Positions 1 through 54,837 of a stretch of 54,837 nucleotides of DNA are shown here, in pieces (the stretch's first letter is position 1; each line of letters opens with the position of its first letter). This stretch comes from an uncultured Clostridia bacterium (GTDB lineage: Bacteria; Bacillota; Clostridia; Lachnospirales; CAG-274), in contig CANQXR010000014.1 in the NCBI GenBank assembly GCA_947627855.1, forward strand, positions 1 through 54,837. Reading direction: 5' to 3'. The notes under the pieces were generated by a model that was given only the letters and a program-made list of their open reading frames with translations, had not been told where the DNA came from and searched no databases. A program made the translations under genes and the position numbers.

Positions 1-227
1 GTGGCTAAATCATTGATACCCTCTATTACTCTCGCTCCTGAGCATATCGGGCATTTCTCGCCCTTTGAACGAGCTTTAACGCTCGTTTCCCATTCGTGTC
101 CGCAAGCGCCTTTCCACCACACTCTTTTATTTGAACCGAAGGTTATCTTATCAGGCGTCAGCGGTAAATTCCTCTCTGACCATTCAGGAATTAGCTCCGG
201 GTGAACGCTTGCTAAACTGTTGCTCAT
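1..227 (-). CDS. Zinc-ribbon (DUF4379-like) protein, 5' part only
   Basis: The minus strand carries an open frame from an ATG at 225-227 that runs off the left edge, giving about 75 residues. It starts MSNSLASVHPELIPEW and contains the run W-W-K-x-x-C-G-H-E-W followed by a C-P-x-C pair. This is the hallmark of the 'probable zinc-ribbon domain' family (PF14311/DUF4379 type), which occurs in tandem copies in long proteins, often carried by plasmids, phages and integrative elements. A GAGGAAGGGG ribosome-binding site lies just upstream of the ATG. The rest of the protein lies outside the window, so its enzymatic part, if any, is unknown. The opposite-strand open frame here is a shadow. Confidence 0.7.
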   Translation of the reverse strand, partial: MSNSLASVHPELIPEWSERNLPLTPDKITFGSNKRVWWKGACGHEWETSVKARSKGEKCPICSGARVIEGINDLA

Positions 228-327
228 AGTATAACCACCCCTTCCTCTGTGATTATCCTCATTATATTGAGAAAAACAGGATTGGTGTAGTTTGCGATGT
301 AGTCCGAAAACTATGAGATATGAAAGA

Positions 328-359
328 AGCTCCTGAGAAGCAGTAACTTCTCAGGAGCT
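328..359 (-). terminator. Perfect 13-bp stem hairpin between lysS and the left-edge gene
   Basis: AGCTCCTGAGAAG (328-340) pairs perfectly with CTTCTCAGGAGCT (347-359) over a 6-nt loop. On the minus strand the stem is followed by a weak T-rich run (TTCTTTC). It would stop transcripts leaving lysS before the left-edge gene. Confidence 0.5.
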
Positions 360-466
360 GTGTGAAACTTAAAATTATGCGATTTTTTAGTCTCTGCACC
401 GTTTTTAGCACCGATTGGTGTAAATTTGGTGTAAAGAGGTAAATTTATTCGGTTTAGAAAGTCCCG

Positions 467-489
467 AAACCCGCATAAACACTGGGTTT
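467..489 (-). terminator. Weak hairpin directly after lysS
   Basis: On the minus strand, AAACCC and GGGTTT pair around an 11-nt loop about 10 bases after the lysS stop codon. The T run is short, so this is a weak terminator at best. The sequence 311-513 also has an open minus-strand frame with no start codon, discussed as a finding. Confidence 0.3.
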
Positions 490-498
490 TTTCGACTT

Positions 499-2001
499 TT
501 ACTTGTCAATAGGCTTCATTGTGGGGAAAAGGAGAACGTCACGTATGGTGGGGGCGTTTGTGAAGAGCATCACAAGGCGGTCGATGCCCATGCCCATTCC
601 TCCGGTGGGGGGCATACCGTATTCGAGGGCTGTGAGGAAGTCCTCGTCTATCATATTGGCTTCTTCATCACCTAAATTTCTCAGCTCCTCCTGGCGGAGA
701 AAACGTTGACGCTGGTCGATGGGGTCGTTCAGCTCAGAATATGCATTGGCAAATTCTCTTCCTACTATGAAAAGCTCGAAGCGTTCCACATAGCCCTCCT
801 TGTCGTATTTCTTTTTCGTAAGGGGAGAAATTTCGATAGGATGATCCATAAGGAAGGTGGGCTGAATAAGCTTTTCTTCAACAAATTCTTCAAAAAACAG
901 ATTCAGTATATCTCCCTTAAGGTGATGAGGCTCATATTCTATGTTGTGCTTTTTTGCCTCCTCACGGGCTTCCTCAAGAGTGTTTATATTGTCGAAGTCT
1001 ACGCCTGCGTATTTCTTTACTGCTTCGACCATAGTTATTCTTTCAAAGGGCTTTTCAAAGTCAAGCTCGCTGCCCTGATAGTTTATATGATAGGTTCCCG
1101 CTACTTTTTTACAGCATTCCTTTATTATACCCTCTGTTATGTCCATCATACCGTGATAATCTGTATATGCCTGATAAAGCTCCATAAGGGTGAATTCCGG
1201 ATTATGCTTCATATCCATACCCTCGTTGCGGAATACTCTGCCTATTTCATAAACACGCTCCATACCGCCTACGATAAGCCTTTTAAGGGGAAGTTCCAAG
1301 GCTATTCTCATATACATATCAATGTCGAGGGCATTGTGATGGGTTATGAAAGGACGGGCAGCCGCTCCGCCGGGTATTGTCTGGAGCATAGGGGTTTCAA
1401 CCTCAAGAAAGTCAAGGCTGTCAAGATATTCCCTTATTGTGGAAATGATTTTCGAGCGCCTCTTGAAGGTTTCCTTTGTTTCGGAATTTACGATAAGGTC
1501 AACATACCGCTGACGATAGCGGAGGTCTTTATTTGCAAGTCCGTGATATTTTTCGGGAAGTATCTGAAGGCTTTTTGAAAGCAGCGTGATATCTGAGGCA
1601 TGGACGGATATTTCGCCTGTTTTCGTTTTAAAGACAAAGCCTGTCACACTCACTATGTCGCCTATGTCTATAAGCTTTTTGAATATGTTGTTGTAAAACT
1701 CGGCGCCGCCTACGTCATCTCTGGTTATATAGCATTGTATGCTGCCATCTCTGTCCTGAACATTTATAAACGAAGCCTTTCCCATTACTCTTTTGCTCAT
1801 CAGTCTGCCTGCAATGGTTACTGTCTGATTTTCCATAGCTTCAAAATTGTCTTTTATTTCGGCGGAGTGGTTTGTGACCTCAGCCTTGACGATTCTGAAA
1901 GGATCCTGCCCCATGCTCTGGAGAGTGTCGAGCTTTTCACGTCTTATTCTCAACAGTTCATTAAGCTCGTCGGCTGTCTTTTCTGTGTTTACGTTTTCCA
2001 T
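499..2001 (-). CDS. lysS: Lysyl-tRNA synthetase (class II)
   Basis: This 500-residue protein matches the usual length of bacterial LysRS. It charges tRNA-Lys with lysine in the cytoplasm. An N-terminal OB-fold anticodon-binding domain (about 55-150, with [14 protein letters not shown]) is followed by the class II catalytic core. Class II motif 2 shows as [17 protein letters not shown] and motif 3 as [12 protein letters not shown] near the C-terminus. The ATG follows AAGGAG at a normal distance. It lies 12 nt downstream of greA on the same strand, a common Firmicute greA-lysS operon. Nothing is missing. Confidence 0.97.
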
Positions 2002-2013
2002 AATAACTGCTCC

Positions 2014-2490
2014 TTACAAAATTTCCAATATTTCTATTTCTATAAAGCCATCGGGGGTTTCAACGGAAACAATATCTCCCACCTGATGTCCAAGCAAGGC
2101 TCTGCCTATGGGCGATTCATTTGATATTTTGCCATTCATAGGGTCAGCCTCTGCCGAACCTACAATAGAATATACGTCCTCCTCCTCAAATTCCTTGTCA
2201 AAAATTCTGACCTTGTTTCCCAGATTTACAACGCCGGCAGCAAACTCACTTTCGTCTATGACCTGCGCCTTTTTAAGCATATTCTGAATCTGTGTTATTC
2301 TGGACTCTATCTCTGCCTGTTCTTCCTTTGCAGCGTCATACTCGGCATTTTCCGAAAGGTCGCCCTGAGCCCTTGCCTCTTTTATTTTTACGGCAACCTC
2401 CGCTCTTCTTACGACCTTAAGGTTCTGAAGCTCCTCTTCAAGCTTAACCTTACCTTCATGGGTTAAAATAATAGTTTTATCCGAAGCCAA
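2014..2490 (-). CDS. greA: Transcription elongation factor GreA
   Basis: GreA rescues backtracked RNA polymerase by stimulating transcript cleavage through the secondary channel. The protein has the N-terminal coiled coil ([16 protein letters not shown] through RITQIQNML) and the C-terminal globular domain ending in the typical [16 protein letters not shown]. An upstream in-frame ATG at 2499 sits directly against the AAGGAG ribosome-binding site, with no spacer. The TTG at 2490 has about 8 nt of spacing and gives exactly 158 residues, the usual GreA length, so I chose TTG. It is the first gene of the greA-lysS operon. Confidence 0.95.
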
Positions 2491-2629
2491 AGAAAACATC
2501 TCCTTTTTATATTCATATCAATATTTATTGTAAGAATTATATAGTAAAAATCCCTTATTGTCAAGCTTTTGAATGACCTGATATATGCGAAGTGCACCGA
2601 TGTTGACAGTAAATTTTTTCAGGACACAA

Positions 2630-2661
2630 CAAAGCCTCCCGTTTAAATGAGAGGCTTTGCG
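2630..2661 (-). terminator. Terminator downstream of the flavin reductase
   Basis: CAAAGCCTC and GAGGCTTTG form a 9-bp stem just after the flavin reductase stop codon on the minus strand. It is followed by a weak TTGTTG tract. It separates the flavin reductase from the greA promoter. Confidence 0.6.
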
Positions 2662-2670
2662 GTTATGATT

Positions 2671-3237
2671 TTATTTTTTTAATTCAAAGCCGTCCTTAAA
2701 GGCTTCTCCGACCCTGTCTGTAACCTTGTAATATCCGTGTGTATATGGGTCGAAAGCAATGGCATTTACAAGAGACATATTGATTTTTCCGTCTGTCATT
2801 ACACTTTCATCTGCCGTAATATTTGTAACCTTGCCTATTACGCCGCAGCCGTATTTGCCGTACTGATATTCTATGAATTCACATTCAAGACATATAGGAA
2901 ATTCATTTATAACCGGCGCATCAACAGTTTCCGCCTTGGTCGATGTAAGACCGCTGCGTGCAAATTTATCGGAAACATTGTTTCCCGATTCCACGCCGAA
3001 ATAGTCCGCTTCCGTTACATGGTCAGCATCGGCAATGCTTACTGTAAATGCACCCCTTGCCTTTATGTTTTTAACGGTTTTATGGCTTTCCGTCAGATTG
3101 AGGGCTACATTTCCTCTTTCCTGCATAGTGCCCCATGCGGCGTTCATTACATTGACGCTGCCGTCCTCGTTGTACGTTGCCACCATAAGAACCGGCATAG
3201 GGAATATACCCTCGGTTATATCAAGCTTTGTTCTCAT
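2671..3237 (-). CDS. Flavin reductase family protein (FMN-binding split barrel)
   Basis: The 188-residue product starts MRTKLDITEGIFPMPVLMV and continues with VNVMNAAWGTM, a typical opening of the flavin-reductase-like FMN-binding split-barrel family. Members bind FMN and act as NAD(P)H:flavin oxidoreductases or electron-transfer partners in the cytoplasm. Longer starts exist, but only the ATG at 3237 has a proper AGAGGT ribosome-binding site. The 5' leader contains the left 31-bp inverted repeat of the recombinase segment, followed by eight Ts on this strand. Its only good promoter (3316-3344) lies inside that segment, so its expression may depend on segment orientation. The exact substrate is unknown. 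Confidence 0.85.
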   Translation of the reverse strand: MRTKLDITEGIFPMPVLMVATYNEDGSVNVMNAAWGTMQERGNVALNLTESHKTVKNIKARGAFTVSIADADHVTEADYFGVESGNNVSDKFARSGLTSTKAETVDAPVINEFPICLECEFIEYQYGKYGCGVIGKVTNITADESVMTDGKINMSLVNAIAFDPYTHGYYKVTDRVGEAFKDGFELKK

Positions 3238-3264
3238 AAAAATACCTCTTTTCATTAAAAAAAA

Positions 3265-3295
3265 TTCGCAAAACAGAAACATTTTGCGAAAGATA
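3265..3295. repeat. Left 31-bp inverted repeat (IRL) of putative invertible segment
   Basis: This 31-bp sequence recurs exactly, in reverse complement, at 4633-4663. Each copy is also a hairpin: TTCGCAAAA pairs with TTTTGCGAA around CAGAAACA. The loop is not palindromic, so the two copies are truly inverted. Identity stops at both ends. On the minus strand this copy is followed by T8. Confidence 0.85.
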
Positions 3296-3312
3296 AATAT
3301 TTTGATGTTACT

Positions 3313-3344
3313 ATTATACTAACACAAAATATATTGGAAGTCAA
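3313..3344 (-). promoter_or_regulatory. Strong leftward promoter just inside the left inverted repeat
   Basis: On the minus strand, TTGACT (3339-3344) is followed after 17 nt by TAGTAT (3316-3321). An overlapping TATAAT lies at 3313-3318. It presently fires out of the segment through IRL into the flavin reductase. After inversion it would fire through the right repeat towards the adhesin operon. Confidence 0.7.
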
Positions 3345-3385
3345 TTGTTTTTAAAAGATTTTTTTATCATTTCAGATAACAAAAC

Positions 3386-3399
3386 TACGGATATCCGTA
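3386..3399. promoter_or_regulatory. 14-bp perfect palindrome, putative operator
   Basis: TACGGATATCCGTA is a perfect palindrome between the leftward promoter and the recombinase promoter. It could bind the recombinase as an accessory site or bind a repressor. It is followed by T8, so a weak terminator is possible, but it has no loop. Confidence 0.4.
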
Positions 3400-3405
3400 T
3401 TTTTT

Positions 3406-3438
3406 TTGACTTTTTTTATAAAAGGAGATGATTATTAT
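3406..3438 (+). promoter_or_regulatory. Possible promoter of the recombinase gene
   Basis: TTGACT at 3406-3411 is followed by an AT-rich stretch with TGATTA at 17-nt spacing and TATTAT at 21 nt. The -35 is good and the -10 poor. It would drive the recombinase 60-90 nt downstream. Confidence 0.35.
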
Positions 3439-3493
3439 TCTTTATTTTTTTGTTAAGCCGTATGAATTATGGTCAGATAGGAGGGGATAACTT

Positions 3494-4573
3494 ATGTCAC
3501 GCAGAGGAGAGAATATTTATAAACGCAAGGACGGACGATGGGAGGGGCGCATAGCCATCGAAAGAAAGGAGAACGGCAGACTCAGATATCGCTCTGTTTA
3601 TGCAAGAACATACGCTGATGTTAAATTCAAGCTGAAGAATTATATCGAAATACCACGAAAAACGGACTCCGATGTCTCCGATTGGATATACGATTATATA
3701 GTTTCACTGAAAGACAGCGTAAAACTCAGCACCTATTCATTATATATGAGGAGTTACAGAAAACACTTACTTCCTTATTTTAAGGGAGTAAAGCTCAGGG
3801 AGCTTACAAAGGGCAGCATTCAGGGTTTTGTGGATTCACGCAGAGATTTGTCGCCGTCTACGGTAAGGGGCTTATTCAATATTCTGAGAGGGGCTTTGAA
3901 AAAGGCTTATGAAAAGGGGCTTGTTGACGCCATATGGCTTGGAATTATGCTGCCGAAGAACAAAAGAAGGGTTACGGAGGTTTTCACAAAGCATGAGCAG
4001 GAGCTTATAGAGGACTGTATTGATACGGATAAATCGCCAAACGAAATAGGAATTTTAATATGCCTTTATACGGGGCTGAGAATAGGCGAGCTTTGCGGGC
4101 TTAAATGGGAGGATATTGATTTTGATATAGGTGTTCTTACAGTAAACAGGACTGTGCAGAGAATAAGCATAAACGGCAGGTCACAGCTTACGGAGATGAC
4201 GCCGAAAAGCGAGTATTCCCAAAGGAGAATACCCATACCATCATTCCTGCTTAAGGAGCTTGAAAGGCTCAGGGCAAACAGCAGAAGTGATTATGTTATC
4301 AGCTGTAATTCTCACATTATGGACCCAAGGACATATCAATATCAATTCAAAAGCTTTCTGAAAAAGGCGGGAGTCAGGGAAAACAACTTCCACAGTCTGC
4401 GCCACACCTTTTCGGTGAGAGCACTTGAGTTGGATTTTGACATAAAGACCCTGAGTGAAATTCTCGGACATTCAAACGCCGTCATAACACTGAAAACTTA
4501 TGCACATTCCCTTGACGAACACAAAAGGGCAAGCATGGAAAGACTGTCGTCATTAAGGTCGGATAATTCTTAA
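3494..4573 (+). CDS. Tyrosine recombinase, putative DNA invertase
   Basis: This 359-residue protein cuts and rejoins DNA through a 3'-phosphotyrosine. Residues 1-45 form an AP2-like arm-binding domain (GENIYKRKDGRWEGRI). Residues 55-150 are a SAM-like core-binding domain, and the rest is the catalytic domain. The catalytic set is complete: Arg in TGLRIGELCGLKW, His/Arg in HSLRHTF, His in ILGHS, and Tyr in the LKTYAH motif. The start follows GGAGGGG. It lies inside the 31-bp inverted repeats with no excisionase or phage gene nearby, so control of segment orientation is the simplest role. A solitary integrase of a lost element is the alternative. Confidence 0.88.
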   Translation: MSRRGENIYKRKDGRWEGRIAIERKENGRLRYRSVYARTYADVKFKLKNYIEIPRKTDSDVSDWIYDYIVSLKDSVKLSTYSLYMRSYRKHLLPYFKGVKLRELTKGSIQGFVDSRRDLSPSTVRGLFNILRGALKKAYEKGLVDAIWLGIMLPKNKRRVTEVFTKHEQELIEDCIDTDKSPNEIGILICLYTGLRIGELCGLKWEDIDFDIGVLTVNRTVQRISINGRSQLTEMTPKSEYSQRRIPIPSFLLKELERLRANSRSDYVISCNSHIMDPRTYQYQFKSFLKKAGVRENNFHSLRHTFSVRALELDFDIKTLSEILGHSNAVITLKTYAHSLDEHKRASMERLSSLRSDNS

Positions 4574-4942
4574 CGCCGTCAAAAAAATGGTAAGAATCTT
4601 TTATTTTCATATTAACAGTGCGACTTTCAATATATCTTTCGCAAAATGTTTCTGTTTTGCGAAAAGGACTGAGGCATCGTTATAAGTATGCCGAAAAAAA
4701 GAAATATTTATACATAAATAAGCCTGCAAAAAAAGGCTGAAACAAGGGGAAAGCGGCGTCTTTGGACATCGGGGGCTGCTGTTATCATAACATATGATAA
4801 ACCTTATGTCTAATAACCGAAATAGATGAAGCGGAAGGTGGTTTTTCGGATGGCTCGTTTCATCTATGAATTTAAAGAAAGGATAAATGGATAACCATCT
4901 GCTTTTACCGGTTATACACTTATTATAAGGGGTAAAGAGAAT
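4574..4942 (+). promoter_or_regulatory. Leader region upstream of the adhesin gene
   Basis: This 369-nt gap holds the right inverted repeat (4633-4663) and several small RNA structures, but no gene. An AGCC/GGCT hairpin lies near 4722-4738. TTATCATA and TATGATAA make a 3-nt-loop hairpin near 4790-4808. ATAGATGAA and TTCATCTAT bracket about 25 nt near 4830-4866. A weak promoter, TTGGAC then 17 nt then TCATAA, lies near 4762-4790. The long structured leader fits a regulated transcript. I compared it with the c-di-GMP riboswitch consensus and saw no match. Confidence 0.4.
4633..4663. repeat. Right 31-bp inverted repeat (IRR) of putative invertible segment
   Basis: Exact reverse complement of 3265-3295. 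On its outer (adhesin) side it is followed by AAGGACTG, not by a T run. A transcript crossing it towards the adhesin should therefore not terminate, unlike one crossing the left copy towards the flavin reductase. Confidence 0.85.
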
Positions 4943-7900
4943 ATGTCACTAAAAGATGGGGTCAGAAAAACAACAAAAATAAAACGGTACAAATTCTGGA
5001 AGCGTGCAGTAAGCTTTCTTGGCATGGCGGTAGTTTTTGTAACCACATATATGCTTATACTTCCGGCTATAACGCTTACTAAGCCTGCCTGCGGACTTGA
5101 GGAGCATATCCACACTGAGGAATGCTATTCGAGGGAGCTGGTTTGCAGTGAGGAGAAAGAAAGCCTTACACCTCCCGAATTCACCTGTACAGAAGCCTTA
5201 CACCAACACGAGAGCGGCTGTTATGACGAAGAGGGCAGGCTCGTTTGCGGTAAAGCGGACTACTTCATACATAAACATAATGATTCCTGCTTCTTTGACG
5301 GAGAGCTTGTCTGCCCCCTTGAAGAAACAGAGGAACATTCACATACAGACGACTGTTTTACGGAAGAAAAAATACTTGTCTGTGATATAGAAGAAACCGA
5401 AGGACACACCCACGATGACAGCTGTTATACAACTTATGAGGAGCTTGTATGTTCTGATGAGAGCGAAGAGCATTCCCATGACGAAAGCTGTTATGAAACA
5501 CACACGGAGCTTACCTGCGGCCTTGAGGAGCAGGAGGGTCACACTCATTCTGACGACTGCTATAAAACTGTCCTCAGACTGAACTGTGACAAACCACAGC
5601 TTCACACCCATGACGAGGGCTGTTATGACGAAAACGGCTCTCTTATATGTCCTCTGCCGGAAACTGAGGAGCATATCCACAGCGCGGACTGTATGACTTC
5701 AGATTCTCATATTCACACTGAGGACTGCTATAAAGAGGTTCTCGCCTGCGGACTTGAGGAGCATACCCATTCTGATGAATGCTATAAAAAAGAAAGTGAA
5801 GAACAGGGAGAGGGCGAAGATGGCGACGACACTATCCCCCTTGTTCCCGATGTGACAGTAAGCAGCAGCAGTATTTCTCCCGAAATACTCGCCGATAATC
5901 TCACAAATCCTGCCGACCTTGTGGATACCCTTATAGGACTTGCAGCTGAGGAAAATCCGGAGGAAAGCGCTCTCAGAGCCGAGGTAACTCCCCATGCAGA
6001 TATTCCTATGGAAATTTCCGGAGACGGAGCGCCGTCTTATGAAAATGACCTTGTGGTTGAAAAAATAACGGACAGCGACAGAAACGACCGCACATATGAC
6101 GAGCTTAAGAAGCAGGCATATTCCGCTCTGGGCTATGAAAGCGAGGAGGATTTTGACAATAGCTGTCCCGGATTTGAAATAATAGATATATATTATGAAA
6201 ATGCTTCGGCTTATCTGAATGAAAGCTCTGCCACTGTGGATCTTTTCTGCCGTATACCGTCTGAGGAGGGCAAAAGCAAGCTTCACATTCTTTCTCTCGG
6301 CGAAAACGGAGCGACTGAAATAACACCTACTGAGGTAGTGCGTGACGGCGATTATCTGAGCGAATATATATTTGAAACAGAAAACCTGAATTCCCCTGTG
6401 GCTTTGGCAGATGAGAGTGTATTTGAAGGCTATGTTTCACAGTTTTATATAGGCTCTCTTGTAAGCGGCGAAAATCCTATATCAAGCGGAACTATGCCCT
6501 TTGATGAAGTTGAGGGCGATGGCTATGACAAGAGTGCGGAAGATACGATTGTGCGTACCTTCGATGATGTCACATATACGCTCCATGTTGTGATGGCAAA
6601 CAGAATGGGTGAAGGAGCTTCTTCTCTTGACAGCGCCGCAATGATGGGTCACCCCCTTGTATTTACTGCCGAGCTTCCATATGATGTGACTGACGCAAAG
6701 TTTGACCTCAGCAAGTTCGCACAGTTTGACAATGATAAATGTCACATAGATTATTATAAGGGCGAACAGATTGCAGTCAGAGAAGAATATGACAGCGAAT
6801 CGGGCGGCTTCGTCAAAAGGAAAGTCATTGACGGAGATCCGGAGAATCTGGGAGCTAAAACAACAATAAATGAGCTTATAGACGAAAATACCCCTCATGG
6901 TGACAATCCTTATTCTACGGGTATTACAAAGCAGGTATTTACGGGAGAGTTTTCCGCTTATCCCGAAGGCTCCGTTATTATACCCGGTTCGGTAGAGCTT
7001 AAGCCTACTGTTTCCGTGCAGTCAGCAATTGGCATTACGCCGAATGGCGAGGGCAAAAAGGAGCTTAAACCGATATTTAATGTATATATAAAGGGCAATG
7101 ACGAAAACTATTCCGATTCCAATGCTACCAAGAAGGTTGATGTGACCAAAACAGCCGGAATAAAAAATGAAAATACCGGCGAATCGAAAAATGAGGAGGA
7201 CATTGCAAAGGAAGTAATAACCGTTACATCAGGCAAGTTTTACAGTATGAATATTGTGCAGAACGTAGCCACCAAGGAAATGGGCAACTTCAACTTTGAC
7301 GATGTTTCCGAAAATCACGGAAATAAGATAATCGGTGACGTGAAAGCAGAGCAGGAGGCTGTTTATGGCAAGCTTCTCGGCTATGGCGTATCTCTTCAGC
7401 TTAAAACAGCTGCGGGACATGGTATGAAGGGCGTAGAACTTCCTACGAAAGAAGCAAGCTTTGATTTTAATGTTGCGGCTTCTGAGGTAAACGAACCTTC
7501 AAAAAGTGCGTTGACAAACTCCGACCAACCTGTGTATACACCTGACGGAACGTCTGTTTCCTCCTCATATGCTCTTGATGAAGCTAAGTCCGAGGAAAAC
7601 CACAATGACGAGATAGCTCTCACAAACATCGGGGAAAAGGCTTCGGGACTTTCCGTAAGCGTAATAGAGGACGGCAGCACCCCCAAAACCCAAACCGCAG
7701 CAGAGGTGATCTCTCAGTGTCTTGGTCAGGGAGCGCAAAACGCAGCAGCACCCCTCACAAAGGCAGTCTACACCGCCCTCTCCCCCTCGGCTGAATATGA
7801 CATAATGCCTATAGCTATAGAGGGTCCTGACGATTTGGTACACGCTTATGTATATTTTCCGACTACTTCTACAAATAATCGAGTTACAGTTTTGAATCCT

Positions 7901-10900
7901 GAATCGGAATTAACTGCTGATAAATTAACTAAGAATTATATGAACGCAACTGATGGAAATATATTTTCAATGAGTGCTCCTGAAGGTGTGCACTATCAAG
8001 AAGACCATGATAGTATATCAGATAAAGATATTACCATACCGGACGTTGGGAAATATCAAGTGGATAGAGGAACTAGAACAGCTAATAACTATGGACACTT
8101 TATAATTACTTTTACTGTTCCTAGTGGAGACGGTGAAGGAACAGCTAAATTGTATTTAAATGTAAATAGTTTAGATAGTGAGGAAAGAGCTGTTATTCTG
8201 ACAGATAATAGTGAGGGTGAGCCAAAGACCCAGACTTTTACAAGCAGTACTACTGAAGGATATTTAGTTACATTTGACGGCTTGAAGCCGGGTCATACAT
8301 ATACTCTTGCTGATGATACGGAGAAAGGGTTGAGCGGTTTTACTGCTGTAGCCTTGGTTACTTATTCATCAAGCTCCGGCAGCGGCAGTTACGTTTCCGG
8401 CGATAATAAAAATACATGGGATTTCAGCGGCACACAAATGCCGGAAGAAGATGACAGAACCCTTGAGGGCGATGATAATCTGAATGGAATTGTGTTTGTG
8501 AAAGGAAGCGCAGGCGGAAGTTCTTACCTCAAAGCAGGAACAAATGACACATATTTAAGCCTTGCTGCTGATGATGGGCTGAAAATTCCCGTACCCACTA
8601 ATGGGAATGTCACAGGCGGAAAGCTGACTATAACAACGGCTAACGACAGTGAGGAAAATCTTACCTCAGATGATGGCGAGTTTACAGACGGCGTTTTAAC
8701 ATTTGAAACATCAGAGCTTGATGGTGGCTATATAACTGTTACTGCAAGAGATGTGGCGCAGATAACCAAAATAGAGTTAGCCTATGATTCATATGAAGAA
8801 GATAGCTATGGTATATATGACAACTCGGGAACATGGAGCTTTACGGAGGATATGCCCACAGTCAGCACATATTCTTTGAGCGTTGAACATAGCTTGGAGG
8901 GCAGTATATCATTTAATGGCACAAACGGCTCTTACTTCGGCAGTGAGGGACTTCATCTCAACAGCGGCGATTCCCTTGCAGTGCCTATCCCTGACACAGC
9001 CTCAGACGGCACTATAACCGTTACTTTTACAAGCGGCAGTGTTACAGTAGGGGGCGAAGCTGCGACAAGCGGAACAGCTATAGACTTTACAGCTCCTGCA
9101 AGCGGAATTTCCACATTCACAGGAATACCCTTTGAAGCCATAGCAGCAAGCATCACGCCTACAGACAACACTGTTACAATAAGTGCCACGGAAAATGCTG
9201 TTATAACAGAAATAAGGCTTACTTCAAATGCACCCGAAGAGGGTACATACGGCACCTTTACAAATAATGAAACAGGCAGATATTGGGAGTGGAACTTTAC
9301 AGAGGATATGCCGTCACCTTCGGAAGGAGATAGTGAAAAGCGGATTCCTCTTGGCGGAACAATAGAAAGTCATATTACCTATAACACGAGTGCTTCTGAG
9401 AGGGGCTATTACAGCAGTAATAAATATATCGTTCTTAAAGAAAACGATACCCTTACAATTGACCCGTCTGCACTTGGAAGTGACCTCACTTCAGCAAGTC
9501 TGACAGTAAGCTTTAATGAAGTCGATGGCGGCAAACTGAGTATCGGCAGCGATGGTTTGACAAACGACAGCGCACAGGGGCTGACGGTTAATGAGGGCAC
9601 TCTTAGTGAAGTGACTATTACCGCAGGAGCTGAAACTCAGATAACAGGCATAAAGCTTACCTATACAAGAAAGGGCGATGCAACAGAAGATCTTCAGAAT
9701 GATGGCAAGGGCTATGTATATATCGCCGATACAGAGGGCAATTCGCAGTGGACACCTCACTTCAGAAATATTGAAGAACACTACTATAACAGCAGTGAAA
9801 GGAAAAATCTTATAGATGACATATTTACCCTGAGTGATAATTTATCACCGACTGAAACTTCTGACAATGCTGATATTGAAGCTTTAGGCAAATTTACGGC
9901 TGAAAATTCTGCAAGAACCGGCACGCATACTCTTACTATTAAAGTACCTGAGGAATCTGCAACAGTAAAGAGTGCTCAATTTTACATTCGTGCCATAGGT
10001 GCAAGCAGTCAGAGCGTAATGCTTAAACTGGTCGATGTGACAGATGGCTTAGAGGGCACAGCTCCTCAGGCGACAAGCTCTAAAATAAGCAGCTCCTACA
10101 GCAATACGATGGTATTTTCGGGGCTTGTGCCCGGTCACAGCTATGAGCTGACGGCTGTGACAACAAGCACAGGAGGTCAGACAAGCTTTGGATTTTCATT
10201 CCTTGCCCTTGTGACCTCTTCTGATGAGGATACCCCCTCAATGACGGCTCCACAGGCAAAGGTATACAACCCCGTCCTCTGGGACTACAGTCAGAATGTC
10301 AGCGGAACCATTTACGGAAAATGGCACCGCAATATGAACTGGGAAGAGGTAGGGGAGAATACAAACATAGCAAAACAGGCAGCCCCCTTTAATTCGGGCA
10401 CATATACAGGAGGAACAGACAGTCAGGAAAATCCTCTTGCAATAGCCAATAATGTAAACACAGGAACAGGAGAGTACGAGGAATATTACGGCGGAAACTG
10501 GAATGTCGATGATAGTCAGAAGATTACCACTGCGGAAAAAGTGATTGATTCAAGCAAAGGTAATTATGGCAGCAACACCTATCACGTAACCGTAAGCGGC
10601 TATAAATTTGACTTTGACAACTGGCACTTCCCCACAAATTATGCCGGCTCTACACAGGGAAATACTTCCTTAAGCGACAAAGGCATGGGCGGCAATGTCA
10701 ACTTCTTCTCATCGGGATATTTTCAGGTATTCGTGCCTTTCCCCGAGAACAATGTTATAGACAATGCTGCGGATAATTCCACAGTAAATTCAAGTACAAG
10801 CGGCTCAAATGCTGATTATCAGAGCAGATTCAATGTTACAGCTTCACTCAGCAATTTTAAGGTGGGCGACAGCGATGTAATTAATATAGGAGACGAGCTT

Positions 10901-13900
10901 AGCTCAGATACTGATGACAGCGGCGGCTCGCCAAACATTGACGGCGTAACCGACAACAGCGACATAAGAGACTTGGTTGTAGGAAACATACAGACCATGA
11001 ATGCCATCAAGACAAGATTTAATTCTGAAGTGGACGATGAAAAGAATTTTGACTTTGAAACCAACAACTATCCCGATGGCTCATACTATATAGCCAATGA
11101 CGGACTTAACGGAGATTCCTCGGGCGCTTGCTGGGGCACAATAGGTCAGGAGGTAGATTTGTGGGGCTCAATTCTATTAAGACCTGCGTCAAGCTATTCT
11201 CTCGGAGCGGCAAATGTCCTTGTCCTCTTTGACTCAGCAGCCTTTGAGTTAGACGGTACGCCTCAGCCCGGCTCAATAATTAAGAGCCTTGTAGATCAAG
11301 CGGCGGATCAGGGTGCTGCATATAAAATGCTCTATGTCTTTGATAATAAAAATAAGGGCGGCTATGACTCTACAGACTCCACTAATCCCGAAGAAACAGG
11401 AAAAACCTATAACAGAATGATTTCTGCGGATCAGGAGGATCTGTATTACTCAACAAGTCAGAAAGTGTCGGGTATGACCTGCGTGGGCGTGCTTATGGAG
11501 GTTAGGAATGTTGAGATTCCGAAGAATACAAATGTATCTGTAAGAATACCTGTAAAGGTAAAGGCTGACGCCAAAGTCGGAAGTGTATATTATATGCACA
11601 CATCGGCATGGGCTTGGACATATGACGAGGACTTCGGAGAACATCAGGCGGCAAACGGCATAAGCTGGGAAAGCAATGACGCAAGCTTATATGACGGTGT
11701 AAACCCCGGATCGGCAGAAAATAATGTTCAGACCAATGACGCGGCTATTGTGCGTACTGTGACAGGAAACGGACAAACAAAGAATGTAATTGCTTTCAAC
11801 AGAAACTATGGTATTGCAAAGCCCGAAACCTGTACAAAGACAGAATATGACGGCAATGTCATAACGAAGAATCAGGGCGACTACATCAACGGTATGAGTT
11901 TTCTTGTTACGGGATATTCCGCAAAGGTGGAGGTTACTGATGAGCAAAGAAAGGACGGCGCAGCGGTCGGGGGTATGTACAGTACATACAGCCCCAACTC
12001 ACCTATACCCTACATTTTACATGGTATAAAAGCGGAAGTCCCGGAAGGTTCTTCAAGCATAGGAGATGATACCAACCTTACAATAGACCTGCTTTCAGGC
12101 TTTGAAGGCGCAGGAACAGACAATTATATGCTGTTGTATGAAGGAAACGAAGCCGGCGACAGCGGCGTTCAGATAACCATAGGTGATAAAACCTATTATG
12201 TGGACGAAAGCGGAGAGACTATCAATATCAAGGATACTGACGGAACCGAACGCACCATAAAGGTCAGCATTGAAAGATATGGTTTGGGAGGTGAGCAGGA
12301 AGATTCGCCGGACGGAGCAAGAAAGATAATAGGTAAAATCAGCCTTGAGGGCGTGCCCATAGGCGTAGAGCTTGAGGACATAAAGCTTTCCGTTGTCGTA
12401 AACAGCAATATCATCAACGGTGACAGAGCGATACTTACGGCAAATATATACGGCGAGGGCGACCTAAGACCTCTCTACAATTCTGCAGGGGGCAGCACTA
12501 CTGTATATTCCGGCGGCTTCAACAATACAAACAGCGACATAGTGCAGATAGCAACTACCACAAGTTCGTCTTATCCCAAGTTTGTAAGGGGTACGAGAGA
12601 CGACACTGTAAAGCAGGAAAAGGCAAGCTTTGAAATGATGCCGAACGGCTCCATAGAGTACATCATAAGAGTGGAGAATCTCGGGTCATCGAGCGCAGTA
12701 CAGAATCTGTATATATACGATGTTCTGCCGAAAAGCACATTTGCAGGCGGCGATGTCAGGCTGAAGCTTAAGAGTGTGCAGATAAGAACTGTTGACCCCG
12801 ACACAAATGGTCAGCCGGACGAAAGCAGTACAAACGCATTCAGATATCCTGACGCCAAAATCTACTTAAGCAGCAGCCCTGATGCGGAGGCTGTCAAAGC
12901 GGAATGGAGACAATATACAGAGGATAATAATCCGAGCAGTGGTTCCTTTAGCCCTGTTGGAGATGATTATATAATCGATGGCGATGGCGAGGACGGAACC
13001 AACGGAGAAGGTACAGTTACAAGTCCTATTACAATAGGCGATGGCAATTTAGACGGCAGTGCGACTTCACCGGCTGAGCAGACTTACGAATTCCGTGATG
13101 ATAATAATTATACTGCTTTGTTTGCTTGCATAGGTTCGGATACGTCAAATCCTGCGATAAGAGAGGGTAGGATTCTGCAGTTTATAATCACTGTGCAGCC
13201 CATGTTTGACGAGGACGGCGACGGAGGTTATGAAGAGGCAAAGGAAAGCCTGTTTTCCAACACAGGAACCATAATAAGAGGTTCAAATCCTATAGAAACA
13301 AGTACAGCCGAAGCGGCATATGTATCAAGGCACATTTCCGGCGTTGTATGGCTTGACGCCAACCAGGACGGCGTAAGAGCCGAGGAAAGTATAGGCTCGG
13401 CAGAGGAGAGACTGGAGGGTGTCAGGGTGACATTGTTCAGTGACAACGGCGCAGAAGCTGCCCAAAGATATACGGTGGCGAAAGACGTTTTTGGCAATTC
13501 CCTTGAGAAAATATCGACTGATGAACACGGCGTATACAGCTTCGACAATCTGCCGAAGGGGGATTATATAGTTGCCTTTGATTATGACGGAGGAAATGAG
13601 GTCAGCGCATATCAGAACATAGGCTCCGAAAACTCAAACAATGACGGTGTAAAGATATATGGCAGCGACTATAACAGCGCAGAGCCGACCGCACAGAAGC
13701 TTGACAGAGAGCTTGACAGCTTCCTGTCGGGAGAGGGCTATGAATACGCCATAAAGTACAGTACGGACAGCGACAGCATAGGTCTTGCATCGAAGGAAGA
13801 TATATACAATGCGTATAACGGCACTGCGACAGTCGGTATGGCGGGCAATGTAGAAAACCTTGCTCAGAATGTAACAAACCTCGATTTGGGACTTGACGAG

Positions 13901-14026
13901 AACAGATATTCACTGCCGGAAACAGGCGGCTTTGACTACAGACTGCTGCAGATGGCAGGAGGACTGTGCTTTGCTCTTGCAGGAATTGTACTTTGTGTCA
14001 GAAGACGCAGACATTTTATGAAATGA
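4943..14026 (+). CDS. Giant LPETG-anchored surface adhesin, likely pilus tip
   Basis: This 3027-residue protein has a hydrophobic export segment at 22-45 (VFVTTYMLILPAITL). Residues 50-282 hold about eleven HxHxxxC repeats, most continuing with a Cys about 9-12 residues later, which look metal-binding. Residues about 1157-1577 are three tandem beta-rich repeats, each starting with W-[DSN]-F then MP and ending ITxIxL. A pair of related modules with G-L-x-P-G-H-x-Y lie at about 1046-1143 and 1657-1760. A DUF11-like stretch (IEYIIRVENLGSS) lies near 2570. An SdrD-B/Cna-B-like module (GVVWLDANQDGVR) lies near 2800. LPETGG is near 2991, followed by a membrane helix and RRRR. It heads the pilus operon, so a tip adhesin is inferred. 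Its ligand is unknown. Confidence 0.85.
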   Translation: MSLKDGVRKTTKIKRYKFWKRAVSFLGMAVVFVTTYMLILPAITLTKPACGLEEHIHTEECYSRELVCSEEKESLTPPEFTCTEALHQHESGCYDEEGRLVCGKADYFIHKHNDSCFFDGELVCPLEETEEHSHTDDCFTEEKILVCDIEETEGHTHDDSCYTTYEELVCSDESEEHSHDESCYETHTELTCGLEEQEGHTHSDDCYKTVLRLNCDKPQLHTHDEGCYDENGSLICPLPETEEHIHSADCMTSDSHIHTEDCYKEVLACGLEEHTHSDECYKKESEEQGEGEDGDDTIPLVPDVTVSSSSISPEILADNLTNPADLVDTLIGLAAEENPEESALRAEVTPHADIPMEISGDGAPSYENDLVVEKITDSDRNDRTYDELKKQAYSALGYESEEDFDNSCPGFEIIDIYYENASAYLNESSATVDLFCRIPSEEGKSKLHILSLGENGATEITPTEVVRDGDYLSEYIFETENLNSPVALADESVFEGYVSQFYIGSLVSGENPISSGTMPFDEVEGDGYDKSAEDTIVRTFDDVTYTLHVVMANRMGEGASSLDSAAMMGHPLVFTAELPYDVTDAKFDLSKFAQFDNDKCHIDYYKGEQIAVREEYDSESGGFVKRKVIDGDPENLGAKTTINELIDENTPHGDNPYSTGITKQVFTGEFSAYPEGSVIIPGSVELKPTVSVQSAIGITPNGEGKKELKPIFNVYIKGNDENYSDSNATKKVDVTKTAGIKNENTGESKNEEDIAKEVITVTSGKFYSMNIVQNVATKEMGNFNFDDVSENHGNKIIGDVKAEQEAVYGKLLGYGVSLQLKTAAGHGMKGVELPTKEASFDFNVAASEVNEPSKSALTNSDQPVYTPDGTSVSSSYALDEAKSEENHNDEIALTNIGEKASGLSVSVIEDGSTPKTQTAAEVISQCLGQGAQNAAAPLTKAVYTALSPSAEYDIMPIAIEGPDDLVHAYVYFPTTSTNNRVTVLNPESELTADKLTKNYMNATDGNIFSMSAPEGVHYQEDHDSISDKDITIPDVGKYQVDRGTRTANNYGHFIITFTVPSGDGEGTAKLYLNVNSLDSEERAVILTDNSEGEPKTQTFTSSTTEGYLVTFDGLKPGHTYTLADDTEKGLSGFTAVALVTYSSSSGSGSYVSGDNKNTWDFSGTQMPEEDDRTLEGDDNLNGIVFVKGSAGGSSYLKAGTNDTYLSLAADDGLKIPVPTNGNVTGGKLTITTANDSEENLTSDDGEFTDGVLTFETSELDGGYITVTARDVAQITKIELAYDSYEEDSYGIYDNSGTWSFTEDMPTVSTYSLSVEHSLEGSISFNGTNGSYFGSEGLHLNSGDSLAVPIPDTASDGTITVTFTSGSVTVGGEAATSGTAIDFTAPASGISTFTGIPFEAIAASITPTDNTVTISATENAVITEIRLTSNAPEEGTYGTFTNNETGRYWEWNFTEDMPSPSEGDSEKRIPLGGTIESHITYNTSASERGYYSSNKYIVLKENDTLTIDPSALGSDLTSASLTVSFNEVDGGKLSIGSDGLTNDSAQGLTVNEGTLSEVTITAGAETQITGIKLTYTRKGDATEDLQNDGKGYVYIADTEGNSQWTPHFRNIEEHYYNSSERKNLIDDIFTLSDNLSPTETSDNADIEALGKFTAENSARTGTHTLTIKVPEESATVKSAQFYIRAIGASSQSVMLKLVDVTDGLEGTAPQATSSKISSSYSNTMVFSGLVPGHSYELTAVTTSTGGQTSFGFSFLALVTSSDEDTPSMTAPQAKVYNPVLWDYSQNVSGTIYGKWHRNMNWEEVGENTNIAKQAAPFNSGTYTGGTDSQENPLAIANNVNTGTGEYEEYYGGNWNVDDSQKITTAEKVIDSSKGNYGSNTYHVTVSGYKFDFDNWHFPTNYAGSTQGNTSLSDKGMGGNVNFFSSGYFQVFVPFPENNVIDNAADNSTVNSSTSGSNADYQSRFNVTASLSNFKVGDSDVINIGDELSSDTDDSGGSPNIDGVTDNSDIRDLVVGNIQTMNAIKTRFNSEVDDEKNFDFETNNYPDGSYYIANDGLNGDSSGACWGTIGQEVDLWGSILLRPASSYSLGAANVLVLFDSAAFELDGTPQPGSIIKSLVDQAADQGAAYKMLYVFDNKNKGGYDSTDSTNPEETGKTYNRMISADQEDLYYSTSQKVSGMTCVGVLMEVRNVEIPKNTNVSVRIPVKVKADAKVGSVYYMHTSAWAWTYDEDFGEHQAANGISWESNDASLYDGVNPGSAENNVQTNDAAIVRTVTGNGQTKNVIAFNRNYGIAKPETCTKTEYDGNVITKNQGDYINGMSFLVTGYSAKVEVTDEQRKDGAAVGGMYSTYSPNSPIPYILHGIKAEVPEGSSSIGDDTNLTIDLLSGFEGAGTDNYMLLYEGNEAGDSGVQITIGDKTYYVDESGETINIKDTDGTERTIKVSIERYGLGGEQEDSPDGARKIIGKISLEGVPIGVELEDIKLSVVVNSNIINGDRAILTANIYGEGDLRPLYNSAGGSTTVYSGGFNNTNSDIVQIATTTSSSYPKFVRGTRDDTVKQEKASFEMMPNGSIEYIIRVENLGSSSAVQNLYIYDVLPKSTFAGGDVRLKLKSVQIRTVDPDTNGQPDESSTNAFRYPDAKIYLSSSPDAEAVKAEWRQYTEDNNPSSGSFSPVGDDYIIDGDGEDGTNGEGTVTSPITIGDGNLDGSATSPAEQTYEFRDDNNYTALFACIGSDTSNPAIREGRILQFIITVQPMFDEDGDGGYEEAKESLFSNTGTIIRGSNPIETSTAEAAYVSRHISGVVWLDANQDGVRAEESIGSAEERLEGVRVTLFSDNGAEAAQRYTVAKDVFGNSLEKISTDEHGVYSFDNLPKGDYIVAFDYDGGNEVSAYQNIGSENSNNDGVKIYGSDYNSAEPTAQKLDRELDSFLSGEGYEYAIKYSTDSDSIGLASKEDIYNAYNGTATVGMAGNVENLAQNVTNLDLGLDENRYSLPETGGFDYRLLQMAGGLCFALAGIVLCVRRRRHFMK

Positions 14027-14852
14027 TAGCTTAAAGTCGGGAAAGGAACGGCGCAGAACCGCTCCTCTCCCATGGCTCTGAATTTATGCACAACGTGGAT
14101 GACTGTCTTTAAGAGATTGTGCATTATAATAGCGGAATTGATATCCATACGGTTTGCGGGCTTATTATTGACGGAATACAGCGACCTATCCTAAACCGTA
14201 TTCCTCAATCAACTGTATGGATAGTGTGTGGACGGAAAAGACATAAGACAGTCGGGAAGGGATTCTGAGGGAAATCAATAGGTAATTTATGCCGATTTTA
14301 TGCCGATTGACGGACAAAAGCCGGTTTTGTAAAGGCGGCTCCAAGGGTCAGACGCTTGGGGTTTTGCAGGTTTTTGTCTGCCTGTATGGCAATATCGGTT
14401 TTAAATTTAATTCCGGCGGAGGTTTTCGGCTTATGTTTGGGAATTTTTGCAGGAATATATGGTCATTTATCCGTGACCTAAAATAAAGGATAACCGTATT
14501 TTATGACGGCTTGTCCGCACTCCTTTCACAAAACAGCGGCAGATGTTTTCGGGAGGGGATTTGCGAGCGGAGCGTGGCTCCGAAAAGCCCTGTAAAGGAA
14601 TGTTTTCTGATTTGTTCTTTTGCTGTTGGCAAGGAGAAAAAACAGTTGGCACAGCCTTTGAGGGCAATGTAACCGTAGGAGAAAAACCCGAAAAGCGTAA
14701 GCGCAGGAGGGCTTTTCCAACAGCTCTTTGAAAAAAAGAGAGTAAAAAGTAAACGGCGTATGGAAAAACCAATCTTAAATCAGTCAAAAAAACGCAGACT
14801 GAAGGCTTTAGCTTATCATACGCTTGAATCAACATACGAAAGGGGATTTTTT
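14027..14852 (+). promoter_or_regulatory. 826-nt structured intergenic region / pilin leader
   Basis: I see no credible gene here; small open frames lack ribosome-binding sites and family resemblance. The region is rich in pairing sequences. ATGCACAA/TTGTGCAT occur at 14086-14093 and 14117-14124, next to a TATAAT at 14125. Overlapping helices fill 14142-14223. CCAAG/CTTGG lie near 14340, CGGAGC/GCTCCG near 14565-14580, and a long-range GCTGTTGG/CCAACAGC pair encloses about 100 nt near 14622-14727. The duplicate TTATGCCGATT occurs twice near 14287. It probably acts as a promoter plus a structured leader of the pilin gene. Confidence 0.45.
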
Positions 14853-16478
14853 ATGAAGAAATTATCCAAAATTTTAAGCATTGTGACTGCACTTGCTCTG
14901 GTAATTATGTCAATAAACGTAGTCGCAGTAAACGCCGCAACTATAACGATTAACGGAAGTGAGGACACATTTAAAGCATATCAGATATTCTCAAGCAGTG
15001 AGGATGATGTTCTTGCAGACGAAGATAATGGCGGCTATATAGCAGGTAACTTGGCTTTTGCAACAGGACTTACAGAACATATGGAGGCTTTTATTCAGGC
15101 GTTGCTTGACGGTGGAGTAACAGGTCTTGATGCTTCTAGTTACGCATCATATACAGCACAGGATGTAGCTGATGCTATTGAAAATGCTGTAACATCAGGT
15201 GATATGGCAGATAATTCATCTAAAGCTGCTGCATTGGCAAGAAGTCTTGCTGATTTCTTTGAGAGTGAGGGAATTAGTGAAACTGGAACTTCTGAGCCCG
15301 GCAGTGATTCGAGTGTATTTGATGATCTTCCTGTAGGTTATTATGTTATAGTAAGTACTACTGCTGCCGAATCTAACATACAGCCTGTTATGCTTCAGGT
15401 GTTGGGTGGCTCAAATAATGAAATTGAAGCAAAAGGCGATGTTACTTCGATTGATAAGGCGATAGCCGCAGATTCTGCTGACAAGACATTCAGAGCAGGC
15501 GAAGAAGTACCATTTGAACTTACTATCACAATACCTGAAAATGTACAGCTTTATGAGGAATATAACTTAACAATTACCGATACACCTGAAAACTTAACTT
15601 TGGGCAGTGATGGTCCTCTTGCTATTACAGTAACAGGTTACAAAAAATCTGCTCCTGCAGTAGGTGAGCCTATAGAAAATACCGGCAGCGAATATTTTAG
15701 CGCAAATGTTGCAAGTAATGTTTTAACAATTACTAATGGCGATTCCTTTACTCCTGACTTTGCGAAAGATTATGAAAAAATTGTGATTTCGTATACTGCC
15801 ACAACAAATGCAGATATCACACACGGAAATGTAGGACATAACGATGTGACCTTGACATATTCAAACAATCCGAATGATTCTACACAAACTGCCACAGATA
15901 CTGCTACAGTAAATGTTTACAGTGTAGGTCTTCAGATTGATAAGGTAGACGATGATACTCAGCCTCTTGACGGAGCTGACTTTACACTTTCATATTGGAA
16001 TCCTGAAAAACTCGGCGGAGCTGGCTGGGAAGATGGTGTTACTGTAACTCCTACAGGTTCAGGTGGTAGTGCTTCTGCTGACCGATTCACATTTGACGGA
16101 TTAAGTGAGGGTTGGTATAAACTCGAAGAAAGTGAAACACCCGCTGGTTATAATAAATGGGCTGCTGAACTTTTACATATTGAAACAACAGTAGACCCGG
16201 CATCGGGCATAACAGCTTATACTATAACAGCTTATAACGATTATACAGATTTTGCAGGTAGTTTAGTTCCCGGTAGTATGACCCAAGATGATGTATTGAC
16301 ATTTAGCGATGATTACACAAGTACGGGTCTGGCAACAGCTCAGATTATGAACAACAAGGGTACATCACTTCCCGAAACCGGTGGTATGGGTACTAAGATA
16401 TTCTATACTCTCGGCGGAATATTTGTTGTAGGTGCAGCTTTACTTCTTGTAGTAAAGAGAAGAATGGCAACAGAGTAA
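14853..16478 (+). CDS. Isopeptide-forming major pilin (FimA/SpaA type)
   Basis: The 541-residue precursor has a Sec signal peptide (1-28, cleavage about after VNA), pilin D2-type and Cna-B domains, and a C-terminal LPETGG near 506 with membrane helix and basic tail. The terminal domain has the E-box YKLEESETPAGYN, whose Glu promotes Lys-Asn isopeptide bonds. A lysine in EAKGDVTSIDKAI is a candidate for the inter-subunit pilin bond. Sortase C joins it into the shaft covalently on the cell surface. The ATG at 14853 follows AAAGGGG; an in-frame upstream start at 14760 lacks one. Codon choice is visibly more AT-rich than in the sortase genes, as in fast-diversifying pilins. Confidence 0.92.
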   Translation: MKKLSKILSIVTALALVIMSINVVAVNAATITINGSEDTFKAYQIFSSSEDDVLADEDNGGYIAGNLAFATGLTEHMEAFIQALLDGGVTGLDASSYASYTAQDVADAIENAVTSGDMADNSSKAAALARSLADFFESEGISETGTSEPGSDSSVFDDLPVGYYVIVSTTAAESNIQPVMLQVLGGSNNEIEAKGDVTSIDKAIAADSADKTFRAGEEVPFELTITIPENVQLYEEYNLTITDTPENLTLGSDGPLAITVTGYKKSAPAVGEPIENTGSEYFSANVASNVLTITNGDSFTPDFAKDYEKIVISYTATTNADITHGNVGHNDVTLTYSNNPNDSTQTATDTATVNVYSVGLQIDKVDDDTQPLDGADFTLSYWNPEKLGGAGWEDGVTVTPTGSGGSASADRFTFDGLSEGWYKLEESETPAGYNKWAAELLHIETTVDPASGITAYTITAYNDYTDFAGSLVPGSMTQDDVLTFSDDYTSTGLATAQIMNNKGTSLPETGGMGTKIFYTLGGIFVVGAALLLVVKRRMATE

Positions 16479-16571
16479 GGCAGAAAACCGATAATCGGGT
16501 TCTGACGTATAAATAGGGCTTAAACATCGGAATTTCTGCTGCCGCAGGGATTTTGTAAAAAAATAAAGTTG

Positions 16572-16606
16572 TTTCGGGGAGGAGAAAGAACGGCTTCTCC
16601 CCGAAA
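16572..16606 (+). promoter_or_regulatory. 10-bp stem hairpin between major pilin and sortase C
   Basis: TTTCGGGGAG (16572-16581) pairs with CTCCCCGAAA (16597-16606). There is no T run, so it is more likely an RNA-stability or processing element than a full terminator. A smaller ACCGAT/ATCGGGT hairpin lies near 16485-16502. Confidence 0.45.
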
Positions 16607-16722
16607 TACAGCCCTAAGCAGAGGTTTAAAGTAAAAAGCTTTGAGCCTGTGCTTTCGGCTGTAGCTGACGGAGGGGCATATTCGGACTTTGCGGATATAC
16701 CTTACATTGGGAGAGATTTTTA

Positions 16723-17571
16723 TTGAAGGGCAAGGCAAAAATCAGTAAAAGCACTATTGTTTTGTTTATTATTTTTTTCGTGGGAATGTTTCTGCTGTTA
16801 TATCCATCGGCCGCCGATTATTGGAATAAGTTCCATCAGTCGAGAGCCATAGCCTACTATGACGAGAAGGCGGCAAAGCTGAGCCAATCGGAAAAGGACG
16901 CAATAATTCAGCAGGCAAGAGATTATAACAAGGATATGCTGAAAAGAAAATTTCCATGGTCTATGAGCGATGAGGAAAGGGAGAGATATTACAACACCCT
17001 TGACATAAGCGGCACAGGCATAATGGGCTATATTTCGGTTCCGGCGGCTGACATAAAGCTGCCTATATATCACGGCACTTCTGAGCAGGTTCTGCAAAAG
17101 GCTTCGGGGCACGTAGAGGCTTCGTCCTTTCCCGTAGGGGGCGAAAGTGTTCACGCCGTTATCTCGGGACACAGAGGGCTGCCATCGGCAAGGCTTTTTA
17201 CAGACATAGCGTCTCTTGTGGAAGGGGATAAGTTTCAGATAACCATACTCGGACAGAAGTTCAGCTATGAGGTAGACAAAATATCCATTGTAGTGCCGGA
17301 GGATATGTCAGAGCTTAAGGTGGAGGAAGGGCAGGACTATGTTACGCTTGTCACCTGTACGCCTTATGCGGTCAACTCTCACAGGCTTCTGGTGAGGGGA
17401 CACAGAATAAGCAATCTTGCATATGACGCCGGAGGACTTGAAGCGGAGGCCACAGTAATCGATGCGGTTGTTGTTGCTCCTGTTATTGCCGTTCCTATTT
17501 TGCTCATACTGCTGATTTATTTGATTTATAAAACAGGAAAAAAGAAAAGAATAAAACGAGGGAGGAAGTAA
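16723..17571 (+). CDS. Class C sortase (pilin polymerase)
   Basis: This 282-residue membrane transpeptidase has an N-terminal helix (about 10-30), an extracytoplasmic catalytic domain and a C-terminal helix (about 240-265) with a basic tail, the two-helix layout of class C. The catalytic triad is His150 in SGHRG, Cys212 in TLVTCTPY and Arg225 in HRLLVRGHR. The FPW segment near 77-79 sits where the class C lid lies, although the usual lid DPF/DPW is not exact. It starts with TTG at 16723 after GGGAGAG. It follows the major pilin and is followed at 1 nt by the minor pilin, so it most likely polymerises the shaft. Confidence 0.92.
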   Translation: MKGKAKISKSTIVLFIIFFVGMFLLLYPSAADYWNKFHQSRAIAYYDEKAAKLSQSEKDAIIQQARDYNKDMLKRKFPWSMSDEERERYYNTLDISGTGIMGYISVPAADIKLPIYHGTSEQVLQKASGHVEASSFPVGGESVHAVISGHRGLPSARLFTDIASLVEGDKFQITILGQKFSYEVDKISIVVPEDMSELKVEEGQDYVTLVTCTPYAVNSHRLLVRGHRISNLAYDAGGLEAEATVIDAVVVAPVIAVPILLILLIYLIYKTGKKKRIKRGRK

Positions 17572-17572
17572 A

Positions 17573-18799
17573 ATGAAGATATTCGGAAAATCCGTGAGAA
17601 TTGCGGCGGCTTTAGGCTGTGCCATAGCCATATGCCTTGGCAGTGTCTTTGGGGTATATGCGACGAACGCTGAGGAGGAAAACACGCTGACCATAATGTA
17701 TGACCACGACGGGGCTGTTTTCAGTCTGTACAGGGCGGGAGAGTTTACGGAGAAAAACACATTTATTCTTAGCGGAGATTTTGCCGACCTTTCATACAGC
17801 GTGGATTTGAATATTTACGACCCATCGGGCTGGAATGCCGTAGCTGACACACTCCTGAATGAAGTAAAAAGCAAAAACATAGTTCCCTTTAAAAGAGAAA
17901 CGACTGCCGGAGGGAAAGCCGTTTTTGAAGGACTGCCGAGAGGGCTTTATCTTGTGGGAGAGTGCGTTTATGATTCGGGCAGCAAGATATATACGGCTCC
18001 GCCATTTATGGTATGTCTGCCAAGCTATGACGAAAACTATAACATTATAAACGATTTGTCTGTAAGTCCCAAAAACATAGAGGAGGAGGACAAACCCGGC
18101 GGCGGTGGTTCAGCACAGAGCAGCAAAAGGCTTGAAGTAGTCTGGGAGGGTGACGAGGACATTTCCGACAATGTAAGACCCGGCTCTGTGAGGTATGACC
18201 TTTATCGTGACGGAGAGCTTTACGGAAGTGTATATCTTGGTCCGGAAAGCGGAAACGCCGAGGGCTTCGACTGGGGCTATGTATGGGAAAGCCTTGAGGA
18301 CGGACACGAGTGGAGCATAGAGCAGGAAGGACTTCCCGATGGATACAAATCCGTTGTCAGCGTTGAGGACGACACCTTTGTTATTGTGAATGTATACAGC
18401 AGACCGCAAACCCCGGAGGAGCCTTACAGAACCCCGTCAGGCGGCGGCAGAGGCGACAGCTATGACGTGGGCATAGACGATTCCACACCTATAACGGACG
18501 ACCCCACAGGGGAGCATTATCCCGCTGAGCCGTTATCGCCGGAAGAAAAGGCACCCGAAGAGAGCGAGCCTTATATACCCGGCGAGAGCATTATTCCCGG
18601 CGCCCCCGAACCTGTCAACGGTACGGTCGTTCCCGATGAGGTAGTGACAGGGGAGGGAGCAGAAGCAGAGGAGACTTCGGAAATGCTTCCACAGACAGGA
18701 CAGCTTTGGTGGCCGGTTCCGTTTTTTGCAGGTGCAGGAATGATTTTATTCCTCTTTGGCTATATAAGAAGGGGAGATGGCAGAGATGAAGAAAATTAG
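17573..18799 (+). CDS. Minor (probably basal) pilin with LPQTG anchor
   Basis: This 408-residue precursor has a signal peptide (1-31), an N-terminal Cna-B-like domain with FEGLPRGLYLVGE, a glycine linker and a second Cna-B-like domain (about 185-285). A Pro/Glu-rich stalk (about 285-365) leads to LPQTG near 373, a membrane helix and a basic tail. Proline-rich tails are typical of basal pilins that link the shaft to peptidoglycan. The sorting motif differs from LPETG in the adhesin and major pilin, which suggests a different sortase preference. It overlaps the next sortase by 14 nt, so the two are translationally coupled. Confidence 0.85.
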   Translation: MKIFGKSVRIAAALGCAIAICLGSVFGVYATNAEEENTLTIMYDHDGAVFSLYRAGEFTEKNTFILSGDFADLSYSVDLNIYDPSGWNAVADTLLNEVKSKNIVPFKRETTAGGKAVFEGLPRGLYLVGECVYDSGSKIYTAPPFMVCLPSYDENYNIINDLSVSPKNIEEEDKPGGGGSAQSSKRLEVVWEGDEDISDNVRPGSVRYDLYRDGELYGSVYLGPESGNAEGFDWGYVWESLEDGHEWSIEQEGLPDGYKSVVSVEDDTFVIVNVYSRPQTPEEPYRTPSGGGRGDSYDVGIDDSTPITDDPTGEHYPAEPLSPEEKAPEESEPYIPGESIIPGAPEPVNGTVVPDEVVTGEGAEAEETSEMLPQTGQLWWPVPFFAGAGMILFLFGYIRRGDGRDEEN

Positions 18800-19394
18800 G
18801 AAAGGACAAATATGTATGACTTTGGGGCTGCTGCTGACTGCGGCGGCTCTTTTTATAACGGTGTATAATATATATGATGGTGTAAGAGCAGAAAGAGCGG
18901 CGGGGGCTGTTATGGATATGCTTGCAAAAAGCGTGCCTGAGGAGCGGCTTAAAATATACGAAAGATTTCCGTGGATAGATATGCCGGAAAAGGAAATTGA
19001 CGGAAATATGTATCTGGGCTATGTGGAGCTTCCCGAAAGGGGAATATCTCTGCCCGTTATGAGCAGATGGAGCTATAAAGGGCTGAAAACCGCCCCTTGC
19101 CGCTATAAGGGCACAGTCTATAATGGCAATATGATAATCTGCGGACACAACTACAACAGCCACTTCGGACAGCTGAAGGACGTAAAAACAGGCGAAAACG
19201 TGCGCTTCACCGATATGTGGGGCAACGAGTTCGATTACACCGTCAGAAGTATAGAAACGATTCCGGCAAATAAAGCCGACATAATGGAGGCAGGCAATTG
19301 GGATTTAACGCTTTTCACCTGCACCATAAGCGGCAGACAGCGCATAACGGTGAGATGTGAAGCAGTCCCTCCCGCCCGGGGACAACAGCGCTGA
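18786..19394 (+). CDS. Second sortase, probably pilus base anchoring
   Basis: The 202-residue protein has one N-terminal membrane helix (about 10-30) and a sortase beta barrel. The catalytic His is in ICGHNYNSHF, the Cys in LTLFTCTISG and the Arg in QRITVRCE. It lacks the C-terminal helix of class C, so it is more like class B/D. The upstream ATG at 18777 touches the GGGGAG site, while the ATG at 18786 has 9-nt spacing and is preferred. As the last operon gene, overlapping the LPQTG minor pilin, it probably attaches finished pili to the wall. The class is uncertain. Confidence 0.85.
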   Translation: MKKIRKGQICMTLGLLLTAAALFITVYNIYDGVRAERAAGAVMDMLAKSVPEERLKIYERFPWIDMPEKEIDGNMYLGYVELPERGISLPVMSRWSYKGLKTAPCRYKGTVYNGNMIICGHNYNSHFGQLKDVKTGENVRFTDMWGNEFDYTVRSIETIPANKADIMEAGNWDLTLFTCTISGRQRITVRCEAVPPARGQQR

Positions 19395-19426
19395 CTATAT
19401 TGCCGCAAAGACGGAGATTTCGTGAC

Positions 19427-19460
19427 ATAAAAATATCCCAACAATCTTTGCTGTCGGGAT
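19427..19460. terminator. Terminator between pilus operon and zinc-ribbon gene
   Basis: TATCCCAACA pairs with TGTCGGGATA, with one mismatch, between converging genes. A TTATTTTTT run follows on the plus strand, so it ends the pilus operon and may serve both directions. Confidence 0.6.
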
Positions 19461-19467
19461 AAGGCGG

Positions 19468-19656
19468 TTATTTTTTCAGCTTTTCAAGCTTTTCCTCATC
19501 AATATAAATTGATACCTCGCCGCATTCAAAGCATACTGCTGCTTTTGGATAAACGGATTTAAAACTAAGTCCCTTTGGGCGGATCACATTGCCGCCGGCA
19601 CCTGTAAAGGTATAATCCTCCTGCATCTCTGCTCCGCATCTGATACATCTTCTCAT
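19468..19656 (-). CDS. Small zinc-ribbon protein, 62 aa
   Basis: The product begins MRRCIRCGAEMQEDYTF and has a second pair, CFECG, near residue 43. Two CxxC pairs can make one zinc ribbon. The ending EEKLEKLKK is charged. Function is unknown. Longer in-frame starts exist, but the -10 TATAAT of its promoter lies across them, so ATG 19656 is preferred even though its ribosome-binding site (AAAGTG) is weak. It stands alone, convergent with the pilus operon. Similar tiny zinc-ribbon proteins are common in Clostridia. Confidence 0.7.
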   Translation of the reverse strand: MRRCIRCGAEMQEDYTFTGAGGNVIRPKGLSFKSVYPKAAVCFECGEVSIYIDEEKLEKLKK

Positions 19657-19696
19657 AATAGACACTTTCTTTTTGAAATCTGATTTATTTTTATCC

Positions 19697-19725
19697 ATTA
19701 TACCAGATATAATAAAATATTTCAA
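19697..19725 (-). promoter_or_regulatory. Promoter of the small zinc-ribbon gene
   Basis: TTGAAA (19720-19725), 17 nt, TATAAT (19697-19702) on the minus strand. It decides the start codon of the downstream gene. Confidence 0.75.
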
Positions 19726-19767
19726 CTTAAAATTCAGACACTGAGCTTTTCCCACAAAGCAGGAATT

Positions 19768-20208
19768 TTACTGTTTTTTCATTTCCATATATGGGAGGAC
19801 TTCAAAGCCGCATTTTTTATACAGATTTACGGCGTGTATATTTTCGGCTTCAACCTCCAAGCGGAGCACGGCGTCGGGATATTTTTCTTTTATATAATCA
19901 ATGAAAAGCTTTCCGATGCCTGCTCTGCGATATTCCTCTTTTATGTAAATATCTTCAATCCATATACAGGGCTTTCCGAATTCTGTTGAAAAGCTTTTTG
20001 CAGCCATAGCATATCCCTGTATATTGTCTGCATTCTCAAAAATATATCCCTCTATGTATGGGCAGTCGCCGATACAATTATTTACATCGGCTTCAAATAT
20101 TTCTTCCGAGCCGTTGCTCAGAACCGCAGGAGAGGCATAAAACGCTCTCATCATATCAATAACATGGGCCTTATCTTTTTCCTCCATACATCTGACAGCA
20201 GTTCGCAT
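19768..20208 (-). CDS. GNAT-family N-acetyltransferase
   Basis: The 146-residue protein has the GNAT fold: the acetyl-CoA-binding motif appears as YRRAGIGKLFIDYI, followed by RLEVEAENIHAVNLYKKCGFEVLP, a strong family signature. It transfers an acetyl group from acetyl-CoA to an unknown amine in the cytoplasm. The ATG at 20208 follows AGGAGG. A longer frame runs through the promoter and was rejected. It has its own consensus promoter and is divergent from tcdA. Confidence 0.88.
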   Translation of the reverse strand: MRTAVRCMEEKDKAHVIDMMRAFYASPAVLSNGSEEIFEADVNNCIGDCPYIEGYIFENADNIQGYAMAAKSFSTEFGKPCIWIEDIYIKEEYRRAGIGKLFIDYIKEKYPDAVLRLEVEAENIHAVNLYKKCGFEVLPYMEMKKQ

Positions 20209-20260
20209 AACTTTTATCCTCCTGTACGTTATAGTTTTATTGCGTTCTGTACTCAGGTTT

Positions 20261-20289
20261 ATTATAATAGATAAGCCGATGTATTTCAA
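20261..20289 (-). promoter_or_regulatory. Promoter of the GNAT gene
   Basis: TTGAAA (20284-20289), 17 nt, TATAAT (20261-20266) on the minus strand, about 50 nt before the start codon. Confidence 0.75.
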
Positions 20290-20316
20290 CCAAAAGCAGG
20301 GGAGTTAATAATATGC

Positions 20317-20345
20317 TTTAAATCCCGTTATTTTAATGTTATAAT
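20317..20345 (+). promoter_or_regulatory. Promoter of tcdA
   Basis: TTTAAA (20317-20322), 17 nt, TATAAT (20340-20345), 33 nt before the ATG. Confidence 0.55.
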
Positions 20346-20378
20346 ATTAGTGGAATAAATAATCAGGGAGGGGACAGA

Positions 20379-21101
20379 ATGAATGAGCAATTTTCAAGGA
20401 CGGAGTTGTTGTTTGGCAGAGAAGCGTTGGAAAAATTCAGAAATTCCCGTGTCGCTGTTTTCGGCGTGGGCGGAGTAGGCGGCTATGTTGTCGAAGCCCT
20501 TGCAAGGTGCGGCATAGGGGCGCTTGACTTAACGGATAACGACAAAATTTCACCGTCCAATCTGAACAGGCAGATAATAGCCCTCAGAAGTACATTGGGC
20601 AGATATAAAACAGAAGTGGCAAGGGAAAGGATATTGGATATAGACCCGGATATTTCGGTTACCGTCCATAATATATTCTATCTTCCCGAAACCTCCTGTG
20701 AGATAGATTTTTCTCCCTTTGATTATGTGGTTGACGCAATAGACACCGTAACAGGCAAGCTGGAAATAATAATGCAGGCGAAAAAAGCTGGAAAGCCTGT
20801 GATAAGCTCTATGGGAACGGGCAACAAAATTTATCCGTCAATGCTTGAGGTTGCGGATATATACGACACATCGGTATGCCCCCTCGCAAGGGTAATGAGA
20901 AGAGAGCTGAAAAAAAGGGGCATTTCGGGGCTTAAGGTGGTCTATTCCAAGGAAGAGCCTATAAAGCCTGCGGCAGACGCCGATATGACTTCCAAGGAAA
21001 GCGGACGGAGGGCGGTTCCCGGAAGCTGCTCATTTGTTCCGTCTGCGGCGGGGCTGCTTATTGCGGGAGAGGTTCTGAGATATCTTGCAGGCATAAAATA
21101 A
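20379..21101 (+). CDS. tcdA: tRNA threonylcarbamoyladenosine dehydratase (ThiF/E1-like)
   Basis: The 240-residue E1-like enzyme uses ATP to cyclise t6A37 in tRNA to ct6A. The nucleotide-binding loop is VFGVGGVGGYVVEALARCG (about 27-45). It is followed by DNDKISPSNLNRQIIA, the adenylation motif typical of TcdA/CsdL. A conserved Cys occurs in DTSVCPLARVMRRELKK, and the C-terminal VPGSCSFVPSAAGL is characteristic. The length is slightly short of E. coli TcdA but normal for Firmicutes. The gene makes sense beside tsaD, which makes the t6A substrate 2.8 kb away. The start follows GGGAGGGG. Confidence 0.9.
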   Translation: MNEQFSRTELLFGREALEKFRNSRVAVFGVGGVGGYVVEALARCGIGALDLTDNDKISPSNLNRQIIALRSTLGRYKTEVARERILDIDPDISVTVHNIFYLPETSCEIDFSPFDYVVDAIDTVTGKLEIIMQAKKAGKPVISSMGTGNKIYPSMLEVADIYDTSVCPLARVMRRELKKRGISGLKVVYSKEEPIKPAADADMTSKESGRRAVPGSCSFVPSAAGLLIAGEVLRYLAGIK

Positions 21102-21105
21102 AAAA

Positions 21106-21133
21106 GCTCCGCCATGTTTTTTTAGGGCGGAGC
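21106..21133. terminator. Bidirectional terminator, tcdA and glycosyltransferase
   Basis: GCTCCGCC (21106-21113) pairs with GGCGGAGC (21126-21133). A-rich and T-rich runs flank it, so it can serve both converging genes. Confidence 0.75.
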
Positions 21134-21144
21134 ATATATTTATC

Positions 21145-22926
21145 TCACATATCGGAGCGATATCGGCGTGTTATGTCGGGGGTAAACAGATAGTCGGGGT
21201 CAAGGCTCAGATTTATATTATAGAATGGGTCGTTTTCTACAAGCCGACCCCATTTTTTATGCATATAGTTTATTTCCCCCATAAATCTCTGTATTTTGTC
21301 AGGCGCCATATCATTTCCACGACTGACTGATTCATAATGATAAAGACAGACTGACGGCAGACAGACATTATAAACGCCTGTTTTTCTCACTCTCAGACAG
21401 AAGTCAACGTCATTGAATGCAACGGCAAGCTTCTCATCAAAGCCCCCGACCTTTTCAAAAAGGCTTTTTCTCACGGCAAGACAGGCGGCGGTCACTGCGC
21501 TGTAATCATACATAAGGGCGAGCCTGCCGAAATATCCTCTTTCATTTTTATGAACGCCGACTCCGCAGTGTCCCGCAACTCCTCCTGCACCAAGTATAAC
21601 TCCGCAGTGCTGCACTCTGTCGTTGGCATATATGAGCTTTGCCCCCACACAGCCCACGTCCTCTGCCGAGGCTGCCCCTGCCATTCGTCCGAGCCAATCC
21701 GGCGTTATGACCTCCGTATCATTGTTAAGAAAAAGAAGTATGTTTCCCTTTGCCGTCTTTGCGGCGATATTGTTTATTCTTGAAAAATTAAAGGTAAAGT
21801 CTGTATTAACAACGGTGAAATTGTCCTTTTTTTTATATTTTTCAAAGAGCCTGAGAGTTTTCTCCTCCTTACTTCCGTTGTCGGCAATAATTATTTCAAA
21901 ATTTCCGAATTCTGTTTTTTCATAAACAGATTTTATACACGCCTCGGTGATTTCGGGCTTGTCCCTCACGGGAATGATAATAGAAACAAAATCCTCCTCT
22001 GACGGCAGAAATTCCATTTCAAAAAAAGATGAATTCTTTACTTCATTTACCCTTGCGGAATAATTCCTCCTTGCCGCCGTATCTTCAAGAGCCGCTTTTG
22101 CTGCGCTGTAAGCATAGTCCTTTGCGGATATATCAAAAGCCGCCGAGGTTTTCAGAACACGCCAATGGTAAAGTATTTTCGGAATGTGATATATTTTGTC
22201 CGTAATGTCGGCAAAACGCAGAGCCATATCATAGTCCTGACTTCCGTCATATTCGCTGCGGAATCCCCCAAGCCTTTCAAAAACAGACCTCCTGTATACA
22301 CCCAAATGGGAAATACAGTTTAGTGACAAAAGGGTATGGGGACTGTAATCGGGCTTGAAGAAAGGCTCATACCTGCGTCCCTTTTCGTCCGTCTTGTCCT
22401 CGTCGGAGTATATAATATCCGCATCGGGACAGCGGTTCAGAAGCTTTACGATTTCATAGAGGGCATTGGGAGAAAGCAGGTCGTCATTGTCGAGAAGGGC
22501 AATAAATTCTCCCTCTGCAATTTCCACGGCGGAATTTGTTGCCTTTGATATATGTCCGTTTTCCTCCCGCCATACTATTTTTATTCTTTTATCGTCATAG
22601 CCTTCAAGAGTATTTCTTACATTCACATCTGAGGATTTGTCATCGGCTATGCAAAGCTCCCAGTTTTTGTATGTCTGCGCCATAACCGAGGCGACAGCCT
22701 CCTTAAGCCACCTTATTTCCGGGTCATATACGGGCATACATACGGAAATAAGAGGATCGTATTCAAATTCTTCGGTTTTCTCCTCCTTTTCCGCAAGCCT
22801 TATCCAAGCCCTGTATCTGTTGGGATTCTTCTCCGAAACAGCGGTAAGCCCACGTCTGACAGTGCTGCGGAAGCCGTTTTTTTTCAGATATATAAATCCT
22901 CTTTTCAAATACCCTCGTATGTTCAT
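21145..22926 (-). CDS. Two-domain family 2 glycosyltransferase
   Basis: The 593-residue protein has two GT-A (GT2) domains. The first (about 58-290) has ISVCMPVYD, the metal-binding LDNDD and the acceptor-loop region GSQDYDMALR. The second (about 315-560) has VSIIIPVRDK, FLNNDTE and NDVDFCLRVR. Such tandem GT2 enzymes add sugars alternately to polysaccharides or surface glycoproteins from nucleotide sugars at the inner membrane face. No membrane helix is visible. It stands alone, so its acceptor is unknown; the pilus or adhesin nearby is only a guess. It lies downstream of tsaD and the WYL gene, possibly in one transcript. Confidence 0.9.
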   Translation of the reverse strand: MNIRGYLKRGFIYLKKNGFRSTVRRGLTAVSEKNPNRYRAWIRLAEKEEKTEEFEYDPLISVCMPVYDPEIRWLKEAVASVMAQTYKNWELCIADDKSSDVNVRNTLEGYDDKRIKIVWREENGHISKATNSAVEIAEGEFIALLDNDDLLSPNALYEIVKLLNRCPDADIIYSDEDKTDEKGRRYEPFFKPDYSPHTLLSLNCISHLGVYRRSVFERLGGFRSEYDGSQDYDMALRFADITDKIYHIPKILYHWRVLKTSAAFDISAKDYAYSAAKAALEDTAARRNYSARVNEVKNSSFFEMEFLPSEEDFVSIIIPVRDKPEITEACIKSVYEKTEFGNFEIIIADNGSKEEKTLRLFEKYKKKDNFTVVNTDFTFNFSRINNIAAKTAKGNILLFLNNDTEVITPDWLGRMAGAASAEDVGCVGAKLIYANDRVQHCGVILGAGGVAGHCGVGVHKNERGYFGRLALMYDYSAVTAACLAVRKSLFEKVGGFDEKLAVAFNDVDFCLRVRKTGVYNVCLPSVCLYHYESVSRGNDMAPDKIQRFMGEINYMHKKWGRLVENDPFYNINLSLDPDYLFTPDITRRYRSDM

Positions 22927-22947
22927 ATAATCACTGCTCCGTATTCA

Positions 22948-23907
22948 TTACAATCTTGCCGCCCACTGAGAAACCCTCTCCCGCATAAGGTTCAGGAGAG
23001 TTTTGTTTCCCACAACCTCTATTTCATTGCCCAGACTGAATATCCAGCCCAAAAATGTATCGGAAAAATAGTCCTCCACGGAAATTTTCACTCTGCCGTC
23101 CGGCATGGAATATGTTCTTATATCAGTGCCATATCTGTCCCATATAACCTTCTCTATACTTTTGCTGTATATTAAAACAGCCGTGCCCTTTTCTCCGAAT
23201 GACATATCCTTACTGTAATTTATTATGTCCTCAAGCTCGTCATAGTTTTCACATGGTACGATAGCTTCATCAGAAAGACTTATGTCCTCTATTCTGTCGA
23301 TTCTGAAACGGCTTATATCTCCGTCATGCTCATCGCACTTGCCGAGTATATATATGCCATATTGGCTTGTGTGCAGCTTATAGGGGGAAATATTTCTGAC
23401 GCTTACATTACTTCCCCTGTATACGATTCTTATTTTCCGTCCGAGAGAAATTGCCTTGTTTATAACCTCAAGGCTCCACGAAACACTCCCTCTTTCGTTA
23501 AGTCTGCCTTTGTCGGAGGAAAGCGCGGGAATAACCTTTTCATACTGTTTTTTGCTGAGAAATGAATACAGCTTCGCCTTGAGATTTCTCACATCGGTTT
23601 TGCTGAAGGACCTGAGTGTTTCAAGAGCCGACACAAGCATTTCCGTTTCCTCGGCTTCGAGGGGTCTGTCTATGAGCCTGTATTTCTTTTTGCCGTCCTC
23701 CATATATGACAGGATTTCTATATACGGAGTATTTTCAAAGCATTCGTTTATAGCGTCTATATTGGGCTTTATGCTTCTTTCGTTGAGGGGAATGCCCATT
23801 TTTTCAAGATAATTCATTATATCGGAATTTCCGACTCCGTTTTCGCTGTCGGTATACATATACAGATATTGCAGAATATATAAAATAGCATATTTCTTTT
23901 TAGCCAT
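22948..23907 (-). CDS. WYL-domain transcriptional regulator
   Basis: The 319-residue protein opens with a winged-helix region (ILYILQYLYMYTDSENGVGN) followed by the WYL ligand-binding domain (about 145-240; IRIVYRGSNVSVRNISPYKLHTSQYGIYILGKC) and a C-terminal extension. WYL proteins bind nucleic acids or nucleotides and act as repressors or activators, often in stress or defence settings. Its ATG overlaps the tsaD stop (TAATG) and its ribosome-binding site AAAGGAG lies in the tsaD end, so the two are coupled. The regulated genes are unknown. Confidence 0.88.
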   Translation of the reverse strand: MAKKKYAILYILQYLYMYTDSENGVGNSDIMNYLEKMGIPLNERSIKPNIDAINECFENTPYIEILSYMEDGKKKYRLIDRPLEAEETEMLVSALETLRSFSKTDVRNLKAKLYSFLSKKQYEKVIPALSSDKGRLNERGSVSWSLEVINKAISLGRKIRIVYRGSNVSVRNISPYKLHTSQYGIYILGKCDEHDGDISRFRIDRIEDISLSDEAIVPCENYDELEDIINYSKDMSFGEKGTAVLIYSKSIEKVIWDRYGTDIRTYSMPDGRVKISVEDYFSDTFLGWIFSLGNEIEVVGNKTLLNLMRERVSQWAARL

Positions 23908-24935
23908 TAATATCTCCTTTCCCCCAGTTTAAGCCCTGGAACAGCGTTCAGATTCATTCCGGCAGTGTTGCCCTTTATATATTCAAAATATGCGGCGCTC
24001 CCTATCATTGCCGCATTGTCGGTGCATAAAACGGGCCTTGGTATGAAAAGCTCAATACTGTTTTCCTCACAGACCTTTTTAAGCTCCGCCCTCAGCGCAG
24101 AATTTGCCGAAACGCCGCCTGCAAGAGCGAGCCTGTATATTCCCGTAAGCCGACAGGCAGCCACAGCCTTGGCGCACAGCACATCGGTAACAGCCTTCTG
24201 AAATGAAGCCGCAACGTCCGCATAGCTGACCTCCTGCCCCGTCATAGAACACCTGTTCAGGTAATTGAGCACAGCCGATTTAAGCCCGCTGAAGCTGAAA
24301 TCGAAGCTCCCCTCCTCAAGCATCACTCTGGGAAACTTCACACCGTCAGCGTTGCCCTGTTTCGCAAGCCTGTCTATCTTCGGTCCTCCGGGATAAGGCA
24401 GGTCGAGCGCCCTCGCCACCTTGTCATAGGCCTCTCCTGCCGCATCGTCCCTTGTGTGCCCCATAATTTCAAAATCATTGTATGAATTTATCCTGACCAC
24501 ATTGGTGTGTCCTCCCGAAACCACAAGACATATAAACGGCGGCTCCAGATTTTTATATTCGATATAGTTTGCGGCTATATGCCCCTCTATGTGATGTACG
24601 GGAATAAGGGGAAGTCCCAGTCCGAATGCAAGAGCCTTGGCATATGAAACGCCAACCAGAAGCGCCCCCACAAGACCCGGTCCGTATGTCGCCGCAACAG
24701 CATCGATACCCGAAAAATCCGTATTTGCTTCACGAAGGGCAGCGTCCACCACGGCGTCTATGTTTTCAATATGCTTTCTCGATGCGATTTCTGGCACAAC
24801 GCCGCCGAAATGCCTGTGTATATCGATTTGGGAGGAAATTATGTTAGACCTTACTTCCCGACCGTTTGCCACAATAGCCGCTGATGTTTCATCACATGAC
24901 GACTCTATCGCCAGTATGACTATATCCTTTCCCAT
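23907..24935 (-). CDS. tsaD: tRNA N6-adenosine threonylcarbamoyltransferase
   Basis: TsaD transfers the threonylcarbamoyl group from TC-AMP to A37 of ANN-decoding tRNAs with TsaB and TsaE. The 342-residue protein has the ASKHA-type N-terminus [15 protein letters not shown], the metal-binding HxxxH in [18 protein letters not shown], and [18 protein letters not shown] at 24944 could add three residues, but it sits against the ribosome-binding site; ATG at 24935 has proper 8-nt spacing. It is followed by an overlapping WYL regulator. Confidence 0.97.
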
Positions 24936-24970
24936 AGATATCAACCTTTCATTCTTATTTATCAGTCAAA

Positions 24971-24996
24971 GGACTGCTCCCATAAAGGAGCAGTCC
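24971..24996 (-). terminator. Terminator after the pectate lyase
   Basis: GGACTGCTCC and GGAGCAGTCC form a perfect 10-bp stem with a 6-nt loop. On the minus strand it follows the pectate lyase stop and precedes TTTGACTG. Confidence 0.65.
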
Positions 24997-25029
24997 ATGC
25001 ATTATAAGACAATATTCCAAATCGGCAAA

Positions 25030-28000
25030 TTATGCCCTGACATATTTATAAGATGCCCTGAGAACCTTTTTCATTATCTGCTGTGCATCGTCCCCTGTAA
25101 CAGAGCCGCTGCCGTCTACATCGCCCTTTTCTATGTTCCAGCCCTCATCTGTTTTGCCGGATCCTATAAGATAGGCTATTGCCGCATCATTGCTTGTTAT
25201 ATAGCCGTCGCCGTCTATATCTCCGTCAGCATCTGTCACAGCTGAGCTGCCGTCAAGGTCGATATCGAAAAATCTTGCCTTGTTGTATTTTTTCAGCTTT
25301 GTGGTGTCCTGTGCCGCATCTACGGCAAAGCCCACATAACACTTAGCAGGAAGAGTTGTTGTATATTCGGCAAGCTTTACCCAATCTGCAGCCGCTGACT
25401 TGTCCGCATTGTATGAGCAGCCGTACATAGTGACTGTCTGTCCTTCTCTTGCAAGTCTTAACCACGGATAGTTGGGCTCTGCTCCCTGAAGCGTCTGGAG
25501 AACGCTCATAAACTTGCTTATATCCTGACTGCCCTTTACTATTTCGGAAACCTTGCCGCCTGCCGCTGTTCTTACGAAAGGACCTATATTCTTGGCACGT
25601 ATGGGGCTGCCGTCTGCGCCTGTGCTGCCCTCAAAATCCTCGCCCTTGAGATAGGTTACGGCGTTCATATAGAATTCGGGCTTTGCGTCTGTTATGGAGG
25701 CTCTTACCATAAGTCCTGCCTTCTGAGTATAGTCTATCTTAGCCCATGTGTCGACCTTTGCGCTTATGTCAAAGTCGCCCTCTACTTCCTTATAGTCAAA
25801 GAAGAATGAATCATCGCCCTGTGTACCTGTTGAATCGGGTCTGCCAATAAGTCCGCCGCCCTGAACAACAAGCGAGCCGTCGCCGTATGATACGCTGCCG
25901 CCCTGAGCTGCTCCCGTGCCTATGTCAGCCGCCTCAAAGCCCTCAATGTTTGTATTCTTAGAGCCGAGAACGGTTATCTGTACAGGCTCTGATATGGTAT
26001 AAGGAGCATAAGAGCCTGAGCCATTCGGTCTGTATTTGACTATCATACTGTAAGCGCCTATATCCTCCGGAGCCGTAAACGTAAGGGAATCGGAAACCTT
26101 TTCACCGTCTATGAGCACGCTGAAGCTGCCGCCGGAAACAGTGCCTGTCGTACCTATTGTATATTCATTTCCTGCAATAAGGTCGGTGTTAAGCGCTCCG
26201 TAAACATCTCCCTCTGTTCCTGTTATGCTCTTTACTGCAAGCTGACTGCTTGAAACGGTTCTTTCAGCTTTGCTGCCCGAAGCTGCGCCAAGTCCGTTTT
26301 CGCCCCATGCACCGAGTATATCGTTGATATAAACCTCAAGATATGTATATCCGTAGAAGGGGCTGTTTTCATCTGTGATAAGTGTGGTTGAAGAAGCCTC
26401 CGCAGGCATATTGAGGAGTGATTCATATGAATCTGCTATACCGTCCTTGTCCTTGTCGGAATCGTCCGTATATACATCGCTTTCATAGCCGCCGGCTTCC
26501 TTCTCGCTGTTTATAAAGCCGCCCATATCTCCTGTCTTTACTTCCTCTATAAGCCTTGCGTCCTGTGCGTCCCTTACATAGCTTGCGCCTACACCGTCAA
26601 GTACGGCATTGTATGCAGCCTCCGCCGATGTGGGAGCATAGTCGTTTGTAAGCGTATATCTTGTATTTACAATGTTTGCAAGACCCTTGTCATACCATGC
26701 ATTTGTGTTGTTTATGTCCGCTTCTGCACCGTTTATATAGTTTCCGCTGATATAATATGAGCTTTTGTTTGTCGATGAGGAGTCAAAGTCCATAATTCTG
26801 CCATAGCACTTGTCAAGGGTGTTCGGACCTGCCTTGTAATAGTTGCCCTCGAAATTGACCTGACCGTTTCCTCTTTCGCCGCCGTATGACGGATTATGAC
26901 CCCAGTTATAAACAACATTGTTTGCATATGTCATAAGGTTGTCATATTTTTTGCCGCCATATTCAAAGCCGCCCTCAAATCTCGGATTTCTTGTGCCGTT
27001 ATGCGCCCAGAGATTGTGGGTTATGGTAGTTTCATAGCCGTTTAAGAGAGAGCCCATACCATGCTTGAACTCGTTTTCTCCTGCCAGAAGCTCAGCGTCC
27101 GTGTTGTTTGCGCCGTTCTTGTTTACCATAGCAAGACCGCTTGATATTATGTTGTATGAAATTGTGGAGTCCACAAGCTCCTTGGCACTGAAGGTTTCGT
27201 CAACGCCCCAGCCGAAGGAGCAATGGTCTATGATTATGTTTTTGCCCGAAGCCGTAGCACCGTCAATTTCATAGCCCTCACCCGTACGGAAACGGAGATA
27301 TCTGAGTATTATGTTTTCACCGGATACATTACAGGTTCCTCCGGCGATGGTAATGCCCTCTCCGGGAGCCGTCTGACCGGCAATGGTTATATTGCTGCCA
27401 ATGTCAAAGCGTCTTTGATTCTTTGCTGCATTGGGGTCTATATGTATTGTTCCGCCTACGGCAAATACGATTGTAAGAGGAACAAGCTCGCCGTTTACGT
27501 TTGTTCTGTGTTTAAGACCATAGCGGAGCGTGCCGGGTATATCCTGTGAAACGCTGTCCTCAAGACTTGTAACCACATAAACCTCACCCTGACGGGAAAG
27601 TGTGGAACGACCGCCGGTTGCATTTTTTCCGCCGCCCTCTACGCCGGGGAATGCATCAACCTTTATTACATCGCTTGCTCCTGCGGTGAATTCCTTTGTG
27701 AATCCGTCTGCGATGGAAGGATCAAGCTCTATGGGCTTGCCTGTGCTGTCAAGAGGAACGACCTTTACGGTATATGTCTTGCCTTCCTCAAGAAGCTTGT
27801 CTGCCTCCGGAAATTCCTCAACCTGCTGGTCGATAAGGAATATGGTGTTTTTGCCGTCCTCTATATAGGTTACATCGTTCATATCCTTTCTTGTGCTTGT
27901 TCCGTCAGGATCGGGAAAACGGAGCTTTTTCTGATGCTTCGGCATAGCAATCGTGCCGGCTGTTTTGAATGACTGTCCGCCGTTGTCGGAATACTGTATT

Positions 28001-28527
28001 TCATATTTGTATGCGAATCCGTGGGAAACTACCGTCGTATCTATATAGCCGGAATCCCCCGTAAAATAATTGGAGCCTGTGTCATAGTTTGAATAGTCCA
28101 TGACCTCCACAGCCGAATCGTTGGGCTTTGTTCCAACGATACCTCTTATAACGTCCTCTGCACCTGTCAAATCTGTTGATGAACCGCTTGAATATCCCGG
28201 CTGCCAGCCGTCATATGCCACAATCATACCCCTGTACGGAACCGACCAGCCAAGCATAGGGTCTTTTGATTCAACAGGCGTTGTCGAACCCGTCATTGCA
28301 TATGATCTGAGGGGATTATCGTTAAGAAGTCCGCCCTGAGAATCAATTGTGGGCCACGTAAGAATGATTTTTGAACCTACATTGTCGATTTCAAGTCCAT
28401 CGGTATGTCTGTAATTATATTCGCTTTCGCTGACAGTTGACCTTGCAAAAGTCGGCACGGCTGTCTGTACAAGCATACCACAGACCATCACAGCGGACAT
28501 AAAAGCCGCCAAAAGTCTTTTTTTCAT
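25030..28527 (-). CDS. Secreted pectate lyase (PL1-like) with C-terminal dockerin
   Basis: The 1165-residue protein has a signal peptide (1-29, ending PTFARS). An N-terminal beta-rich region contains a fibronectin III-like stretch (YEIQYSDNGGQSF near 175). A right-handed beta-helix pectate lyase domain (about 295-660) shows IVFAVGGTIHID, NITIAGQTAPGEGITI, NIIIDHCSFGWGVDETFSAK and HNLWAHNGTRNPRFEGG, with the R/N pattern of PL1-type lyases. A bacterial Ig/CBM-like pair (about 770-1090) follows. A dockerin has Ca loops DIDGDGYITSND and DVDGSGSVTGDD. It cleaves pectin outside the cell by beta-elimination, and the dockerin should dock to a cohesin. No cohesin is visible in the window. The ribosome-binding site is AAGGAGGT. 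Confidence 0.9.
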   Translation of the reverse strand: MKKRLLAAFMSAVMVCGMLVQTAVPTFARSTVSESEYNYRHTDGLEIDNVGSKIILTWPTIDSQGGLLNDNPLRSYAMTGSTTPVESKDPMLGWSVPYRGMIVAYDGWQPGYSSGSSTDLTGAEDVIRGIVGTKPNDSAVEVMDYSNYDTGSNYFTGDSGYIDTTVVSHGFAYKYEIQYSDNGGQSFKTAGTIAMPKHQKKLRFPDPDGTSTRKDMNDVTYIEDGKNTIFLIDQQVEEFPEADKLLEEGKTYTVKVVPLDSTGKPIELDPSIADGFTKEFTAGASDVIKVDAFPGVEGGGKNATGGRSTLSRQGEVYVVTSLEDSVSQDIPGTLRYGLKHRTNVNGELVPLTIVFAVGGTIHIDPNAAKNQRRFDIGSNITIAGQTAPGEGITIAGGTCNVSGENIILRYLRFRTGEGYEIDGATASGKNIIIDHCSFGWGVDETFSAKELVDSTISYNIISSGLAMVNKNGANNTDAELLAGENEFKHGMGSLLNGYETTITHNLWAHNGTRNPRFEGGFEYGGKKYDNLMTYANNVVYNWGHNPSYGGERGNGQVNFEGNYYKAGPNTLDKCYGRIMDFDSSSTNKSSYYISGNYINGAEADINNTNAWYDKGLANIVNTRYTLTNDYAPTSAEAAYNAVLDGVGASYVRDAQDARLIEEVKTGDMGGFINSEKEAGGYESDVYTDDSDKDKDGIADSYESLLNMPAEASSTTLITDENSPFYGYTYLEVYINDILGAWGENGLGAASGSKAERTVSSSQLAVKSITGTEGDVYGALNTDLIAGNEYTIGTTGTVSGGSFSVLIDGEKVSDSLTFTAPEDIGAYSMIVKYRPNGSGSYAPYTISEPVQITVLGSKNTNIEGFEAADIGTGAAQGGSVSYGDGSLVVQGGGLIGRPDSTGTQGDDSFFFDYKEVEGDFDISAKVDTWAKIDYTQKAGLMVRASITDAKPEFYMNAVTYLKGEDFEGSTGADGSPIRAKNIGPFVRTAAGGKVSEIVKGSQDISKFMSVLQTLQGAEPNYPWLRLAREGQTVTMYGCSYNADKSAAADWVKLAEYTTTLPAKCYVGFAVDAAQDTTKLKKYNKARFFDIDLDGSSAVTDADGDIDGDGYITSNDAAIAYLIGSGKTDEGWNIEKGDVDGSGSVTGDDAQQIMKKVLRASYKYVRA

Positions 28528-28568
28528 ATATTTACCTCCTTGTCACACTGTATATATATTATGTAAGC

Positions 28569-28574
28569 ATTATA
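28569..28574 (-). promoter_or_regulatory. -10 element of the pectate lyase promoter
   Basis: TGTGATATAAT on the minus strand supplies an extended -10 about 40 nt before the ATG. The -35 is poor (TTTCAA at 17-nt spacing), which fits a regulated promoter. Confidence 0.4.
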
Positions 28575-28625
28575 TCACATTTCTGAAACAATTGAAATAT
28601 CTTTTTTACTTTTTTTTGATCCGTT

Positions 28626-29231
28626 CTATAAAATGTCGTAAAGCACAAGTCCGCCTCTGCGCCTGTATCCCGTGTTCCACAATATATCAAAGTCGAGCCA
28701 TCTGCTTTCGCCGTAGGTAACAGCCTTTACATTCATTCCGGAGGGAGTTTCCTCATATCCCGCAAGCATATACCAGTGCCATACATAAAAATCCATAGCG
28801 GCGTTTTTGTGGCGTAGGGTAAGACAGGGCAAAGGAAAGCCGCTGTCAATTCTGTCCCTTACAACAGCCTTCCCCTCATCGGCATCTCTTCCGCCGTCAA
28901 AGGAGCGCTGTATGATTCGGCAATTTGCGCCGGTGTCCCTCAGATAGTCGGCAAATCCGTCCATATAAATATCCGTGCTGTCTATTCCCGTCATACGAGG
29001 GCTGAGATAGGGCTTCATAATCATTGCAAAGCGCACATAATCTTCCTTCGTTATATTATTTTTGTCAAAGGGATAAAGTCCATCGGTATTCTTGTATAAA
29101 TCGAAATAAATGCAGCTGTCACAGGCAACAACAGCTCCGCAGCCGCCAAGCCTCATCATACGGTCGTCAAACCAGTCCTGACAGCCGCCGAGGGAAGCCC
29201 CTATCATAAAATAATCAAGCTCCTTTTTCAT
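28626..29231 (-). CDS. Hypothetical protein with papain-like Cys/His pattern, 201 aa
   Basis: I do not recognise a named family. The product starts MKKELDYFMIGASLGGCQDWFDD and continues with GGCGAVVACDSCIYFD. A His in FYVWHWYMLAGYE lies about 55 residues before the end. A Gly-Gly-Cys near the N-terminus and a later His followed by aromatic strands are reminiscent of papain-like or C39-like cysteine peptidases, but I cannot align it. No signal peptide or membrane helix is visible. The ATG at 29231 has ideal spacing from GGGAGG; an ATG two codons earlier is too close. A longer frame reads back through the tRNA gene and is not real. Confidence 0.7.
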   Translation of the reverse strand: MKKELDYFMIGASLGGCQDWFDDRMMRLGGCGAVVACDSCIYFDLYKNTDGLYPFDKNNITKEDYVRFAMIMKPYLSPRMTGIDSTDIYMDGFADYLRDTGANCRIIQRSFDGGRDADEGKAVVRDRIDSGFPLPCLTLRHKNAAMDFYVWHWYMLAGYEETPSGMNVKAVTYGESRWLDFDILWNTGYRRRGGLVLYDIL

Positions 29232-29248
29232 ACTCATACCTCCCATAT

Positions 29249-29294
29249 AAAGCCCTGTACATAATGGAAATAAAGCCCTGCACATAATGGAAAA
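29249..29294. repeat. Tandem 23-bp direct repeat between tRNA-Leu and the 201-aa gene
   Basis: A unit beginning AAAGCCCTG and ending ATAATGGAAA is repeated twice with one clear mismatch (T/C). It lies in the short spacer downstream of the tRNA. Confidence 0.6.
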
Positions 29295-29330
29295 GCCCCG
29301 CATATCCATCAGATTTGCGAGGCCTTGAAG

Positions 29331-29414
29331 TGCCGATAGTGGGACTCGAACCCACACATCCGTGAAGATAACAGATTTTGAGTCTGTCGCGTCTGCCAAT
29401 TCCGCCATATCGGC
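29331..29414 (-). tRNA. tRNA-Leu (CAA)
   Basis: The minus strand folds as an 84-nt class II tRNA. The acceptor stem is GCCGATA/TATCGGC with discriminator A. The D arm contains GGCGGAATTGGCAGAC. The anticodon stem is ACAGA/TCTGT around loop CTCAAAA (anticodon CAA). A long variable arm follows, with GGTTCGAGTCC in the T arm. No CCA is encoded. Anticodon CAA reads UUG leucine codons. Confidence 0.95.
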
Positions 29415-29516
29415 GCATGACTATATTTTACTCTTAATTCCCCTTGTTGTCAAGCCCCCAACTTGCCTGCGAAAAAAGAGTAAATGCTGTTTCCGTGTGA
29501 GAAGGGTCTTATGATA

Positions 29517-29545
29517 TTGACAAATTTTATTATATGTAGTAAAAT
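29517..29545 (+). promoter_or_regulatory. Promoter of the RpiB-family gene
   Basis: TTGACA (29517-29522), 17 nt, TAAAAT (29540-29545), about 95 nt before the ATG. Confidence 0.75.
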
Positions 29546-29640
29546 TAGAATACGATTAAAGGGGTCGGATGCGGATAGCGGTTTTGACGGGCTTTTTTGA
29601 TCGCAGTGAAAAAAGGAAAAAAATCAAAAAGAGGTGTACT

Positions 29641-30282
29641 ATGAAAATTGCATTAATTAACGAAAACAGTCAGGCAGCTAAAAATGCTCTGATTTATGAT
29701 GTTCTTAAAAGGGTTGTGGAGCCTATGGGGCATACGGTTTTCAATTACGGTATGCTTACGTCTGAGGACGAAAACCAGCTTACATATGTGCAGGCGGGCT
29801 TACTCACTGCCATACTTATAAATTCGGGAGCGGCTGATTTTGTTATTACAGGCTGCGGAACCGGTGAGGGAGCTATGCTTGCGTGCAATTCATTTCCAAA
29901 GGTACTTTGCGGACATATTGTTGATCCTTCGGACGCTTATATGTTTTCGCAGATAAATGCCGGAAATGCCGTTGCCATTCCTTTTGCCAAGGGTTTTGGC
30001 TGGGGTGCTGAGCTTAATCTCGAATATATATTTGAAAAGCTCTTCTGTTCTGAGCCGGGAGGAGGATATCCCAAGGAAAGAGCCGTACCGGAGCAGCGCA
30101 ACAAGAAAATTCTTGACAATGTAAGGGAAATCACGCACAAGGACATTATGACCATATTAAGGGAAATCGACAGGGAATTCCTTAAGGAAACTGTTTCGGG
30201 AGAGCCTTTTAAAAAGTATTTCTTTGAAAACAGCAAGTCAGCGGAAATAACCGATTATATCAGAAACATTCTGAGTGAATAA
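29641..30282 (+). CDS. RpiB/LacA/LacB-family sugar-phosphate isomerase
   Basis: The 213-residue protein has the RpiB fold: MKIALINENSQAAKNALIYDVLKR at the N-terminus, then FVITGCGTGEGAMLACN, the family signature with the catalytic Cys (CGTGxG), and GWGAELNLEYIFEKLF. Family members interconvert ribose-5-P and ribulose-5-P, or galactose-6-P and tagatose-6-P. It is longer than typical RpiB (about 150 aa) because of a C-terminal tail from about residue 135. The ATG at 29641 follows AAGAGGT; a longer frame starting at 29569 lacks one. Its last 109 codons are duplicated immediately downstream. The true substrate is uncertain. Confidence 0.88.
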   Translation: MKIALINENSQAAKNALIYDVLKRVVEPMGHTVFNYGMLTSEDENQLTYVQAGLLTAILINSGAADFVITGCGTGEGAMLACNSFPKVLCGHIVDPSDAYMFSQINAGNAVAIPFAKGFGWGAELNLEYIFEKLFCSEPGGGYPKERAVPEQRNKKILDNVREITHKDIMTILREIDREFLKETVSGEPFKKYFFENSKSAEITDYIRNILSE

Positions 30283-30608
30283 ATGCCGGAAATGCTGTTG
30301 CCATTCCCTTTGCCAAGGGCTTTGGCTGGGGTGCTGAGCTTAATCTCGAATATATATTTGAAAAGCTTTTCTGTTCTGAGCCGGGAGGAGGATATCCCAA
30401 GGAAAGAGCCGTGCCGGAGCAGCGCAACAAGAAAATTCTTGACAATGTAAGGGAAATCACGCACAAGGACATTATGACCATATTAAGGGAAATCGACAGG
30501 GAATTCCTTAAGGAAACTGTTTCGGGAGAGCCTTTTAAAAAGTATTTCTTTGAAAACAGCAAGTCAGCGGAAATAACCGATTATATCAGAAACATTCTTA
30601 CAGAATGA
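30282..30608 (+). pseudogene. Tandem partial copy of the RpiB-family gene
   Basis: From 30279 the sequence repeats 29953-30281 with an offset of 326 nt and only scattered, mostly synonymous changes. It encodes the C-terminal part from NAGNAVAIPFAKGFGWGAE to the stop (IRNILTE instead of IRNILSE). It lacks the first half with the catalytic Cys and has no ribosome-binding site. The join overlaps the stop codon of the intact gene and the offset is not a multiple of 3. It is a remnant of a tandem duplication or of a deletion between two tandem genes. Confidence 0.9.
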
Positions 30609-30613
30609 TTGCC

Positions 30614-30650
30614 CGGCGCTTAAAACCATCGAAGATGGTTTGAAACGCCG
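30614..30650. repeat. GC-rich hairpin, first palindrome of the 30.6-kb cluster
   Basis: CGGCG (30614-30618) pairs with CGCCG (30646-30650), and inside it AACCATC pairs with GATGGTT over a GAA loop. It directly follows the pseudogene stop. Confidence 0.6.
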
Positions 30651-30657
30651 ACCCGTG

Positions 30658-30746
30658 GGGGCGAGGGCGAAAGAGCGAAACAAACCGAGGGCAAGACTCC
30701 GCAGGAGCCTTGCCCTCGGTTTGTTTCGCTCTTTCGCCCTCGCCCC
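30658..30746. terminator. Perfect 38-bp stem hairpin between converging genes
   Basis: The 38 bases at 30658-30695 are the exact reverse complement of 30709-30746. In the apex, CTCC/GGAG pair around GCA after a single A-C mismatch, so the whole 89-nt element folds on itself. It lies between the isomerase (plus) and folBK (minus), so it can act as a bidirectional terminator, but it has no T tract. The size and perfection suggest a palindromic repeat element. Confidence 0.7.
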
Positions 30747-30772
30747 TGCGCCGCAGACCGGTCGGCAAAGCT

Positions 30773-31570
30773 TTAAAGCTCGCAGATTCTTTTTTTGTAT
30801 ATGGGATGTACGAAGTCGGGTGCTATTTCAGAAAGTGGGATTTTAACAAAATCTCTCAGGTGCATTTCCCGATGGGGTATCGTCAGTTCGGGAGAATCCA
30901 TTATCAGGTCATCATAGAAAATAATGTCCATATCCAATGTACGGGGGCCCCAGTGAACAGTTCTTTCCCGTCCGTTTTCATCTTCTATTTCGTGGAGAAG
31001 CCTTAAAAGTTCAGATGGCTCAAGAATGGTTTCTATTTCCGCTGCTCCGTTTAAAAAATCGTCCTGTTCGGTGTAGCCGTAGGGCTTTGTTTCAATAAGT
31101 TCCGATATTTTCAAAACTCTGATGCTTTCTTCCCTTTCCATAGCGGCTATGCCAGCCTCTATATTTCTGCGTCTGTTTCCCATATTGGAGCCATAAGAAA
31201 TAAATACTCTGTGCCATTTTCTTTCCGTACAGACCGATATGCATTCAAAGTCAAGGTCTACGGGGGCGTAAGGCTTTTTTACTTCGACCCACGCACCGCG
31301 AAGAAGAGGAAAACGATATAAAAGCTCTTCGGCGATACCATCGGCAACAGTTTCGATAAGGCTGAATGTGTTTTCTTTCATATAGTCCGCCGCAAATCGG
31401 CACACTTCCCCGTAATTCACGGTTTTTTCAAGGTCGTCCCTTTCCGCCGCCGCCTTAAAATCAAGGTATAGTCTAAGGCTCAGATAAAAAAACTGTCCCT
31501 TTATGTTTTCTTCCTCATAAACGCCATGATTAGCGTAAACCTCAAGGTTATCTATTTTGATCAAGTCCAT
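30773..31570 (-). CDS. folBK: Fused dihydroneopterin aldolase / HPPK (FolB-FolK)
   Basis: The 265-residue protein joins two folate-pathway enzymes. Residues 1-118 are FolB (IDNLEVYANHGVYEEE with catalytic Glu, and VNYGEVCRFA). Residues 122-265 are FolK (FISYGSNMGNRRRNI, LETKPYG-like ETKPYGYTEQDDFLNG, and GPRTLDMDIIFYDD with the Mg-binding Asp pair). It makes 6-hydroxymethyl-dihydropterin and pyrophosphorylates it. Its ATG at 31570 lies inside the folP end, a 23-nt overlap, with GGGGAG upstream. The fusion is known in several Firmicutes. It is the last folate gene. Confidence 0.95.
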   Translation of the reverse strand: MDLIKIDNLEVYANHGVYEEENIKGQFFYLSLRLYLDFKAAAERDDLEKTVNYGEVCRFAADYMKENTFSLIETVADGIAEELLYRFPLLRGAWVEVKKPYAPVDLDFECISVCTERKWHRVFISYGSNMGNRRRNIEAGIAAMEREESIRVLKISELIETKPYGYTEQDDFLNGAAEIETILEPSELLRLLHEIEDENGRERTVHWGPRTLDMDIIFYDDLIMDSPELTIPHREMHLRDFVKIPLSEIAPDFVHPIYKKRICEL

Positions 31571-32378
31571 TTTTTCTCCCCATAACAGCCTCCGCCACAG
31601 CAACGGCTCTCTTATTTTCAGCTACATCGTGAACCCTCAGAAAAGCGGCCCCCTTCATAACGCCTATTACGTTTGCCGCAATTGTTCCCTCAAGTCTTTT
31701 ATCCACAGGCAGACCCAGTGTAAGCCCTATAACAGACTTCCTCGAAACACCAAGAAGAACAGGCAGCTTCAATTCGCCAAGTCTTTCAAGCTCTCTTATA
31801 ATCATCAGATTCTGCCCGTAGGTTTTGCCAAAGCCCACTCCCGGATCCACTATCAGCTTACTGCGGTCAATGCCTGCATTTTCCGCAATAGCGACAGATT
31901 CTCCAAGCTCGGAAACCACATCTCTTACAAAATTGCCGTATTCGGCTTTTTCTTTATTGTGCATAAGAATACAGGGTACATCATATTCCTTTATGACATT
32001 CGCCATATCCTTGTCATATTTAAGTCCCCATATATCGTTTATAAGGTCGGCTCCTAAGCACAGCGCTGCTCTTGCCGTTTCAGCCTTATATGTATCTGCG
32101 GAAACAGGAATATCAAATCTTTTTTTTACAGCCTCTATTACAGGGGCTATCCTCCTTATTTCCTCACTGCTGTCTATCATACAAAAGCCCGGTCTTGTTG
32201 ATTCGCCGCCTATGTCTATAATATCCGCTCCCTCCTCTATCATTCTTTCACAGTGGGCAAGAGCCTTGTCAACGCCGTTGAAACGACCGCCGTCTGAAAA
32301 TGAGTCGGGAGTTACATTCAAAATCCCCATTATGTAGGTTCTGTTTGAAACGTCAAAGCTTTTTCCGCCTATCTCCAT
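31548..32378 (-). CDS. folP: Dihydropteroate synthase
   Basis: The 276-residue TIM barrel condenses 6-hydroxymethyl-dihydropterin diphosphate with p-aminobenzoate. Signatures are IMGILNVTPDSFSDGGRF, DIIDIGGESTRPG, LINDIWG, PCILMHN and GVSRKSVIG near the C-terminus. The usual DHPS length is kept. It starts 6 nt after the HD gene and overlaps folBK. It is the sulfonamide target. Confidence 0.96.
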   Translation of the reverse strand: MEIGGKSFDVSNRTYIMGILNVTPDSFSDGGRFNGVDKALAHCERMIEEGADIIDIGGESTRPGFCMIDSSEEIRRIAPVIEAVKKRFDIPVSADTYKAETARAALCLGADLINDIWGLKYDKDMANVIKEYDVPCILMHNKEKAEYGNFVRDVVSELGESVAIAENAGIDRSKLIVDPGVGFGKTYGQNLMIIRELERLGELKLPVLLGVSRKSVIGLTLGLPVDKRLEGTIAANVIGVMKGAAFLRVHDVAENKRAVAVAEAVMGRKNGLDQNR

Positions 32379-32384
32379 ATGAGG

Positions 32385-32858
32385 TCACACCCTTATATAT
32401 AAATTTTTTTTATCCGCATTCCAATAGCATTCCTTTTTTGCACGGCACATAAAGCAGTTTCTCGACAGCTTGTCGGCTTTGCAGAATATACCTCTGAAGG
32501 AGCTTTCATCAGATGAATTTTCGTCACCGTGATAAATTATGGCGTATTTTATTTCGGTTCTTTCCTCATCGCTGAAGCCGCAGCTTATGAGTATATCCTC
32601 GGCAAGCTCCCAGCTTTTTTCCCTGTGGTTATCTGCTGTTTTTGCCCTGCCTATATCATGGAGAAGAGCCGCCGCATATATAAGCTCCCTGTCAATGTGT
32701 ATTCCCTCGTCAGCTGCCATAAGCGCAGCTATTCTTGCAACGTCAAGGCTGTGGCTTATGTTGTGCCGGCAGAAAATCCTGTCCTTTTCGTTCTGCTCGA
32801 TTTCGCTCATATAGCTGAGATATTGTCTGTTGTTCAGTATTTTATTTACTCTTTCCAT
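32385..32858 (-). CDS. HD-domain phosphohydrolase in the folate operon
   Basis: The 157-residue protein has an HD domain: RHNISHSLDVARIAALMA (first His), AALLHDIGRAK (His-Asp pair) and YHGDE. HD enzymes hydrolyse phosphomonoesters or nucleotides with bound metal. A Cys cluster near the C-terminus (CKAD, CFMCRAKKEC) may bind a metal. It is embedded between folC (17-nt overlap) and folP (6 nt), so it probably acts on a pterin or nucleotide of folate synthesis, for example dephosphorylating dihydroneopterin phosphate. That role is inference; a gene for this step is missing from many folate operons. Confidence 0.85.
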   Translation of the reverse strand: MERVNKILNNRQYLSYMSEIEQNEKDRIFCRHNISHSLDVARIAALMAADEGIHIDRELIYAAALLHDIGRAKTADNHREKSWELAEDILISCGFSDEERTEIKYAIIYHGDENSSDESSFRGIFCKADKLSRNCFMCRAKKECYWNADKKNLYIRV

Positions 32859-34095
32859 AGCTTATAACCTCTCCGAGATAGGTAAAGGAGCCGCAGGCAA
32901 GTATAACATCTTTTTCCTCCGCTTCCTCAATGGCAAGTTCGGCTGCTTTACGGGGAGTGCAGACAGTACAGGGTATGCCCATTTTTATTGCCACTCTCTG
33001 TATAACGCTCCCGTCAAGTCCTCTTTCGCCCTTTGTGGAAACGGCGTATATACGCTTAGCAAGACTGCCTATTTCTTTTATTATGCCGACATAGTCCTTA
33101 TCCTTAAGTATGCCCAATATGACTATAAGATTTTTGTCATTCAGACAGGCTCTGACGGCTTTTGCAGCGCTCGCCGCTCCCTGTGGATTATGCGCCCCGT
33201 CGCAGATAAAAAGGGGCTTTCTGCACACTATCTCCATACGTCCCGGCATATATGCCCTTTTCATACCGTTCCTTATTCCGTCAAGCCTGAAGCCTCTTTT
33301 TTCAAGTACGTCCAGTGCTTCAAGAGCCAAAGCCGCATTCCTTATCTGATGCTCTCCTATAAGCCCTATCTCCATATTTCTGAAGTGCTTATAATCAAAT
33401 CGGCTGCCTGATAAATCAAGCTGTAATATGTTTGCCTCTTCTGCTTCAGAAACAGGCGCATTCATTTCACGGGCTGTATTTCTGATGACAAGCCTTGCTT
33501 CATTGTCCATTTCGCCTATGCATATGGGAATGCCGGACTTTATTATACCTGCTTTTGCCGCCGCTATATGGGCGATGTCCTTTCCCAATATGTCGGTGTG
33601 GTCCTTTCCTATGCCTGTAATAACGCAGACCTCCGGAGTACTTATTATATTTGTTGCGTCAAGCCTTCCGCCAAGTCCCGCTTCGAGAACAACAAAATCG
33701 CAGTCATTCCGGGCAAAGTAAAGAAATGCCATAACCGTTTCCAGTTCAAAAACCGTGGGAGAAAGCTTATTTTTTTTACATACGTCAAGCAGAAAAGCCG
33801 CCAGACGGCAATAGCTTTCCCTGTCTATCTCCTTATTGTCGATTTGTATTCTTTCATAATATGACATAACGGTGGGAGAGGTATATATACCCGTTTTATA
33901 TCCCGAATTTATAAGCGCAGATGATATATATGCAAGAACGGAGCCTTTGCCGTTTGTGCCTGCTATATGTATGAATCTCAGCTTATTCTGTGGATCGCCC
34001 ACTGCTCCCGCAAGGGCAAGAGTGCTTTCAAGCCCATAGGAGGAGCCTTTTTTTGCCATATTGTGAATTTCATTCATAATGTCTTGACAGTTCAT
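32842..34095 (-). CDS. folC: Bifunctional folylpolyglutamate / dihydrofolate synthase
   Basis: The 417-residue Mur-ligase-type enzyme adds glutamate to dihydropteroate and to folates. The ATP loop is FIHIAGTNGKGSVLAYI, then GIYTSPTVMSYYERIQI, DFVVLEAGLGGRLDATN, and FICDGAHNPQGA in the C-terminal domain. Length is normal. It starts 2 nt after the PDC-PAS gene stop, so they share a transcript. Confidence 0.95.
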   Translation of the reverse strand: MNCQDIMNEIHNMAKKGSSYGLESTLALAGAVGDPQNKLRFIHIAGTNGKGSVLAYISSALINSGYKTGIYTSPTVMSYYERIQIDNKEIDRESYCRLAAFLLDVCKKNKLSPTVFELETVMAFLYFARNDCDFVVLEAGLGGRLDATNIISTPEVCVITGIGKDHTDILGKDIAHIAAAKAGIIKSGIPICIGEMDNEARLVIRNTAREMNAPVSEAEEANILQLDLSGSRFDYKHFRNMEIGLIGEHQIRNAALALEALDVLEKRGFRLDGIRNGMKRAYMPGRMEIVCRKPLFICDGAHNPQGAASAAKAVRACLNDKNLIVILGILKDKDYVGIIKEIGSLAKRIYAVSTKGERGLDGSVIQRVAIKMGIPCTVCTPRKAAELAIEEAEEKDVILACGSFTYLGEVISYGKSK

Positions 34096-34097
34096 AG

Positions 34098-36020
34098 TCA
34101 GTTTCCTATTATATAATAATTGTTGCCGCTTGTTTCCTTGAAGTTTTCATATTCCTTTACGCAAAGCGCCACAAGCTCGTCCAAGTCGGGGTTTTTGTCC
34201 TTTGTGAGCATAACCGCCATATTTGTATAGACCCTGTAAGTTTTTTTGTCGGCAGGATATACGAAGCCCATATCAAGCTCCTTCCTGACCTCCTCAATAA
34301 GAAAGTCTATGTTTTCACTGTTGCCCACAATACCCAGTGCATCGCTTAATATTCTGCCCACAACGCAGTCAAGATTGTCGGTCAATACGCTTGTTATGAA
34401 TCTGAGCGCCTCTTCGCCAAGACCTATGCTCTCGTCCTCAAGGGCATAGAAATTGTGAAGCTTCAGCATACATACAAAATAAACCTCGCCCTGCTCCTTG
34501 GCTTCATTGAGTTTCTTTTCCAGAATTTCAAGGAAGGTGTATTTGTTGTATGCCCTTGTATATCTGTCCATCTCGGCTGCTCTTTTCAGGGCTATTTCCT
34601 TTCTCATAAACCTGTCAACGTCCATAATACAGCCCAGTCCCGAAACGGGATTTCCCATATCGTCGGTTCTGATATAGAAGCTGAATTCGAGATATTTATA
34701 TTTGCCGTCCGCAAATTTCTTTCTGTAAATAATGGGAGATGTTTTTCTGCCCATTCTGACATCTCTGAGCCAGTCTATAAAACGCCCTGCATCATCGGGG
34801 TGTATATTCAATACGTCCGGCGAATAGTCAATTTCACCGAAGGGAGTGAAATCTATATTGAAAACGTCCTTATAATTGGGGCTTGCGCTCATATTGAAGG
34901 TTGAAAAATCCCATTCTATAAACACAAGCTTTTTATTGTTGAAAAGCTCCTTATATTTTTCCGTCAGGGCTTCAAGGGCATAATCTCCCTCTATAATGCC
35001 CTTTACTATGTCGTTGAGTGAGCTGCCTATAATGTCGAAGTCCTCATAGCCCGTAGAGCTTACAGGCATTGTATAATCTCCGCTTTTGTTTATCTTTTTC
35101 AGATCGAAAATAATGCTTCTGATAGGCAGGACAGTGCGTTTATAGCGTATAAGGGATCTCAGAAGCTCCGCAAGGAGTATAATTGAGCAAAGGAGAAGAA
35201 ATGCCATTTTTATATAAAAAAATGTCATAACGGCGTCCCCTCGCGGAATAATGAAATATACGTGCCAGCTCTGTCTTAAGGGAGCCATGGAAATTTCCCT
35301 TTTTCCTATTATATACCTGTCGCTGTCAGGCTCTCCGTCAGATGGCTTATAGCCTTCAAAAAGCTTTGTGATTTCCTCTGTTCCCCTTGTAAGAACGGCA
35401 TTTCCCTCTCCGTCATATATCATTATACCCAGTCCGTCTGCCGTAGCCGCCTTTTCGGTTTTGTCATAAAGAATTTCCGTATCTATTCTCGACATAATAT
35501 ATCCTATAAGCCGCCTGTTTTCAAAAACGGGAACTATCATAGCAAAATATCTTTCCGCCGTATTGGGCTGAAAGCTCAGTTGGGAATCCGTGACAACTGC
35601 GCCCGTAGCCGCTCTCTCCAGATAATCGTCAAGATTATCAACTATGTCGCCGTAGGACTCCGCCGTGGATAATATGATATCCTTGTCGGCATTCAGCACA
35701 AGCATATTTTCAAGATAGACGTCACTTTCTCCTGCGTCTAGATTTATAAGACGGTTAAGCTCTTCCACCGCTTTTTCATCTCCGTTTATAGCGGCGCTTG
35801 CTACGTCCACTCTGCTAAGAGCGTTAAGCCTGCTCACACATCTTTCAATATAACCGGAAATCTGATCGGCAACAAGTGCGGCTCCTGCGTCTGACGCCTC
35901 CGTCATTCTGTCCTCCGTCATTTTTTCCTTGCTTGTGATATACTGATAAATGGATATGAAGAATACAACTATGAAAAAAATAAAAACTGTTTTTAAAAAC
36001 GCCCTTTTTCTTGAAAACAC
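34098..36020 (-). CDS. Membrane sensor: PDC, HAMP, PAS and degenerate GGDEF
   Basis: The 640-residue protein has a helix at about 10-28, an extracytoplasmic PDC/dCACHE domain (about 35-265), a second helix (about 268-290), a HAMP-like stretch, a PAS domain (about 385-485, WDFSTFNMSASPNYKDVF, IIYRKKFADGKYKYLEF) and a GGDEF fold at the C-terminus. The expected GGDEF motif reads LSDALG in GRILSDALGIVG, so cyclase activity is very unlikely; it may bind a nucleotide or a partner. It starts with GTG after GGAGG. It lies between folD and folC, where a signalling protein is unexpected. Confidence 0.85.
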   Translation of the reverse strand: MFSRKRAFLKTVFIFFIVVFFISIYQYITSKEKMTEDRMTEASDAGAALVADQISGYIERCVSRLNALSRVDVASAAINGDEKAVEELNRLINLDAGESDVYLENMLVLNADKDIILSTAESYGDIVDNLDDYLERAATGAVVTDSQLSFQPNTAERYFAMIVPVFENRRLIGYIMSRIDTEILYDKTEKAATADGLGIMIYDGEGNAVLTRGTEEITKLFEGYKPSDGEPDSDRYIIGKREISMAPLRQSWHVYFIIPRGDAVMTFFYIKMAFLLLCSIILLAELLRSLIRYKRTVLPIRSIIFDLKKINKSGDYTMPVSSTGYEDFDIIGSSLNDIVKGIIEGDYALEALTEKYKELFNNKKLVFIEWDFSTFNMSASPNYKDVFNIDFTPFGEIDYSPDVLNIHPDDAGRFIDWLRDVRMGRKTSPIIYRKKFADGKYKYLEFSFYIRTDDMGNPVSGLGCIMDVDRFMRKEIALKRAAEMDRYTRAYNKYTFLEILEKKLNEAKEQGEVYFVCMLKLHNFYALEDESIGLGEEALRFITSVLTDNLDCVVGRILSDALGIVGNSENIDFLIEEVRKELDMGFVYPADKKTYRVYTNMAVMLTKDKNPDLDELVALCVKEYENFKETSGNNYYIIGN

Positions 36021-36053
36021 ACTTTCACCTCCCCATGCGGATCTGTAACAGAG

Positions 36054-36905
36054 TTATATTGATTTTTGCAGCCTGTAAGCCGCAACGCAGTTTTTCATAA
36101 GCATTGCTATTGTCATAGGGCCCACTCCTCCGGGAACAGGCGTTATTGCGTAAGCCTTCGGCTCCACACTGTCAAAATCCACATCGCCGCAAAGCTTTCC
36201 GCCCTCGTTTCTGTGAATGCCCACATCTATTACAACTGCTCCCTCCTTAACATAAGAAGCATCTATAAATTTGGGTCTGCCAATCGCAACAACCAGTATG
36301 TCGGCTCTTTTTGCCACCTCTCTCAGATTCTTTGTTTTGGAATGGCACACAGTAACCGTTCCGTTTTCCCTCAGAAGCAGCATTGCCATAGGCTTTCCGA
36401 CTATGTTGGAGCGTCCTATAACCACACATTCCTTGCCTGTAATGTCTACACCCGTTCTTTTAATAAGCTCGATAACACCTGCGGGCGTGCATGGAAGAAA
36501 GCCCGGCTCTCCCGTCATAAGCGCCCCCGCACTCTGAACATGAAATCCGTCTACGTCCTTAAGGGGCGATATTGCCTTTATAACTCTGCTTTCCGAAATG
36601 TGCGGAGGAAGAGGCAGCTGCACCAAAATACCGTTTACACTTTCATCGCCGTTAAGCTCGTCAATAAGAGCCAGAAGCTCCGCCTCCGTTACGCTCTCAG
36701 GCAAATTATACGCCCTTGAATTTATTCCCGTATAAGCGCAGGCCTTTTTCTTGTTTCCCACATATACCGTTGAAGCAGGATCCTCCCCCACCTGAACAAC
36801 GGCAAGAGTTATCTCAACGCCCTCTTTCCTGAGCTTCTCAACACTGTCCCTTACCTCGTCCTTTATAATGCCCGATATTTTTCTGCCGTCTATCCTTATC
36901 GCCAT
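36054..36905 (-). CDS. folD: Methylenetetrahydrofolate dehydrogenase / cyclohydrolase
   Basis: The 283-residue enzyme converts 5,10-methylene-THF to 10-formyl-THF in two steps with NADP. Signatures: the catalytic Lys in STVYVGNKKKACAYTGI, GILVQLPLPPHI, DVDGFH, CVVIGRSNIVGKPMAMLL (Rossmann), and ITPVPGGVGPMTIAML. Length is normal. The start follows GGGAG. It precedes the PDC-PAS gene and the folate operon on the same strand with a 33-nt gap. Confidence 0.97.
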   Translation of the reverse strand: MAIRIDGRKISGIIKDEVRDSVEKLRKEGVEITLAVVQVGEDPASTVYVGNKKKACAYTGINSRAYNLPESVTEAELLALIDELNGDESVNGILVQLPLPPHISESRVIKAISPLKDVDGFHVQSAGALMTGEPGFLPCTPAGVIELIKRTGVDITGKECVVIGRSNIVGKPMAMLLLRENGTVTVCHSKTKNLREVAKRADILVVAIGRPKFIDASYVKEGAVVIDVGIHRNEGGKLCGDVDFDSVEPKAYAITPVPGGVGPMTIAMLMKNCVAAYRLQKSI

Positions 36906-37026
36906 AATTGAATCTCCCTTTCTTTTAATAATAAATAATTATAACCCAAAATCCCCTTATAATCAATATAAAAATAAATATTAACCATTCCAAACCGATT
37001 TAAGCGGACGGAGGAAAGGGGCGTAA

Positions 37027-37065
37027 AAAATACCGGCGGCAATTCTGAATTGCTGCCGGTATTTT
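37027..37065 (-). terminator. Terminator of the zinc-ribbon membrane protein gene
   Basis: AAAATACCGGC and GCCGGTATTTT form a long stem around a second GCAATT/AATTGC stem, followed by T6 on the minus strand. It isolates this gene from folD. Confidence 0.85.
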
Positions 37066-37096
37066 GTGTATGTTTGTATTGTGCTGATGGGGGCTG

Positions 37097-38716
37097 TTAT
37101 TTGGATTCTCTTTCAAAGAAGCATTCGCTGCCGGCGTTTTCCTTTTCGTCATTCCAATACAGATAGCCGTCGCTGCCTATATATATGCTGCCGGAACCGT
37201 CGCTGTAATAATATTGTTGTGTGCCGTATGTTCCTTCATCGGTGTGCTGGCAGTCGGAGTATCTGATCTCTGTGGCTGACGCATAGTTGCCTGTCATTTT
37301 CCATACAGATGTGCTGTCTGCGCTGTTTCCCCATTTTATTTCCATGTCGAAGCTGCCGTTTTCGAGGGGAGTTATGGTCAGATGACATCTCTGGCTGTAT
37401 TTATCGAACCATTCACCTGTAAAGTTATCTACTGCCGCTACATAGTCCTCTGATTTTGTCAGAACGGAACCAAAGGCTTTTTCTATGATAGACGAAAGCA
37501 TAAGCATATTTTGTGAAACATCGTTGAAGCTTAAATAGCTTGGTGAAAATGTGTTTGTATCTGTATTTACAACAAACTGTATAAGCGCCGTAACCTCGGC
37601 TCCGTCATATGTACATCTGCCTGTGAATTCAACTACTTTCTTTCCTTCCTCCCCTATGAATGCGTCCCAATGCGGACTGCCGAAAAATTCGCTGAAGGCT
37701 TCGTCATATGTTATGTCGGGATAGCTCTGGGGCGTGCCATATCTTACCATGTCGGCAAGCTCTGACTCTGATATGTCTGTCGGCTTATCATCTGAGCTGT
37801 CGCCATCGTCATCGCCGTAGTCATAGTCATAATCATAGTCATAGTCGTAGTCGATGTTTTTATCGGAATCCGAATCCTTATTCAGACCGATCAGACCAAC
37901 CAGCATAAATGCCACTGCAATTCCGCCTATAATCAATACCCTTTTCATATAATTGCAGGTATACATAGGCTTGCTGTCCTTGAATACACCCTCCGGCAAA
38001 TCATCATATTTACTCAGTTCAGACTGTATGGCGTATACTATCAGAGGTATATCCTCATTTATCCTCTTATAGTCGGAATAATAAAGATATTTAAAATTAA
38101 AGAACAGAAACTTTTTGGTAATAAAAGCCTTTATCTTGAAATATCGCTCATTGCTGTTGAGGGTTATTTCATATCTGACATTGTGACCCTCTATTCCTTC
38201 AAAACCGCTTATTTTGTTGAATCTGTAATCTATTCTCGGAGCAGCAAGGCTCAGAATCTTGGTCAGATCTTTAATATTGGCGGGAAGATAGTATTTATTG
38301 CGATATATTTTTTCAAGCATGGTTATTCTTATGGGAAACATACAAATCCATATCACAAGAAAAGTCAGAGCACACATCAGAAGAATTCCGAAAATACCTC
38401 CTGACCTGAAACCAATACAGCAAAACAGAAAATCCACCGCATACAATATGGCAAAAGGTTTATATTTATCCACAAAGGGCTTATCCGAATCAAGCAGATA
38501 TTTATCGGCAATATACGGATCTTCTCCCTTCGGATATTTATATTCGTGATAGCTGTCGGTGTCCTCGTTTTCCTCCCCGGTGTTATCATCTCCGGATATA
38601 TCCTCTTCGGACTTCGGCGGCTCTTCCTCAACCTCAACAAGAGGAACATTGCAGTTTGCGCAGATTCTGGCTCCTTCGTCATATATGGTGCCACACCTTA
38701 AACATTTTCTTTTCAT
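37097..38716 (-). CDS. Zinc-ribbon membrane protein with kinase-shared C-terminal domain
   Basis: The 539-residue protein begins with a zinc ribbon (C5, C8, C19, C22), an acidic linker, two or more helices (about 88-140) and a further helix near 260-280 (VLIIGGIAVAFMLVGLIGL). A YDYDYDYDYDYG tract (285-300) follows. A C-terminal domain (about 430-535) holds FTGEWFDKYSQRCHLTI, MEIKWGNSADSTSVWKM, IRYSDC and GYLYWNDEKENAGSECFF. The same pattern, W-x-D-x-Y-x-S-x-C-H, YSDC, GYLFWVDNNENAAAECQF, ends the kinase at 40227. The family is unknown to me. The domain probably sits outside the cell and senses an envelope signal; that is inference. Confidence 0.75.
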   Translation of the reverse strand: MKRKCLRCGTIYDEGARICANCNVPLVEVEEEPPKSEEDISGDDNTGEENEDTDSYHEYKYPKGEDPYIADKYLLDSDKPFVDKYKPFAILYAVDFLFCCIGFRSGGIFGILLMCALTFLVIWICMFPIRITMLEKIYRNKYYLPANIKDLTKILSLAAPRIDYRFNKISGFEGIEGHNVRYEITLNSNERYFKIKAFITKKFLFFNFKYLYYSDYKRINEDIPLIVYAIQSELSKYDDLPEGVFKDSKPMYTCNYMKRVLIIGGIAVAFMLVGLIGLNKDSDSDKNIDYDYDYDYDYDYGDDDGDSSDDKPTDISESELADMVRYGTPQSYPDITYDEAFSEFFGSPHWDAFIGEEGKKVVEFTGRCTYDGAEVTALIQFVVNTDTNTFSPSYLSFNDVSQNMLMLSSIIEKAFGSVLTKSEDYVAAVDNFTGEWFDKYSQRCHLTITPLENGSFDMEIKWGNSADSTSVWKMTGNYASATEIRYSDCQHTDEGTYGTQQYYYSDGSGSIYIGSDGYLYWNDEKENAGSECFFERESK

Positions 38717-38877
38717 AGTTTTCCACCTTCCTTTTGTATTTTTATTATACTGCGTCTATATAAGTACACTTTTATTTCTTGTTTTCCGATCCCCTTCTTT
38801 CATAACAGAAAATATAATCAACAGCAAAGGTTTATATGGAGCTTCACGAAAAAGCAGCCCTGAACAGCATTATTTTA

Positions 38878-39084
38878 TCAAAACGACAGACCAAGTAAAT
38901 TCATTACAATATATATCGGTATAAACGATATAAAGAGGGATACTACAAAAATAATAAATTTTTCCTTAAAATATGCCCCAAAGCCGAAATATACCACATT
39001 AAACATACTTTTGTATATTTTTGATATAAAGCAGTATACTATTACAAACAATATAAGCCAAATTATTCCAAAAACAATTTTCAT
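38878..39084 (-). CDS. Small two-helix membrane protein, 68 aa
   Basis: The product has two hydrophobic helices (about 4-22 and 43-65) separated by a short basic loop (KEKF). A GGAGG site lies 7 nt before the ATG, so it is probably translated. No family is recognised. It lies upstream of the zinc-ribbon membrane protein and downstream of a possible 22-residue peptide on the same strand. Confidence 0.65.
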   Translation of the reverse strand: MKIVFGIIWLILFVIVYCFISKIYKSMFNVVYFGFGAYFKEKFIIFVVSLFISFIPIYIVMNLLGLSF

Positions 39085-39110
39085 TTGATTGCCTCCTTAC
39101 CAAACAATTT

Positions 39111-39130
39111 CAGACTTTTAAATCAGTCTG
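39111..39130 (-). promoter_or_regulatory. CAGACT/AGTCTG hairpin after the 22-aa frame
   Basis: CAGACT and AGTCTG pair over 8 nt between the possible small peptide gene and the 68-aa gene. No T run is present, so a role in RNA stability or attenuation is more likely than termination. Confidence 0.4.
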
Positions 39131-39199
39131 TTATCTTTTTTTGCCGCTTTCCCTGTATGCTCCGAAAATTGCTGTTATATACGAAGCGCCGTTTTTCAT
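39131..39199 (-). CDS. Possible 22-residue peptide (MKNGASYITAIFGAYRESGK...)
   Basis: A short frame from ATG 39199 to TAA 39131 has a near-ideal GGGAGGAG site 5 nt upstream. A consensus promoter lies about 80 nt further upstream. The frame encodes a 22-residue basic, partly hydrophobic peptide ending GKKR. No family is recognised. It could be a leader peptide for the 68-aa membrane protein, a small secreted peptide, or chance. Conservation in relatives would decide. Confidence 0.4.
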   Translation of the reverse strand: MKNGASYITAIFGAYRESGKKR

Positions 39200-39276
39200 A
39201 TACTCCTCCCGGATATGTAAAAAAGCAAAAAAATTCGTATATAATAAATTGTGTAGTCATAATGACCATATAATTT

Positions 39277-39305
39277 ATTATACCATACACTTTTTTGTAA
39301 TACAA
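39277..39305 (-). promoter_or_regulatory. Promoter for the 22-aa / 68-aa genes
   Basis: TTGTAT (39300-39305), 17 nt ending in TGG, TATAAT (39277-39282) on the minus strand, an extended -10 promoter. Confidence 0.6.
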
Positions 39306-39336
39306 TAGCTAAAAGTATTTTTTTTGGGGTGATCAA

Positions 39337-39687
39337 ATGGACTTAAGCTATAAGGAAATTGGTATGCGTATTCGCAGTGAGCGCATAAAACAAAATATAT
39401 CACAGGAAAAACTGGCGGAACTGGCAGACCTTTCCACGCCCCACATAAGTCATATAGAAACGGCAAATACAAAGCTTAGCCTGCCTGCTATTGTCAAAAT
39501 AGCCAATGCTCTGAATATTTCCGTTGACAGTCTTTTATGTGACAGTGTGAAAAGCTCTTCCCACATTTTCAAGTCTGAAATCGCCGCTATGATTTCCTCC
39601 TGTGACGATGAGGAAATCAGAATAGCTGCCGATATATTGAAAGCCGCTCTTGATTCAATACGCAAAAACCGAAAAAAGGAAATATGA
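39337..39687 (+). CDS. XRE-family transcriptional regulator
   Basis: The 116-residue protein has a classic Cro/CI helix-turn-helix: IGMRIRSERIKQNISQEKLAELADLSTPHISHIETANTK in segments, then a short C-terminal part typical of small Clostridial XRE proteins (LPAIVKIANALNISVDSLLCD). It starts after GGGGTGAT. It is divergent from the 68-aa gene and convergent with the HTH/kinase operon, so it may control the divergent promoter. Targets are inferred only from position. Confidence 0.92.
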   Translation: MDLSYKEIGMRIRSERIKQNISQEKLAELADLSTPHISHIETANTKLSLPAIVKIANALNISVDSLLCDSVKSSSHIFKSEIAAMISSCDDEEIRIAADILKAALDSIRKNRKKEI

Positions 39688-39753
39688 CAAAAGCCTCCCC
39701 GCATTTATTATTATATGGGAAGACTTTTGTCAATTGGTCGGCTGTCAGCCGAC
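39686..39753 (+). terminator. Double hairpin terminator after the XRE gene
   Basis: The first stem, GACAAAAG/CTTTTGTC (39686-39731), overlaps the XRE stop. The second, GTCGGCTG/CAGCCGAC with a 1-nt loop (39737-39753), is followed by TTTTCTG and a T9 run on the plus strand. It separates XRE from the converging HTH protein gene. Confidence 0.85.
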
Positions 39754-39768
39754 TTTTCTGTTTTTTTT

Positions 39769-40203
39769 TCAGGCCTCTGAAAGAGTATCAAGTTGTTCGT
39801 CAAATAAAAGCATATCGCACTCCACAACGGATTTTGAATTCAGCAGGGAATAGATTATAATTCCGTCACGCTTGTCCCTTGCGTAAAGCTCACGGCAGCC
39901 TGCTATTTTCAGAAGAGTGCAGGTTTCGGCGCAGTCAAGTCCCATTCCGAAGGCGAGGGCTATAAGCTTATCTCTGCCGGGGTTTGTTCTTCTGCCATTG
40001 ACTATGTCGTGTACATAGCTTTCGTTAAGTCCGCCTATCTGTGCTGCGGTGGCAGGTCTGAGTCCTTTTCTTCTGAGAATTGCCCTTATGTATTCCGAAA
40101 GGGTGATATCCATAAATTCGTCATTGTTTTCACGTATATATCCGCCGAGGTCCTTTGTGCTGACAAAGCCGTTGAATAATTCGTCTGTTGTTTTTTCTTT
40201 CAT
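39769..40203 (-). CDS. HTH protein paired with Ser/Thr kinase (paralogue A)
   Basis: The 144-residue protein has an HTH-like middle (RKGLRPATAAQIGGLNESYVHDIVNG) and a C-terminal half with KLIALAFGMGLDCAETCTLLKIAGC. Paralogue B at 41841 shares the pattern IAFGxGLD, T-x-x-LL-x-x-AG, LY-x-R-x-x-x-D, and a final LDTL/QDTL. It follows the kinase at 23 nt, so they share a transcript. It could be a DNA-binding kinase substrate or adaptor; that is inference. The start follows AAGGAGG. Confidence 0.8.
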   Translation of the reverse strand: MKEKTTDELFNGFVSTKDLGGYIRENNDEFMDITLSEYIRAILRRKGLRPATAAQIGGLNESYVHDIVNGRRTNPGRDKLIALAFGMGLDCAETCTLLKIAGCRELYARDKRDGIIIYSLLNSKSVVECDMLLFDEQLDTLSEA

Positions 40204-40226
40204 ATCGTTTCCTCCTTTTTTGTAAA

Positions 40227-41813
40227 TCAGTCATACTCAGGATAGGGTGTGCCCCTCATAAACTGACATTCCGCAGCTGCGTTTTCATTGTTGTCGACCC
40301 AGAACAGATAGCCGTTTTCAAAGTAAAATTCACCGCTCCCTCCCGTATATAAATCGGTGTAGGTGCGTTCTCCCGTTTCCTCCGAAAGGTGAACGAGTTG
40401 ATTGACGCAGTCGGAATAATATATATGCTCCGTCTTTCTGTCAAGACTTCCGTTCATTATCCATACACTGTCGTCAAGATAACCGACGCTCCAGTGTATT
40501 TTTATTCTGAGCCTGTCATCGCCAGTCTTTTCTATGCCTATGTGACATTTTGAACCGTAATAATCGTCCCATGCTCCTACATATGCGTTAAGCACGCCCT
40601 CATAATATCTGTCGGTTTTCTTTTCCATAACACTGTCGTAATCCGGCGCTCCAACAAGCTTATATTCTCCCGTTATCTTTTTTCCGAAGGGATTCTTTTT
40701 ATCCCCACCGTAATTATCGCTTATCACGATTTTTCTGTTATTTTCTTTACCCGATATGGAAAGCTGCATTGTATATCCGCTGCCGTTATCGTAGGAAACC
40801 ACCGATTCATCTGTAAGGAAATAAAGGGGCAGCTCCTCCGCAAACAGTTTATTCGTATATTCTGTTCCATCGTAGTTTTCGGTGGACGTTATCATAACAA
40901 ACAGCGTATCTACATATTCCCTTACCGCAAAAACGCGGATATTGTCTTTCGCATATTCTCCTGTCCACTGTACTCCCTCTGCATAATAATCGTCACGCAT
41001 ATGGGAGTTGACCTGATACATAATTACGGCGTCCTTTGTAAAAGCCGGCAGACGTGTGGCGACTGCATACAGTCGGCGATGGAATACTATAAGAATGAGA
41101 AGTGCCGCAACAAATCTTTTCTTATTCTTTATAAGCAGGGCAAGCTTCAGTCGGCGGGCGGTTTTATATCTTCTTTTTGCGTCCTTGCTGCAGCATTTAT
41201 TTATTACGCTTTTATATTTTTTAGCCCATTTTTCGCCGCTGAAGAATTCGTCAGCCACAACGCCGAGAGAATATATATCGGCTCGGCTGTCTGTCTGTGA
41301 AAATCCATATTGCTCCGGCGGCGCATAGCCCTCGGTGCCAAGAATGGAGGTGTCTTTTTCCGCCCCCGTTTTGGGTTCTCTTACGGCGTCAAAGTCTATC
41401 AGCTTTACCTCCGGCTTTTTGGATAAGGGATTTACAAGCATAATATTCGAGGGCTTTATATCTCTGTGTATAAGTCCGTTTTTGTGAAGTACGCTGAGGG
41501 CGCTGCAAACCTCCGTTATTATGTAAAGCTTTGTTTTTCTGCTGAAGGGAACGGCTGTATCTATTGCTTCTCTCAGCGTTATACCGTCTATATATTCCTC
41601 GGTGACAACGGCGCTGCTGCCGGAATCTTCAATCGAAACTATCTCCGGCAGATATTTGCAGTGTATGTTTTTCAGCTTTTCATATATATCCTTTTTATAC
41701 GGCGCACATTTTCTGACATATAAACGTCCCGTTGCTTTTTCCTTTACAAGCACGACCAATGATTTGCCGCTATGTGAAATTATTTTAATTTCTTCATACT
41801 TTTCTGCGTTCAT
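40227..41813 (-). CDS. Ser/Thr protein kinase with a C-terminal sensor-like domain
   Basis: The 528-residue protein starts with a Hanks-type kinase (1-225). The catalytic loop is IHRDIKPSN (D118), the metal motif is DFD rather than DFG (140-142), the lysine is probably K35, the glycine loop is degenerate, and the activation segment has GTEGYAPPEQYG. A short hydrophobic stretch (234-250) may be a membrane anchor. A large C-terminal region ends with the domain shared with the zinc-ribbon membrane protein at 37097 (YYGSKCHIGI, IYYSDC, GYLFWVDNNEN). It lies between two HTH paralogues at 23 and 27 nt. The ligand is unknown. Confidence 0.88.
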   Translation of the reverse strand: MNAEKYEEIKIISHSGKSLVVLVKEKATGRLYVRKCAPYKKDIYEKLKNIHCKYLPEIVSIEDSGSSAVVTEEYIDGITLREAIDTAVPFSRKTKLYIITEVCSALSVLHKNGLIHRDIKPSNIMLVNPLSKKPEVKLIDFDAVREPKTGAEKDTSILGTEGYAPPEQYGFSQTDSRADIYSLGVVADEFFSGEKWAKKYKSVINKCCSKDAKRRYKTARRLKLALLIKNKKRFVAALLILIVFHRRLYAVATRLPAFTKDAVIMYQVNSHMRDDYYAEGVQWTGEYAKDNIRVFAVREYVDTLFVMITSTENYDGTEYTNKLFAEELPLYFLTDESVVSYDNGSGYTMQLSISGKENNRKIVISDNYGGDKKNPFGKKITGEYKLVGAPDYDSVMEKKTDRYYEGVLNAYVGAWDDYYGSKCHIGIEKTGDDRLRIKIHWSVGYLDDSVWIMNGSLDRKTEHIYYSDCVNQLVHLSEETGERTYTDLYTGGSGEFYFENGYLFWVDNNENAAAECQFMRGTPYPEYD

Positions 41814-41840
41814 CTGCCATCTCCTCTGTCACAAGGTCTG

Positions 41841-42284
41841 TTAATCCGCTTTTGTAAGAGTGTCCTGACCTATGTCATACAGAAGCTCATCGCACTCCTC
41901 TGCGGTGAATTTTCTGTTTATTGCATATATAACAGCGCTGTCCCATTCTCTGCGGGGATAAAGGGCGTTATGTCCGGCAGTTCTCAGAAGCTTCTGTGTA
42001 TCGTCAAGGTCAAGTCCTATTCCGAATGCAATCTGTATTATTTTATTTCTTGACGGTTTTTTTTTGATTTTGGGGCTGAATATCTGATATGCATAGGTAT
42101 CATCAAGCAGGGATTTTTTTATGGCGTCAGTCTTTGTTACATTATATTTGTTCAGCATATCGGCAAGAAACTCCTCAAGTGTGACATTTGTCAAATCATT
42201 CTCATTGTCATTAAGATATTCCTCTATGCTGTCGCTGTTTTCAAGCACCTTCATAAGCTCGTCTGTTGATTTGTTTATTTTCAT
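41841..42284 (-). CDS. HTH protein paired with Ser/Thr kinase (paralogue B)
   Basis: The 147-residue protein is a diverged paralogue of 39769. It shares STDELMK at the start, a helix-turn-helix-like middle (VTKTDAIKKSLLDDTYAYQIFS), KIIQIAFGIGLDLDDTQKLLRTAG, LYPRREWD and DIGQDTL. It opens the three-gene kinase operon, starts after GAGGAG and has its own promoter (42306-42334). Two non-identical HTH proteins around one kinase suggest different outputs or a heteromer. The DNA target is not known. Confidence 0.8.
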   Translation of the reverse strand: MKINKSTDELMKVLENSDSIEEYLNDNENDLTNVTLEEFLADMLNKYNVTKTDAIKKSLLDDTYAYQIFSPKIKKKPSRNKIIQIAFGIGLDLDDTQKLLRTAGHNALYPRREWDSAVIYAINRKFTAEECDELLYDIGQDTLTKAD

Positions 42285-42305
42285 ATATTACCACTCCTCA
42301 GAACT

Positions 42306-42334
42306 ATGATATAATATTTTTATACAAATTTCAA
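42306..42334 (-). promoter_or_regulatory. Promoter of the HTH-kinase-HTH operon
   Basis: TTGAAA (42329-42334), 17 nt, TATCAT (42306-42311) on the minus strand, about 22 nt before the ATG. Confidence 0.55.
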
Positions 42335-42368
42335 CCCCAATCGTGAGGATAAGATTCGGAAAAAATTA

Positions 42369-42396
42369 CGGCTCCCATCAAAGCAGACGGGAGCCG
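42369..42396 (-). terminator. Terminator of the SPFH-membrane-TIR operon
   Basis: CGGCTCCC and GGGAGCCG form an 8-bp stem followed by TAATTTTTT on the minus strand. It lies just after the TIR stop codon. Confidence 0.85.
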
Positions 42397-42421
42397 ATTG
42401 TTTTATTATCAGTATATGTTA

Positions 42422-45409
42422 TTAATAATTTGTGATTGGGCTTGTGTAGCTTATATCATAGGTGTCGGGATATTGCGGTGAAAAATCAGGTTGGAACATA
42501 TCATCTGTCACAACCATATAGTCCGATAATGAAAGGGAATCCCCATCATATGAAACAATGTAGTATCTTGAAATTGCCGGCTCGGAAATGCAGACATAAT
42601 AATTGTTGTCATTGCGATTCAGGAATATGTCGGTATGACCGCCAGTGTAAAGCTCTCTGACGTAAACATTTCTGACTTCTCCGTCTTTGTATGTAACAAT
42701 AATGGTCATACTAATGTCACTTTCGGGATAGATAAAATGCGTGAGCATTTCGGGTATGCCGTTGCCATCTATATCAAGCAGAGAATATTGTGTCAATTTA
42801 TATCCATCAGTGTATCCGTTGTTCCTCAGATAGTTTATATAGGCGTCCTTAAATTTGCTTTTATCAAAAACAGCATTGCACTTATACGCATAATCCGAAG
42901 AGTCCTTATAGTCGTCCAGCCCCTCAAAGGCGGTAAGGGCTGTCTGATAATCTCCCGAATTATAGGCGCTTATGGCATCACGGTATTTAAGCTCCAGATC
43001 TATATTCCTGACCCTTGTGGCGGAATCCTTATAATCTCCCAGTGCCACAAATTTTTCTCTTGCTCCGGTGTAGTCGCCGGTGTTGAGAATGGACATAGCC
43101 TTCTGATAATCTATTTCGGAAAGGCCGTCATTGCATTTCTGTATCTGTGCGGCAACGTCCTTATAACCCCCAAGCGCATTGAATACTTCACGGGCGTTGT
43201 AATATTGCCCTTCTCCAAGAAGCTTAAGTCCCTCCTGATATTTTGCTTCATTCAGAAGATTTACGCAGGTCTGAAGATAAACGGGTGCATCCCTGTATTC
43301 GCCGGCTTCCCGGAAATATCTCATAGCGGTTTCATAATTCTGAGCATTATACAGCTCTACTCCTATTTCGTAGCGGCACATTGGTACATAGACCTTAGCT
43401 TCCTTATAGTCTTTATCTGCAAGCTCCATAAATAAGTTGAGAGCCTCCACATGGTTTCCATCTTCTTCATACTTTATAGCCTTTGCATATTTTCGGGGCG
43501 GTGTGGTCACAACCATCACCAGAATAAATACAACAACGGCAGTAATACTTGAAAGTATGATGATATTTCTGATGTTTTCTTTTTTCCTTTCATTTTTATA
43601 TATGCCCGAAAGAACATCGTCACATTCCTTTGCCATGGCAGCACTGTCGCCATAGTCCGACAGCGTTCTGAAATTGTCCCTTGCCGCAATAATTTCGTTT
43701 TTATTGTTGGTGGCTATACCCTCTTTCATATTTGCCAGTGACAGGGAATATATTTTGTCGTTGCACATATTTATAAGATTGTTGATTTCAGACTTTTTCT
43801 TTATAATATGAACATTTCTTTTCAGCTCGATAATGTCATATATATTATCGGAAGCGGCAATTTTCGACTTATATGTATTGACGGCACGGGTCTTGACCTC
43901 TTCATCTTTTTTATCCGCAAGCTTCAGACAGCGTTCCCTCAGCTCTTTGGAATCTCTGTAATCCCCAAGATTTTCAAATATAGCTGCGGCAACAAGGGCA
44001 TCTGACGGTGTGCTTACGTTATTCATTTTGTTCACTGCCCTGTTATATTCGCTGCTGTTCACCGTTTCACGGCAATTTGCGGCAATTTCCGCCGAATCTC
44101 TGAAATTGCCCAGTGTTTCAAACTTTTCCGCCGCCGAAATAAGGGAGGAATTGTCATTAGCCTTCTTATAATAACGCATAAACTCGTTGTATATGACCAG
44201 ATTGGCATATTCTTCAAGCTTTGCTTTCTGATTTTTGCTGCCGAAACGGAGCGCTTTTTTGAAATTGTCGAAATCGTCCAGTTTTTGGGTATTCTTTTCA
44301 AAATCAGATTTGCGGCTCAGATGAAGCTGTGCCATAAGCTTGCCGAGATAGGCTTCGGATTCCTTCGGCTCTTCGTCAAGAACCTTTTCAAAATAGCTGT
44401 CCGCCTCGTCCCATTTATTATCTTCAAGAAACAGATAGCCTCTCTCCAAAAGTCCCTTTGCTCTTGAGGAAAGATTTTCGGAGGACTTAACCTCTCCTGC
44501 CTTTGGCTCGTCCTTTTTTTCGAGCATTTTGTCAAGCCCCTCTATAAGCTCCTCCATAAAGCCGACCCTGTATTTGTCGAAGGCCTGAAAATCCACAAGC
44601 TCATTGGGGAGGTCGTATGCCGACATACTTGCTCCGTCATATATGGGGATAATTTTCTTTTCGGGGTTGTCCTTCATCATACGGCGGAAGCGGCTCCACT
44701 CGTTTCTGAGCCATACGGACCCGAAGAATTCAGGCTTTGAGCCGTACACAAGCATAATTTTTGCGGAGCTTAACGCAGCGAATATAATAGGCTCGTATTC
44801 ACTTCCGAGAAGATTTCTCAGCGTTTTTCTTGCATAGAACACCTTATAGCCCTTTTTCACAAGGCGGTTGTATATATCCTGTGCATCAACGCTGTCACGT
44901 GTCCTCTGCCCCAAGTCATCGCTTTCCTTATAGCATATGAATATGTCGTATGGCTTTTCATTTGCGGCAATCGCCTTTATTTTCTTTTGAATCTCGTTTA
45001 TTTTTTCGGCTTCTTCTTCATAAATATATCTGACTGCGCCGACAGAATGTTCAACAGCCGCCTTATAATCGGGGTCGTTCAGAATGGAGTCGAACATTGT
45101 GCGGTGACAGGTCGGCTTTTTTGTTCCGTCTGAGTCGTCCACATATTCTATGCCGTACTTACACAGAACAAGCCCCCAATAGGCTTCGCTGTCGTCGGGG
45201 TTTTCAGACACTATCTGCTCGAAAAGCTCCTGCGCCTTGTCAAACTCGCTTGCTCTTCTCAGATAGTTGGCACGGTTTATTTTGCCGCTGTTTGTACTTT
45301 CTTTCGGAATAACGCTTTTACTGCCGCAGGATTCGCACACACCCGTAAGACCTCCCTCATCGGGTATGAGAACTCCGCCGCAGATTTTGCATTCATACTG
45401 TAAGCTCAT
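42422..45409 (-). CDS. Zinc-ribbon / TIR / TPR-like membrane protein
   Basis: The 995-residue protein has an N-terminal zinc ribbon (C7, C10, C25, C28), a helical repeat and a TIR domain (about 142-275; YDIFICYKESDD, VFYARKTLRNLLG, SVWLRNEWSRF). E237 is in the position of the catalytic Glu of NAD-cleaving TIRs. Repeats with F-x-x-L-G-x-x-x-D-S follow (about 320-610), then one helix (about 615-635; SSITAVVVFILVMVV). Five repeats of the same style (Y..A...F..LGDYKDS) and a C-terminal domain follow. TIR proteins in bacteria often cleave NAD for defence. It is the last gene of an operon with SPFH and membrane genes. Confidence 0.88.
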   Translation of the reverse strand: MSLQYECKICGGVLIPDEGGLTGVCESCGSKSVIPKESTNSGKINRANYLRRASEFDKAQELFEQIVSENPDDSEAYWGLVLCKYGIEYVDDSDGTKKPTCHRTMFDSILNDPDYKAAVEHSVGAVRYIYEEEAEKINEIQKKIKAIAANEKPYDIFICYKESDDLGQRTRDSVDAQDIYNRLVKKGYKVFYARKTLRNLLGSEYEPIIFAALSSAKIMLVYGSKPEFFGSVWLRNEWSRFRRMMKDNPEKKIIPIYDGASMSAYDLPNELVDFQAFDKYRVGFMEELIEGLDKMLEKKDEPKAGEVKSSENLSSRAKGLLERGYLFLEDNKWDEADSYFEKVLDEEPKESEAYLGKLMAQLHLSRKSDFEKNTQKLDDFDNFKKALRFGSKNQKAKLEEYANLVIYNEFMRYYKKANDNSSLISAAEKFETLGNFRDSAEIAANCRETVNSSEYNRAVNKMNNVSTPSDALVAAAIFENLGDYRDSKELRERCLKLADKKDEEVKTRAVNTYKSKIAASDNIYDIIELKRNVHIIKKKSEINNLINMCNDKIYSLSLANMKEGIATNNKNEIIAARDNFRTLSDYGDSAAMAKECDDVLSGIYKNERKKENIRNIIILSSITAVVVFILVMVVTTPPRKYAKAIKYEEDGNHVEALNLFMELADKDYKEAKVYVPMCRYEIGVELYNAQNYETAMRYFREAGEYRDAPVYLQTCVNLLNEAKYQEGLKLLGEGQYYNAREVFNALGGYKDVAAQIQKCNDGLSEIDYQKAMSILNTGDYTGAREKFVALGDYKDSATRVRNIDLELKYRDAISAYNSGDYQTALTAFEGLDDYKDSSDYAYKCNAVFDKSKFKDAYINYLRNNGYTDGYKLTQYSLLDIDGNGIPEMLTHFIYPESDISMTIIVTYKDGEVRNVYVRELYTGGHTDIFLNRNDNNYYVCISEPAISRYYIVSYDGDSLSLSDYMVVTDDMFQPDFSPQYPDTYDISYTSPITNY

Positions 45410-45412
45410 GCT

Positions 45413-46081
45413 TTACCTCCTCACTGTCTTTGCAAGACTGTTTCTTTCTTTTATTAAATTTCCTATTTCGGAAATAACATCGCCGCATTCTGCGCCTTTT
45501 TTTACTGCGCCCTCAAGAGCCGTTATTTTTTCGTCTATTCTGTTTTCGATGTCATAAAGCTCCTCAGCCGTGGAGGGGTTTGACATTCTTGCCTCCTCGG
45601 CAAGGCTTGTTATTTTCGCTTTAAGCGCTCTGTCAGCTGCGTTTGCCTTTATTGCCCCAAGTCTTGAAGCTGCTTCTGTCATATAACTGCGGCTTCTGTT
45701 CCTATCGTTTGAGGCAAGGGTTTCTCTGCCCATACAGGCAGCAAGAAGGAGAATGCAGAAAGCCGCCATAACAACAAGCTGTACGGCAAGGCTCAGTCTT
45801 AATGAACTGAACAGGAATATAAAGGCTATGCACGCCGCCGACTGCAAAACAACATAAGCACCGCTTATATAGGCAGCGGGAAGTGAAAAGAAATATGCCT
45901 TTACGCCGCCGTTTCCGAAAAGGGACACGTTGACAGCCGTTTCAACGGCAAACGCCACAGCGGTAAATATAAGGCTTGCGGCAAAAACAGCATTGTACGC
46001 CGGAGCAAACAATATGCACAGCGCAAGAATGGCTGCAAAGGCAATAATATTAATAATAACAAATGAAAATCTGTTTTTCAC
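45413..46081 (-). CDS. Four-helix membrane protein with cytoplasmic coiled coil
   Basis: The 222-residue protein has about four helices in residues 7-120. A soluble tail follows (RSYMTEAASRLGAIKANAADRALKAKI and ENRIDEKITALEGAVKKG in segments) that looks coiled-coil, with Ala, Glu and Lys in heptads. It starts with GTG after AAGGGGG. It is 12 nt after SPFH and 3 nt before TIR, so it is probably a membrane platform for both. No family name is recognised. Confidence 0.75.
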   Translation of the reverse strand: MKNRFSFVIINIIAFAAILALCILFAPAYNAVFAASLIFTAVAFAVETAVNVSLFGNGGVKAYFFSLPAAYISGAYVVLQSAACIAFIFLFSSLRLSLAVQLVVMAAFCILLLAACMGRETLASNDRNRSRSYMTEAASRLGAIKANAADRALKAKITSLAEEARMSNPSTAEELYDIENRIDEKITALEGAVKKGAECGDVISEIGNLIKERNSLAKTVRR

Positions 46082-46093
46082 GCTATGACCCCC

Positions 46094-47317
46094 TTAAATC
46101 TTCGCTCCGCATTCGGGACAGAACTTTGCGCCCCTTGGCGTTTCTTTGCCGCAGTTGTGACAGACTGTTTTTTCTTCCGAAGTAATTTTACTTCCGCATT
46201 CGGGGCAGAATTTAGTGTTGTTGCCAATAACATTTCCGCATTTGGGACATCTGCGACCCTGTGGCGGCACTTCGTTTCTCTCGGAAATACCTCTTTCCAT
46301 GGACATTTTTGTGTCTGAGAGATTGTTTTTCATCATATCTCCCACTACTCCCATAACTCCAAGCCCTGCGCCAAGCTGCATAAACTCGCCGCTTAGTCCG
46401 GCTATACCTCCGCCGCCGTCATTTTCAACAGCCGACTGCATAACGTCAAACTGCCTTTCCTGCTGATATGTATAGCCCTCGGCCTGCCGCTTGAAAGCCA
46501 TTGCGTCAGCCTCAAGCTTTATTTTCTGCGCCTGTGTCTGCGCTCCCACAAGCTCGCCCTGTGCCTTTGTCTGCGCCCTGATAAGCTCCGCCTGCCGTCT
46601 TAGTTCAAGCTCGCTTAAAAGCAGCCCCTGGTCTGCCCTGAGACTTTTCAGACGCTTGTACTGTGGGTCGTTTTCGGGCAGCATAACCTTTATTATTCTG
46701 AATCTTGGAACATTAAAGCCGTAGTCCTCAAAAAGCTTTTCTATAAAGGGGCTGACCTTTTCCGACAGTCTTTTAAGATGACCCGTTATGCCTATGATTG
46801 GTATGTTTTCCTCGATTATGGAATTTACAAGCACATCGGTGACCTCGGAGGAAATAAGCCCACGGAATCTGTCTATGAGCATATCCTTTTGCAGAGAACG
46901 CTCCGAACCCATAAGCTTTTCAACCAGAAATCTCGGTTTTTCAACGGAAAGATTTATTTCGCCGTTGCAGCCTATTTCAAATACTATGCCGGACATATCC
47001 TGATATACGATTCCGCCTGTGCCCCATTTCATTGAAAGGCTTTCGGTGTTGTTTACAAAATATATCTGAGCATGAAATATATTTTTATTTCCTGTGATTT
47101 TAGAAAAAAGTCCGGTGAGGAACGGTATATTTTCCGTTTCGAGAATATGCCGTCCTGCGCCAAGCTCTCCCACACAGGCGCCGTTAAGATAGAAAAGGGC
47201 TGTCTGAGATTCAAAAACCGTCAGAACCGAACCTGTTTCAAAATCTTCAACAGGACTTCTCCACACAAAACAGTCGCTGCCGCCTTCAAATTTAATATCC
47301 GATATTAATTTTGCCAT
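46094..47317 (-). CDS. SPFH-domain protein with two C-terminal zinc ribbons
   Basis: The 407-residue protein resembles B. subtilis YdjI and the 'virion core protein' SPFH group. The SPFH-like part is about 15-215. A coiled, Ala/Gln-rich stretch (about 225-285) and a Gly-rich, Met-rich link follow. It ends with two zinc ribbons: CPKCG/CPECG (about 355-375) and CHNCG/CPECG (about 385-405). SPFH proteins scaffold membrane patches and in Bacilli belong to the envelope-stress ydj cluster. The start follows AAGGAGGG. It leads the operon with the membrane and TIR proteins. Function here is inferred. Confidence 0.88.
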   Translation of the reverse strand: MAKLISDIKFEGGSDCFVWRSPVEDFETGSVLTVFESQTALFYLNGACVGELGAGRHILETENIPFLTGLFSKITGNKNIFHAQIYFVNNTESLSMKWGTGGIVYQDMSGIVFEIGCNGEINLSVEKPRFLVEKLMGSERSLQKDMLIDRFRGLISSEVTDVLVNSIIEENIPIIGITGHLKRLSEKVSPFIEKLFEDYGFNVPRFRIIKVMLPENDPQYKRLKSLRADQGLLLSELELRRQAELIRAQTKAQGELVGAQTQAQKIKLEADAMAFKRQAEGYTYQQERQFDVMQSAVENDGGGGIAGLSGEFMQLGAGLGVMGVVGDMMKNNLSDTKMSMERGISERNEVPPQGRRCPKCGNVIGNNTKFCPECGSKITSEEKTVCHNCGKETPRGAKFCPECGAKI

Positions 47318-47398
47318 GGCTCTCCCTCCTTATCAAGCAAAGTAATCTTTATTTTGTCGGTTTTTACATTTTAACAGAATATTATATCGGTTAAAAAT

Positions 47399-47444
47399 GG
47401 ACTTATATTAGTCCCATTATATCACATACTTATAATATAATCAA
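47399..47444. promoter_or_regulatory. Overlapping divergent promoters and operator, SPFH operon / XRE
   Basis: On the minus strand, TTGATT (47439-47444), 17 nt, TATAAT (47416-47421) drives the SPFH operon. On the plus strand, TTAGTC (47408-47413), 17 nt, TATAAT (47431-47436) fits the XRE gene. GGACT and AGTCC (47399-47414) form an inverted repeat just after the SPFH -10, and CAGTCC recurs at 47464-47469. It suits XRE repression of both genes. Confidence 0.65.
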
Positions 47445-47489
47445 TAAAAATTGTACCGAAATCAGTCCTTTTTTTGGGGGTATATGACA

Positions 47490-47729
47490 ATGAACGAACA
47501 GAAAATAAAACAGGACAGCACAGGCAGCATAGGAAAGAATATAAGAGAAATCCGCCTGTCCCGCAAAATAGGACAGACGGAGCTTGTGAGAAGGCTTCAG
47601 CTTATGGGCGAGCCTATCACAAGAGAATGTCTTGTAAAAATAGAAAGGGGAATTCAGCATATACAGCTGTCTCAGCTAAGAGCCATAAAGGAGGCTCTGA
47701 ATACCACCTATGACGAGCTTTTAAAGTAG
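47490..47729 (+). CDS. XRE-family regulator, divergent from the SPFH-TIR operon
   Basis: The 79-residue protein has the HTH core IGKNIREIRLSRKIGQTELVRRLQ followed by ITRECLVKIERG, and ends IKEALNTTYDELLK. It is the short, one-domain XRE type. Two ATGs lie 6 nt apart; that at 47490 has the better spacing from GGGGG. It is divergent from the SPFH operon, with an inverted repeat between them, so it is the likely local repressor. It converges with the gene at 47721, overlapping by 9 nt. Confidence 0.88.
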   Translation: MNEQKIKQDSTGSIGKNIREIRLSRKIGQTELVRRLQLMGEPITRECLVKIERGIQHIQLSQLRAIKEALNTTYDELLK

Positions 47730-48257
47730 AATGCTGTCAAGCGCCGTAATTATTCTGTCGCCGCAGTCGTCGACCTCTGCTCCCGATATGATTTTTACGG
47801 CGTTTTTTTCATCTGTCAGCCTCATATGGCAGTTGTCGCCAAAGTCATAGCCAAGCTCTTTCATTTGTCTGCAAAGTCTGTCCCATGGTATATCGTTCAT
47901 AATGGACTCAGCCGTCATAGGGCGAAAAACAAGTGTAAAGCCTTGCCTGAGCCTTTCATTTTTTACTATATACATATGGGATTCATAGCTTTTATTTACC
48001 GTCTTAAGGAGCTTTTCAGCCTTGCTGTCAAGAAAACCTCCACCGTCAATATCTATTGTGAGAGAAAGACGTAAGTCAGATACATCGGAAAAGGTCTGCT
48101 CCGGCTTGTAGTCTGTGTCGTGTATGCCGTTGTAGTGCAGATTTTTTTCATGGCACTTACGACAATAAAAATATTTCCCCATCTTATCCGCGGGATATGC
48201 CTGCTTTTCTTCTATTTCCCTGCCACAGTCCTCGCAGAACAGCTTTGTTTTTTTCAT
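47721..48257 (-). CDS. Hypothetical protein with N-terminal zinc finger, 178 aa
   Basis: The product opens MKKTKLFCEDCGREIEEKQAY and continues with YFYCRKCHEKN, two CxxC/CxxH pairs that make a LIM-like zinc finger. The C-terminal domain (about 65-178) is an alpha/beta region with no recognised family. The ATG at 48257 follows GGGAGGG at 10 nt; the longer open frame has no site. It is alone, convergent with XRE, and shares the zinc-finger habit of the neighbouring genes. Function is unknown. Confidence 0.75.
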   Translation of the reverse strand: MKKTKLFCEDCGREIEEKQAYPADKMGKYFYCRKCHEKNLHYNGIHDTDYKPEQTFSDVSDLRLSLTIDIDGGGFLDSKAEKLLKTVNKSYESHMYIVKNERLRQGFTLVFRPMTAESIMNDIPWDRLCRQMKELGYDFGDNCHMRLTDEKNAVKIISGAEVDDCGDRIITALDSILL

Positions 48258-48377
48258 AATGTCTTCACCCTCCCTATATAATAACAGGTATTTCCCGCTC
48301 TGTATTTTACTGACAGCACAATCGTACATTCAAATAGTGATGTCAAAATTAAAATTAAAAAATCTTATAAATTTCTA

Positions 48378-48406
48378 TTGACAAATTCTGAATGCAATAT
48401 TATAAT
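48378..48406 (+). promoter_or_regulatory. Consensus promoter of the BlaI-like gene
   Basis: TTGACA (48378-48383), 17 nt, TATAAT (48401-48406): a perfect sigma-A promoter, so strong unless repressed. Confidence 0.9.
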
Positions 48407-48409
48407 ATA

Positions 48410-48424
48410 ATTACACAGTGTAAT
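48410..48424 (+). promoter_or_regulatory. BlaI/MecI-type operator
   Basis: ATTACACAGTGTAAT is a perfect 15-bp palindrome (TTACAC/GTGTAA arms) directly after the -10, across the start of transcription. BlaI/MecI operators have TACA/TGTA half-sites in this arrangement. It would autorepress the two-gene operon. Confidence 0.75.
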
Positions 48425-48457
48425 ATGTATAACCTTGCAGAGAGGAGGTATTTTAAA

Positions 48458-48823
48458 ATGAACAGAATTTCTTCATCTGAAATGGAGATAATGGAATTTT
48501 TGTGGACGCAGCCTTCGGGGGCTACTCTCAAACAGATCTGTGATAATTTTTCATCACCAAAGGGCTGGAAACAGCAAACGGTAAGGACATTTCTTGTCAG
48601 ACTTAACAATAAGCAGTTCCTGAATATATACATCGATAAGGAAACAAGAAGATATGTATATCTTCCGTCAATGACAAAAAAGGAATATCTGCACAGGCTT
48701 TCCAGAGAATTTCTTGAAAAGAACTTCAATAATTCCGTATATGACTTCCTGCTGTCCTTTACGGGGAATGAAAAGCTGAGCGAGGAAGAGGCTCAGCGTC
48801 TCAGGGAGTTCCTTGATGCATAA
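48458..48823 (+). CDS. BlaI/MecI/CopY-family repressor
   Basis: The 121-residue protein has the BlaI winged helix: ISSSEMEIMEFLW at the start, GWKQQTVRTFLVRLNNKQFL in the recognition region, and ETRRYVYLP wing strands. The C-terminal part forms the dimer and is normally cut by the partner protease. The ATG follows AGAGGAGGT. It overlaps the next gene by 8 nt. The operator at 48410 is its probable site. Targets beyond its own operon are unknown. Confidence 0.92.
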   Translation: MNRISSSEMEIMEFLWTQPSGATLKQICDNFSSPKGWKQQTVRTFLVRLNNKQFLNIYIDKETRRYVYLPSMTKKEYLHRLSREFLEKNFNNSVYDFLLSFTGNEKLSEEEAQRLREFLDA

Positions 48824-50174
48824 TGTGATTTCGGTTATGTCGCTTATGGCAGGCGGCGTATATGTGATTTATTTGCTGCTCAGACCTGCACTGAAAAAAT
48901 ATTTCTCTGTCAGACTGCGCATAGGCATACTGAAAATAGCATTGATATTTTCGCTGTTTCCGTTTCCGCTTTTCAGAAGTGTTTATATGGACGCTGTATC
49001 CGGCTTTATGAATGTCAGCGGCTTTGTAAACAAAAGCAGCAATTTTATACGTGTCATGCCGAACAATGTCATTATAGAGCCAAAGGGCTTCTATGCGGTG
49101 ATTATAATATCGGCAGTCTGTATTTCCGCAGCCTGCGTTTTGCTTATTTATAAATATATAATTTACAGCAAATTCAGAAGCGGACTGAAGCTGATGTGTA
49201 CAGACAATGAAAACGACTATGTAAACAGTCTTTCCGAAAATATTAAAAAGGAAAACAAGGTAAGACGCAGCGTCAGAATTCTTACGTCACGCTGCATCGA
49301 TTCTATGACCGTTGGGCTGCTCCATCCGGTTATAATACTGCCTGACAGGCAGCTTACACATATTCAGACGGAGCATATACTGAAGCATGAATATATGCAC
49401 ATAAAGCACGGCGACTTTGTTTATAGGATAATATTGATTTTTGCCGTTGCCCTCCATTGGTTCAACCCTTTTATGTATCTTTTGTCAAGGGAGTTTATGA
49501 GGCTGTTGGAATACAGAGCCGACGAAGCTGTTGTTATGAGTATGAGCGAGGAAGAAAAAAGCGAATACGGTCAGACCATAATAGATATGGCAAAGCAGAG
49601 GTCGGATTTATTTAATGCGGAATATATGCCTATAAGTATGTTCGGGAGCGGCAGTGAAAAACAAATGAAAGCGAGGCTAAATGAAATGAAAAATGTAAAA
49701 CATCGCAGCTTGAAAAATACTATTGTGTCGGTGGTAATTGCTTTTGCGGTATTCATTCTGAACTGCAATTTTGTATTGGCATATCAGGAATATCCCATCT
49801 ACAACAGCTCAGAGTCGGCGGAGCTTTATGAATACACCGAGGATTTTGACGTTTATATGTCCTTTGATGAGGATTTTGCAATTCCCTTCAGTGAGGACAC
49901 CGACTATGCAGACGATATGACTCTTGATTTTTCAAACGGAGTGGATTCGTATTTCACAGACGAAAACGGAGTGTCCGAGCCTGTTTATGAAAACTCCGAG
50001 CCTCAGGACTACTGCAACCATGTATATAAGAGCGGCACCGTTACAAATCATGTCAAAAACATCAGCGGCGGCTGCACCGTATATACATACAACGCCCAGA
50101 TCTGCTCAAAATGCGGAAACTGTCTGAAAGGAACCTTAATCAACAGGGTCAACTATAAAATCTGCCCTCATTAA
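48816..50174 (+). CDS. BlaR1/MecR1-like M56 membrane protease with novel C-terminal tail
   Basis: The 452-residue membrane protein has helices at about 3-21, 32-48 and 90-112, and the zinc site HEYMHIKHGD, with a second region LLEYRADEAVV. This is the M56 antirepressor family that cuts BlaI. One more helix (about 297-315) leads out. The usual penicillin-binding domain of BlaR1 is absent; instead an acidic tail ends in a Cys/His-rich motif (YCNHVYKSG, ICSKCGNCLKG). The signal is therefore probably not a beta-lactam. It starts at ATG 48816, inside the end of the BlaI gene. Confidence 0.88.
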   Translation: MHNVISVMSLMAGGVYVIYLLLRPALKKYFSVRLRIGILKIALIFSLFPFPLFRSVYMDAVSGFMNVSGFVNKSSNFIRVMPNNVIIEPKGFYAVIIISAVCISAACVLLIYKYIIYSKFRSGLKLMCTDNENDYVNSLSENIKKENKVRRSVRILTSRCIDSMTVGLLHPVIILPDRQLTHIQTEHILKHEYMHIKHGDFVYRIILIFAVALHWFNPFMYLLSREFMRLLEYRADEAVVMSMSEEEKSEYGQTIIDMAKQRSDLFNAEYMPISMFGSGSEKQMKARLNEMKNVKHRSLKNTIVSVVIAFAVFILNCNFVLAYQEYPIYNSSESAELYEYTEDFDVYMSFDEDFAIPFSEDTDYADDMTLDFSNGVDSYFTDENGVSEPVYENSEPQDYCNHVYKSGTVTNHVKNISGGCTVYTYNAQICSKCGNCLKGTLINRVNYKICPH

Positions 50175-50196
50175 TTTCATATCCCAACTCAAAAAA

Positions 50197-50223
50197 GCGG
50201 CTGTTCTCAAAGCCGCCTTTTTT
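50197..50223 (+). terminator. Terminator of the BlaI/M56 operon
   Basis: GCGGCT pairs with AGCCGC over an 8-nt loop, followed by CTTTTTT. It lies 22 nt after the M56 stop. Confidence 0.85.
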
Positions 50224-50232
50224 GCGGACACC

Positions 50233-51424
50233 ATGACAAACATCACAGCGGGGCTGCTGCAGGAGTATGATATTCAGACCGCAGAGGATATCAGGGATTC
50301 ACTTAAGGCTCTGTTCGGAGGAACTATTCAGGAGATGCTTGAGAATGAAATGAATGAGCATTTAGGATATGAGAAATATGAGCGCACTTCCGATGGCAGC
50401 TATCGAAATGGTAAAAAACCAAGAGAATCCGAGGCAAATATGGAGAAATGAATATAGATGTACCTCAGGACAGAGATAGCAGCTTTGAACCCAAGATAGT
50501 GCCAAAACGTAAGAAAGACATTTCTGCAATAGAGGAAAAAATAATAAGTCTGTATGCCAAAGGAATGACAACCGGACAGATATCTGATATAATTGAAGAT
50601 ATCTATGGTTTTGAGGTAAGTGAAAGCTTGGTATCAGATATAACAGACAAGCTTCTTCCACGAATAGAGGAATGGCAGAATCGACCTTTATCAAGCATAT
50701 ATCCTATAGTTTTCATAGATGCGGTACACTTTTCGGTGAGAACTAACGGAATAGCAGAAAAGTGGCAGCATACATAATACTTGGGATAAATACAGATGGT
50801 AAAAAAGATGTATTATCGATTGAAATAGGTAAAAATGAGAGCAGCAAATTCTGGCTTGGAGTGCTGAACAGCTTAAAAAACAGAGGAGTTAAGGATATTT
50901 TTATCATTTGCGCTGATGGACTTGCCGGGATTAGAGAATCAATAAATACAGCATTTCCGAATACCGAGTACCAGAGATGTATAGTACATCAGGTAAGAAA
51001 TACACTAAAACATGTGTCATATAAGGATATGAAAGAATTTGCCAATGACTTAAAAAGTATATATCATGCACAAAATGAAGAATCAGTTTTTAAAGCGATG
51101 GAATCAGCATCTACAAAATAGGAAGAAAAGTATCCTCGTTCCGTGAAGTCTTAGAGTGAAAACTGGGATTTGGTAAGTCCGATTTTCAAATTCTCTGAAG
51201 CGGTAAGGAAGGTCATATATACTACAAATGCCATAGAAAGTCTGAATAGCAGTTATAAACGCCTGAATCGACAGAGGAGTGTTTTCCCAAGCGTCATTTA
51301 ATTGTAAAAAGCACTATATTTAGCAACTACTGAAATCATCAAAAAATGGACTCTGCCATTACGAAATTGGGGTAAAGTGTATGGTGAATTATGCATTATG
51401 TATGGTGAGCGAATGGAGCAGTAA
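50233..51424 (+). pseudogene. Decayed IS256-family transposase
   Basis: The sequence keeps IS256/Mutator-type motifs: the N-terminal EMLENEMNEHLGYEKYER, IVFIDAVHFSVR with the first Asp, FIICADGLAGI with the second, RCIVHQVRNTLKHV, and YTTNAIESLNSSYKRLNRQRSVFPS with the final Glu. It is broken by a frameshift near 50415, another near 50755 and in-frame stops near 51119, 51152, 51299 and 51305. It cannot make transposase. Terminal inverted repeats were not found with confidence. It separates the BlaI/M56 operon from hcp. Confidence 0.92.
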
Positions 51425-51604
51425 CACAAAAGTCTGATAGCACAAAAGTCCAAGCAAGTCAAGGGTAAATGCACAGCCTGACGGCTGCCCTCGACATGCT
51501 CGTCCTTTTGTACTATAGGCTAATAACAACGGTTAGACAGAAATCTGCTGACCACTACATATCAACTATTAAATTGACATAGAAAGTCAATTTACAGAAA
51601 AATT

Positions 51605-53194
51605 TCACACCGCCAAATCTTCTGTCGGAGTGGAAATCGGAGCAATATTATATTGCTTTACCAATAAATCTAATATATTGGGAGAAATAAATGCAGGCAA
51701 AGACGGTCCGAGCAGAATGTTTTTGATACCAAGATATAAAAGTGTCAGCAATATACATACCGCTTTCTGTTCATACCATGACAGAACCATCGAAAGAGGA
51801 AGCTCGTTGACTGTGCATTTGAACGCATTGGCAAGTGCAACAGCTACTTTAATTGCGCTGTATGCATCGTTACACTGTCCCATATCCATAAGACGGGGTA
51901 AACCTGCTATTGTACCGAGATTCATATCGTTAAAGCGATATTTTCCACAGGCGAGAGTAAGAACAATGCTGTCAGCCGGCGTTTGCTTTACAAATTCTGT
52001 ATAATAATTTCTTCCTGTCTTTGCACCGTCGCAGCCGCCAACAAGGAAGAAGTGATTGATAAGTCCTGCTTTTACAGCCTCCACTACTTTATCTGCCACA
52101 GATAATACTACGCCATGGGAAAATCCTGTTGTTACCTTGTTTCCGCCATTGATACCTGTAAAAGCAACATCTTCGGGATAGCCGCCAAGTGACAGCGCCT
52201 TTTCAATTACGGGCGTGAAATCTTTGTCCTCTCCGATATGTACTATTTCCGGATAGGATACGACTTCTGTGGTAAACACTCTGTCGGAATAGCTCTTTTG
52301 GGGCGGCATAAGGCAGTTCGTTGTAAAGAGAACCGCACCGGGAATGCTGTCAAATTCCTTTTGCTGATTTTGCCATGCTGTTCCGAAATTACCTTTGAGA
52401 TGACTGTATTTTCTTAATTCGGGATAAGCATGGGCAGGGAGCATTTCTCCATGCGTATAAACATTTATGCCTTTATCTTTGGTCTGTTCAAGAAGCTGTT
52501 TCAAATCATAAAGGTCATGTCCCGAAATAACTATGAAAGGACCTTTTTCAACAGTCAGTGTAACATCTGTCGGTGATGGAGTGCCGTATGTTTCGGTATT
52601 TGCTTTGTCCAGAAGTTCCATGCAGCGCAGATTTACCTTGCCGACCTCCGATATTATGGGCAGCAATTCTTCCTGTCCCCAATCCATACCAACAGCAAAA
52701 AGTGCTTTGTAGAAGAAATGGTTAACAGTTTTATCATGATATCCAAGTACCGCTGCATGATAAGCATAAGCCGCCATACCCCTGATACCGAACAAAATCA
52801 ATGATTTTAAGGAACGAATATCCTCGTCTGCCTCCCATAGATTTTTCATGTCATAGTCATCGTTTCTGCCGCAAGAAGATATACATTCAAGGCAATTCGG
52901 AACAAGTCTTTCCTTTTCTTTATGTATCCTTTTTATCAAATCGGAAATTGTCACATTGTTAAAATTAACGTTTGTAACAGTTGTGAAAAGACCTTTTATT
53001 ATCAGTTCGTCTGTTTCGGAATTAACAGAGTGTTCATTTCCTTCTGATGCACGGGCAAGACCGATAAGCGCACCGGTCAATTTATCCTGTAATTGTGCAG
53101 TATCTGCCTTTTTGCCGCAAACCCCGGCATTTCCCATACAACCTTTACAGCCTGCCGTCTGCTCACATTGAAAGCAAAACATTTTATTTTCCAT
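51605..53194 (-). CDS. hcp: Hybrid-cluster protein (hydroxylamine / NO reductase)
   Basis: The 529-residue protein has the N-terminal cluster-binding Cys set (MFCFQCEQT, GCKGCMGNAGVCGK). The hybrid 4Fe-2S-2O site residues lie in SGHDLYDL, FTTNCLMPP, GGCDGAKTGRNYY, LACGKYRFN and MVLSWYEQKAV. Hcp reduces NO or hydroxylamine and protects anaerobes from nitrosative stress. A GTG at 53200 is too close to the AAAGGAG site, so ATG at 53194 is used. It follows the 4Fe-4S gene by 20 nt, one operon. The ends of family signature regions are intact. Confidence 0.95.
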   Translation of the reverse strand: MENKMFCFQCEQTAGCKGCMGNAGVCGKKADTAQLQDKLTGALIGLARASEGNEHSVNSETDELIIKGLFTTVTNVNFNNVTISDLIKRIHKEKERLVPNCLECISSCGRNDDYDMKNLWEADEDIRSLKSLILFGIRGMAAYAYHAAVLGYHDKTVNHFFYKALFAVGMDWGQEELLPIISEVGKVNLRCMELLDKANTETYGTPSPTDVTLTVEKGPFIVISGHDLYDLKQLLEQTKDKGINVYTHGEMLPAHAYPELRKYSHLKGNFGTAWQNQQKEFDSIPGAVLFTTNCLMPPQKSYSDRVFTTEVVSYPEIVHIGEDKDFTPVIEKALSLGGYPEDVAFTGINGGNKVTTGFSHGVVLSVADKVVEAVKAGLINHFFLVGGCDGAKTGRNYYTEFVKQTPADSIVLTLACGKYRFNDMNLGTIAGLPRLMDMGQCNDAYSAIKVAVALANAFKCTVNELPLSMVLSWYEQKAVCILLTLLYLGIKNILLGPSLPAFISPNILDLLVKQYNIAPISTPTEDLAV

Positions 53195-53214
53195 ATACAC
53201 CGTCTCCTTTTATA

Positions 53215-53907
53215 TTATTCGATGATATGCCCGTCCGCAGAGATTGTCACGACCTGCCAAGGAATGAATTTCCCACTTGCCTGAAGAGCCTGTTTTACGG
53301 CGTTTTCAATCCCTCCGCAGCAGGGAACTTCCATTCTGACTATTGTTACGCCTTTTATGTCATTTTGTGCGATTATCTGTGTTAATTTTTCGGAATAATC
53401 TACAGAATCCAGCTTAGGACAGCCTATAAGCGTTATTTTGTTTTTAATGAAATCATTGTGGAAATTCCCATAGGCGTAAGCCGTACAATCCGCCGCAATC
53501 AGCAGATTTGCGCCATTAAAATACGAAGCATTCACCGGAACAAGCTTTATCTGTACTGGCCATTGCGAAAGTCTGCTGTGAACGGTCACTTTCGCTGTAT
53601 CTGTGGCTTCGTGACAAATTGTCTTTGAAGCAGTGCCGGGGCAGCCGCAAGGCAGTTTTCCCTCTTGCTTCTGCTGTTTTGCTGCCTGTACGGCAGCTTC
53701 GTTATAGGAGAGTGCCTCACGTTCTTCAAAAGTGATTGCACCTGTCGGACAAGCGGGCAGACAATCGCCAAGTCCGTCGCAGTAATCCTCACGAACCAGC
53801 TTTGCCTTTCCGTTTATCATGCCGATTGCTCCCTCGTGGCAAGCATTGGCACACGCTCCGCAGCCATTGCATTTGTTTTCATCAATTTTTATAATTTTTC
53901 TTATCAT
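53215..53907 (-). CDS. 4Fe-4S electron-transfer protein, hcp partner
   Basis: The 230-residue protein starts with a two-cluster ferredoxin domain: CNGCGACANAC and CDGLGDCLPACP. A Cys-containing CGCPG follows, and a C-terminal domain has LIAADCTAYAYG, IGCPKLD and MEVPCCGGIENAV. The same architecture is typically found next to hcp in Clostridia and other anaerobes, where it is thought to pass electrons to Hcp. It leads the operon, and the start follows GGAGG. Its promoter has a Crp/Fnr-type site (see the operator entry). Confidence 0.92.
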   Translation of the reverse strand: MIRKIIKIDENKCNGCGACANACHEGAIGMINGKAKLVREDYCDGLGDCLPACPTGAITFEEREALSYNEAAVQAAKQQKQEGKLPCGCPGTASKTICHEATDTAKVTVHSRLSQWPVQIKLVPVNASYFNGANLLIAADCTAYAYGNFHNDFIKNKITLIGCPKLDSVDYSEKLTQIIAQNDIKGVTIVRMEVPCCGGIENAVKQALQASGKFIPWQVVTISADGHIIE

Positions 53908-53943
53908 AATGATTCCTCCTTTTCCAAACGGCTTTAGTCGCTC

Positions 53944-53972
53944 TTGACTTTCTGATTTAATTATAGTAAGAT
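53944..53972 (+). promoter_or_regulatory. Promoter of the Crp/Fnr regulator gene
   Basis: TTGACT (53944-53949), 17 nt, TAAGAT (53967-53972). The palindrome at 53988-54001 would lie just downstream of its start, a place suited to autorepression. Confidence 0.5.
53960..53965 (-). promoter_or_regulatory. -10 element of the 4Fe-4S/hcp operon
   Basis: TATAAT on the minus strand at 53960-53965 lacks a good -35. This fits a promoter that needs an activator at the site centred 41.5 nt from the predicted start. Confidence 0.6.
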
Positions 53973-53987
53973 TGAAAAGAAAAGTCT

Positions 53988-54001
53988 GTTGTATTTACAA
54001 C
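53988..54001. promoter_or_regulatory. Crp/Fnr-type operator shared by hcp operon and regulator
   Basis: GTTGTA-TT-TACAAC is a perfect palindrome with a 2-nt centre. With the start of the hcp transcript set 7 nt from the -10, the centre lies at -41.5, the class II activator position. It lies just downstream of the regulator's own promoter. Confidence 0.75.
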
Positions 54002-54016
54002 GGAAAAGAGGTTTTT

Positions 54017-54682
54017 ATGAAAAAATATATTTCTGCATTAAAACGCACAAAACTCTTCGCCGGTATCGGAGAAGAGGAAATCGCATCTATGCTGAATTGC
54101 CTTAATGTGTCTGTTAAAAATTACAGTAAGAAGGAATATGTCTTTCGTCAAGGTGAATATATTCGTGACCTACTGCTGCTTGGTGAGGGCAGGCTCATTA
54201 TACAAAAAGAGGATTACTGGGGGAATCTCAGCATACTGAATGAAATATGTGTCGGAGAAATGTTCGGAGAAGCCTATACTGCACCTGACAGCGGAGCTAT
54301 ACTTAACGATGTTGTCGCTGCCGAAGACAGTACGGTTTTGTTCTTTGATATTGAGAAAATACTGTCTGTCTGCCCCTCTGCATGTCCCTATCATACAAGG
54401 CTCGTAAAAAGTCTGTTTTATACGATTTCCGAAAAAAACAGAAAGCTCGTACAAAAGCTCGGTTATATGTCCCAACGCACAACACGTGAAAAACTGCTGT
54501 CCTACCTCTCTGACGAAGCGAAGAAACAAAACAGCAATTCCCTTACAATATCCTTTAATCGTCAGCAAATGGCAGATTTTCTTTCGGTTGACCGCAGCGC
54601 GATGTCAAACGAGCTTTGTAAAATGCGAGATGAAGGTATGCTTGATTTTCACAAAAATGAATTTACACTATATGAAGAGTAG
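54017..54682 (+). CDS. Crp/Fnr-family regulator, HcpR-like
   Basis: The 221-residue protein has a cyclic-nucleotide-binding-type effector domain (about 10-130; GEYIRDLLLLGEGRLII, GEMFGEAY). A long dimer helix follows, then a winged helix-turn-helix (SFNRQQMADFLSVDRSAMSNELCKMRDEG). The ATG at 54017 follows AAGAGGT; an upstream frame start lacks a site. It is divergent from the 4Fe-4S/hcp operon with a palindrome between, as seen for HcpR in anaerobes, which senses nitrosative stress. The ligand cannot be read from the sequence. Confidence 0.9.
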   Translation: MKKYISALKRTKLFAGIGEEEIASMLNCLNVSVKNYSKKEYVFRQGEYIRDLLLLGEGRLIIQKEDYWGNLSILNEICVGEMFGEAYTAPDSGAILNDVVAAEDSTVLFFDIEKILSVCPSACPYHTRLVKSLFYTISEKNRKLVQKLGYMSQRTTREKLLSYLSDEAKKQNSNSLTISFNRQQMADFLSVDRSAMSNELCKMRDEGMLDFHKNEFTLYEE

Positions 54683-54752
54683 ATAAATCGGCAAAGCTAT
54701 TACGGCGAATGTATAATTGCATTTACACAGATAAATTTTCAGAAACAAAAAA

Positions 54753-54774
54753 CGAGCAACAGAATGTTTGCTCG
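54753..54774 (+). terminator. Terminator after the Crp/Fnr gene
   Basis: CGAGCAA pairs with TTGCTCG over 8 nt, followed after TCTAAAC by a T6 run. No gene is recognised in the remaining 63 nt. Confidence 0.7.
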
Positions 54775-54837
54775 TCTAAACTTTTTTATATATATTCCTT
54801 ACAGCTATGGCGTTCTATAATGCGGTGAGGTACTATT

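Follow-up and report, generated by a model that had tools for sequence, protein, structure and literature searches.

Positions 3265-4663 of the window (the whole 54,837-nt stretch of clostridial DNA analysed here) very probably form a self-contained promoter cassette, predicted from its sequence to invert and likely to have the adjoining pilus operon as its target. The segment is predicted to flip because its inverted repeats enclose a recombinase gene together with an outward promoter-like sequence. Its own tyrosine recombinase would likely cut and rejoin both inverted palindromic sites. Two regions flank the recombinase gene: the U region, from the left repeat to the recombinase start (3296-3493, 198 nt), and the D region, from the recombinase stop to the right repeat (4574-4632, 59 nt). 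A gene reading away from the cassette would be ON when it lies beside U, and OFF when it lies beside D. Action of the recombinase on these sites, inversion in cells, and expression following orientation are the steps that we infer.

The two exact 31-bp inverted copies around 1.4 kb, on which the original prediction was built, are borne out. The left copy occupies 3265-3295 (+ strand) and the right copy 4633-4663 (- strand), extending to 34 nt if one mismatch is allowed. Each copy is itself palindromic, a detail absent from that prediction, and reads TTCGCAAAA-CAGAAACA-TTTTGCGAA, i.e., a 9-nt arm, an 8-nt spacer and a 9-nt arm (cores 3265-3290 and 4638-4663, with the same spacer in both). Crossover sites of tyrosine recombinases have this form, with palindromic arms flanking a short spacer. 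Within positions 1-12000 no other inverted repeat comes close: the runners-up are an imperfect 33-nt palindrome (73%) within the segment itself and, outside it, a 24-nt pair (79%). The 26-nt core has no further copy in the 2.62-Mb genome at up to three mismatches (reversed-pattern control: 0), and no match in the viral contigs in which it was sought. A search for RNA families in 2400-5200 returned none.

The only long ORF kept between the repeats encodes a tyrosine recombinase of 359 residues (3494-4573, + strand), complete and the sole gene of the segment as had been claimed. It matches Phage_integrase (PF00589) at 2.1e-26, as well as N-terminal SAM-like domains, its N-terminal part being presumably AP2-like. 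Residues R196, K238, H300, R303, H326, and Y336, which we take to be the catalytic set, are invariant in an alignment of 21 sequences (that of the window and 20 relatives); domain and conserved R/K/HxxR/H/Y residues together place the enzyme among the tyrosine recombinases. The domain search gives only tyrosine-recombinase domains and thus no serine invertase of the Hin type. The term "Hin-like" used originally therefore applies only to the position of the gene inside the segment, Hin being a serine recombinase and this enzyme a tyrosine one. Nor does the protein belong to the FimB/FimE-type invertases, as the NCBIfam tyrosine-type DNA invertase models reach 21.1 and 18.9 bits against cut-offs of 221 and 222. 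For the segment itself, an ICE or phage integrase module does not fit either, the sites being inverted rather than direct and the 1.4 kb holding one gene. The nearest solved relative by sequence, over the catalytic part, is the "Int protein" of PDB 6emy, 6emz, and 6en0 (E ~1e-15), presumably the Tn1549-type integrase. That integrase serves a conjugative element, whereas the inverted sites of the window enclose one gene.

The outward promoter-like site, TTGACT-17-TAGTAT with a TG before the second hexamer, lies 20 nt inside the left repeat (3316-3344, - strand) and is recognised by consensus only. It scores 9 of 12 in the consensus scan (9.5 on the scale of the family scan), and 11 promoter-like sites were counted in 2500-5400 against 7.3 in shuffles. 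A "strong outward promoter" had been announced; site and direction are present, and "strong" is generous since the score is 9 of 12. The site is currently directed at a flavin reductase gene, and a computed inversion moves it to 4584, directed at the adhesin ATG at 4943, which bears out both directions claimed for it. The segment has the sequence features of an inverton, namely inverted repeats around a promoter (by consensus only) beside a drivable gene. A sequence scan also picked out TACGGATATCCGTA, a palindrome that with the T8 after it resembles a terminator and that lies between the left repeat and the recombinase gene (3386-3407, + strand). Elsewhere in the window, a perfect-consensus promoter precedes greA (2536-2564, - strand).

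To the right of the cassette, the genes described as a giant adhesin/pilus operon are confirmed as such by domain models. The first, and predicted target, is a 3027-residue LPXTG adhesin with an SdrD_B domain (4943-14026, + strand), likely the pilus tip protein. It is followed on the same strand by an LPXTG pilin with SpaA and isopeptide (TIGR04226) domains (14760-16478; SpaH/EbpB major-pilin model below its cut-off), a class C (pilus) sortase (16723-17571; model above cut-off), a second pilin-like protein (17573-18799; weak SpaH/EbpB match, below cut-off), and a second sortase-family protein recognised by a domain model (18777-19394). With TIGR04226, LPXTG, and class C sortase models all above cut-off, this is a sortase-assembled pilus operon. 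The 279-nt leader running from the right repeat to the adhesin (4664-4942, + strand) gave zero promoter-like or terminator-like sites on the + strand in the scan. After inversion the promoter would lie ~0.36 kb upstream of the adhesin, and no terminator-like signal was detected in the intervening DNA. In the assembly the pilus is predicted to be OFF, since U faces the flavin reductase and D the pilus operon.

On the left side, the flavin reductase-like gene (PF01613; 2671-3237, scanned as 2671-3234, - strand) lies 27 nt from the left repeat. A T8 run just outside this repeat (3257-3264, - strand; sequence scan) forms with the repeat hairpin (-9.8 kcal/mol) a terminator-like signal towards the gene, standing between it and the promoter-like site. 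This - strand hairpin of left repeat and A8 (as read on the forward strand) is a further detail not noted before. Hairpin and T8 would stay on the flavin reductase side in either orientation, so that the gene is probably shielded and no true partner of the switch. The gene occurs in 5/9 genomes of the genus (own included), and the DNA upstream of it differs in all four same-genus relatives read. In the nearest of these, G007, DNA identity is 88% and the alignment ends at window position 3258, 6 nt before the repeat; we read the DNA upstream of its flavin reductase gene as a promoter-like stretch and a divergent regulator-like ORF. Because hairpin and T8 intervene, the upstream DNA of the relatives differs, and the scan gave no + strand signals in the leader, the pilus operon is likely the target of the cassette and the flavin reductase probably a bystander behind the terminator-like hairpin. 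The pairing of a redox enzyme with a pilus, which had been thought unusual, is hence probably incidental, while the logic of an invertible promoter aimed at the pilus operon is supported as a reading of the sequence.

The arrangement, first described as unusual, is no one-off and recurs across Clostridia. Homologues of the recombinase at E <=1e-30 occur in 20/61 genomes (own included), many of them likewise enclosed by palindromic inverted repeats; more distant homologues (e.g., L018-L022, L031, L032, and L034-L036) are not enclosed. In the scan of species genomes the best 80 loci were taken, with 81 integrase ORFs, some loci being copies of each other (L114/L116, and L170/L171/L172). Counting an ORF as enclosed when inverted repeats scoring >=17 surround it, 61 of the 81 integrase ORFs are enclosed, against 1/158 control ORFs of 300-450 residues in the same loci. 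The other 20 lack an enclosing repeat at threshold 17, six of them reaching a contig end, and none of the 20 has a repeat pair beside, rather than around, the recombinase. A class-wide search found the family in 67/391 genomes at E <=1e-60. There, 22 of the 30 loci fetched are enclosed (at least six of the 30 overlap the earlier loci), and among 16 isolate loci taken, nine were recognised by script, six of these being enclosed. Of the cultured strains, Schaedlerella arabinosiphila DSM 106076 has three enclosed loci among four evaluated, with a fifth (L183) falling short of threshold 17, and Oscillibacter valericigenes Sjm18-20 (L324, L125) also carries an enclosed cassette. The top named relatives are Clostridia MAGs, several of them from gut samples, which makes the host of the window probably a gut clostridium. 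The layout also recurs, with median lengths of 188 nt for U and 67 nt for D over 86 family rows, and the window shares the palindromic inverted sites, the identical spacers, and the outward promoter at U only.

The crossover sites of the family were compared in 80 site pairs (the 86 rows minus three duplicates and three with long repeats). The spacer is the same in both copies for 79 of the 80 pairs, a match rate that is partly biased because the repeat finder requires an exact 8-nt seed and so favours matching centres; the arms differ somewhere in 59. Spacer length is 7 nt in 77 pairs, 6 nt in two, and 8 nt in the window. Mismatch rates between copies are 0.002 for the spacer, 0.056 for the outer arm, and 0.16 for the inner arm, the inner arms thus mismatching almost three times as often as the outer ones. 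Strand exchange needs identity over the exchanged stretch. Among cassettes the spacers are diverse, with 77 distinct ones in the 80 pairs, a figure that, unlike the match rate, is free of the seed bias. With the three duplicates dropped, 56 of 83 cassettes have an outward promoter score >=10.5 at the U end, where shuffles predict 1.2, and 2/83 have such a score towards the recombinase (0.6 expected). With the bar lowered to the window's own score of 9.5, 75 cassettes qualify outward (8.9 expected) and 10 inward (7.2 expected), and across the 83 cassettes no inward promoter is conspicuous. None of their D regions reaches an outward score of 10. The expected state follows from the outward promoter being enriched at U and absent at D: a gene beside U is predicted ON, a gene beside D OFF. 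A T-run outside the U end was considered as a general insulator and rejected, there being no consistent excess over D ends: at least six T of nine occur outside 14/60 U and 5/60 D ends in the two largest groups, and 1/20 and 1/20 in the others.

The main rival to an active switch, as ranked here, is a locked or nearly locked relic, which once inverted and is now fixed, its recombinase gene directed towards the target and its promoter no longer of consequence for the pilus; it is unlikely, though it deserves to be weighed against the orientations seen. A comparison of orientation in relatives, suggested with the original prediction, gives a divided picture. No read or assembly came up with the window's own segment inverted. 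Of 44 pairs of homologous neighbours, 39 adjoin matching ends of their cassettes, in agreement with such a relic, and five adjoin opposite ends. Only one of the five (L096/L100) is clean; the other four involve the sugar-transferase-like genes that L080 has at both ends, or doubtful ORFs. Across all loci at >=80% identity, a flank 80% identical between L170 and L190 meets opposite cassette ends. L082 and L084 also show opposite ends, with a left flank 93.5% identical; their segments are only 73% identical with different sites, and these cassettes are thus paralogues. When the 80 genome loci were compared at >=75% identity, no pair combined like flanks with opposite orientation at the cassette; L135 and L159 have reversed DNA in common, which in L159 lies over 5 kb away from the cassette. 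In Enterococcus raffinosus, all four records holding a cassette have it in one orientation, again as a relic would, and a fifth record has the flank alone. Where both sides are seen and exactly one has an outward gene, D faces this gene in 28 rows and U in 10 (duplicates included), so that assemblies are mostly in the predicted OFF state, as the window is. We read this as a switch strongly biased to OFF.

The missing strong promoter towards the recombinase would also suit a locked relic, and locking or decay does occur, since L190 has one recognisable site (at the left one, 10 of 21 positions match at best) and a relative of the recombinase in G005 carries two stop codons. Against it, both sites of the window are perfect, its recombinase is intact, and the outward promoter has been kept in the family. 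The sizes of contigs point the same way. In a test on the best 120 of 2546 listed homologue matches and the best 120 of 554 control matches, with queries and one contig-less row dropped, the longest contig exceeds the gene length by 200-400 nt, the size of a bare cassette, for 27/119 homologues and 5/118 control integrases (Fisher p 4e-5). Within short contigs only, the counts are 27/51 and 5/29 (p 0.002). These cassette-sized contigs suggest that both orientations are present in the samples, assemblies presumably breaking at the cassette because the two coexist, and they might also stem from identical cassettes at several places. Contig ends at the cassette itself, in 7/69 loci against 2.6 expected, are suggestive only; 11 of the 80 loci were left out of this count (isolates, duplicates, and the MAG loci L139 and L168, for which no reason is given), while a few isolates were kept.

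The cassettes adjoin genes of many kinds, as seen from Pfam scans of 19 neighbours chosen from the 86 rows. The predicted target position is held by EssC of type VII secretion (TIGR03928, 1230 bits for a cut-off of 778), and elsewhere by a TadZ-like protein, a non-ribosomal peptide synthetase, or the nucleotidyltransferase of an exopolysaccharide-like locus. BspA-type leucine-rich-repeat proteins, CheW, LytTR regulators, and an SLH-domain M4 peptidase are also found there. In the window's own genome, a stretch of at least 18.2 kb occurs on contig C1 as two identical copies, inverted relative to each other, with a family cassette beside an EssC gene (L072/L073). In L079, L080, and L311, the cassette lies between two exopolysaccharide-like gene copies with repeats of hundreds of bases, an arrangement that looks as if it toggled between two operons; from their ORFs, we read the neighbours in L079 and L080 as sugar-transferase-like genes. 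Enterococcus raffinosus megaplasmids (L315-L317) have a distant cassette before an accessory Sec (SecA2) operon. Near-identical stretches from Butyricicoccus, Blautia, and Agathobaculum (L170-L172) have one cassette between an XRE-type regulator and erm(B), and in L186 (2232-3581) a TnpB-like gene, below its NCBIfam cut-off, adjoins the D end. Several short inverted repeats lie near a distant integrase, 31-32% identical to that of the window, in the IMG/VR contigs L216 (3265-4077), L217 (5885-6942), and L221 (4331-4655). These related viral contigs hold stretches of about 290-330 nt in opposite orientation, as in a DNA shuffling region.

Such a variety of contexts, some near other recombinase-like genes, could also reflect a small mobile element, the repeats being its ends and the recombinase relocating the 1.4-kb unit instead of flipping it. 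The almost identical site that bounds cassettes in differing contexts (L108 and L300), and the stop of flanking-gene homology 6 nt before the window repeat, would agree with this. Such relocation is nevertheless very improbable: from inverted sites with matching spacers, a tyrosine recombinase yields inversion, not excision, and an outward promoter at one fixed end is needless for a bare mobile unit. Least probable of all is a fixed regulator, with the protein acting as a repressor bound to the palindromes, or with these serving as terminator hairpins, and no recombination in either case; the left copy with its T8 does score as a terminator, but spacers that match within nearly every cassette yet differ among cassettes are needless for a binding site or a hairpin, and the residues taken as catalytic are invariant.

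Several known systems come close to the self-flipping promoter cassette proposed here. The Hin/H segment of Salmonella contains, within the inverting DNA, the gene of a recombinase (Hin, a serine recombinase) and an outward promoter; gene and promoter are likewise inside in the window, with a tyrosine recombinase in place of Hin. The fimS element, of 314 bp, is too short for a recombinase gene. As in the window, FimB/FimE acting on fimS are tyrosine recombinases flipping the promoter of an adhesive organelle (PMC9993118). Hin/H is cited as an example in PMC5903667, which also describes, in Providencia stuartii, a recombinase ORF enclosed in a putative invertible segment close to a fimbrial locus. 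The principle thus has a precedent (PMC5903667). The Providencia segment is 844 bp long, has 14-bp imperfect repeats, and is a single case in that paper, the passage concerned being silent on the type of recombinase (PMC5903667); the window, in contrast, has 1.4 kb, exact 31-bp palindromic sites, and a family recurrent in Clostridia. In Clostridioides difficile, the tyrosine recombinase RecV acts on invertible upstream segments of 154-230 bp and is shared by some, not all, of the segments (PMC5903667), whereas family cassettes have each their own enzyme and mostly their own spacer. Inverton group 139 of gut Clostridia has short inverted repeats and is likewise linked to a tyrosine recombinase, of invertase group 35; in the two examples given, the repeats are ~205-230 bp apart (PMC11892184), which leaves no room for a recombinase gene, whereas in the window the gene is inside. 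No earlier description of the cassette family was found in the open-access literature, to which the search was confined, subscription papers and preprints being outside its scope. At least one earlier survey filtered out any invertible region containing or overlapping a coding sequence (PMC8748976), and a filter of this type would hide the cassette class because its invertible DNA holds a gene.

It is slightly more likely than not that Clostridia, and some enterococci, possess a class of portable, self-flipping promoters, each a 1.4-kb cassette in which two palindromic sites bound a single tyrosine recombinase and a single outward promoter. Such cassettes would be set before genes for pili, type VII secretion, exopolysaccharide, Tad pili, non-ribosomal peptide synthesis, chemotaxis, and leucine-rich-repeat surface proteins. 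Since nearly every copy has a private spacer, several cassettes in one genome could flip independently. If so, current counts would understate the extent of phase variation in gut Clostridia, as surveys discarding gene-containing invertible DNA would overlook the class. Every cassette would then be a genetically tractable switch that works independently through a site of its own, and the diversity of spacers would offer a natural set of recombinase-site pairs for studies of specificity.
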